Shown piece by piece: positions 1 to 37,374 of a DNA stretch of 37,374 nucleotides (the stretch's first letter is position 1; each line of letters starts with the position of its first letter). Origin of the DNA: Candidatus Aerophobota bacterium. Its GTDB lineage: Bacteria; Aerophobota; Aerophobia; Aerophobales; B3-G15. Location: the NCBI GenBank assembly GCA_030615365.1, contig JAUWZM010000019.1, forward strand, positions 1-37,374, given 5' to 3'. The notes beneath the pieces were generated by a model, which saw only the letters and a list, made by a program, of their open reading frames with translations, was not told the DNA's origin and made no database searches. Made by a program: the position numbers and the translations under genes.

Positions 1-2
1 TT

Positions 3-146
3 GAAACCATTACGTTAATGGAAATCTTTAAAAAGAGAAGCTGGATTAATGATGTTCAATACGATAACCTCTGCAATAAGGGAGATGAAATAGGCAAAAT
101 GCTATCAAGTCTTATAAATTCAATCAAAAGGAATTCTACTCTATGA
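3..146 (+). CDS. Four-helix bundle protein, C-terminal part (cut by window edge)
   Basis: Forty-seven codons are open from the left edge to a TGA at 144-146. The peptide has the ending typical of the four-helix bundle (23S rRNA intervening-sequence / S23-like) family: an amphipathic helix with EIFKKRSWINDVQYDNL followed by a second helix containing GDEIGKMLSSLINSIK. The start lies outside the window. These small proteins are common in uncultivated bacteria and often sit near mobile or repetitive DNA; their cellular role is not settled. The family call is from remembered pattern only. It is unlikely to be part of the polysaccharide operon, because a repeat tract and a new promoter follow it. 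Confidence 0.6.
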   Translation, partial: ETITLMEIFKKRSWINDVQYDNLCNKGDEIGKMLSSLINSIKRNSTL

Positions 147-265
147 GTTATCTTGAACTTGCACTTGACTTTGACTTTGCTAACAGCTAAGAACTAAGAA
201 CTAAGAGCTATCTTGCACTTGACTTTGAACTTGCTAACAGCTATGAGCTAAGAACTAAGAGCTAT
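145..265. repeat. Two imperfect tandem copies of a ~55-base low-complexity repeat
   Basis: Copy one runs from about 145 to 204 and copy two from about 205 to 258, with the start of a third copy at 259-265. Both carry the order ATCTTG..CACTTGACTTTG, then CTTGCTAACAGCTA, then AAGAACTAA. The words CTAAGAACTAAGAGCT and GCTAACAGCTA recur. A diverged relative lies at 1198-1241, on the other side of the toxin-antitoxin pair. No open frame or spacer structure is present, so this is intergenic repeat DNA and not a CRISPR. Confidence 0.7.
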
Positions 266-281
266 TTATAGCTATCGTCAC

Positions 282-309
282 TTGACAATCAGACTAATCA
301 TTGCATAAT
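282..309 (+). promoter_or_regulatory. Sigma70-type promoter for the toxin-antitoxin pair
   Basis: A perfect -35 hexamer TTGACA at 282-287 is followed after 16 bases by a -10 hexamer CATAAT at 304-309. The last T of the -10 is the first base of a perfect palindrome at 309-325. The first gene starts at 353, leaving a leader of roughly 35-40 bases with a good ribosome binding site (AGGTGAT, 341-347). The placement fits an autoregulated toxin-antitoxin operon. Confidence 0.6.
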
Positions 310-325
310 GTTCAATGATTGAACA
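309..325. promoter_or_regulatory. Palindromic operator candidate, copy 1
   Basis: TGTTCAAT-G-ATTGAACA is a perfect inverted repeat with 8-base arms around one central base. It begins on the last base of the -10 hexamer, where a bound repressor would block RNA polymerase. An identical palindrome apart from the centre base occurs at 1335-1351 in the same position relative to another promoter. Confidence 0.55.
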
Positions 326-352
326 AATAATAAATAAATGAGGTGATATAAA

Positions 353-544
353 ATGATGGTAAAGGCAATTTATGAGAATGGGATTTTAAGGCCTTTAAAA
401 AAATTAAACTTAAAGGAAAAAGAAGAGATTGAATTAAAAATTGTGTCTAATATAGTGGCAAAAACCAAAGGTATCATCAAAATAGACTCTAAATTAGCTA
501 AAGAAATAGCGGAAAGCAATGAACTATCTACCTTGGATATTTAA
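353..544 (+). CDS. AF2212-like (DUF104) antitoxin
   Basis: This 63-residue protein has the AF2212-like antitoxin signature near its N-terminus: AIYENGILRPLKKLNLKE followed by an EIELKIV strand. The family is short, forms a beta-strand-rich dimer that binds DNA, and pairs with PIN-domain toxins. The gene ends at 544 and the toxin ATG is at 545, so the two are read as one operon. Start choice: ATG 353 and ATG 356 are both possible behind AGGTGAT (341-347); 356 has the better spacing and gives the common MVKAIYENG start. The C-terminal tail (AKEIAESNELSTLDI) is probably the toxin-binding segment, by inference. Confidence 0.8.
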   Translation: MMVKAIYENGILRPLKKLNLKEKEEIELKIVSNIVAKTKGIIKIDSKLAKEIAESNELSTLDI

Positions 545-1039
545 ATGCTAAAAGACATCTCTTTCGGAACTAAAATATTCATAGATTCTAATATATTGAT
601 TTATCACTTTTTGGGCATTTCAGAGTCGTGCACAAATTTTTTGAGGAGAGGAGAAATCGGTGATATCGAGGTTTATACTTCTACAATAGTTCTTGCAGAA
701 GTCTTACATAGATTGATGATTGCAGAAGTAGTTGAAAAATATAATGTGGAGCCTAAAAAAGCCCTTAAACTTCTTAAGGAGAAACCAAAGATTGTTCCAA
801 CGCTTGGAAAAGGTGAAAAAGCAATTCAGAGGATACCAGAATTTAACATTAAGATTTTACCATTCCCCATGGAAGCTATTTTGCAAAGTAGAAAAATTAG
901 ACGAGAATATTCTTTATTGACAAACGATTCTCTGAATTTGTACATCATGAGGGTCAATCACTTATCTTATATAGCCACTAATGATGCTGATTTTGAGAGG
1001 GTCAAAGGCATAAAGGTTTGGAAACCAAGCATGCCATGA
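545..1039 (+). CDS. PIN-domain toxin (VapC-like ribonuclease)
   Basis: The protein has 164 residues, slightly longer than a typical VapC. Acidic active-site positions of the PIN fold are visible: D14 in IFIDSNILIYH, E52 in LAEVLHR, D128 in TNDSLNLY, and D147/D149 in IATNDADFERV. PIN toxins are metal-dependent RNases that cleave tRNA, rRNA or mRNA and are held inactive by the partner antitoxin. The start directly abuts the antitoxin stop, with no gap, so translation is probably coupled. All core residues are present, so it should be active. Its cellular target cannot be read from the sequence. Confidence 0.85.
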   Translation: MLKDISFGTKIFIDSNILIYHFLGISESCTNFLRRGEIGDIEVYTSTIVLAEVLHRLMIAEVVEKYNVEPKKALKLLKEKPKIVPTLGKGEKAIQRIPEFNIKILPFPMEAILQSRKIRREYSLLTNDSLNLYIMRVNHLSYIATNDADFERVKGIKVWKPSMP

Positions 1040-1064
1040 TAAAATTAAAAAGACAAAGCAAAAA

Positions 1065-1120
1065 TGCGAAGTTCTTCGCAAGCGAGCTTCGCAATTCCTC
1101 CTCCTTAATGAGGGAGGAAT
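1065..1120 (+). terminator. Two hairpins after the toxin gene, possible terminator
   Basis: TGCGAAG/CTTCGCA (1065-1071 with 1074-1080) and ATTCCTCC/GGAGGAAT (1094-1101 with 1113-1120) form stems 26 bases past the toxin stop. There is no T-run after either stem, so classical intrinsic termination is doubtful; they could instead protect the 3' end of the transcript. Confidence 0.35.
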
Positions 1121-1139
1121 AAGGTGAGAGTGAATGGTC

Positions 1140-1161
1140 TTGCTATTGCGAGCAATAGCAA
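1140..1161. repeat. REP-like hairpin
   Basis: TTGCTATTGC is followed after two bases by its exact reverse complement GCAATAGCAA. The surroundings, ATTGCGAGCAATAGCAAAGCAATCTC, resemble the widespread ATTGCGAGC..GAAGCAATCTC intergenic repeat of many bacterial genomes. Genome-wide copy number cannot be judged from this window. Confidence 0.5.
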
Positions 1162-1197
1162 AGCAATCTCGAGTTTGACTATTAGACTTTTTTGTAT

Positions 1198-1241
1198 TTG
1201 AACTTGAACTTGCTAAGAGCTAACAGCCATGAGCTATGAGC
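1198..1241. repeat. Diverged copy of the 145-265 repeat
   Basis: The order AACTTGCTAAGAGCTAACAG then CATGAGCTATGAG repeats the vocabulary of the tandem repeat upstream of the toxin-antitoxin pair (AACTTGCTAACAGCTATGAG). The pair is thus bracketed by related sequence. Confidence 0.5.
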
Positions 1242-1306
1242 CAATATGGGCTACCCGACTACCGGATTTTGAATTTAAGGTTTTGACTATTGGACTATCG
1301 GACTAC

Positions 1307-1335
1307 TTGACTATATTGACTAATTATTTTATAAT
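1307..1335 (+). promoter_or_regulatory. Sigma70-type promoter for the pseB operon
   Basis: TTGACT at 1307-1312 and a perfect TATAAT at 1330-1335 are separated by 17 bases, the best spacing for sigma70. It would give a leader of about 160 bases before the pseB ATG at 1500. The block from the -10 into the palindrome matches the promoter at 282-325 closely (CTAAT.ATT..ATAATGTTCAAT in both). Confidence 0.7.
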
Positions 1336-1351
1336 GTTCAATAATTGAACA
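1335..1351. promoter_or_regulatory. Palindromic operator candidate, copy 2
   Basis: TGTTCAAT-A-ATTGAACA is a perfect inverted repeat starting on the last base of TATAAT. It differs from the copy at 309-325 only in the central base and is followed by AAA in both. A DNA-binding protein recognising one copy should recognise the other. Confidence 0.55.
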
Positions 1352-1370
1352 AAGTCAAACTTTTGTAGCC

Positions 1371-1386
1371 GTAGGCTTTAGCCTGC
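1371..1386. repeat. Short leader hairpin (GTAGGC-TTTA-GCCTGC)
   Basis: A 6-base stem with one G-T pair and a TTTA loop, inside the probable pseB leader. The motif GTAGGCTTTAGCCTGC is a repetitive intergenic word known from several bacterial groups. There is no sign of a riboswitch. Confidence 0.4.
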
Positions 1387-1499
1387 GTAAATTTATTTCG
1401 TACCTTAAAACTTATCTGTTCTGCCTGCCAACAAATAGGTTTTAGGTTGTATAGTCAAACTTAGTTCTACAAAGAAACCTTGATAAGGAGAAAAATTTA

Positions 1500-2474
1500 A
1501 TGAGTCTTTCAGAAAAGATCATATTAGTAACTGGGGGAACCGGATCCTTTGGAAAAAAATTCACCGAGATTGTTTTAAAAGAGTATAATCCAAAAGTTAT
1601 CCGCATATTCTCCAGAGGAGAGCTAAAACAACAGAATATGCGCCAACAGTTCAATAATGATGAAAAACTACGTTTCTTCATTGGTGATGTTCGAGATAAA
1701 GACAGATTATACAGAGCAATGAATGGCGTTGATACTGTAATTAATGCTGCTGCTTTGAAGCAAGTCCCAGCATGCGAGTATAATCCTATCGAGGCGGTTA
1801 GAACAAACATTGACGGAGCAGTAAATGTAATTGATGCCGCCATTGATAACGGAGTAGAAGAAGCAATAACTATCAGCACTGATAAAGCTGTTCATCCGGT
1901 TAATCTATATGGAGCAACTAAATTAGTTGCCGAAAAACTATTTATCCAGGCAAATGCCTATGCTGGAGGAAGAAAAACTAAGTTTAGCTGTGTCCGCTAT
2001 GGAAATGTAGTCGGTAGCCGAGGTAGCATTGTCCCCCTGTTCTTAGAGCAGAAAAAAAATGCTAAAATTACCATCACTGATGAGCGGATGACCAGATTCT
2101 GGATTACATTAGAGCAAGGAGTTCGCTTTGTCATTGATTGCATCGAAAGAATGAAGGGCGGTGAAGTATTTATTCCCAAGATTCCGAGTATGAAAGTTAT
2201 TGATTTGGCAGATACAATTGCTCCGGAAGCTAAGAAAGAGATTATAGGAATTCGCCCTGGAGAGAAAATCAATGAAATCCTCCTTACCGAGGAAGAGGCA
2301 CGTCATGCTAAAGAATTTAATAATTTCTTTGTAGTTGAGCCAGAGCATCCCTTCTGGGGTCGGAATAATCTTAAAGAAGGGAAAACCCTCCTGGATGGCT
2401 TCAGATTCACAAGTGATTCCAATGGTTGGTGGCTAACAAAAGAAGAACTTAAAAAAATGATAGAGAGGCTCTGA
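1500..2474 (+). CDS. pseB: UDP-N-acetylglucosamine 4,6-dehydratase (inverting), PseB
   Basis: First enzyme of pseudaminic acid synthesis: it converts UDP-GlcNAc to the 4-keto-6-deoxy-L-arabino sugar with C5 inversion. The 324-residue protein is an extended SDR with the Rossmann motif GGTGSFG at 12-18, the dehydratase triad STDK with T127/D128/K129, and YGATK with Y137/K141. The FlaA1/PseB features INAAALKQVP and VRYGNVVGSRGSIVP are also present. Length matches the family (about 325-335). ATG 1500 lies nine bases after AAGGAG. It is the first gene of a long operon behind the promoter at 1307-1335. Its stop is immediately followed by the next ATG. PseC lies two genes downstream, which supports the inverting rather than a retaining role. 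Confidence 0.92.
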   Translation: MSLSEKIILVTGGTGSFGKKFTEIVLKEYNPKVIRIFSRGELKQQNMRQQFNNDEKLRFFIGDVRDKDRLYRAMNGVDTVINAAALKQVPACEYNPIEAVRTNIDGAVNVIDAAIDNGVEEAITISTDKAVHPVNLYGATKLVAEKLFIQANAYAGGRKTKFSCVRYGNVVGSRGSIVPLFLEQKKNAKITITDERMTRFWITLEQGVRFVIDCIERMKGGEVFIPKIPSMKVIDLADTIAPEAKKEIIGIRPGEKINEILLTEEEARHAKEFNNFFVVEPEHPFWGRNNLKEGKTLLDGFRFTSDSNGWWLTKEELKKMIERL

Positions 2475-3665
2475 ATGAACAAACTGGCGAGCAAAGAAGA
2501 TAAAATAACTTCTAAAAGACTATTCATCACTGGGATGTTTAGGTCAGGGACTACACTATTAGCTCGTGCCCTCAACGCCCATGAAAATATCAGTTTTGCT
2601 TCTGATCCCTTTTTTGAGTTTTTCAAGTATATTCGAGGCCAATATTATGTTAAAAAATACAAAAATTTTGATATGGATCAGCCTTTGAGTGATAAATTCC
2701 TGGAAGATAGCCAATTTAATAGCAAATTTACCAGCGATTTTTTGGGCATAAAATTGGGTCAGGAAGACTCTAAAATTTTTCTTGAAAGGATTTTCCAAGC
2801 AACCCAGGCTTTCTCTCCTGCAATTATCCCTTTACTCAAAAAAATAAAAATAGGCAAAGAAAGAAAAGTCGAGAATATCTTGAACGACTTGGTGGAATTG
2901 ATCATGGAAGCATATCCTAAAAGAAATATGGAAGTAGTTGGATTTAAAGAGGTTTGGCTCGAGGAGTTTATTGATCCCTTGTTGCAGATACCCGGTTTTT
3001 ATTCTTTGCAAATCATAAGAGATCCCAGGGCTATTATGGCTTCCAACAAAAGATCTTCTGGCGGAAAATATCCTATTCTGTTTTTAATCCGTCATTGGAG
3101 AAAAAGTGTTGCCTATTCAATGATTAATCAGGTAAATAAAAGGTATTTCAGAGTCAAATTTGAGGATTTAATAGAGGAACCAGAAAAATCTTTTAGAACA
3201 ATTTGCCAGTTTCTTAAAATCAAATACTCACCTAATTTAGTTGATTTTAACAAGTTTAAGAATGGTCAGGGTGAGCAGTGGTACCAGAATTCAAGTTATT
3301 CGAGTTTCAAGAAAAGCAAAGAATTTAACCAAAAAACTATAGATAAGTGGAAAAAAAACTTAAGCAGCAATGAAATCAAAATGATAGAATTGCTTTGCAA
3401 ACCAGAAATGAAATACCTTGGTTACGAATTAAGTAGCACAGAATTTAACTGCAAAATGTTGTTGGATTACAAAGATGACGAAGAAAAATTTGCCGATTGG
3501 ATAAAACAATACAATTTTAAATTAGACAATGAAAAAATGGAACAAGAAATCGTAAGAATTTTTTTACTGAAGAATCCTCGAATAGAGTGGGGTACTCATA
3601 TTTTAGAAAAGTTCTTTATTTCCAGGATTGTTTACGATAAACTCAAGGAATTCACTGATCAATGA
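2475..3665 (+). CDS. Sulfotransferase family protein
   Basis: The N-terminus has the PAPS-binding 5' loop RLFITGMFRSGTTLLARAL (residues about 15-33), and the middle has the 3'-phosphate motif LQIIRDPRAIMASNKRS. Both are hallmarks of sulfotransferases that move sulfate from PAPS to a sugar or lipid hydroxyl. At 396 residues it is longer than the minimal domain; the last 100 or so residues are not recognised. It starts at the base after the pseB stop and overlaps the next gene by four bases (ATGA), so it is part of the operon. The likely acceptor is the surface glycan, by context only. An APS reductase lies further down the cluster. Confidence 0.8.
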   Translation: MNKLASKEDKITSKRLFITGMFRSGTTLLARALNAHENISFASDPFFEFFKYIRGQYYVKKYKNFDMDQPLSDKFLEDSQFNSKFTSDFLGIKLGQEDSKIFLERIFQATQAFSPAIIPLLKKIKIGKERKVENILNDLVELIMEAYPKRNMEVVGFKEVWLEEFIDPLLQIPGFYSLQIIRDPRAIMASNKRSSGGKYPILFLIRHWRKSVAYSMINQVNKRYFRVKFEDLIEEPEKSFRTICQFLKIKYSPNLVDFNKFKNGQGEQWYQNSSYSSFKKSKEFNQKTIDKWKKNLSSNEIKMIELLCKPEMKYLGYELSSTEFNCKMLLDYKDDEEKFADWIKQYNFKLDNEKMEQEIVRIFLLKNPRIEWGTHILEKFFISRIVYDKLKEFTDQ

Positions 3666-4918
3666 CCTTAAAGACATTTATAAAGAAAACTTGGTTCCTT
3701 AACCGGGTTACAGTTGGGAAAGATACCAAATTTGTTTCCCAATTAATCCAGAAAGAATACGGAGGCAATTTTCATACTTTTGATTCGGGAGAGGAATGCT
3801 TAACCTGGATAATCCCAAAAGCCTGGGATGTTGAAGAGGCTCTATTGGTTAGTCCTAACGGGGAAAAGATAGCCGATTTTAATGAGAATCCATTGTCTTT
3901 ATGCTCTTATTCCATTCCTTTTCATGGTAAGCTTGAACTAAGAGAGCTAAAAGATCATCTCTACACTAATGATTTAGTTCCCACGGCTATTCCTTATCAT
4001 TATAGATGGCAATATCAATATGGAGAAAAATGCGATTGGGGTTTTTCTCTTCCTTTCAATATTTACAAGTCTCTCCGTGAAGGAGAATATGAGGTAAGAA
4101 TAAAAACGAATTTCAAGACAGGGAAAATGTATGTTAATGACATTTACCTTCCCGGCAAGAACAGTGAAACAGTGTTTTTTTGTGCCCATACCTGTCATCC
4201 AGCCATGGTTAATGATGGAATTGCAAATGTGGGAGTTGCTCTTAAGATATTAAAATATCTAAAATCCAAAGAAAATTCAAAGTACTCTTATCGGTTTATC
4301 TTTGGTCCTGAGTATTTCACGGGGGCAGCTTACTTATCCAGGTTTGGCAAAAACAATCTAAAATATGGGTTTTACTTGGATATGCTTGGTAACAATGAGC
4401 CTCTTTGTTTCTCAAAGTCCTTTGGGGAAGATTGTTACATTGATAAAGTTACCAAGATAGTTTTTAATAGTTTGCATAAGGATTATGTGGAGTATGACTA
4501 TAGAGGGATATGGGGTAATGATGAAATGTTTTATGATGGTCCTGGATTCCGTATTCCTATGGTTTGCATAGGAAGACAAAAATTCGCTAATTACCATTTT
4601 AGCGCTGATAATCTTCGAAACTGCAATTTCGAGTATTTGGGAGAAGCAAAAGATTTACTGATTAAAATTGTGGAAACAATAGAAAACGATAAAAAAATAA
4701 GATTGAAATACAAAGGCCCTTTGTATTTTTCCAGATACTACAATGAGATTTTCTCTAACAAAAATATTGCCAGTAATAAACTACAAGAAATACAAATACT
4801 GTTAGATAATGGGCTATTCTACAGTGAAATTGCCTATAAATTGGGTATTAGTTTTGAGGAGATTAAAAAGATTGGAAATTTATTGCTTAAATTAAGATTG
4901 GCTGAAGAAATCAAATAA
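3662..4918 (+). CDS. DUF4910 aminopeptidase-like protein with C-terminal winged helix
   Basis: The 418-residue protein has an M28-like zinc hydrolase core. Visible candidate ligands are H176/H179 in CAHTCHP, D185 in NDGIANVG, E217 in FGPEYFTG and H312 in NYHFSADN. The last 65 residues look like a helix-turn-helix (ILLDNGLFYSEIAYKLGISF). Proteins of this DUF4910 type recur in polysaccharide clusters, but no reaction is established for them. A deacylase or amide hydrolase acting on an amino sugar precursor is a reasonable guess given the metal site. The start overlaps the sulfotransferase stop as ATGA. Metal residues appear intact. Confidence 0.7.
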   Translation: MTLKTFIKKTWFLNRVTVGKDTKFVSQLIQKEYGGNFHTFDSGEECLTWIIPKAWDVEEALLVSPNGEKIADFNENPLSLCSYSIPFHGKLELRELKDHLYTNDLVPTAIPYHYRWQYQYGEKCDWGFSLPFNIYKSLREGEYEVRIKTNFKTGKMYVNDIYLPGKNSETVFFCAHTCHPAMVNDGIANVGVALKILKYLKSKENSKYSYRFIFGPEYFTGAAYLSRFGKNNLKYGFYLDMLGNNEPLCFSKSFGEDCYIDKVTKIVFNSLHKDYVEYDYRGIWGNDEMFYDGPGFRIPMVCIGRQKFANYHFSADNLRNCNFEYLGEAKDLLIKIVETIENDKKIRLKYKGPLYFSRYYNEIFSNKNIASNKLQEIQILLDNGLFYSEIAYKLGISFEEIKKIGNLLLKLRLAEEIK

Positions 4919-4945
4919 ATTTTCATAAAAAATAGAGGAATTTGA

Positions 4946-6145
4946 ATGAGTAAAGCACCAATTAGAAGCGTAGTGCTTAAAAAGCACAAGCTTTTGCCTT
5001 ATAGTCACCAGTGGGTTGATGACGAAGATATTAATGCGGTTATTAAATCATTGAAAAATGATTGGATTACTCAGGGTCCTAAGGTTGATGAATTTGAGCA
5101 AAAACTTGCCAATTATTGCGATGCAAAATATGCTGTAGCCCTCTCTTCGGGAACAGCGGCTCTGCATGCTGCATATTTTACTGCCGAGATTAAGGAAGGC
5201 GATGAAATAATAACCTCCCCCATTACTTTCTTAGCTACTACAAATGTGGCTTTATTCCTACGTGCTCATCCTATTTTTGTAGATATTGAAAAAGATACCG
5301 GAAATATTAATCTGGATTTAATAGAAAAAGCAATTACAGCAAAAACAAAGGCAATTGTCCCAGTGGATTATGGTGGACATCCGGTAGATTTAGAGAAAAT
5401 TTCAAAAATTGCTAAAAAACACAATTTATTGGTAATAGAGGATGCTTGCCATGCATTGGGAGCGAAATATAAAGGTGGAAAGATAGGCAGTTACAGGTAT
5501 TCAGATATGACTGTTTTCAGTTTCCATCCTGTAAAATCAATTACCACTGGTGAAGGAGGAGCAGTTCTAACAAATAACAAGACCTACTATGAAAAACTTA
5601 TAATGTTTAAACATCACGGGGTAACAAAGGATAAGACTGAATTTAAAAATAATCTTAACCCTATCCTCGGAGATTGGTATTATGAGATGCATCTTTTGGG
5701 TTACAATTATAGATTAACCGATATTCAATGTGCTTTGGGGATATCTCAATTAGGAAAATTAGATAAATTCATCCAGAGAAGAAGAGAAATTGTGGAAATT
5801 TATAAAGATGCGTTTAGAAACAATGATTTTTTTGGTTTGCCACAAGAGAAAGACTACGCAAAGTCTTCATGGCATTTATATCCCATTAGATTAAAAGATA
5901 AGTATAAAAATAAAAAGAGGGAAATTTTTGCAAGATTAAGAGAAGAGGGCTTAGGTGTTCAGGTGCACTACATTCCTGTTTACTGGCAGCCTTATTATCA
6001 AGAATTAGGATATAAAAAGGGAGTCTGTCCAAATGCTGAGGATTTTTATCAAAGAGAGATAAGTATTCCTCTGTATCAATCAATGAGTGAAGAAGATATT
6101 GAGTATGTCGTTAATACTATTTTAAAAGTATTTGAGGAAATTTAA
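4946..6145 (+). CDS. pseC: UDP-4-amino-4,6-dideoxy-N-acetyl-L-altrosamine transaminase, PseC
   Basis: Second pseudaminic step: PLP-dependent transfer of an amino group from glutamate to C4 of the PseB product. The 399-residue protein is of the DegT/DnrJ/EryC1 family, with the Schiff-base lysine K197 in FSFHPVKSITTGEGG, D166 in VIEDACHALGA, and SSGTAALHAAY at 67-77. It has the PseC-type N-terminus (LPYSHQWVDDEDINAVIKSL). A ribosome site AGAGGAA precedes the ATG. The gene lies 27 bases after the DUF4910 gene and 5 bases before the class III aminotransferase. Together with pseB it commits the locus to the L-altro series, whose C4 amine becomes N7 of pseudaminic acid. Confidence 0.9.
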   Translation: MSKAPIRSVVLKKHKLLPYSHQWVDDEDINAVIKSLKNDWITQGPKVDEFEQKLANYCDAKYAVALSSGTAALHAAYFTAEIKEGDEIITSPITFLATTNVALFLRAHPIFVDIEKDTGNINLDLIEKAITAKTKAIVPVDYGGHPVDLEKISKIAKKHNLLVIEDACHALGAKYKGGKIGSYRYSDMTVFSFHPVKSITTGEGGAVLTNNKTYYEKLIMFKHHGVTKDKTEFKNNLNPILGDWYYEMHLLGYNYRLTDIQCALGISQLGKLDKFIQRRREIVEIYKDAFRNNDFFGLPQEKDYAKSSWHLYPIRLKDKYKNKKREIFARLREEGLGVQVHYIPVYWQPYYQELGYKKGVCPNAEDFYQREISIPLYQSMSEEDIEYVVNTILKVFEEI

Positions 6146-6150
6146 ACAAG

Positions 6151-7437
6151 ATGAAAGAATTTAAGCAAGATAGTTTTTTGTTCGAAAAAGTAAGAAAGAT
6201 TATACCTTTGGCTTCCCAAACCCTGAGCAAAAGTTATTTGCAGTATACTGTTGGGGCATCTCCTCTTTTTATTGAGAAGGGAAAAGGAGCTTATGTTTGG
6301 GACATAGATGGCAATAAATATCTTGATATGGTCAACGCCTTATTGCCAGTTATCCTGGGCTATCGGTACCCAATCGTTGATAAAGCAATCAAACAACAAC
6401 TCAAAAAAGGAATTAGTTTTTCCTTACCTTCACCTTTAGAGTATGAGTTGTCTAAAGAACTAATTGAATTAATCCCTTGTGCTGAAATGGTTCGTTTTGG
6501 TAAAAATGGCTCTGATGCTACTGCGGGTGCCGTAAGATTGGCAAGGGCGATTAGTGGAAAAGACAGAATGGCTGTTTGTGGTTATCATGGCTGGCAAGAT
6601 TGGTATATAGGGGTGAATCCCCGCAATGAAGGAGTTCCAGCTTGCGTAAGAGAATTAACTCATAAGTTTGGATACAATAACATTGAATCATTAGAAAAAT
6701 TGTTTAACGAATATAAGAATCAGTTTGCAGCGGTTATAATGGAACCTATGAACAAAGAAGAACCCAAAAATAATTTCTTAGAAGAGGTAAAGGAATTGAC
6801 CCACAAAAACAAAGTGCTCTTAATTTTTGATGAGATGGTTACTGGTTTTAGGTTTAGCTTGGGAGGAGCTCAAGAGTATTTTAATACTACACCCGATTTA
6901 GCCTGTTTTGGGAAATCTATGGGAAACGGCGTGCCAATTTCAGCAATAGTAGGCAGAAAAGAGTATATGAGAAAGATGGAAGATATTTTTTACTCCTTCA
7001 CCTTTGGTGGAGAGTGCCTTTCTTTAGCCGCAAGTTTAGCTACTATTAAAGAGATCAAAGAAAAGAGAGTTATCGAACATATTTGGCAGGAGGGTAAATA
7101 TTTAAAAGGTAAAACAGAAGACCTTATAAAAGGTAATAGCCTGGGTGATGTCTTGGAGATCTCTGGTAAACCTTGTTGGCAAATATTCACAATAAAAGAC
7201 TATGAAGATTGTTCCTCTCTTGAGATCAAGACTTTTATTCAGCAAGAATTAATAAAAAAAGGGGTGCTTTGGACAGGAAGCCACAATATGAGTTTCAGTC
7301 ACAAGAGAAAGGATTTAGATAAACTAATAAAGAGCTATCAAGAAGTTTTTCCGCTTTTGAAAGAGGTTCTGGACAATAAAGTCTTGAAGAAAAAACTTTT
7401 AGGAAAAACGATTCCTGGCAATTATAGAATCAGGTAA
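6151..7437 (+). CDS. Class III aminotransferase / aminomutase (GSA-aminomutase-like)
   Basis: This 428-residue PLP enzyme resembles glutamate-1-semialdehyde 2,1-aminomutase: WDIDGNKYLDM near residue 50, YHGW at 145-148, FDEMVTGFR with D227, and the Schiff-base lysine K255 in LACFGKSMGNGVPI. It is probably not the haem-pathway HemL, because it sits inside a sugar operon with no haem genes. Class III members in such clusters probably aminate or isomerise a keto-sugar or an amino-sugar acid, but the substrate is not known to me. It lies 5 bases after pseC and 4 bases before the Gfo/Idh gene, so co-translation is likely. Confidence 0.75.
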   Translation: MKEFKQDSFLFEKVRKIIPLASQTLSKSYLQYTVGASPLFIEKGKGAYVWDIDGNKYLDMVNALLPVILGYRYPIVDKAIKQQLKKGISFSLPSPLEYELSKELIELIPCAEMVRFGKNGSDATAGAVRLARAISGKDRMAVCGYHGWQDWYIGVNPRNEGVPACVRELTHKFGYNNIESLEKLFNEYKNQFAAVIMEPMNKEEPKNNFLEEVKELTHKNKVLLIFDEMVTGFRFSLGGAQEYFNTTPDLACFGKSMGNGVPISAIVGRKEYMRKMEDIFYSFTFGGECLSLAASLATIKEIKEKRVIEHIWQEGKYLKGKTEDLIKGNSLGDVLEISGKPCWQIFTIKDYEDCSSLEIKTFIQQELIKKGVLWTGSHNMSFSHKRKDLDKLIKSYQEVFPLLKEVLDNKVLKKKLLGKTIPGNYRIR

Positions 7438-7441
7438 GATT

Positions 7442-8431
7442 ATGGAAAAGGATAGGAAAATAATAATTATTGGTTTTGGCTCAATTGGGAGGAGGCACTA
7501 TCAGAATCTATTAAAACTCAGGTATAAAAATGTTTATGCTTATGATATTGACCCCAAAAAAATTCCTCCAAGAGCAAGAACTATTTCAAAGCTAACCGCT
7601 AAAGAACTCGGTCCTTTTAGAATAGTTTTCATTTGCACCCCTACCCATTTACATATCAAAACTGCTTTAATGGCCGCTGAAGCTAAATGCTATCTTTTTA
7701 TTGAAAAGCCTCTTTCTCATAATCTAAGGAATATTGAGAAATTAATTGAGGTTTGCCAGAAGAATAAACTGAAAACAATGATTGCTTGCAACCTAAGGTT
7801 TAATCCTTGTCTTAGGAAGATAAAGGAACTTCTTGATAGTGGTTACCTTGGGAGAGTATATGCTATTTATCTGGATTACGGTCGTTACCTACCCTATCAG
7901 CGCTTAGAGGTTGATTATAGAGAGATATATGCTGCTAACAAAAAAATGGGTGGGGGTATAATTCTGGACGATATCCATGACTTTGATTTGCTTTTTTGGT
8001 TCAACAATTTTAAAAAAGTAAAAAGAACCAATATTATCTTTGACAAACTTAGTAATCTAAAAATTGATGTTGAAGATATTGCCAATATCACCTTTCTCTT
8101 TGAAAACAGGGTTTTAGGTAATATCAGATGCGATTATCTTCAAAAGCGAAAACAGAGAAGCTGCAGGATTATTGGAGAGAACGGGAACCTTGCCTGGGAT
8201 TTTAGAGAAAATGCAGTTTATTTTGAATATTTTGACAAAAATCGAGTGGGAGGTGCAAGAGAGCAAAAAAAAAAGATTTTTCAAGCTTCCCTCTTTGATT
8301 CTAATAATATGTATATTGATGAGATTAAATATTTTCTCAGGATGGTAAAAAGTTCACAAGATACTTTCAATAACCTAAAAAAAGCTCAGGAGCTTTTGAA
8401 GGTAATATTAAAGAATAAACAGGAATTATGA
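7442..8431 (+). CDS. Gfo/Idh/MocA family oxidoreductase
   Basis: The 329-residue protein begins with a Rossmann fold (IIIIGFGSIGRRHYQNL) and carries the family signature EKPLSHN with E88-K89-P90. The C-terminal half is the beta-sheet substrate domain, with DDIHDFDLLFWF in the place of the usual catalytic histidine helix (GGGIILDDIHD). Family members oxidise or reduce sugars or sugar nucleotides with NAD(P). Paired with the upstream aminotransferase it could oxidise a hydroxyl that is then aminated, by inference. Its stop overlaps the next ATG by four bases. Confidence 0.85.
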   Translation: MEKDRKIIIIGFGSIGRRHYQNLLKLRYKNVYAYDIDPKKIPPRARTISKLTAKELGPFRIVFICTPTHLHIKTALMAAEAKCYLFIEKPLSHNLRNIEKLIEVCQKNKLKTMIACNLRFNPCLRKIKELLDSGYLGRVYAIYLDYGRYLPYQRLEVDYREIYAANKKMGGGIILDDIHDFDLLFWFNNFKKVKRTNIIFDKLSNLKIDVEDIANITFLFENRVLGNIRCDYLQKRKQRSCRIIGENGNLAWDFRENAVYFEYFDKNRVGGAREQKKKIFQASLFDSNNMYIDEIKYFLRMVKSSQDTFNNLKKAQELLKVILKNKQEL

Positions 8432-9195
8432 AGAATCAGATTTTTCTTCAAGCTAGGATGGGCTCTACCAGGTTGCCGGGTAAGGTTCTGTTGCAAATAA
8501 ATGGAAAAACAATTATTGAGATTCTCGTAGAAAGAGTGAAAAAAATTAACGATATTGAGAAGATTATTATTGTGACTACAAAAAATAAAAGGGACGACTA
8601 CCTTATAAGAGAGGCTAAAAGATTAAAGTTGGCTTACTTTCGGGGAAGCGAAGAGAACGTTCTGGACAGATTTTTCAAAGCCAGCTTGGAGTTCAAGCCA
8701 GATAATATAATAAGAATTACCGGGGATTGTCCTTTAATGGATTTTGACTTAATAACTCGAGGACTAAAGATTTTCAAGAAGGGAGATTGCGATATTTTGA
8801 GTAATCATCGAATGAGGACTTTTCCTGATGGCATAGATTTTGAAGTATTTAAAGCTAGCGCCCTTAAAATTGCCTGGGATGATAATTTCATAAAATCCAA
8901 TGAGGATAGGGAGAGATTTGATAGAATCTTTTTACCTCCCACTAGCTACCTTCTCAGCAAAAAGAAGTTTAAACATAAAGATTTGATCTCTAAAAAGAAT
9001 TTAGCCCATATCAGGTTGACGATAGATTACAAAGAGGATTTTGACCTAATAAAAATAATCTACCAGAGTCTTTCTAAACAAAACAAATACTTTATCTTGA
9101 AAGATATTCTAAGATTCCTAAAGAACAATGCTCAACTTTTGAATCTAAACAAAAAATACATCTGCCTGGATTACGGATTGAGAATCGAAGAATAG
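8428..9195 (+). CDS. SpsF-like cytidylyltransferase (probable nonulosonic acid activation)
   Basis: The 255-residue protein opens with the nucleotidyltransferase loop QARMGSTRLPGKVLLQINGK and has RITGDCPLMD as its metal-binding segment near residue 95. This is the CMP-Kdo synthetase-like family of SpsF in Bacillus spore coat synthesis, where it is encoded with NeuB-, PseC- and PseG-like proteins. The best proposal is activation of the nonulosonic acid as its CMP form, filling the PseF role. It overlaps the Gfo/Idh gene by four bases. A decayed NeuB fragment follows at once, suggesting the original order was SpsF then NeuB. Confidence 0.75.
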   Translation: MKNQIFLQARMGSTRLPGKVLLQINGKTIIEILVERVKKINDIEKIIIVTTKNKRDDYLIREAKRLKLAYFRGSEENVLDRFFKASLEFKPDNIIRITGDCPLMDFDLITRGLKIFKKGDCDILSNHRMRTFPDGIDFEVFKASALKIAWDDNFIKSNEDRERFDRIFLPPTSYLLSKKKFKHKDLISKKNLAHIRLTIDYKEDFDLIKIIYQSLSKQNKYFILKDILRFLKNNAQLLNLNKKYICLDYGLRIEE

Positions 9196-9199
9196 TTTT

Positions 9200-9408
9200 A
9201 TGACAAATTAAAGTTGAGGAAAAATAATTGGTGAGGTAAAATCTTGTTTCATCTTTAGTTGAAGTAGAAGCAACTTATGCCGGGTAGAAGCGCCAAAACG
9301 TTATTGAAAATGCTAGCTAATCATAGCAAAGGTGCAGCTAAATTTCAAACTTTCTTAACTGATGATGTCGATAAAATGACGAGCAAAAATCTAGCTTCTT
9401 TAATCTGA
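9200..9408 (+). pseudogene. Decayed N-terminal fragment of a NeuB-family synthase
   Basis: Pieces in different frames match the start of the intact NeuB-family gene at 11466. CTTGTTTCAT at 9244-9253 equals the same string in that gene. Next comes VEVEATYAG (9258-9284), corresponding to VEPGATHTG. After a frameshift, an ORF from ATG 9277 to TGA 9406 reads SAKTLLKML..GAAKFQTFLTDD..MTSKN, corresponding to SAKKLAKIS..DAVKFQTIETDE..MSSKD. At least two frameshifts are needed and the remaining three quarters of the gene are gone. It is therefore a relic of a third NeuB paralogue. Confidence 0.75.
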
Positions 9409-9421
9409 AGAAGCTAGATTT
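9387..9421 (+). terminator. Perfect 14-base stem-loop
   Basis: AAATCTAGCTTCTT (9387-9400) and its exact reverse complement (9408-9421) enclose a 7-base loop. It overlaps the end of the NeuB relic and precedes the amidotransferase ribosome site by about 30 bases. The stem is AT-rich and lacks a T-run, so it may be a weak terminator, an mRNA-processing hairpin, or the scar of a deletion. Confidence 0.45.
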
Positions 9422-9462
9422 AAAGAATTTAGTTTGATAAAATTAATTTGGGAGGTAAACTC

Positions 9463-10581
9463 ATGAGATATTGCAGAAAATGTGTCCAACCAGATACAAG
9501 ACCGAAGATATATTTCAATCAAGAGGGTATTTGTGGCGCTTGTTTGTGGGAAGAAGAAAAGAAGAAAATTGACTGGGAAAAACGGATAAAGGAGCTTGAA
9601 GAAATAACTGAATGGGCAAAAAAAGAGGCAAAAAGCCGAGGTACTTATGATTGTGCTCTGGGGGTAAGTGGTGGTAAAGACACCACATTCACCGCATTAT
9701 ACGCTAAAGATAAGTTAGGTTTGAACTGTTTGCTCGTTAATGCTGCCCCAGCCCAGATAACCGAGATAGGTCAGCACAACATAGATAATCTGTTGAGTCT
9801 GGGCTTTGATATGATAACCCTCAAGGTCAATCCGAAGGTCTTGAGGAAGCTGATAAAAAGGGATTTCTATAAATACCTTAACAGTAGCAAGCCTACTGAG
9901 TATATCCTCTGGTCAAGTACTTTTCGCATAGCTCTTTCTTATAATATCCCTCTGATTATACAGGGAGAGAATGAAGCCCTGACGCTGGGAGTAAGGGAGG
10001 GACTCAACTTAGATGGCGATGCAATGGGAGTGCGTAAAATCAATACTCTGGCAGGTGGTGATGCGTTTAAGGAATATATAGGAGACGGGATTGAGAAGAA
10101 AGACTTGTTAATGTATCAATTCCCTGACCCTAAATTATTTCAAGAGGCAGATATCCGAGCTATCTATTTACAATATTATGCTAAAGAGTGGTCTCGTGTA
10201 GGCAATGCAGAGTTTGCAATCAAGTATGGTATGAAACTAAGAGATGATGATTTACATAATCTGGGTAGGATACACAGGTTTTGCCAGTTGGACTCTGATT
10301 TTCATATGGTCAACCAGATGTTTAAATTCGTAAAACTTGGCTTTGGCTTTGCCACAGATGAGGTCTGCTATGATATAAGGGAAGGTCGGATTACGAGGGA
10401 AGAGGGCTTTAAACTCATTAAGGAGTATGATGGTCTGTGTGGGGATAAGTATATCAAGGGATTCTGTGATTATATAGGAATTGATGTTAAGGAATTTTGG
10501 CGAGTGGTGGAGAGATTCAGGGATGAAGAATTGTTTGAAAAGACAAATGGGAAATGGAGACTAAAAAGTAATCATCAATAA
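9463..10581 (+). CDS. N-acetyl sugar amidotransferase (PseA/WbpG family)
   Basis: ATP-PP-loop enzyme that puts an amidino or related nitrogen group on N-acetyl sugars, usually with a glutaminase partner or free ammonia. Visible are a zinc site from C4, C7, C24 and C27 (MRYCRKC..GICGAC) and the PP-loop GVSGGKDT at 67-74. The sequence IQGENEALTLG is also typical. PseA converts Pse5Ac7Ac to its acetamidino form in Campylobacter, so this fits the pseudaminic context. I place the start at ATG 9463, seven bases after GGGAGGT (9450-9456); the in-frame TTG at 9448 lies in front of that site. No HisH/HisF-type partner is seen nearby. Confidence 0.87.
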   Translation: MRYCRKCVQPDTRPKIYFNQEGICGACLWEEEKKKIDWEKRIKELEEITEWAKKEAKSRGTYDCALGVSGGKDTTFTALYAKDKLGLNCLLVNAAPAQITEIGQHNIDNLLSLGFDMITLKVNPKVLRKLIKRDFYKYLNSSKPTEYILWSSTFRIALSYNIPLIIQGENEALTLGVREGLNLDGDAMGVRKINTLAGGDAFKEYIGDGIEKKDLLMYQFPDPKLFQEADIRAIYLQYYAKEWSRVGNAEFAIKYGMKLRDDDLHNLGRIHRFCQLDSDFHMVNQMFKFVKLGFGFATDEVCYDIREGRITREEGFKLIKEYDGLCGDKYIKGFCDYIGIDVKEFWRVVERFRDEELFEKTNGKWRLKSNHQ

Positions 10582-10601
10582 AAACGGAGTAAAGAATTTA
10601 A

Positions 10602-11360
10602 ATGATTAAATACGGAATAAAACTCTGGAGCTCGAATAAGAAGCTTTTAGAGCAATCCATTGATCTATTTAAAGAAAAGAAAATTGATTTTGTAGAAGTT
10701 TATACGGTCTTTAATTCATTTAAGTTAGAGAAACTGGAAATTCTTAGGGAACTCCCTGTCATTCTTCATGCTCCTCATTCTAAGCACAATTTTAATGTTC
10801 TTCAGTTGGGTGAACTAAAGATAAAATTATTTAATAATCTGGTTACTAAGATGGCAGATCTTTTGGATTCAAAATACATCATTTTACACGCTGGGATCGG
10901 TCAATCTCAAGAGATGTTTAAGAAAAATATCAACAAAATCTACGACCAAATAATTCTGATAGAAAACATGCCCAAGTTGGCTTTAAGTGGTAAAATTTGT
11001 TTCGGCTATAGCTTAAAACAACTTGAATTTATTAAGAATGCTTGTGGACTGAACATCTGTTTGGATTTAGCTCATGCCATTAAGAGTGCTGTGTCTCAAA
11101 ATATAGATTACAGAGAGTATATAGAATTGTTGATTTCTAAATTGAATCCTTTCTATTTCCATATTTGTGGAGGCGAAACCAGTAACGAGAAAGATGAGCA
11201 TCTTAATCTTAGCCAGGGAGACTTTGACTTTAAATGGATTAAAAAAATGATTTTACGTTTAGCTGAAAAGAAAAACATATATTTAGTGTTTGAAGTACCT
11301 AAGGAAGGAGGTAGTTTAAAAAATGATACTAGAAATATTGATTATTTTGCAGGGATTTAG
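10602..11360 (+). CDS. Xylose isomerase-like TIM-barrel protein
   Basis: The 252-residue protein has the order of strands and metal-site motifs of the AP endonuclease 2 / xylose isomerase-like barrel: VILHAPHSKHNF, YIILHAGIG, LIENMP, ICLDLAHAI, YFHICGG and VFEVPKEGG near the C-terminus. Acidic and histidine residues at these strand ends usually bind divalent metals for sugar isomerisation or epimerisation, or for phosphodiester cleavage. In a sugar cluster an isomerase or epimerase role is more likely than DNA repair. It lies 20 bases after the amidotransferase gene. The substrate is unknown. Confidence 0.75.
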   Translation: MIKYGIKLWSSNKKLLEQSIDLFKEKKIDFVEVYTVFNSFKLEKLEILRELPVILHAPHSKHNFNVLQLGELKIKLFNNLVTKMADLLDSKYIILHAGIGQSQEMFKKNINKIYDQIILIENMPKLALSGKICFGYSLKQLEFIKNACGLNICLDLAHAIKSAVSQNIDYREYIELLISKLNPFYFHICGGETSNEKDEHLNLSQGDFDFKWIKKMILRLAEKKNIYLVFEVPKEGGSLKNDTRNIDYFAGI

Positions 11361-11365
11361 CGGGA

Positions 11366-11392
11366 ATTCCTCATCTCCGCAGGTGAGGATGA
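11366..11392 (+). terminator. Hairpin between TIM-barrel gene and NeuB-family gene
   Basis: CCTCATCTCCGCAGGTGAGGATGAG can pair as CTCATC/GATGAG or as CCTCA/TGAGG, just past the stop at 11360. It precedes a new promoter at 11418-11426, which suggests a transcription boundary. No T-run follows directly. Confidence 0.4.
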
Positions 11393-11417
11393 GAACAAGT
11401 GCACATCTTTTCTATTT

Positions 11418-11426
11418 TGATATAAT
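11418..11426 (+). promoter_or_regulatory. Extended -10 promoter before the NeuB-family gene
   Basis: TGATATAAT is an ideal extended -10 (TG-N-TATAAT). The -35 region about 17 bases upstream is weak, as is common for this class. The NeuB-family ATG is at 11466 behind TAGGAGA. It would drive the second half of the nonulosonate cluster independently. Confidence 0.5.
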
Positions 11427-11465
11427 AAAAAAGATGAAAACGTTTCATTAATATAGGAGATATAA

Positions 11466-12509
11466 ATGAGAACAGTTAAGCAAGTGAAAATTGGGGACAA
11501 AATTGTGGGAGATGGCTATCCTTGTTTCATTTCAGTTGAGCCAGGGGCTACTCACACTGGATTGGAAAGTGCAAAGAAATTGGCTAAAATATCTAAAGAG
11601 GCAGGTGCTGATGCAGTAAAGTTTCAAACGATAGAGACAGATGAGATAATGTCCTCCAAAGATATGGAGATAGAATATCAGACGCCAAATGGTAAAAGAA
11701 AGGAAAGTATATATGCTGCATTAAAGAGGAGAGAGCTTAGTTTTGATGAATGGAAGGAATTGAAAAGATACTGTGATAATTTAGGAATCTTGTTTATCTC
11801 TACTCCCAGTGGAGCCCGTACTGTAGATTTACTTGCAGAGATGAAAGTAGCGGCTATCAAAGTATCTAAATCTGATGTGAATAACCGTTATCTGATAAAG
11901 TTGATTGCAGAAAAAGGGTTGCCGGTTATCATGGATGCAAGGGAAAAATTTGAAGATGTGGAAAATGGTATTAGAATCTTAGAAGAAAAAGGTATCAAGG
12001 ATATTATTATAATGCATTGCCCCTCGGGATATCCGGCAGAGTATGCAGGAATACATTTAAGTGTTATTCCTTATATTAAAGGGATATTTGGCTATCCGGT
12101 TGCCTATTCCGATCATTCGGTGGGTGATTACATGAATTATGTTGCTTTAGGAATGGGAGCAAATTTTTTAGAGAAAACTATTTCTCTGAATAAATCCACC
12201 AATGCGGTAGAGCACTATATGTCTTTAGAACCCGAAGAGGTAACCCAATTTGTAAGGAAAATCCGCAAAATAGAACAAGCCTTTGGAAACCCCAGAATAA
12301 TTTTCAATTCCAGGGTAAAAAAGGAAAACCGAAGAAGTATTATGTCCGCTCGAAAGATTAAAAAGGGGAAAATTATAGAAGAAGAAGATTTGGCCTTTAA
12401 ACGACCAGGTATCCATTTATCTGTGGAGCGGTACGAAGAAGCAATAGGGAAAAAAGCTGCTCGTGATATAGAAGCAGATATCTTTATCTCTGAAAATGAT
12501 TTTGAATGA
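11466..12509 (+). CDS. NeuB-family nonulosonic acid synthase with SAF domain
   Basis: Condenses phosphoenolpyruvate with a hexosamine to form a nine-carbon acid (sialic, legionaminic or related). The 347-residue protein has the NeuB barrel: SVEPGATHTG, AGADAVKFQT, ISTPSG, IKVSKSD, and the metal/PEP region AYSDHSVGD. The EKTISLNKS segment is where sialate synthases have EKHFTLD. The C-terminal 60 residues form a SAF (antifreeze-like) domain (SARKIKKGKIIEEEDLAFKRPG). It is clearly different from the PseI at 14855, with SDVN replacing the usual S-x-E-x-x-N, so it may use another acceptor. Its end overlaps the kinase gene by 14 bases. Confidence 0.85.
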   Translation: MRTVKQVKIGDKIVGDGYPCFISVEPGATHTGLESAKKLAKISKEAGADAVKFQTIETDEIMSSKDMEIEYQTPNGKRKESIYAALKRRELSFDEWKELKRYCDNLGILFISTPSGARTVDLLAEMKVAAIKVSKSDVNNRYLIKLIAEKGLPVIMDAREKFEDVENGIRILEEKGIKDIIIMHCPSGYPAEYAGIHLSVIPYIKGIFGYPVAYSDHSVGDYMNYVALGMGANFLEKTISLNKSTNAVEHYMSLEPEEVTQFVRKIRKIEQAFGNPRIIFNSRVKKENRRSIMSARKIKKGKIIEEEDLAFKRPGIHLSVERYEEAIGKKAARDIEADIFISENDFE

Positions 12510-13437
12510 ACCTTTACTAAAAAAATATTTGCGAGAATTTTATTTAGAAAAAGGAGAGAGTATTTCTTCTTTCAATGAAGCAAATGGTTATGCTATTAAC
12601 TCGCAGAATTTCGTTATCACTTTATCTTCAGGGAGACAGTTGTTTTTGAAGATTATTAAAGATTATAATAAAATCACTTTAACTAAATTAAAAATTTTAA
12701 ATGAGTGTTTTAAAAAGAAAGTAAAAGTCTTGGAGATAATAAAAGGCAGAAGAGGTGAGCTTTACATTACTAAGGAAAACTTTCTATTGGTGGTGTTCAG
12801 GTATTATTTGGGAGCGAAATGTCAATTTACATCCGAGCAAATATTCTCTGCCGGTGAAAATTTAGCTCGTTTAAATCAGCAGCTTATCTACTTTAATTAT
12901 ATTTTTAAGCGCAGTAAATTATATAACGATTTAAATGTGGAGGAAATTGAACAAATAGTACAGAGCAGTAATAGGGATGATAATTTTATCCAAAAAGCTT
13001 TTTCGATATCCCAAAAATTACTGAATCTATACAAGTGCATTAATGAAAAGCTTAATTCTAAAAGAAATAGTACACAACTTGTACATATGGATTACCATAC
13101 TCAAAATGTTCTATTTAAAAACCGGGAAGTAGAAGTGATACTTGATTTTGACTTTGTAGTAACAGCACCAAAATTACTATCTATTGGTTTTGCTTGTGAT
13201 AGATTTTCAAGAGATATTGAAGAAATGGGGTTATTTCTTGAAGGATACAGAAAAATAGATAAGACTTTGTCTTCCGAACTGTTAAAACTTATTCCCTTTT
13301 ACGCTAAGAGGGAAGCTCTGCATAGGATAAATTATATACTACGAAGACATTTTTTTCATAAAGACAGGAAGTGGGATTTTGAATTAGATAAACAGGTTGG
13401 CATTTTGCAAGGAATAGATAATGAATGTAAGCTATAA
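12496..13437 (+). CDS. APH-fold phosphotransferase (sugar or small-molecule kinase)
   Basis: The 313-residue protein shows the aminoglycoside phosphotransferase / homoserine kinase II fold. Ordered motifs are an ATP lysine K52 in LFLKII, the catalytic loop H197-M-D199-Y-H-T-Q-N204 and the metal motif D217-F-D219. All key residues are present. Antibiotic resistance is unlikely given its position; it probably phosphorylates a sugar or amino-alcohol precursor, as HSK-type kinases do in other glycan clusters. It starts inside the last codons of the NeuB-family gene (14-base overlap), which implies tight coupling to that synthase. Confidence 0.75.
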   Translation: MILNEPLLKKYLREFYLEKGESISSFNEANGYAINSQNFVITLSSGRQLFLKIIKDYNKITLTKLKILNECFKKKVKVLEIIKGRRGELYITKENFLLVVFRYYLGAKCQFTSEQIFSAGENLARLNQQLIYFNYIFKRSKLYNDLNVEEIEQIVQSSNRDDNFIQKAFSISQKLLNLYKCINEKLNSKRNSTQLVHMDYHTQNVLFKNREVEVILDFDFVVTAPKLLSIGFACDRFSRDIEEMGLFLEGYRKIDKTLSSELLKLIPFYAKREALHRINYILRRHFFHKDRKWDFELDKQVGILQGIDNECKL

Positions 13438-13466
13438 AATAATATGTTTTTGGGGGAAATTCTAAA

Positions 13467-14147
13467 ATGGATCAGGAGACCATTAGAAAACAGAATATAG
13501 AGTTTTTGATAGATGAATCTGATTATTTTCTTGATTGGGCTTTTGCTGAGTTTAAAGAAAAAGTTTTTGCTACCACTGCTTTTGGTGCCAATGGGTTGGT
13601 TTTGTTAGATCTAATTAAGAAGAAAAAAAGGGATATGCCTGTTTATTTTATTGACACTGGTTACCATTTTTCAGAAACCCTGGAAATCAAGGAGCATTAC
13701 AAGAAACAAGGTTTTAATATTATAGAGTTAAACTCTACTGTCGATGACCGGGAGAATTTACTTCAAAAATTTGGGTCAGATATATGCTGCCGGATAAGGA
13801 AAGTAGAGCCTCTAAGGAATCTCATGAAAGAAAAACAAGGTCATCTGTGGATAACTGCTCTTAGCTGGGATCAATCCGAAACACGTCGAAACATTAGATT
13901 TTTAGAACCTCAGGATAATAGTATTGTCAAATTCAACGCGATGCTTGCCTGGAAAGAAGACCAAATATGGCAGTATATACGAGAACATAACTTAACTTAC
14001 AACAAGCTTTATAATAAAGGTTACAAAAGTATTGGCTGTAAGCCTTGCACAACTCCGGTAGAGGATGAAGAGGATGGCCGAGCAGGGCGCTGGAGAGGAA
14101 GCGATAAAAAGGAATGTGGGTTGCATGTTCCTTTAAAAGGTGATTGA
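13467..14147 (+). CDS. cysH: Adenylylsulfate (APS) reductase, CysH family
   Basis: Reduces activated sulfate to sulfite. In 226 residues it has the iron-sulfur ligand pairs C107-C108 (DICCRIRKVEPL) and C191/C194 (SIGCKPCTTPVEDEEDGRAG), and the catalytic cysteine C217 in KKECGLH. The CC..CxxC pairs are the mark of the [4Fe-4S] APS-type reductase as opposed to the cluster-free PAPS type. It is intact. Assimilatory CysH normally sits with cysND, cysI or cysK; here the neighbours are an APH-fold kinase and a formyltransferase. Either it is a passenger or its sulfite feeds a sulfonated sugar, which is speculation. Confidence 0.87.
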   Translation: MDQETIRKQNIEFLIDESDYFLDWAFAEFKEKVFATTAFGANGLVLLDLIKKKKRDMPVYFIDTGYHFSETLEIKEHYKKQGFNIIELNSTVDDRENLLQKFGSDICCRIRKVEPLRNLMKEKQGHLWITALSWDQSETRRNIRFLEPQDNSIVKFNAMLAWKEDQIWQYIREHNLTYNKLYNKGYKSIGCKPCTTPVEDEEDGRAGRWRGSDKKECGLHVPLKGD

Positions 14148-14252
14148 TCGGTGCTATCTTGTCGGCATTATGCCAATGAAATGTAGGAAAATAACTTGTT
14201 TTGGTGGAAAGGGAAGTCTAAAGGATAGCAAATGTTTTAATAGGGGATTCTA

Positions 14253-14858
14253 ATGAAAGTCGTGTTTCTTTCGAATAATAAGATTTCTAATAATCTTATT
14301 AGTTGGCTCAAGACTACATCTGGAGAGGATGTAATTACTTATAATAAACCTGTAAGCACAGAGTTTCTAAAAAAGATATGTCCTGACTTTATAATCAGTT
14401 ACAATTACAAGTATATAATTAAAGAGGAAGTAGTAGATCGTATGAAGGGTAGAATTATTAATTTGCATATTTCATTACTTCCATATAACAGAGGAGCAGA
14501 TCCAAACGCATGGAGTTTCTTGGAAAGCACACCGAGGGGCATCACTATACATATGATAGACAAAAGCATAGATAAAGGACCCATTCTGGTACAAAAAGAA
14601 GTGTTCATCAACGAAAATAAGGAAACATTAAGAAGTTCTTATGAAAAGCTACATAAAGAAATTCAGGAACTTTTCAGGAGCTACTGGAATGACATTAAAT
14701 ACGAAAAAATAAAACCAAAACCACAGAATTCAAAGGGAAGCATGCACCATAAGAAAGATTTTAAAAAAATAGAGTATCTTTTAAGTGATAAAGGATGGGA
14801 CACACCCATTATGGAATTCAAGAAAAGATACGAAAGTTTAATTAGGGGACTAAGATAA
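14253..14858 (+). CDS. Formyltransferase family protein (sugar N-formyltransferase candidate)
   Basis: The 201-residue protein has the formyltetrahydrofolate-dependent transferase core: INLHISLLPYNRGADPNAW with N70 and H72, and D107 in IDKGPIL, giving the N-H-D catalytic set. It is far shorter than methionyl-tRNA formyltransferase (about 310) and lacks that C-terminal domain, so a role in making an N-formyl amino sugar is more likely. N-formyl groups are known on nonulosonic acids. It lies 105 bases after cysH, behind AGGGGATT. Its stop overlaps the probable start of pseI. Confidence 0.78.
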   Translation: MKVVFLSNNKISNNLISWLKTTSGEDVITYNKPVSTEFLKKICPDFIISYNYKYIIKEEVVDRMKGRIINLHISLLPYNRGADPNAWSFLESTPRGITIHMIDKSIDKGPILVQKEVFINENKETLRSSYEKLHKEIQELFRSYWNDIKYEKIKPKPQNSKGSMHHKKDFKKIEYLLSDKGWDTPIMEFKKRYESLIRGLR

Positions 14859-15901
14859 ATCTGGAAATAGCAAATAAAAAAATAGGCAAAGATTTCCCGG
14901 TTTTCGTAGTAGCCGAGCTTTCTGCAAATCATCTGCAAAAATTTGACAATGCAGTGAAACTTATTAAAGCTGCAAAAAAGGTGGGGGCAGATGCTATAAA
15001 ATTGCAGACCTATACGCCAGAAACAATGACAATTGATTGTGATAATGAATACTTTCAGATAAGGCAAGGGACTATATGGGACGGGAAGACTTTTTATCAA
15101 CTTTATAAACAAGCTTACACCCCCTGGGAATGGCAACCAAAATTAAAGGAAATTGCACAGGAAATGGGTTTAATTTTATTTTCAACACCCTTTGATAAAA
15201 CTGCCGTCGATTTTCTTGAAGAATTAAATGTCCCTTGTTATAAAGTAGCGTCATTTGAAATAACCGATGTCCCACTTATAGAATATATAGCATCAAAAGG
15301 CAAGCCTGTAATTATTTCCACGGGAATAGCAACATTATGTGATATAGAAGAAGCTGTAGGCACTTGCAAAAAAGTTGATAATAATCAAATAGCTTTGCTT
15401 AAGTGCACAAGTGCATATCCCACACCCCCGGAGGATACAAATTTGCGAACCATTCCAAACTTGGCAGAAACTTTTAAAGTGGTTGTAGGTCTATCTGATC
15501 ATACACTGGGCGTCTCTGTTCCCATTGCTTCTGTAGCACTTGGAGCTTGCATAATAGAGAAACACTTAACACTAAATAGATCATTCGGTGGCCCGGATGC
15601 TGCTTTTTCCTTAGAACCTGATGAGTTCAGAGCAATGGTAAAAGCAGTAAGAGAAGTTGAAAAAGCTTTGGGAGAAGTTTCGTATGAGTTAACTGAAAAA
15701 ATGAAAAAAAGTAGAGAATTTTCCCGCTCTCTGTTTGTTACAAAAGATATGAAAGCAGAAGAAATCTTTACCAAAGAAAATGTTCGCTCTATAAGACCTG
15801 GATATGGATTGTATCCAAAGTATTTAAAAGATATTCTGGGTAGACGGGCAGCACATGATATTAGATGTGGAACGCCCTTAGGATGGAGAATGATTTCATA
15901 A
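14855..15901 (+). CDS. pseI: Pseudaminic acid synthase PseI (non-ATG start)
   Basis: Condenses 2,4-diacetamido-2,4,6-trideoxy-L-altrose with PEP to give pseudaminic acid. Homology begins well before the first GTG (14954): the frame encodes KKIGKDFPVFVVAELSANH, the standard PseI beginning. The frame is open back to 14846 with no ATG, GTG or TTG there. ATA at 14855, six bases after AGGGG, gives 348 residues, the usual length, and overlaps the upstream TAA as ATAA; CTG 14861 is the alternative. Other marks are KLQTYTPETMTID, FSTPFDKTAVDFLE, SFEITDVPLIEY, EKHLTLNRSFGGPD and a SAF domain ending in GWRMIS. Confidence 0.88.
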   Translation: MNLEIANKKIGKDFPVFVVAELSANHLQKFDNAVKLIKAAKKVGADAIKLQTYTPETMTIDCDNEYFQIRQGTIWDGKTFYQLYKQAYTPWEWQPKLKEIAQEMGLILFSTPFDKTAVDFLEELNVPCYKVASFEITDVPLIEYIASKGKPVIISTGIATLCDIEEAVGTCKKVDNNQIALLKCTSAYPTPPEDTNLRTIPNLAETFKVVVGLSDHTLGVSVPIASVALGACIIEKHLTLNRSFGGPDAAFSLEPDEFRAMVKAVREVEKALGEVSYELTEKMKKSREFSRSLFVTKDMKAEEIFTKENVRSIRPGYGLYPKYLKDILGRRAAHDIRCGTPLGWRMIS

Positions 15902-16090
15902 TATTGGTGTGTCTTCCAGTGAGATAATGTAGATAGTATAATCAGATTTGAGTTATTTAATCATCAGATAGATGTATGTTAAAAATTTGAGCACGCAGAG
16001 CGCAGGGTTTCAGTATCCCAAGAAATTGTTAGGGTAGTGAAGGAAATTCAGTGAGAACGGATTTGTTTAGTTCCACAAGGATTATGAGCC

Positions 16091-17596
16091 ATGGCAATTA
16101 GTGTGACCAATATTATCAAACAATCAACAAAACTCAATACGGTGACAATAATTAGAGCTGTTATTTCCATACCTAAAAATATAATTATAGCCATGGTTCT
16201 CTCGCCTGAAGATTTTGGGTTAATCAGCTTATTGGGTTTATGGTCAATGTATGCTGGATTAATAAAACCTGGAATTTTAGCCGCTGGACAGCGGGAGATT
16301 CCTTATCTATCAGGTAAGGGTGAAGAAAATGAAGCCTTACGCATACAAAATATCGCTATCTCCGGGAATTTACTCTATTCTATTTTTCCTTTTGTAGTTA
16401 TCCTTTGTGCTTCCCTATTTTTCTCCAACCAAATTATCCGGATTGGACTGGTGATTACTGCCATAGCTTTCATTTTGGCTAACCTCGTCGGTTGTTGGGG
16501 GGGAATTAATCGTATCAGGCAAAAATTTAGTTTAATAGCGAAAGCTAATTTTATCAACTCTGTATTTACCGTTGGAGCAGTCATAGCTTTGGTGTACTGG
16601 CTTAGAATTTACGGGGTTCTACTTGGTCCAATTATTGGTACGGTTGCTATGGGATTTTACTATTGGAAAAAAGGCAAAATCAACTATCATTTTCAATTTG
16701 ATTGGCGGGAGACTATACGGCTATTGAAAGTAGGAATAGTTCTCTCTTTGTTAGGTTTGGTATTTTGGGGATTTCGATTAACCGACAGAACAATTATTGC
16801 TGCATCTCTATCTTTAGAACAATTGGGACTCTATGCCTATGCAATGGCGTTTATTACAACCGGATGGAAGTTTTTCACTAATTTTGGGAATGTTCTTCAA
16901 CCTATAGTTTGGAAACATTCCGGGCAAGCACAAAATGCCATTAATGCCTTTAGCGACACAAAGAGAATCGCCATTTATTTGGCCTTAGTTACGGCGATAG
17001 CAATTCCTCTCTCCCAACTTGGTTTTTATCTTTTAGTAAACTTAATCATTACAAAATATATCAGCAGTATCCCTATATTCTATGTATTATCCTATAATCT
17101 TTATTTAGGACCTATGGCTGCGGTACCCAGTATCATATTAACATCTAAAGTTATCAATAGGCAAACTATCACCACAATTATTTACTCTATTGGCTTAGGG
17201 TTGAATATAGTATTGGATTTATTCGTTATTTACCTTGGATATGGCATACTTGGTGTTGCCTGGGTAACAGTTGCTACCCAGGGAATTGTTACTTTCGCCT
17301 TGTATTGCCTGGCTCGAAAATATGTATTTACTCAAATGAAAGAGTTTATTTCATTCATGATTTTTATCATGTTACCCTTTTTTATAAGCATACTATTCCT
17401 TTTTTTCCACAGCTTTGTTAGTTCGGCAGCACCAAGTCTTTGGTTTGCCGGTACTATTTCCCTTATAGTTCAGGGTGTTGTATGGGGTATCGTTATTAGA
17501 ATAGGCTACCGTAGATATTTTCCTAGAGAGAGGATAGTTAACATGGCAAAAGAGTTCGCCAATTTTGCGATTAGAAAGTTAAAAAGGAGAAACTAG
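16091..17596 (+). CDS. Wzx-type oligosaccharide flippase
   Basis: A 501-residue, strongly hydrophobic protein with roughly 12-14 membrane segments, in the MOP/MATE polysaccharide transporter superfamily. Family features are the N-terminal ITVIRAVISIPKNI.. segment with SPEDFGLISL, and the central LLKVGIVLSL..RLTDRTIIAASLSLEQLGLYAYA block. It would move the lipid-linked repeat unit across the inner membrane. It lies 189 bases after pseI with no clear promoter; that gap has no ORF or hairpin that I could support. ATG 16091 is preferred because it begins the conserved N-terminal amphipathic helix. Confidence 0.85.
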   Translation: MAISVTNIIKQSTKLNTVTIIRAVISIPKNIIIAMVLSPEDFGLISLLGLWSMYAGLIKPGILAAGQREIPYLSGKGEENEALRIQNIAISGNLLYSIFPFVVILCASLFFSNQIIRIGLVITAIAFILANLVGCWGGINRIRQKFSLIAKANFINSVFTVGAVIALVYWLRIYGVLLGPIIGTVAMGFYYWKKGKINYHFQFDWRETIRLLKVGIVLSLLGLVFWGFRLTDRTIIAASLSLEQLGLYAYAMAFITTGWKFFTNFGNVLQPIVWKHSGQAQNAINAFSDTKRIAIYLALVTAIAIPLSQLGFYLLVNLIITKYISSIPIFYVLSYNLYLGPMAAVPSIILTSKVINRQTITTIIYSIGLGLNIVLDLFVIYLGYGILGVAWVTVATQGIVTFALYCLARKYVFTQMKEFISFMIFIMLPFFISILFLFFHSFVSSAAPSLWFAGTISLIVQGVVWGIVIRIGYRRYFPRERIVNMAKEFANFAIRKLKRRN

Positions 17597-17604
17597 CTAA
17601 AGAC

Positions 17605-19473
17605 ATGAAAACTTATTTAGTAGAAGCATATAGTCAAAGATTAAAATTCGAAAAAGGCAGCAATGTTATTGCATTAACACCAAGTGCTTGTTATGAATTA
17701 GATAAAACAAACATTAAGTATTCTATCTTAGAGGATTATTACGGGCAGGAGGGAATTCTAAAGGAGGAGGATAATTATTTTACATCGCAACTTACCTGGT
17801 TTGACGAATTAGACAAATTTTTATTTCGCATTTTCCCCACTGCAAAAAAGATAAAAATAAAGTTAGCAAGATTTTACTACATCCACCTGAAGACTATAGT
17901 AGACCCTATTGTCATTCGTAGCAAAATGTTATCTGGTTTTATAGAAAAGGCAAAACCCACGAGTATTGTCTATGTTTCTAACAAGCGGAGAAAGGACACC
18001 ATTGATTTCACTTTATATTTCAGAGGAAGTGAGAGTTTATTTTCACGACTCACTCCTATAATTTGTTCGAAGTATTCGGTTCCATTTTCAGGAATTGTTA
18101 TTAAAAGAGAGGGAAGCATAGGAAATTCCCCGGTTAGTCGTATCGAGAAACTGAAAGGTAAGATCCGGGCAAATGAATACATAAAGAATATGTGGTTGTT
18201 TTATAAGTATAGTACAGCATTTGGCATAATTTCCAGTTTGTTCAGACGAAAAGGTCCTCCTAATATCTTTTTATTAAAATCCGGATATGGCAGCCAGGGA
18301 CTAATTAAAGATTTTATCAGGGGTGGGCACAGGGTATTTCTGAGGTCGGAGGAAAAAATTCTAAAGTGTTCACCATTCCGCATAAGCCAATATCGTGAGA
18401 TTAAAAAGGACAATAATAATGCAAGAATGGAGCCAGAATTTGAAGGTAATTGGCGGAAAATTGAAGAATATCTCCATGATCAAACTAAAATCTTAGACTG
18501 GATAAATCAGAATTGCGGGGTAGATGTATCTGCTATTATCTTACCCAGATTGCAACGCTTTATTGAAATTATCTGTCCAAAAATTCTTTCCTTGATACAT
18601 GGATATGTGCAATTTTATAATGATAATAACATTGATTTTGTAATTACTCCTCATCAAGCGGTTCCAGATGAATTTGCTGCGATTTCTGCCACAAAGTATA
18701 GCAAAGCAACCAAAAGTGTTTGCATCCAACATGGCAATGAGGTTTTTTCCAGTAAGCGCTGTTATGTCAGTGAGCTATGGCCCTATGATATCTATTTTGC
18801 TACCGATGAGGAAATGGCAAAATACTATGAAAAGCATTTTAATTTATATGACAATTGCGCACCTCAACTCATTCCCTCTTTCTCTTACCGATTAAATAGG
18901 GCTGTTGATTTTAGCCAAAAAAAGAGATTTAGAGTAAAGAAAGGGGGGAATAAAACTCTTATTTATGTTCCTACTATGCTTGGATGGGATAGTACTAGGT
19001 TGGGTCCAAGGTATGAAGATGTTTGGTACTATAAATGGCAATGCGCTCTATTGAGGCTTTTTACTTCAAGACAAGGTTTTCATTTTGTATGGAAAGGAAT
19101 ACCAATTTCAAATACGGTATATAACCCGATCCCTAACCTGATTTATGACCAGAAGTATCCCGATATTGAGTACGCTACCAATCCATTTATTCAATGGATA
19201 AAAAATGCAGATTTAGTTTTGCTGGATTATCCTTCCACAGCTCTCTATGAAGCTGCAGTCGCAAGGCTGCCAGTGGTATCTCTATATCAGTCTTCATTTG
19301 TAAGGGTAAGAGAGTCTGCTGTAAAATTGTTTGGTAATAGCTTACAACCATTTTCCAATATTCGTGAAGGGGTAAATAAAGTTACGGAATTTCTTAATTC
19401 TAATCCGGATGAATTTGTCGTTTCTATCCCTCGCTCTGAAGAATCCATGGTGGAAATTTTAGAGCGTTTGTGA
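17605..19473 (+). CDS. Large surface-carbohydrate protein, probable GT-B glycosyltransferase
   Basis: This 622-residue protein has no membrane segment that I can see. The C-terminal third has a GT-B nucleotide-sugar side pattern: TPHQAVPDEF..KSVCIQHGNEVF, then TLIYVPTMLGWDS, FHFVWKGIP, and IKNADLVLLDYPSTALYEAAVARLPVVSLY. The last of these is the classic acidic-S/T-x-x-E-A motif of CDP-glycerol-transferase-like and related enzymes. The N-terminal half is unfamiliar and may bind the acceptor. It lies eight bases after the flippase gene. A role in transferring a nonulosonic acid or another repeat-unit sugar is plausible; donor and acceptor are unknown. Confidence 0.6.
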   Translation: MKTYLVEAYSQRLKFEKGSNVIALTPSACYELDKTNIKYSILEDYYGQEGILKEEDNYFTSQLTWFDELDKFLFRIFPTAKKIKIKLARFYYIHLKTIVDPIVIRSKMLSGFIEKAKPTSIVYVSNKRRKDTIDFTLYFRGSESLFSRLTPIICSKYSVPFSGIVIKREGSIGNSPVSRIEKLKGKIRANEYIKNMWLFYKYSTAFGIISSLFRRKGPPNIFLLKSGYGSQGLIKDFIRGGHRVFLRSEEKILKCSPFRISQYREIKKDNNNARMEPEFEGNWRKIEEYLHDQTKILDWINQNCGVDVSAIILPRLQRFIEIICPKILSLIHGYVQFYNDNNIDFVITPHQAVPDEFAAISATKYSKATKSVCIQHGNEVFSSKRCYVSELWPYDIYFATDEEMAKYYEKHFNLYDNCAPQLIPSFSYRLNRAVDFSQKKRFRVKKGGNKTLIYVPTMLGWDSTRLGPRYEDVWYYKWQCALLRLFTSRQGFHFVWKGIPISNTVYNPIPNLIYDQKYPDIEYATNPFIQWIKNADLVLLDYPSTALYEAAVARLPVVSLYQSSFVRVRESAVKLFGNSLQPFSNIREGVNKVTEFLNSNPDEFVVSIPRSEESMVEILERL

Positions 19474-19519
19474 AATAAAACAGGGTATCATGCTATACAA
19501 TATGACCTTTTATAATTAA

Positions 19520-19540
19520 GAGAGACCATATCAGTCTCTC
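19520..19540 (+). terminator. Hairpin after the GT-B gene
   Basis: GAGAGAC (19520-19526) pairs with GTCTCTC (19534-19540) around a 7-base loop, and TAATT/AATTA can extend the stem past a two-base bulge. It sits 47 bases after the stop at 19473 and at the left edge of the more GC-rich block. No T-run follows. Confidence 0.45.
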
Positions 19541-19676
19541 AATTACAGAACACTAACTGAGTACCTTTTGAGAGCAAGAATTAAAATAAATGGACTTGAT
19601 TGGAGCTTGAATAAGGCAAATTTTTGTCTTTACAATAGGGTCTACTTTAAGAAAAAAGAAGAGGAGGTAATTAACA

Positions 19677-20450
19677 ATGAGTGAATTCAAAGTAGTTGTA
19701 ATGATTCCGGCCCGTATGGCTTCAAGCCGCTTTCCGGGTAAACCTTTGGCTAAACTACTGGGGATGACGATGGTTGAACATGTCTACGACCGTTGCAAGC
19801 TTAGCAAAAAAGTGAACGAGGTCTACGTGGCAACGCCTGACCGCAGTATTGCAGAGGAGGTAGAGAAATTTGGCGGCAAGTTTATTATGACAAGCCCCTT
19901 GCATAAGCGTGCTTGCGACCGAGTAGCTGAGGCATCCTTAAGTGTAAAAGCAAACGTAGTAGTAACAGTTCAGGGGGATGAGCCACTTATTGCACCTCAG
20001 ATGGTAGATATGGCAGTGGAGACGCTGGTGACAGATCAAGAAGCAGTATGCGTAAATTTAGCAACAGTGGCTACAAAGGAGGAGGCAAATGATCCGAACG
20101 AGGTGAAAGTTGTTACGGACCCAGAAGGTTATGCGTTATACTTTTCTCGGATAGCAATACCCACCAATCTACGTGGCGAAGGAACGGTTTCTTTCCTGAA
20201 ACAGCTATGCATCATTCCAATGACAAAAGACTTTCTGCAAACCTTTATCAATCTCTCCCCCACACCACTGGAAATCTCAGAATCTGTGGATATGTTAAGG
20301 TTGTTGGAACATGGATATAAGGTAAAGATTGTAAAAGCTGAAAAAGAGGTAAAGAGTGTAGACACAACAGAAGATCTGATAATTGCTGAAAAACTTTTGC
20401 TGAATGATCCAATTTTGAAGCTCTATCGTGATGCACAGCATAGGAAATGA
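19677..20450 (+). CDS. kdsB: CMP-Kdo synthetase (3-deoxy-manno-octulosonate cytidylyltransferase)
   Basis: Activates Kdo with CTP for lipid A core assembly. The 257-residue protein has the KdsB loop PARMASSRFPGKPLA (11-25), VQGDEPLI (metal and sugar site) and FSRIAIP. A strong site AGGAGG precedes ATG 19677. Local base use is richer in G and C than the upstream genes: the line 19801-19860 has 31 G/C of 60. It could be a second KdsB or one specialised for a Kdo-like residue of the outer chain, since housekeeping kdsB is usually elsewhere with kdsA. Its stop overlaps a 32-codon ORF (20447-20545) as ATGA. Confidence 0.85.
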   Translation: MSEFKVVVMIPARMASSRFPGKPLAKLLGMTMVEHVYDRCKLSKKVNEVYVATPDRSIAEEVEKFGGKFIMTSPLHKRACDRVAEASLSVKANVVVTVQGDEPLIAPQMVDMAVETLVTDQEAVCVNLATVATKEEANDPNEVKVVTDPEGYALYFSRIAIPTNLRGEGTVSFLKQLCIIPMTKDFLQTFINLSPTPLEISESVDMLRLLEHGYKVKIVKAEKEVKSVDTTEDLIIAEKLLLNDPILKLYRDAQHRK

Positions 20451-20545
20451 AGGCTATTAAACTGATTGGTACAGATTCAGTTTTAATTTCATATCCGAAA
20501 GGATCCAAGGGAAGGTATAGAAGCTCACAATATTTTTTTCTCTAA
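20447..20545 (+). pseudogene. Short ORF after kdsB, probable remnant of a former operon gene
   Basis: The ATG overlaps the kdsB stop as ATGA, the usual operon junction, but the frame closes after 32 codons (MKAIKLIGTDSVLISYPKGS...). Nothing in it is recognised. The 234 bases between kdsB and the fusion gene hold no other frame. Given the other decayed genes nearby, I read it as the start of a lost gene; a functional microprotein cannot be excluded. Confidence 0.3.
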
Positions 20546-20684
20546 TGCTAAGGTCGAAATCGGTGTTGATTCTTGAGGATATGGAAATCCCAATTTGTAT
20601 TAAAAAAAATAAGCGTTTAATTATCTGTCCGCTATAGGGACTTTTCCCAGATGGTAGACCTTATTCAGTAATCGCGGGGATGTC

Positions 20685-22586
20685 ATGAACAAAATTATTG
20701 CTTCTATTGTTATCCGTAGTCATAACGAAGAAAGGTATATCCAAGAAGTACTCAGTATGATTATGGAGCAAAATTTTCGTGCCTGGGAAATCATAGTGGT
20801 TGACTCTGGTTCTACTGACAAAACGCTTGATATTGTGCGGCAGTATCCGGCTCATTTGATTCAGATTCCCTCAACAAGCTTTACGTTTGGGTATTCTTTG
20901 AATGTTGGCTGTCGAAGCGCAAGAGGGCAATTCCTGGTTGTTGTTAGCGCACATGCCGTTCCCGTGAATCAAAGCTGGCTTACCAATATATTGCAGCCTT
21001 TTCAGAATGAAAAAGTAGCGATAGTATATGGACGTCAATTACCGGGACCTGAAACCTCTTTATCGGAAGCCAGAGATTATTCGTTGAACTACGGGATGCA
21101 TTCAAGAATCCTTTTAGAAGAGACAGAGTGTAATAATGCAAACAGCGCTGTACGAAGGGATTTATGGCAAGAATTCCGGTTTAACGAAAAACTCCCAGCG
21201 CTTGAAGATAAAGATTGGGCAATCCGTGTTCAAAAGGCTGGGTATTATGTAGCGTATGCAGCGGATGCACAGGTTTATCATCACCATTACTTGAATTATC
21301 GTCAAGTTTACCACCGGCATTACAGGGAAGCGGTGGCATACCACAAAATTCTGCCAGAGAGAACATTCACATTTAAGCACTTAACTTATAATCTAATAAG
21401 GAGTGCACTTGGTGACCTTGTCTATGGCATAAGAGAAAAGAAACCACTCTCTCGATTTTGGAGTATCTTACCTTATCGCAGAGCTCAGCAACTGGCTATC
21501 TATAATGCCATGAAACAAACATATCCAGAAGTTAAACAACAGGATTATCTTGACAGTATCCCGAAAAAATATAAAGCTATGGTCATCAAAGGGCCTGATA
21601 TACATTCTGTCGAAATTCGTGAAATGCCTGAACTCAAAGCCAACGATGTATTAATTAGAGCTGCCTTTGTTGGCGTATGTCCCACCGATATAGAGGTTGC
21701 GGAAGGGAAGCTTGATTATTATGAAAAGGGTTTGGCTAGGTATCCAATAGTTCCTGGGCATGAGTTCTCAGGTATTGTGGTCGATGTAGGAAAAGAGGTT
21801 ACTAATGTGAAATTAGGTGATAGAGCGGTCGGAGAATGTGCGAATGGGTGTGGGGAATGTTCCAGTTGTGCAAGAGGCGATTACTTTGCATGTCCAAACA
21901 GAACAGAAGTGGGGGTGATAAACAAAGACGGAGCTTATGCAGAATACGTTATTATGCCAGCCAGCAGAATACATTGTTTACCAGAGAATATTACCCTTCG
22001 TCGAGCTGCTCTGATAGAGCCATTAGCGGTGAGTCTAAAAGGAATACGAAAACTAAAACCTGTGCCGGAAAATTCTGCTACAATTGTAGGGGCAGGCATT
22101 ATAGGATGTATGTGTGCACTTGCTTTAAAGCATTATAGAGTTCACGTAACGATAATTGATCGCAAGCCTGAAAGATTAGAAATAGCCGAGAACTTTGCAG
22201 ATGAAGTCCAAACTACAATAGGGGACGCAGTTGATAGTGATTTTGCTATAGAAGCAACAGGAGAACCCACAGTCGCCCAACGTTTAGTCTCTGTTTCAAA
22301 AGCAGGAGCAAAAATTCTCATTCTGGGTTTGCCATTAACAAAACCAACTCCGGTAATCTTTGGTGACATTGTGGGATACGACAAAACTGTATTCGGTTCC
22401 ATTGCGAGTGCATCAAGGGATTGGGATAAAGCCATCCATGTACTTTCAATTACTGGAGACATAGTTGACTCACTCATAGGGAAGGAATTTAAACTTTCCG
22501 ATTATAGGAAAGCATGGGATATGACTAATAAAAAAAAGTACCCCAGGATATTGATAAATCTAAATATGTCCTTGCAGAATGTTTAA
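20685..22586 (+). CDS. GT2 glycosyltransferase fused to zinc-dependent alcohol dehydrogenase
   Basis: A 633-residue protein with two complete domains. Residues 1-280 are a GT2 enzyme: SIVIRSHNEERYI, VVDSGSTDKT (39-48), VVSAHAVP in the DxD position and PALEDKDWA (171-179). Residues 297-633 are a medium-chain dehydrogenase: catalytic zinc C332 and H359-E360, structural zinc C389, C392, C395 and C403, E445 in LIEPLAVS, and the NAD fold GAGIIG at 469-474. I do not know this pairing as a standard architecture. No stop or good internal start lies at the junction. The dehydrogenase could oxidise the sugar used by the transferase, or the fusion may be an accident of deletion. Confidence 0.85.
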   Translation: MNKIIASIVIRSHNEERYIQEVLSMIMEQNFRAWEIIVVDSGSTDKTLDIVRQYPAHLIQIPSTSFTFGYSLNVGCRSARGQFLVVVSAHAVPVNQSWLTNILQPFQNEKVAIVYGRQLPGPETSLSEARDYSLNYGMHSRILLEETECNNANSAVRRDLWQEFRFNEKLPALEDKDWAIRVQKAGYYVAYAADAQVYHHHYLNYRQVYHRHYREAVAYHKILPERTFTFKHLTYNLIRSALGDLVYGIREKKPLSRFWSILPYRRAQQLAIYNAMKQTYPEVKQQDYLDSIPKKYKAMVIKGPDIHSVEIREMPELKANDVLIRAAFVGVCPTDIEVAEGKLDYYEKGLARYPIVPGHEFSGIVVDVGKEVTNVKLGDRAVGECANGCGECSSCARGDYFACPNRTEVGVINKDGAYAEYVIMPASRIHCLPENITLRRAALIEPLAVSLKGIRKLKPVPENSATIVGAGIIGCMCALALKHYRVHVTIIDRKPERLEIAENFADEVQTTIGDAVDSDFAIEATGEPTVAQRLVSVSKAGAKILILGLPLTKPTPVIFGDIVGYDKTVFGSIASASRDWDKAIHVLSITGDIVDSLIGKEFKLSDYRKAWDMTNKKKYPRILINLNMSLQNV

Positions 22587-22596
22587 AATAGGAAAG

Positions 22597-22676
22597 ATGA
22601 GGAAACAGCTCTTGTTGCCGATGGTGCCGGATTTATTGGCTTGCATTTTGTTAGAGGGGATTTTTTAATAAACTGA
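22597..22676 (+). pseudogene. N-terminal remnant of an NAD-dependent sugar epimerase
   Basis: From ATG 22597 the sequence reads M-R-K; after a one-base shift the frame at 22605 gives TALVADGAGFIGLHFVRGD and stops at 22674. This is the start of an extended SDR (TALVTGGAGFIGSHLV type). Adding back one A in the run at 22603-22605 restores a single frame. Only about 25 codons remain before the radical SAM gene. Confidence 0.65.
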
Positions 22677-22689
22677 AAGGAAAGGATTA

Positions 22690-23586
22690 ATGAAGGAAGA
22701 TCCTAATATTGCCCGTAAGGGTAAAATAATTGAAAAACACATTGCTAAAGCATATCATAATGAAGAAAGCGTACCACTCTTTTCATTAGTAGAGTTCAAT
22801 ATCTGTGGTTTATGTAATAGAACCTGTCCATTCTGCCCACGGGCAAATCCAGACTATCCTAACAAAGCTGAATACATTCCATTAGACTTATACGAAAAGG
22901 TGGCGTCTGATTTATCTAGCCTTGGCTATACCGGTGTAATATTGTATTCTGCATTCTGCGAGCCCCTTTTGCATAAACAAATTGATCAACTTATCTATTT
23001 ATCGAAGCAGTATTGCCCACAAACACGAGTTGAAATAGTTACTAACGGCGATCTCTTGACATCAGATAAGCTTATTAGCTTGTTTGAGGCGGGCTTGAAT
23101 ACCATCCTAATTAGCCTCTATGATGGCCCTCATCAGCACGTACACTTCCTTGCGATGAAACATGAAGCGGGGCTTAATGATGACCAGTTCATTTTACGAG
23201 TTCGTTATTTACCAAAGGAAGAGCATTACGGTATAACTATGTCAAATCGAGCGGGGTCACTTAATTTGAAAGACATAGGCGTTGTTCCTTTAGACGAACC
23301 ATTAAAGCAGTATTGCTATTATCCCTTTTACCAGTGTATGATTGACTATGATGGATCAGTGCTTTTATGTCCACATGATTGGGGACGGAATTTAATTGCT
23401 GGCAACCTGAATAATGAATCCTTATTAGACATTTGGAATGGCAAGGCAATGTCACAAGCAAGAAAAAAACTTGCCAACAAGGATCGGAATCTTTCTCCAT
23501 GCAACTTCTGTGATATTGATGGGACTAAAATGGGGAGAAAACATTTTGAGTTATGGCAAAGATTCTATAAAAGACAGTCTAACTAA
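22690..23586 (+). CDS. Radical SAM / SPASM domain protein
   Basis: The 298-residue protein has the radical SAM cluster motif C42-NRT-C46-PF-C49 and a C-terminal SPASM-type set (C209, C216, C227, C271, C274) with CMIDYDGSVLLCPHDWGR and GNLNNESLLDIWNG. Such proteins bind an extra iron-sulfur cluster and perform radical chemistry on peptides or, in sugar clusters, on carbohydrate substrates (deamination or dehydrogenation). No small precursor peptide gene is obvious beside it, so a sugar substrate is favoured. ATG 22690 follows GAAAGGAAAGG. Confidence 0.8.
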   Translation: MKEDPNIARKGKIIEKHIAKAYHNEESVPLFSLVEFNICGLCNRTCPFCPRANPDYPNKAEYIPLDLYEKVASDLSSLGYTGVILYSAFCEPLLHKQIDQLIYLSKQYCPQTRVEIVTNGDLLTSDKLISLFEAGLNTILISLYDGPHQHVHFLAMKHEAGLNDDQFILRVRYLPKEEHYGITMSNRAGSLNLKDIGVVPLDEPLKQYCYYPFYQCMIDYDGSVLLCPHDWGRNLIAGNLNNESLLDIWNGKAMSQARKKLANKDRNLSPCNFCDIDGTKMGRKHFELWQRFYKRQSN

Positions 23587-23618
23587 GGTTTCTAACAGAT
23601 AATGAGGTGTAAAGATGG

Positions 23619-23857
23619 AGGATTCTATGCCATCTAATCAGATATGTAAGGCAGTTGTTATCCATCGTTCTGGTGTTGTTTTATCATTATGTTTCCGGTA
23701 GGATATTTTATTTTATACAGTTAATCCTTTCCAATAGGAGAAATTTATGTTATCACCAAAAGAGAATTCAAAGGGCTTAACTCGAATTGATAATCTCAGA
23801 CAAAGTCAGAGGGGCGATTTACGCTTAGATAAGAGTCATAGTCACTATGAACAGTGA
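23619..23857 (+). pseudogene. Remnants between the radical SAM and SDR genes, including an aminotransferase N-terminus
   Basis: Two tiny frames follow the radical SAM gene. The first, from about 23619, contains ICKAVVIHRSGVV and is unidentified. The second, ATG 23747 to TGA 23855 behind TAGGAG, reads GLTRIDNLRQSQRGDLRLDK, which resembles the N-terminus of HisC-like class I/II aminotransferases. The matching C-terminus lies at 24745-25104. The remainder of 23587-23882 holds nothing else. Confidence 0.4.
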
Positions 23858-23882
23858 CAAGCTTACTACAAAGGAGTCCACA

Positions 23883-24617
23883 ATGTTAAGAGGCAAGGTT
23901 GCTCTTGTTACAGGTGCCAGCAGTGGAATTGGTTGGTCCATCGCCCGACGCTTTCTTGAAGAAGGTGGTATTGTCGGTGTGCATTATTGCCGTAATCGAC
24001 AAGGCGTTGAACAACTCGTCTCTATAGCTCGTTCAGGTCAGTGCCATGCATTTCAAGCTGATTTTGCTGAATCCCAACAGGTTTTGCGCCTCTGGAATGG
24101 CTTTCTAAAGTGGGCTGGGACAATAGATATACTGGTAAACAACGCCGGCGAAGTAGTGATGCCTGTGCCGTTTGAAGAGATATCCGAGGAAGTGTGTGAC
24201 CGTACTTTTCAAGTCAATGTGAAAGCCCCCTTGCTCCTAAGCCAAAATGCTTTCAAAATTATGAGGCAGAAATCATACGGTAGAATTATCAATATTAGTA
24301 GTATCGGAGTTAAATTTGGAGGAGGACCTACTACTCTTCACTATAGTGCATCTAAGGCTGCGCTGGAAGCTATGACCCGATCTATTGCCAAAGTGGGGGC
24401 TCCTTATAATGTATTGGTTAACGCTATCCGAGCAGGTGTTACTGATACGCCATTTCACCGTAAAATGGGTCGCGATGATCTTCCTGAGCGTGTGAAGCTG
24501 ATTCCACTTGGACGAGCAGCGCATCCTGATGAAATCGCTGAAATGGTACTGTTTTTGGCTTCTAAAAAAAGTTCTTATATTACTGGTAGCATCATATCTG
24601 TCTCCGGTGGTGAATAA
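23883..24617 (+). CDS. SDR-family oxidoreductase (FabG-like)
   Basis: Classical short-chain dehydrogenase of 244 residues: TGASSGIG (10-17), NNAG, catalytic S140, Y154 and K158 in YSASK, and a usual C-terminus (ITGSIISVSGGE). I start it at ATG 23883, six bases after AAGGAG (23871-23876), giving MLRGKVALVTG; an upstream in-frame ATG at 23847 would add 12 non-homologous residues. SDRs in surface-glycan loci often reduce a keto-sugar or an acyl substituent; nothing here fixes the substrate. GC is higher than in the left and right flanks. It lies between two pieces of a dead aminotransferase gene. Confidence 0.85.
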   Translation: MLRGKVALVTGASSGIGWSIARRFLEEGGIVGVHYCRNRQGVEQLVSIARSGQCHAFQADFAESQQVLRLWNGFLKWAGTIDILVNNAGEVVMPVPFEEISEEVCDRTFQVNVKAPLLLSQNAFKIMRQKSYGRIINISSIGVKFGGGPTTLHYSASKAALEAMTRSIAKVGAPYNVLVNAIRAGVTDTPFHRKMGRDDLPERVKLIPLGRAAHPDEIAEMVLFLASKKSSYITGSIISVSGGE

Positions 24618-25104
24618 GACAGGAATCTTATCAAAAGTTTGCTTTTCCAAGAGAATGGGATAGATATTCAATTGTCCCGCGTATTGTGCTGGGTACTTAC
24701 GATGCCATGGATTACATCAATAAACCAATGGTCTGTGTCTCGAAATGTTTCAGACCTTATGGAACTCAGGAAAAATCAATGTATCGCATAAAGAAATAAT
24801 TGATGAATATCTTGAAAAGGTGGAAAAAGGAAAAGCGTCTCTTGCCACAGATTTAGAACAAAAGGGGGGTTCCGTACTTGCTGGTTATGAAAACTTTATC
24901 GTGGTAAAAATTGAGAAGAATATAGACGGATTAATAGAATTTTTAAGAAAAGAGAGAATGTTAATTAAGGGTAATTTCGGCCATCCATAAATGAAGAATT
25001 TCATAAGGATAACCGTGGGGCCAAAGCCACAGATGGAGAAACTTGTAAATATGATAAAAAAAGTTGATTTTGCCCTTAATCAAAGAAAAGCACAAATTTT
25101 ATGA
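24618..25104 (+). pseudogene. Decayed genes including the C-terminus of a HisC-like aminotransferase
   Basis: 24745-24990 encodes DEYLEKVEKGKASLATDLEQ..GYENFIVVKIEKNIDGLIEFLRKERMLIKGNFGHP, the small-domain end of a class I/II aminotransferase. An in-frame TAA at 24988-24990 interrupts it, and the same frame continues from ATG 24991 with FIRITVGPKPQMEKLVNMI to TGA 25102. A single TTA to TAA change explains the break. The end overlaps the next ATG as ATGA. The 125 bases before it carry another unidentified fragment (REWDRYSIVPRIVLGTYDAM) in a different frame. Confidence 0.65.
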
Positions 25105-27068
25105 AACATAATATTCTTTATGTATTTGACGAAATAGCGGACTTCGAACCTTTTTTTGATAGTTACAGTGATAGGTTCAGAGTTTTTCTATGCCCGATTT
25201 CCTCAAACTGGAAAAAGATATCTTCTGTTCTTCGAAAGTTTCAATCAACAAATAGAGTGGAAGTTACACTTGTACCTTTCATTCGCCATTTTAACGAAAA
25301 AGCATTTTCTATTCGAGGTGATTATATCAAATTTATTTCAGAATTTGCTGATGCACCAAGATTCAAAGGGAGAAATTTAAAAGAATATTTTAGATGTCCT
25401 TTTAAACAATTTTCAACCTGGTGGTTCTCGTTAATTGCCGAAAAAAACCCCTTAAAAACCAATTCATACCACAAATTGGTTAAATTACTCACTATCTTAG
25501 ATTTACAAAATAAATATTCCTGCAATAAAATCTGGCTGGATATTAGCGATAGGGAATTAGCTGAAGCCATAACAGGCAATACAAAGTTTAGATGTAATAA
25601 CCTGAAGAATTACAGAAGGGAATCAAATTTAACTTATTTCGCATTATTTTTTTTGAAAACCGTAAAACCTATTTTACATACCATGTACAAGATTATTTTC
25701 ATAAAGAAAACAATGCTGGGATTAAATGGTAGAAAGAAAATTTTGAAAAACAGTCGATTTCTATTAGTTACCTATTTTCCTCTTGTAGATAAAAAATCCA
25801 TGAAACAGGAGAAATTTATCAATAAATATTACGCGCCTTTGCAAAAAGCATTAGAAAAGAAGTATAAAGACCAGTTTGCCTGGTTGGCTCTAGATATTAA
25901 ATCTACCGACTTTAGTTGGAGAGAAAGCATTAGGCTCGCCAGCCAGATAAATAAATGGCGATATCCCTTTTTCTTTTGTAAAGAGTTTTTGAAGCCCATA
26001 GACTTGTTGATAATGACGCTACAATATAGTTATGTAGCGATAAAGTTCCTTATGAAAGCGTCTTATCTTTCCCGTAATTTCAAATATATGGGTACAGATA
26101 TAAATATTTGGTCATTATTTAAGGACGATTGGTATCGTTCCTTTTGCGGCTGGACATTAATTGAAGGACTACTATATTATTGTATTTTTAGCAGGACATT
26201 TCAAAGATTAAGAGAAGATACTATTGTCACCTATATTGCGGAAAACCATGCCTGGGAAAAGGCTTTAAATATTGCTTCACGTAGAAAAGGAGAATTAAAA
26301 GTTATCGGCATTCAACATACGATAGTCCCATTGCTCCTTTTAAATTATTTTAATGATAAAGCAGAATTACAGGAAGGGAATTATATCCAAACAATGCCCA
26401 GGCCCGATCATTTGGCCTGTGTAGGTAAGATTCCTGTTAGGCTTTTTTTGGAATCAGGCTGGGATAAAAGCAGGGTTTTCGTCTGGGGTGCAATTCGGTT
26501 TCAACATTTCAAACATCAAATAGATCATAAAATATCCTGGAAAGGTAGAGAGAACAAAGTAGTAGCTGCACTGTCCATTATGCCCGAAGAATCTGGGGAA
26601 GTACTGCTTTATATTTATCAGGCATTTAAAGATCAGCAAGATTACCAGGTAATTATCAAAGGGCATCCCTCTCTTCCGGTATCCCCATTGCTTGCTTCTT
26701 TGAATATTGAACTTGATAGAAATATTTTTCAAATTGTAGATACGCCTTTAAATGAACTATTATCCAAGGTAAAAGCCCTCATAGTTACAGAGTCTTCAGC
26801 GGCGCTGGAGAGCATAGCCTGCCAATGTCCGGTAATTATTCCTTGCCTGTCCAGGGTAGTGGATATGAATCCGCTTTCCGGGATTAGTGATTTGCCAATT
26901 TATGTAGAGAGCCCGGAGGGACTAAAAAAAACAGTAAATGAAATAATGGAGAAGAAGGAATCGCCGCTTCTTTATGAAAACTGTAAGGCCTTCATTGAAG
27001 ACTATTGCGAATTTCCGCATTTGGATGAAGATTTTTTGGAAAAAATAGAAAGAAAAATGAAAGGATAA
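25101..27068 (+). CDS. Large surface carbohydrate biosynthesis protein (GT-B-like)
   Basis: The 655-residue protein resembles the large surface-carbohydrate biosynthesis proteins described from Leptospira-type O-antigen clusters. The C-terminal half has IAENHAWEKALNIASRR, KVIGIQHTIVPLLLLNYF, VWGAIRFQHF, QVIIKGHPSLPVSPLL and ALIVTESSAALESIACQCPVI, which follow a GT-B nucleotide-binding layout. The N-terminal 300 residues are not recognised. It may be a transferase for an unusual activated sugar. The start overlaps the TGA of the dead aminotransferase as ATGA, a leftover of translational coupling. It is AT-rich again (line 26041-26100 has 19 G/C of 60). Confidence 0.6.
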   Translation: MKHNILYVFDEIADFEPFFDSYSDRFRVFLCPISSNWKKISSVLRKFQSTNRVEVTLVPFIRHFNEKAFSIRGDYIKFISEFADAPRFKGRNLKEYFRCPFKQFSTWWFSLIAEKNPLKTNSYHKLVKLLTILDLQNKYSCNKIWLDISDRELAEAITGNTKFRCNNLKNYRRESNLTYFALFFLKTVKPILHTMYKIIFIKKTMLGLNGRKKILKNSRFLLVTYFPLVDKKSMKQEKFINKYYAPLQKALEKKYKDQFAWLALDIKSTDFSWRESIRLASQINKWRYPFFFCKEFLKPIDLLIMTLQYSYVAIKFLMKASYLSRNFKYMGTDINIWSLFKDDWYRSFCGWTLIEGLLYYCIFSRTFQRLREDTIVTYIAENHAWEKALNIASRRKGELKVIGIQHTIVPLLLLNYFNDKAELQEGNYIQTMPRPDHLACVGKIPVRLFLESGWDKSRVFVWGAIRFQHFKHQIDHKISWKGRENKVVAALSIMPEESGEVLLYIYQAFKDQQDYQVIIKGHPSLPVSPLLASLNIELDRNIFQIVDTPLNELLSKVKALIVTESSAALESIACQCPVIIPCLSRVVDMNPLSGISDLPIYVESPEGLKKTVNEIMEKKESPLLYENCKAFIEDYCEFPHLDEDFLEKIERKMKG

Positions 27069-27072
27069 TCAA

Positions 27073-28566
27073 ATGCATAATGAAGATTTCAAGGTGTTGT
27101 TTATTTACCCGAATACAATGATGGCTACTTTAGTTCCGATCAATCTTTCGTTGTTATCTTCGTGTTTAAAGTTAAATGGCTTTCAGGTTGATTTATTTGA
27201 CACGACCTATTATAGAACAGAAGAGATAAGTTTTGAAGAGAAAAGGGTAGAATTATTACAGATAAAAGAATTCAATTGGGAAGAGAGGGAAATAAAACTC
27301 AAAGAGACGGATATCTATGAGGACATAAGAGAAAAAGTTAAAACATACAAACCCGATCTTATTGGAATAACTATTGTTGAGGATACATATTCTCTTGCGG
27401 TATCATTGCTGAATGCAATAAAAGAATCTAATATTCCTGTCATTGCGGGAGGAATATTTGTTACCTTTTGCCCTGAAGAGGTGATAGGCCTTGAGGATAT
27501 CGATATGGTTTGTATCGGTGAAGGAGAAGAGGCGTTAATAGAGCTTTGCAAAAAAATGTCTCGAGGTGAGGATTATACTGGAGTGCAAAACCTATGGATA
27601 AAAAAGGATGGGAGAATCACTAAAAATCCGATGAGAAAGCTTACAGATATTAATGAGCTACCATTCATAGATTATGATATATTCGGTAAGAAAAGATTAT
27701 TCAGGCCAATGTATGGCAAGATATACACAATGATCCATGTTGAAATTGACCGGGGTTGTCCTTATAATTGCACCTATTGTGAAGCTCCTCAACTCAGAAA
27801 ACTATTCAAAGAAAATGGCTGTGGATACTACTACCGCAAAAAGAGAACAAAGACGTTCATGAAAGAAATGGACTATCTCGTTAAGAAATATAACCCTGAC
27901 TATGTGAATTTTGATGCGGAATCATTTTTAGCAAAACCACTTGGAGAGCTTGAAGAATTTGCAGGAGAATATAGAAAAATAGGTCTACCGTTCTGGTGTC
28001 AGTCCCGGCCAGAAACAATAACGGAAGAAAAAGTGAGGATGCTAAAAGAAATGGGTTGTGATTGTCTGCAATTTGGTATTGAGCAGGGGAATGAAGAATT
28101 TAGAGCAAAAGTGTTAAGCAGAGGTGGTTCGAACAGGCAGATCGTAGAAGGGTTAAAGATAGTAGAAAGATATAAGATTCCATATACAGTAAATAATATC
28201 ATAGGCTTTCCAGGAGAGACACGGGAATTGATTCTTGACACGATAAATCTGAATCGGCAGATCAATCCGAGAACAATAAACTGTTATTTTTTTACTCCTT
28301 ATAAAGGAACTACTTTGCATGAGTATTGTATAGAACACGGATATTTAGACAAAGATACTAAGGTTCATCAACTTTTAGATGGTGCAAAGATGAAATGGGA
28401 TACCATTACCCATGAGGAACTAAAAGGACTGCAGAGAACATTTCCCCTCTATGTGAAGATGCCCAAAGAAGAATGGGATAAAATACGAATGGCCGAGAGG
28501 TTTAATGAAGAAGGAAATAGAATGTTTGAAAGACTGAGAAAGATTTATTATGAAAGATATTTTTGA
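27073..28566 (+). CDS. B12-binding radical SAM protein 1
   Basis: The 497-residue protein has an N-terminal cobalamin-binding-like Rossmann domain (FKVLFIYPNTMMATLVPINL; PDLIGITIVEDTYS; IAGGIFVTFCPEEV; VCIGEGEEALIEL). The radical SAM core follows with C229-PYN-C233-TY-C236. The typical DxHxxG cobalamin motif is not evident, so B12 binding is uncertain. Family members perform methylations and ring rearrangements; in O-antigen loci their substrates are mostly unknown. It starts four bases after the previous stop and overlaps the methyltransferase region. It is a paralogue of the protein at 34655. Confidence 0.82.
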   Translation: MHNEDFKVLFIYPNTMMATLVPINLSLLSSCLKLNGFQVDLFDTTYYRTEEISFEEKRVELLQIKEFNWEEREIKLKETDIYEDIREKVKTYKPDLIGITIVEDTYSLAVSLLNAIKESNIPVIAGGIFVTFCPEEVIGLEDIDMVCIGEGEEALIELCKKMSRGEDYTGVQNLWIKKDGRITKNPMRKLTDINELPFIDYDIFGKKRLFRPMYGKIYTMIHVEIDRGCPYNCTYCEAPQLRKLFKENGCGYYYRKKRTKTFMKEMDYLVKKYNPDYVNFDAESFLAKPLGELEEFAGEYRKIGLPFWCQSRPETITEEKVRMLKEMGCDCLQFGIEQGNEEFRAKVLSRGGSNRQIVEGLKIVERYKIPYTVNNIIGFPGETRELILDTINLNRQINPRTINCYFFTPYKGTTLHEYCIEHGYLDKDTKVHQLLDGAKMKWDTITHEELKGLQRTFPLYVKMPKEEWDKIRMAERFNEEGNRMFERLRKIYYERYF

Positions 28567-28577
28567 GAGGAGAAAGG

Positions 28578-29462
28578 ATGTACCGAAGAATTCTAAGGCA
28601 AATTATTCCGCCGATTTTTTACAATAAGCCATATTTAGCAAAAATCAAATCTAGTGTTTTGCTAACGTTGTTCTATAGATTATTTACAAAGAAAAGCAGA
28701 ATGCAATTTCATCGTAATGAATTAAAAAGGCAAATAAATGAACTCCCAGAAATTGACAAATTATTTTCGGAAAAAAAGATGAAAGAACACTATATCTATG
28801 AGCCGGTGAGAAATACCCTAAAACATCCTGATCTTTATATAACCCAGATAAGATATTATCGTATGTATAATTTCTTTAAAAGGCATTATCCCGAAATTTT
28901 TGAACCGGATACAAAAATACTAAATGTGGGGGATACAGATGGTATTCTTCTCGAAGCTCTTGGCAGGAAGGGAACAAGCCTTAATATGAATAAAGAATGT
29001 GTTGAATTTATAAGAAATAAGGGGATAAATGCAGTTTTGGCAAATGCGGAAAGTTTAGGGTTTGAGGGTTCATCTTTTGATTTCGTCTTCTGCTTTCAGA
29101 CCCTTGAGCATTGCCCTAATCCCATAAAAGTATTAAATGAATTAGGAAAAGTGACAAGGAAAAAAGTATTCTTATCTATTCCTCAGGCAAATGAAACTAA
29201 GGTATATAATATTAGATTCTGGGTAGACCTAAAGAAAACTTCTTGGAAAGAGACAAATGTAAAAAATGTTGATTGCCACATCTTTGAATTTTCCACCGTC
29301 GATTTTAAGAATATCTTAAGTTATACTAATCTGGAATATGAAACTAACTTTCCCATAAATTATTTCGATGATAATTCCTTTAAGAAAAAATTGTTAAATA
29401 AGCATAACTCATATTTCAATTTCTTTGTCCTGAAACCGGTAGAATACAAGAAAGAATATTGA
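28578..29462 (+). CDS. Class I SAM-dependent methyltransferase
   Basis: The 294-residue protein has a methyltransferase core after residue 110: ILNVGDTDGILLEAL (motif I), SLNMNKECVEFI, and FDFVFCFQTLEHCPNP (motif IV region). The N-terminal 100 residues are basic and include FYNKPYLAKIKSSVLLTLFYRLF, perhaps for membrane association. Start: ATG 28578 after GAGAGGAG, in preference to the TTG at 28563 that overlaps the previous gene. It probably O- or N-methylates a sugar of the repeat unit. It is the last gene before a 370-base gap. Confidence 0.8.
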   Translation: MYRRILRQIIPPIFYNKPYLAKIKSSVLLTLFYRLFTKKSRMQFHRNELKRQINELPEIDKLFSEKKMKEHYIYEPVRNTLKHPDLYITQIRYYRMYNFFKRHYPEIFEPDTKILNVGDTDGILLEALGRKGTSLNMNKECVEFIRNKGINAVLANAESLGFEGSSFDFVFCFQTLEHCPNPIKVLNELGKVTRKKVFLSIPQANETKVYNIRFWVDLKKTSWKETNVKNVDCHIFEFSTVDFKNILSYTNLEYETNFPINYFDDNSFKKKLLNKHNSYFNFFVLKPVEYKKEY

Positions 29463-29832
29463 CCAAAAGATATACGAGGGGTAAGTGTAATTATACTATA
29501 ATGGCGACCGAAACGTTTCAGATCCTATGGAATTCGAAAGAAAATTAATCTTGGGGAAGAATATGTTTTATGTTAGGATTGGGGAAATATTTTGTTCCTT
29601 CTTTCTTAATATTAGCTACAAAGAAAACACAGCAGATAAAATAAACAGTTGTTAATAAAGCTATTAAGAAGTATTTAGTGAGCTATCAATCGGTTAGAAA
29701 TCAATTTTTTGTGAGTGGAATTGAAAAAGCTATTGACATTTCTCCCAAACGCATTAATAAATTGAAGAGAATGCTTACAGATTAATAAATTTACTGAACT
29801 ACCATGTTGTAGCGAAGGAAGGGGTGATTATA
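29463..29832. other. 370-base gap with degenerate coding remnants
   Basis: There is no intact gene. From about 29500 a frame reads NGDRNVSDPMEFERKLIL and GKNMFYVRIGEIF before closing; its first part matches a fragment at 24739. From about 29647 another frame gives NQFFVSGIEKAIDISPKRIN, ending KLKRMLTD at TAA near 29785, which looks like the C-terminus of a lost protein. The family is not recognised. The ribosome site GGAAGGGG for the next gene is at the right end. TATAAT at 29497-29502 lacks a matching -35. Confidence 0.5.
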
Positions 29833-30606
29833 ATGAAAGTTGTTATTCTTTGTGGAGGTTTAGGAATGCGATTAAGACAGGAAACAGAGTTTAAGCCAAA
29901 GCCAATGGTAGGGATTGGGGGACATCCTATTCTATGGCATATAATGAAAACGTATTCTTCCTATGGTTACAATGATTTTGTTCTTTGCCTTGGTTACAAA
30001 GGAGAGGTGATAAAGGATTATTTTTACCATTACAAGATACGAAACAGCGATTTTACCATCGACCTTAACAGTGGTGGTATTTCTATCCACGAATTAAGTA
30101 ATGAAAATCATTGGAGGGTGACCCTTGCTGATACCGGCCAATCAGCTATGACTGGAGCGCGCATTAAGAGAATAGAAAAGTATATTGAAGCGGATATATT
30201 TATGCTTACCTATGGGGATGGAGTAACAGATCTAAATATCAATCGTTTGTTAGAATATCATAAATCACACGGTAGAATTGGCACGGTAACTGGCGTTTTT
30301 CCACCGTCTCGTTATGGCGAGTTGAGGATTGAGGGTGATCGTGTGCTATCTTTCAAGGAAAAACCAAAAATCTATGCTGGAGCAATCAACGGGGGATATT
30401 TCTTGTTTAGCCGCTCATTTTTTGATTACCTATCAGATGATGACCAATGTGTCTTTGAAAGAGAACCCTTGGAAAAACTGGCCCAGGACAATCAACTGAA
30501 AGTTTATCTTCATAAGGGTTTCTGGCAATGCATGGATACCTATAGAGATTTTAAATATTTGAATGAGTTGTGGGCAAAAGGAAATGTGCCCTGGAAGGTA
30601 TGGTAA
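29833..30606 (+). CDS. rfbF: Glucose-1-phosphate cytidylyltransferase
   Basis: Makes CDP-glucose from glucose-1-phosphate and CTP. The 257-residue length is exactly that of RfbF/DdhA proteins. The start is [20 protein letters not shown], followed by [27 protein letters not shown] and FKEKP. ATG 29833 is chosen over the in-frame GTG 29824 because it gives the standard N-terminus and good spacing from GGAAGGGG. Its TAA overlaps the rfbG ATG (TAATG). It begins a four-gene CDP-6-deoxyhexose cassette. Confidence 0.93.
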
Positions 30607-31595
30607 TGTTCTGGAAAAATAAAAACGTTTTTGTAACAGGATGTACAGGGCTTCTAGGTTCCTGGCTAACGCAGCTTTTAGTTGAAGGAGGTGCTAATGT
30701 TACAGGTTTGATAAGGGATTGGGTGCCAAAATCTAACTTGAATTGGTCTGGATTTATAAATGAAATTAATGTGGTAAGGGGAGAAATTGAAGATTATTTT
30801 CTCTTAGAGAGGATCATCAATGAATACGAAATTGATACTGTTTTTCATTTAGCTGCCCAAACTATTGTGGGAATTGCTAATAAAAATCCAATATCCACTT
30901 TTGAAGCTAATATAAAGGGAACCTGGAATATTCTAGAAGCTTGCAGAAGAAATCCAACTGTGAAAAGAATCATAGTAGCCTCAAGTGATAAGGCTTATGG
31001 GGAACATAAAGAACTACCTTATAGAGAAGATGCATCTCTTAGAGGTTCTCATCCATATGATGTTTCTAAAAGCTGCGCTGACTTAATAGCTTTTACCTAT
31101 TATAACACCTATGAGTTGCCGGTCTGTGTAACCAGATGTGGAAATTTCTATGGTGGAGGTGATTTGAATTTCAATAGAATAGTTCCTGGAACAATCCGCT
31201 CGGTGATCTTTGACAAGAGGCCGATAATTAGGAGTGATGGCACACTTATCAGAGACTATATTTATATTTTGGATGCTGTTGAAGCATATATGCTATTGGC
31301 AGAAAAAATGGATGATTCATCAATTCATGGGCAAGCCTTCAACTTCAGCAATGAGATACAATTGACAGTTTTAGAATTGACAAAGAAAATATTGAAATTA
31401 ATGGATAGAGAAAGATTAGAACCTACCATATTAAATGAGGTGAAAAGTGAAATAAAGCATCAATATCTCTCAGCAGCAAAGGCCAAAAGAATTTTAGGAT
31501 GGAGGCCTAAATATACCCTTGAACAAGGTTTGAAGGAAACAATTGTGTGGTATCGTGAGTTTTTTAGTAAAACGCAAAGGGTGCATAACTTGTAA
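30606..31595 (+). CDS. rfbG: CDP-glucose 4,6-dehydratase
   Basis: Converts CDP-glucose to CDP-4-keto-6-deoxyglucose. The 329-residue extended SDR has [13 protein letters not shown] at 8-20, the SSDKAYG dehydratase loop (S126-G132), and Y151/K155 in [28 protein letters not shown] is typical of the family. ATG 30606 overlaps the rfbF stop and lies seven bases after GGAAGG; in-frame upstream starts (30570, 30600) would read into rfbF without homology. No C3-dehydrase (DdhC type) follows, so the product is probably a 6-deoxyhexose and not a 3,6-dideoxyhexose. Confidence 0.93.
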
Positions 31596-31622
31596 CTTTT
31601 AACCAAGGGAGGATTGGAAAAA

Positions 31623-32072
31623 ATGATAAACGGAGTCTTAGTCGTACCTTTAAAGCAAATTCCTGACGAGCGAGGTAAGATAATGCATATGTTACGAGTG
31701 GATGATCCACATTTTGACCACTTTGGAGAAATTTATTTTTCAGTGGTTTATCCTGGTGTAGTGAAAGGATGGCATCTGCATACTAAGATGACATTAAACT
31801 ATGCTATCCCTGCAGGCATGGTGAAGCTTGTATTGTATGATGAGAGGAAAGATTCCTCGACTAAGAATCAATTATTAGAACTATTCGTTGGGGAAGACAA
31901 TTACTGTCTGGTTAAGATACCTCCAATGGTATGGAATGGTTTTAAAGGTATAGGAATAAAGCCCGCTATGGTAGCAAACTGTGCTACTATTCCTCATGAC
32001 CCTGATGAAATCATACGATTAGATCCATTTTCTGATAAGATACCGTATAATTGGGAATTAAAAGATAAATGA
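31623..32072 (+). CDS. dTDP-4-dehydrorhamnose 3,5-epimerase-like protein
   Basis: A cupin-fold epimerase of 149 residues, shorter than RmlC (about 180). It keeps VVYPGVVKGWHLHTKMT with H51 and H53, where RmlC has its catalytic histidine, and DERGKIMHMLR near the N-terminus. With RfbG directly upstream it should act on CDP-4-keto-6-deoxyglucose, inverting C3 and/or C5. ATG 31623 is chosen behind AAGGGAGG (31605-31612); the in-frame TTG at 31614 is too close to that site. It overlaps the next gene by four bases. Confidence 0.82.
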   Translation: MINGVLVVPLKQIPDERGKIMHMLRVDDPHFDHFGEIYFSVVYPGVVKGWHLHTKMTLNYAIPAGMVKLVLYDERKDSSTKNQLLELFVGEDNYCLVKIPPMVWNGFKGIGIKPAMVANCATIPHDPDEIIRLDPFSDKIPYNWELKDK

Positions 32073-33022
32073 AAGGGATATTAATAACTGGTGGATTGGG
32101 ATATATTGGAGGAAGAATTGCAGATTATTTCAGGGAAAAAGAGCCTGATCTTGATATATTTCTCACAACAAGGAATAAAAATAAAAAACTTCCCGAATGG
32201 ACAAGAGAATTTACAGTTTTACAAATGGATCTTTTAGATGAAAAATCCATTAATAGATGTTTAAAAGGGGCTGATGTTGATATCATCATACATTTAGCGG
32301 CATTAAATGAGATTGAATCAATGAAACACCCGGAATTAGCCTTAGAGGTGAATACAAAGGGGACCTATAGATTGTTAACTTCTGCAATTCTTCATGATAT
32401 AAATAGATTTGTTTATTTTTCTACATTTCATGTATATGGACTAGATAGGTATTCCGTCATTACCGAAGAGACCCCCACAAAGCCTTTTCATCCTTATGCG
32501 ATAACTCACCGAGCTGCGGAAGATTTTGTCGCATTTTTCAATCATTATTATCATATGAAAACTTTAACATTTAGGTTATCAAATGGTTATGGGTATCCTA
32601 TGCACAAAGAGATTAATAGATGGACATTGGTATTCAACGACCTGTGTAAGCAAGTAGTTACTACTGGTAAAATTGTTTTAAAATCTTCAGGTAAACAATA
32701 TAGAGATTTTATCTCCTTGTATGATGTAGCAAGAGCTGCATATCATTTTGTGTTTCTTAAACCAGATAATTGGGAAGATGGTCTATACAATCTTGGTGGA
32801 AACTGTTCTATGTCTGTTTTAGAAGTTGCCCAGAAAATAATAAAAATTTATAGTAATAGATATAAAAAAAGAGGATTAAAAATAGAGACAAAACCAGGAG
32901 ATAATGATTCAAAGCCGACAAAATCCTTTACTTATAACATTGATAAGATAATGAGAACAGGGTTTAGATTAGAAGGCGACATGGAAAAAGAGATTACCAG
33001 AACTATGGAAATATGTGGGTGA
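32069..33022 (+). CDS. NAD-dependent epimerase/reductase (SDR) with YxxxH active site
   Basis: Extended SDR of 317 residues with ITGGLGYIGG at the N-terminus, HLAALNEIESM, and YFSTFHVYG supplying S118. The catalytic lysine position holds histidine: Y143-A-I-T-H147 (codon CAC). It probably reduces or epimerises the 4-keto group of the CDP sugar made by the preceding genes. The K to H change may be a subfamily feature or may mean altered activity. Its start overlaps the epimerase stop as ATGA. Confidence 0.8.
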   Translation: MKGILITGGLGYIGGRIADYFREKEPDLDIFLTTRNKNKKLPEWTREFTVLQMDLLDEKSINRCLKGADVDIIIHLAALNEIESMKHPELALEVNTKGTYRLLTSAILHDINRFVYFSTFHVYGLDRYSVITEETPTKPFHPYAITHRAAEDFVAFFNHYYHMKTLTFRLSNGYGYPMHKEINRWTLVFNDLCKQVVTTGKIVLKSSGKQYRDFISLYDVARAAYHFVFLKPDNWEDGLYNLGGNCSMSVLEVAQKIIKIYSNRYKKRGLKIETKPGDNDSKPTKSFTYNIDKIMRTGFRLEGDMEKEITRTMEICG

Positions 33023-33029
33023 TTTTTAA

Positions 33030-33624
33030 ATGAAAGGAATTAAGACGATTCAAATATTACCATTGATATCTGTGATAATGCCTATATACAATCATGGTAA
33101 GTTTATAGGTAGAGCTATTAAATCTGTTTAAAGCCAGTCTTACGAAAATCTTGAACTAATAATTGTAGATAATTATTCTAAGGATGACACGGGGAAAATA
33201 GTGACTTCGTTTGTCGATAAGAGAATCAGATATTTGAAATTTAAAAATCATGGAATAATCGCAGCTTCCAGAAATTATGGTATAACGAATTCTCAAGGGG
33301 AATATATAGCTTTTTAGATTCTGATGACATGTGGCATTATTCCAAACTCGAGAAACAACTCCAATATTTCTGTAACAAAGAGACCGTTGGTGTAGTAACC
33401 GATATAACCCAATTGGTGATACCCCATTTTATCGCCAAGGATATCATAGAAGATCTAAAAAAGGTTATGTCGATTATGATTACTACTCTATTGCATTTAA
33501 AGATTCATCCATTTTAAAGACAAAACTAAAAGCCTGTGTAGGCTATTTGCTATCTTTGCAACCACAAATGTTTCAGCGGATAATCCTTTAATAAAAGAAT
33601 ACCTTACGACTGGAGTCAAGAAGA
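33030..33624 (+). pseudogene. GT2 glycosyltransferase pseudogene
   Basis: From ATG 33030 the frame reads ISVIMPIYNHGKFIGRAIKS then TAA at 33129, and continues SQSYENLELIIVDNYSKDDT in the same frame to YIAF. A one-base loss in the T-run at 33311-33315 then shifts it, with DSDDMWHYSKLEKQL in the next frame, and a further shift follows near 33410. The A-domain motifs of GT2 enzymes are clear, so this is a dead transferase. The live GT2 gene directly after it may have replaced it. Confidence 0.85.
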
Positions 33625-34617
33625 GTGAGTAAAAGAAACTTAACTACTAAACTGCCTGGTAGCTCAATCACATCCCCAACAGTAAGTGTAATAATGAATT
33701 GCTTGAACTGTTCTGAATACCTGCCTGAGGCAATAGACAGTGTTTTTGCTCAAACATATACGAATTGGGAAATAGTATTCTGGGATAATGCTTCAACTGA
33801 CAATAGTGCAGAAATTGCCAAGAGTTATGGTGGGAAACTAAGATATTTCAGAAGCGATAAGACATATCCTTTAGGCGAGGCGCGGAATTTAGCTATTGAA
33901 CAAGCTCGGGGCAGGCGTATTGCCTTCTTAGATTGTGATGATATTTGGCTTCCAGAGAAGTTAGAAAAACACCTGAAACTCTTGGAGAAAAAACCTCAAG
34001 TGGCTCTGGTGTTCTCCGACTGCTACATCATCAACTCTGCCGGAAATATTCTTAAAAGGTCTTTTGATAGAAGTAGGCCTTATAGGGGGAGAATTTTCAG
34101 CGAACTATTTATCGAAAATTTTATTCCTCTTCTTACAGTGGTTATCAGGAAGAAAGTATTTGAAAAAATGAAAGGTTTTGATCCTCGATTTCGAATAGCC
34201 CAAGATTGGGATCTATTTTTGAGATTAGCAGAGTCCTTCGAAATTGATTTTATAGACCTGCCCCTGGCAAAATATAGAACACATCAAGCTAACTTTAGTA
34301 AAAATGTAGATGTGGCAATGCATGAAGTCTTAGAGATAGTTGATTATTGGTTGAATAAACGGCCTGAATTAAAGATAACTTTGAGGAAAAAGTTAAAAGA
34401 GAAAATTACTGCTATTCATTGTCGTCTTGGTTATTTCCACCTTCGTAATAATCAGATGAATAAAGCCCGACGAGAGTTTTCTAAAGCCCTCTCTCTAAAT
34501 TACTTTTGTATGGAGGCTGTGATTCTATACCTGACTACTTTTATATCTGCCAATTTAGCCAGGCGATTAAAAAAAGTTCAGAATATGTTAGCTAGGTTTT
34601 CGAACAAGTCATTTTGA
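33625..34617 (+). CDS. GT2 family glycosyltransferase
   Basis: The 330-residue enzyme has a GT-A fold: SVIMNCLNCSEYLPEAIDSV, FWDNASTDNSAEI, the metal-binding D103-C-D105-D in FLDCDDIW, and AQDWDLFLRLAE in the acceptor-base region. The C-terminus carries one TPR-like helix pair (LGYFHLRNNQMNKARREFSK). The start is GTG 33625, nine bases after GGAG; no upstream ATG fits. It adds one sugar to the repeat unit; the donor is unknown. It follows a dead GT2 with similar motifs. Confidence 0.88.
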   Translation: MSKRNLTTKLPGSSITSPTVSVIMNCLNCSEYLPEAIDSVFAQTYTNWEIVFWDNASTDNSAEIAKSYGGKLRYFRSDKTYPLGEARNLAIEQARGRRIAFLDCDDIWLPEKLEKHLKLLEKKPQVALVFSDCYIINSAGNILKRSFDRSRPYRGRIFSELFIENFIPLLTVVIRKKVFEKMKGFDPRFRIAQDWDLFLRLAESFEIDFIDLPLAKYRTHQANFSKNVDVAMHEVLEIVDYWLNKRPELKITLRKKLKEKITAIHCRLGYFHLRNNQMNKARREFSKALSLNYFCMEAVILYLTTFISANLARRLKKVQNMLARFSNKSF

Positions 34618-34654
34618 GCATAACTTTTGCACAAATAGTGGAGGAAAATAAAAA

Positions 34655-36097
34655 ATGAAAATTCTACTCCTGTATCCGACGCACATAAGTGGCGAACAAC
34701 CTTTAGGTATAATGCATATTTCCGCAGTTTTAAAGAAGGAAGGAAATATTGTCGATATCTTTGAATTTACTCCTTTTAGATATAACTTTTGGGGCGATAG
34801 ATTCAAGAACGTAAAAAGAGCATTTTGTGAAAAGCTAAAGACTTTTCAACCTCAGTTAATTGGCTTTTCTTCGGCGACCCCAGACTACGGAATTTCCCTG
34901 GAGTTAGCAGAATTGGCCAAACAGACGAAGAAGAACACAAAGGTCATATTTGGCGGAATACATGCGACTGTGGATCCTGAAACAACTATCCGTGAGAAAG
35001 CAATTGATTTCATCTGTATCGGTGAAGGAGATGAAGCTATAGTAGAGTTCGTAAGAGGACTTGAGAACAACGGAGACGTTACTCATATTAAGAATATCTG
35101 GGCCAAAAAAGAAGGAACAATCTATAGAAATCCTCTCCGTCCCTTGATCCAGGATTTAGACTCCATACCATTTCCCGATAGAGATATACTAAATCCTATC
35201 TATATGCATCGTCCCTTTATCGGCGCAAGTTTTATTACTTCCCGAGGTTGTCCTTTTCCCTGCAGTTATTGTCAGAACAAATACCTGATGAGAATTTACC
35301 AGAATAAGGGAAAATTTGTGAGGTACAGAAGCATTGATAATGTAATCGAGGAGATAAAAATTACTGTGGATAGATTTAAGATTAAGAGAGTTACCTTCTC
35401 TGATGAAACCCTCACTTTAAACAAAAGAAGAGCTCTTGATTTTTGTGAAATATATGGAAAAGAGGTCAAGATACCGTTTGTTTGCCAGACAAGACCATCA
35501 CATTTCGACAGAGAAATAGCTGAGGCGTTGAAAGAAGCAGGATGCGTACATGTCAGCATGGGTATCGAGGCAGGTAATGACAGGTTGAGGAATGAAGTAT
35601 TAAACAGAAATATTAAAAGAGAAGAGCTAATAGAAGCATTCGCGATTGCGAAAGAATATGGGATAAGCACAGCATCTTTCAATATGATAGGAATTCCCGG
35701 AGAAACAGAGAAAACAATATGGGACACCATAAATATCAATAGAGATATTCAGCCAGAACAGATGTATGCTACCATTTTCATGCCCTTTAGAGGAACCCAA
35801 TTAGGAGAGCTGTGTGAGAAAAACAAATGGATTATGAAAAAACCATATGATGCCAGCAGTTACTACTTCGAAACGGTATTGGAGCTTCCTACGATTACTC
35901 GTAATAAACTTTTTTCCTATAAAATGGTTTTTGATCTTCTGGTAAGACTTCCCGAAAACAAATTAAGCTATGTGAAATGCCTAAGATGGATGATAGAGAA
36001 AACAAGAATAACAAGAGGTAAGATTTTACCTTGGTTATGCCCAAGAGTATTAATAAGAATGATAAACCTTTTTCAAAAAATAACGAAATTTTCCTAA
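34655..36097 (+). CDS. B12-binding radical SAM protein 2
   Basis: The 480-residue protein has an N-terminal B12-binding-like domain (ILLLYPTHISGEQPLGIMHI; IGFSSATPDYG; FGGIHATVDPE; FICIGEGDEAIVEF) and the radical SAM motif C199-PFP-C203-SY-C206. It matches the protein at 27073 in the same blocks, including IKNIWAKKEG..RNPLRPL and GIEAGNDRLRNEVLNR. Function in the glycan pathway is unknown; a methylation or radical rearrangement is typical for the fold. RBS GGAGG precedes ATG 34655. Confidence 0.82.
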   Translation: MKILLLYPTHISGEQPLGIMHISAVLKKEGNIVDIFEFTPFRYNFWGDRFKNVKRAFCEKLKTFQPQLIGFSSATPDYGISLELAELAKQTKKNTKVIFGGIHATVDPETTIREKAIDFICIGEGDEAIVEFVRGLENNGDVTHIKNIWAKKEGTIYRNPLRPLIQDLDSIPFPDRDILNPIYMHRPFIGASFITSRGCPFPCSYCQNKYLMRIYQNKGKFVRYRSIDNVIEEIKITVDRFKIKRVTFSDETLTLNKRRALDFCEIYGKEVKIPFVCQTRPSHFDREIAEALKEAGCVHVSMGIEAGNDRLRNEVLNRNIKREELIEAFAIAKEYGISTASFNMIGIPGETEKTIWDTININRDIQPEQMYATIFMPFRGTQLGELCEKNKWIMKKPYDASSYYFETVLELPTITRNKLFSYKMVFDLLVRLPENKLSYVKCLRWMIEKTRITRGKILPWLCPRVLIRMINLFQKITKFS

Positions 36098-36109
36098 AAG
36101 GAGCGGACA

Positions 36110-37231
36110 ATGAAAATACCAGCGGCAAAGATTTATTTTCCAGAAGAGGATAAGGAGAAGATTTTGAATCAAGTTAAAGAAGTTCTTGACTCTGGATGGT
36201 TAACTCTGGGTAAATTTGGAAAGCAATTCGAAAAAGAATTTGCTGAAAAGCATAGAATAGAGCACGCTATTGCAGTTAGTAGTGGAACTTCTGCTCTGGA
36301 GATTGCTCTACGGATTCTGAAGATAAAGGGTAAAGAGGTAATTGTTCCTACTAATACTTTTTTTGCTACCGCGGCTGCGGTGGTTCATGCTGGAGGAAAA
36401 ATTTGTCTTGCTGATGTGAAGAAAGATACCCTTGCCTTAGATCCTGAAAGTCTGAGAGCAATGATTAGTGAAAATACTGTAGGAGTGGTAGTCGTTCATA
36501 TTGGAGGAATAATTACTCCTGATATTTATAAAATTAAGAAAATTTGCCGGGAGAAAGGGCTTTTTCTTTTAGAAGATGCTGCTCACGCCCAGGGTTGTTC
36601 ATTAAATGGAAAGATGGCTGGAACTTTTGGCGATGTTGCTGCCTTTTCTTTTTATCCCACTAAAGTAATTACCAGCGGAGAAGGAGGAATGATTATTACC
36701 AACAGGGAAGATATTCAAAAGGAGGCCATAATCTATCGGGATCAGGGAAAATCAGGTTTCTATGGAAATTACCATGTCAGGATGGGGCATAACTGGCGTA
36801 TGAGCGAGTTGCATGCAATTGTAGGGCTTTCTCAATTACAGAGATTAGATGAGTTTATTGAGGCTCGCAACAGGATTGCCAGTATTTACAATGAGGGATT
36901 GAGAGATATTAGTGAGGTTGAGCCTTTAGTACTCCCTGATGAATGTCGATGTAACTATTATAAGTATATTGCTTTGCTTGAGAAAGGTATTGATCGGGAT
37001 AAGTTTAAAAAACATCTTAAAGAAAAATATGAAGTAGGGTTAAGTGGAGAAGTTTATGAGACCCCTTTACATCTTCAGCCTATTTTTAAACAAGATTATA
37101 ATGAGGGTGATTTCCCAGTTGCAGAAGATATATGCAAAAGACATATTTGCCTGCCTATTTCTGCCGTAATGAAAAATGAGGAAGCTGATTATGTGCTTGA
37201 GTCTTTGGAAAAAACGATAAAAAATTTATAA
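36110..37231 (+). CDS. DegT/DnrJ/EryC1/StrS family sugar aminotransferase
   Basis: The 373-residue PLP enzyme aminates keto-sugar nucleotides. The Schiff-base lysine is present (K185 in FSFYPTKVITSGEGG), with D156 in LLEDAAHAQG and SSGTSALEIAL at 58-68. The lysine rules out the DdhC-type 3-dehydrase, which carries histidine there. It lies 12 bases after the radical SAM gene, behind AAAGGAGCGG, so the two may act in one step sequence. Its keto-sugar substrate is not evident; the product of the CDP cassette or of a genome-encoded dehydratase are options. Confidence 0.87.
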   Translation: MKIPAAKIYFPEEDKEKILNQVKEVLDSGWLTLGKFGKQFEKEFAEKHRIEHAIAVSSGTSALEIALRILKIKGKEVIVPTNTFFATAAAVVHAGGKICLADVKKDTLALDPESLRAMISENTVGVVVVHIGGIITPDIYKIKKICREKGLFLLEDAAHAQGCSLNGKMAGTFGDVAAFSFYPTKVITSGEGGMIITNREDIQKEAIIYRDQGKSGFYGNYHVRMGHNWRMSELHAIVGLSQLQRLDEFIEARNRIASIYNEGLRDISEVEPLVLPDECRCNYYKYIALLEKGIDRDKFKKHLKEKYEVGLSGEVYETPLHLQPIFKQDYNEGDFPVAEDICKRHICLPISAVMKNEEADYVLESLEKTIKNL

Positions 37232-37251
37232 ATAAGACATACTATAAACTG

Positions 37252-37374
37252 TCAAGTTAGAACTTGTTCTTTCTCAAATTGAAAGAAAATCCTTTGAGGG
37301 TCATAGTCTGCTTCGTATTTGAGCATACTGTACATTATGCAGATAATCTTTTTACCTACACAGACAAGAGCTTG
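37252..37374 (-). mobile_element. IS110-family transposase, C-terminal end (cut by window edge)
   Basis: On the minus strand the frame from the window edge encodes QALVCVGKKIICIMYSML followed by KYEADYDP and ends at a stop at 37252-37254. This is the typical close of IS110/IS116/IS902 transposases (ALVAVARKLL..IYHML..G..YDP). It lies 20 bases past the DegT stop, in convergent orientation. It marks a mobile boundary of the polysaccharide locus. Whether the rest is intact lies outside the window. Confidence 0.7.

What the first reader, a model, noticed from the sequence alone, without database searches (positions are those of the whole stretch)
1500..15901. Nonulosonic acid cluster with unusual content and no visible PseG or PseH
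PseB, PseC, an SpsF-like cytidylyltransferase, a PseA-type amidotransferase and PseI are present, but I see no UDP-sugar hydrolase or N-acetyltransferase. In their place are a DUF4910 hydrolase, a class III aminotransferase, a Gfo/Idh enzyme, a TIM-barrel protein, an APH-fold kinase, an APS reductase and a formyltransferase. N-formylation could replace the acetylation of PseH, and the DUF4910 or kinase proteins could supply an alternative to PseG. A new pseudaminic-type acid or a second parallel acid is possible.
Basis: inference. Interest (0 to 1): 0.7.

Follow-up and report, generated by a model that had tools for sequence, protein, structure and literature searches.

The report
Formyl-pseudaminic locus with odd second NeuB
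This stretch of an unnamed microbe's DNA looks like a gene set for an unusual surface sugar (a formylated relative of pseudaminic acid), and beside the normal sugar-making enzyme it carries a second, conserved version whose active site has been rebuilt, which may mean a step of sugar chemistry not yet described.

Summary
The gene list is mostly right. PseB, PseC, PseI, an SpsF-like CMP-transferase, a PseA/WbuX-type amidotransferase and a DUF4910 protein are present; no PseG or PseH is detectable on this 37,374-base contig. The cluster appears to run off the right end and no whole genome is held, so genome-wide absence is untested. The formyltransferase is a PseJ homologue, so formylation in place of PseH has a named precedent. 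The kinase is a poor PseG substitute: it shares its locus with PseG in 6 of 10 relatives.

Its clade (39 of 118 compared; SH-aLRT 100) is spread patchily over archaea, candidate-phylum bacteria and Proteobacteria, with a canonical NeuB/PseI found nearby in 31 of 39 loci. All 39, and 240 of 240 listed homologues, have Asp at the position of NeuB Ser154 and lack the His at 236 (roles recalled), while other active-site residues are kept. The window's branch adds an APH-fold kinase; four loci add an APS-reductase-like CysH, a class III aminotransferase and a Gfo/Idh enzyme. NeuB2's reaction is unknown.

The parts
1500..2474 (+). PseB, UDP-GlcNAc 4,6-dehydratase (inverting)
   Evidence: TIGR03589 above cut-off
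   Evidence: PF13469 and PF00685 above cut-off; motif GMFRSGTT
3662..4918 (+). DUF4910/DUF2172 protein, Cj1295/CA_C2195 family
   Evidence: PF16254, PF09940; PDB 3k9t E = 3e-51
4946..6145 (+). PseC aminotransferase
   Evidence: TIGR03588 above cut-off
6151..7437 (+). class III aminotransferase / aminomutase-like, PLP lysine motif FGKSMGNG
   Evidence: PF00202, PRK06209 model below cut-off, motif
7442..8431 (+). Gfo/Idh/MocA oxidoreductase
   Evidence: PF01408, PF22725
8428..9195 (+). SpsF-like CMP-ulosonate transferase, the only candidate for PseF in the cluster's Pse part
   Evidence: PF02348; PDB 6oew E = 2e-31
9448..10581 (+). WbuX/PseA-type amidotransferase
   Evidence: TIGR03573 above cut-off
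10602..11360 (+). xylose-isomerase-like TIM-barrel protein
   Evidence: PF01261
11466..12509 (+). NeuB2: second NeuB-family protein with SAF domain, changed metal and phosphate positions
   Evidence: PF03102 + PF08666; below both NCBIfam equivalog cut-offs; clade and residues; model
12496..13437 (+). APH-fold kinase overlapping NeuB2 by 14 bases
   Evidence: PF01636; HMDYHTQN...DFD
13467..14147 (+). CysH-type reductase with CC..CxxC and ECGLH motifs
   Evidence: PF01507, PRK02090 and TIGR00434 above cut-off, TIGR02055 below; motifs
14253..14858 (+). PseJ-type N-formyltransferase
   Evidence: PF00551; PDB 6ci2 'formyltransferase PseJ' E = 8e-48
14861..15901 (+). PseI, pseudaminic acid synthase; start probably CTG 14861, not GTG 14954
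   Evidence: TIGR03586 above cut-off; upstream open frame with AELSANH
16091..17596 (+). flippase (Wzx-like)
   Evidence: PF13440
17605..19473 (+). possible glycosyltransferase (weak LIC12162-family match)
   Evidence: TIGR04331 27 bits, far below cut-off
19677..20450 (+). Kdo-type CMP-transferase
   Evidence: NF009905, TIGR00466 above cut-off

Best explanation
The region is the left part of a surface-glycan gene cluster. Its first branch makes a pseudaminic-type acid that is N-formylated instead of N-acetylated: PseB and PseC make the 4-amino sugar nucleotide, the PseJ-type enzyme formylates it, an unseen PseG (probably past the contig end or elsewhere) removes UDP, PseI adds pyruvate from PEP, and the SpsF-like enzyme adds CMP; DUF4910, the amidotransferase and the sulfotransferase tailor it. 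Into this branch is set a second module: NeuB2, a kinase, CysH, a class III aminotransferase and a Gfo/Idh enzyme. NeuB2 most likely still joins a three-carbon donor to an N-acylated sugar or a smaller aldehyde, in a metal-independent or rearranged-metal way, on a substrate prepared by the kinase, and its product enters the same CMP-activation step or is used on the Pse unit. Shown by sequence: gene identities, clade, residue changes, linkage. Inferred: every reaction, the place of PseG, the role of each module gene.
Against: No reaction was tested. PseG is absent from the contig and no match was found in G002 and G010, only an 18-bit match in G003; completeness of those genomes is not told. 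The changed Asp157 would be expected to repel a PEP phosphate (inference), so a PEP synthase role is doubtful. The kinase motif as I wrote it matches 10 of 16 kinase sequences, not the other 6. The aminotransferase is not significantly commoner beside NeuB2 (10 of 38 against 5 of 42, p = 0.15). DUF4910, sulfotransferase and TIM-barrel protein are not linked to NeuB2 in other loci (0 of 38 each). CysH adjoins NeuB2 in only 3 of 38 other loci.
Confidence: 0.5

Rival explanations
1. NeuB2 no longer does the NeuB reaction: it is an isomerase, lyase or other tailoring enzyme that acts on the same N-acylated sugars or on the finished acid, inside the Pse pathway.
For: Both the second His of the metal site and the Ser at position 154 are replaced throughout (roles of these two residues recalled, and a paper's list of 13 key NmeNeuB residues, passages of PMC6795526, names neither); canonical synthase found nearby in 31 of 39 loci; one CMP-transferase in 29 of 37 loci; compact operons such as L031 PseB-PseC-NeuB2-CMP-transferase-PseG-PseJ-PseI.
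Against: Most other active-site residues and the SAF-domain Arg are kept; loss of a metal ligand without loss of synthase function is known in the related Kdo8P synthases (recalled).
Confidence: 0.3
2. Ordinary: a PseJ-type Pse cluster with PseG beyond the contig end; NeuB2 is just a divergent synthase of a second known acid, and the other genes are unrelated tailoring genes collected in a surface-glycan locus.
For: Window is the whole contig (37,374 bases) and its last ORF, 36110-37231, is still a sugar aminotransferase; PseG is in the same operon in the closest fetched relative L004 (L004:7234-8310); several window genes are not conserved with NeuB2.
Against: The coordinated residue changes are fixed across 240 of 240 listed homologues from two searches and the clade is single, which is more than drift.
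Confidence: 0.35
3. The module makes a sulfonated product: CysH makes sulfite for it, the kinase activates a hydroxyl, and the aminotransferase-fold enzyme or NeuB2 places the sulfonate.
For: CysH in the window, L002, L003 and L004 has CC..CxxC and ECG[IL]H, the APS reductase signature (recalled motif); in the small genomes G002 (archaeon) and G003 (candidate-phylum bacterium) no sulfite reductase match passes the cut-off and the strong CysH match is the one in this locus; one NeuB2 homologue, P0022, is fused to a ferredoxin-like domain and its source names it APS reductase beta subunit.
Against: No ATP-sulfurylase (PF01747) in G002 or G003 either, so a source of APS is not seen; PF01747 is also missing in other genomes of the 20, so this is weak both ways; CysH is absent from most NeuB2 loci and the TIGR02055 APS reductase cut-off is not reached.
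Confidence: 0.15
4. NeuB2 is a non-catalytic partner of PseI, for example in a mixed dimer.
For: Co-occurrence with canonical NeuB/PseI; NeuB dimers share active sites through the SAF domain (passages of PMC6795526).
Against: Catalytic-type residues are nearly invariant, unlike a dead partner; no partner interface was modelled.
Confidence: 0.07
5. DUF4910 or the kinase replaces PseG.
For: PseG is absent from the contig; L002 and L003 also carry the kinase and show no convincing PseG.
Against: Kinase and PseG share a locus in 6 of 10 relatives; DUF4910 is in none of the 80 loci, and its relative Cj1295 acts in an organism with a complete Pse pathway (PMC3068675).
Confidence: 0.04

Closest known systems
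Pseudaminic acid pathway (PseB, PseC, PseH, PseG, PseI, PseF; described in passages of PMC5109656)
   Same: PseB, PseC and PseI are above their curated cut-offs
   Different: No PseH or PseG on the contig; CMP-transferase is SpsF-like, not PseF-like
Formyl variant with PseJ (PDB 6ci2/6ci4; organism and reaction recalled, paper not read), and Geobacillus islands with formyltransferases and without PseH (passages of PMC5109656)
   Same: PseJ homologue lies directly before PseI
   Different: Extra module with NeuB2, kinase and CysH; PseG not seen
NeuB / PseI / SpsE synthases (1xuu, 8h2c, 1vli)
   Same: Whole-length fold, Glu25, Lys52, Lys132, Asp216-His217, Glu236, Arg313
   Different: His236 to Thr, Ser154 to Asp, Asp247 to Glu, Glu134 to Asp; in the window's branch also Lys135 and Arg159; below both equivalog cut-offs
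Cj1295 / CA_C2195 (DUF4910) in sugar loci (PMC3068675, PMC4000134)
   Same: Same Pfam families, full-length match to 3k9t
   Different: No acyl-glyceroyl product is known here
N-formyl-legionaminic acid of Halorubrum sp. PV6 (passages of PMC6137143)
   Same: A formylated nonulosonic acid with a predicted formyltransferase gene in the cluster
   Different: Legionaminic, not pseudaminic, pathway

Membership tests
CMP-pseudaminic acid pathway | PseB and PseC | tested here: met
   TIGR03589 497 bits (cut-off 408), TIGR03588 525 bits (cut-off 424)
CMP-pseudaminic acid pathway | PseI | tested here: met
   TIGR03586 480 bits (cut-off 340)
CMP-pseudaminic acid pathway | PseH N-acetyltransferase | tested here: not met
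   No GNAT on the contig; rest of genome not testable. In 32 related genomes TIGR03585 is over cut-off in 0, but weak GNAT matches occur in 29, so the model is a poor detector
CMP-pseudaminic acid pathway | PseG UDP-sugar hydrolase | tested here: not met
   Not on the contig; rest of genome not testable
CMP-pseudaminic acid pathway | PseF CMP-transferase | tested here: inconclusive
   Only SpsF-like and Kdo-type CMP-transferases found
PseJ-type formyltransferase | Closest to PseJ, with NxHxSxxP and downstream Asp motif | tested here: met
   6ci2 E = 8e-48; NLHISLLP and IDKSIDKGPI (their catalytic role is recalled)
PseJ-type formyltransferase | Formylates the PseC product | not testable with these tools
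   needs enzyme assay
NeuB/PseI synthases (NeuB2) | TIM barrel plus SAF domain | tested here: met
NeuB/PseI synthases (NeuB2) | Curated equivalog score (TIGR03569, TIGR03586) | tested here: not met
   265.6 of 399.65 and 193.9 of 340.25 bits; six clade members all below both
NeuB/PseI synthases (NeuB2) | Two His of the metal site | tested here: not met
   His217 kept, second His replaced; metal role of His236 recalled
APS/PAPS reductase (CysH) | CC..CxxC and ECGxH motifs | tested here: met
   motif recalled
APS/PAPS reductase (CysH) | Curated score | tested here: inconclusive
   PRK02090 and TIGR00434 above, TIGR02055 below cut-off
WbuX/PseA amidotransferase system | HisH/HisF-type ammonia partners beside it | tested here: not met
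   No such domain among 30 Pfam-scanned window ORFs; partners recalled

The most novel reading that the evidence does not exclude
NeuB2 founds a new kind of NeuB-fold enzyme, conserved in bacteria and archaea, that carries out a step other than the known Mn/PEP condensation in pseudaminic-type pathways; in the window's branch it works with a kinase and, in some loci, a sulfite-making CysH, to build a phosphorylation-dependent, perhaps sulfonated, nonulosonic acid or side group.
Probability: 0.2. Interest if true: 0.85.

Novelty: new variant of a known kind. Interest (0 to 1): 0.55.

Why it matters
Pseudaminic-type acids coat flagella, capsules and S-layers, and gene content is used to predict which acid a microbe makes. 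A conserved second NeuB with a changed active site would be annotated simply as N-acetylneuraminate synthase (as sources do for its relatives) and would mislead such predictions. If it does new chemistry, it opens a testable route to unknown surface sugars in archaea and uncultivated bacteria. If it is only a metal-independent synthase, it is still a clean natural experiment in how this enzyme family loses its metal.

Tried and rejected
Rejected or weakened: (1) DUF4910 or kinase as PseG (see rivals). (2) PseG hidden in the window: three queries, full sensitivity, nothing. (3) CysH as ordinary sulfur assimilation in the window: cannot be judged without the genome; in G002 and G003 no sulfite reductase passes the cut-off. 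(4) Sulfonated product: kept only as a rival because no APS source was seen. (5) An 8-epimerase like EpaA/EpaB (passages of PMC12053666): those are a CMP-transferase/aldo-keto reductase fusion and a short-chain dehydrogenase, so not the Gfo/Idh or NeuB2 type; the window has an SDR at 23847-24617, not followed up. (6) More NeuB2 loci by phylum: 0 of 285 further genomes in the phylum of G003 and 0 of 299 in that of G008 (E limit 1e-60), 0 of 384 in that of G618 (no positive control) and 0 of 394 further in that of G004 (E limit 1e-90). (7) Viral contigs: one 30% relative (L088, not studied); phages: no match at E 1e-40; plasmids: four matches at 32-34%, not studied.

Literature: searches (PMC open-licence papers only). 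None of the listed titles and abstract openings describes such a NeuB paralogue, but most subscription papers are not held and full texts were mostly not read, so this is weak evidence that it is unpublished.


Full report
What is there. Thirty ORFs of the window were scanned with Pfam, and 20 plus 9 with NCBIfam. From 1500 to 17596 lie 15 genes on one strand, with gaps of at most 252 bases: PseB, sulfotransferase, DUF4910, PseC, class III aminotransferase, Gfo/Idh, SpsF, WbuX/PseA, TIM-barrel protein, NeuB2, APH-fold kinase, CysH, formyltransferase, PseI, flippase. Behind them come a Kdo-type CMP-transferase, glycosyltransferase-like proteins, a CDP-glucose branch (29824-31595) and radical SAM proteins. 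The protein database gives 37,374 as the length of the contig of NeuB2, so the window is probably the whole contig, and its last ORF is still a sugar aminotransferase. No whole genome is held.

PseG and PseH. No PseG on the contig and no GNAT. In 32 genomes that hold NeuB2 relatives, PseG has a match in 28 and one over the cut-off in 25. Of the ten genomes of the window's branch, seven have a match with E below 1e-30 (G001, G004-G009; G006 is under the cut-off), G003 has an 18-bit match, G002 and G010 have none. PseH (TIGR03585) is over its cut-off in 0 of 32, with weak matches in 29; in the 14 control genomes it rings in 13 and passes in 1, so this model says little.

Formylation. The formyltransferase aligns to PseJ at E = 8e-48; the next sugar formyltransferase apart from the gramicidin synthase domain is at 1.6e-16. 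PseJ's reaction and organism are recalled. In L004 and L031 a PseJ-like gene lies between PseG and PseI. In L002, an archaeal contig, PseC and PseI are followed by a formyltransferase, a 5-formyl-THF cyclo-ligase and an SHMT gene, a likely C1 supply line (inference). Geobacillus islands without PseH and with formyltransferases are in print (passages of PMC5109656), as is N-formyl-legionaminic acid (passages of PMC6137143).

DUF4910. It matches CA_C2195 (3k9t) along its length. Cj1295, named in PMC3068675 (abstract, sections 12 and 16 read) as needed for di-O-methylglyceroyl-Pse, belongs to the family that the same paper lists in C. acetobutylicum. It is a tailoring gene candidate, not a PseG candidate. 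It was found in 0 of 80 loci here.

Neighbours. A canonical NeuB/PseI of 280 aa or more lies in 29 of 39 NeuB2 loci (28 of 38 as labelled, plus L019), and just past the end of two more (L016, L032): 31 of 39. The other eight are L009, L011, L013, L015, L017, L033, L036 and L052, several of them short or cut by a contig end. Around a canonical NeuB a second one was found in 6 of 42 loci. PseB: 23 of 38 against 12 of 42 (p = 0.006); PseC: 23 of 38 against 14 of 42 (p = 0.02); aminotransferase 10 of 38 against 5 of 42 (p = 0.15); Gfo/Idh 11 of 38 against 7 of 42; SpsF 8 of 38 against 13 of 42; kinase 8 of 38 against 0 of 42; CysH 3 of 38 against 0 of 42. A profile of the kinase finds all eleven loci of the window's branch (L009 as a fragment, L005 weakly) and no other; most of these sequences were used to build it. 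In a protein search the kinase had only 8 clusters, three on contigs of the same length as NeuB2 homologues. Twenty-nine of 37 loci show one CMP-transferase, four none, four two or more; some query ORFs there were named by similarity only.

CysH. The window, L002, L003 and L004 share CC..CxxC and ECG[IL]H, and these four loci also hold the aminotransferase and Gfo/Idh. In 20 genomes, sulfite reductase passes the cut-off in 17, not in G002, G003 and G007; ATP-sulfurylase PF01747 is found in 9, not in G002 or G003. This fits a local use of CysH but leaves its substrate without a source.

Reading. The formyl-Pse branch is a known kind. NeuB2 with its fixed residue changes and its company is the part that known pathways do not explain. 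I think a metal-changed synthase is a little more likely than a wholly new reaction, and I cannot tell whether its product is a second acid or a group placed on the first. The single CMP-transferase in most loci leans to the latter.

Noticed in passing
window 354-1039: A PIN-domain protein (545-1039, PF01850) follows a short ORF ending at 544 that looks like a DUF104-type antitoxin (recalled); a likely toxin-antitoxin pair at the left edge of the cluster.
   Followed up: no
window 20685-22586: One ORF joins a family 2 glycosyltransferase to a zinc-type alcohol dehydrogenase, an unusual fusion.
   Followed up: no
window 29824-31595: Glucose-1-phosphate cytidylyltransferase (TIGR02623 above cut-off) followed by a CDP-glucose 4,6-dehydratase-like gene (below cut-off): a CDP-sugar branch.
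   Followed up: no
window 27073-28566 and 34655-36097: Two B12-binding radical SAM proteins in the same cluster.
   Followed up: no
window 24745-24990: 81-aa ORF with a weak match to the C-terminal part of HisC/CobD, perhaps a gene remnant.
   Followed up: no
L002:243-2583: Formyltransferase, 5-formyl-THF cyclo-ligase and SHMT genes next to PseC-PseI in an archaeal contig.
   Followed up: partly
L003:5964-7028: DUF218 domain fused to a GNAT domain between PseI and the aminotransferase.
   Followed up: no
P0022: NeuB2 homologue with an N-terminal ferredoxin-like domain, named APS reductase beta subunit by its source.
   Followed up: no
window 180-330 and 1190-1340: Degenerate repeats of the kind 'ctaagaactaagagctat' in the non-coding left edge.
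   Followed up: no
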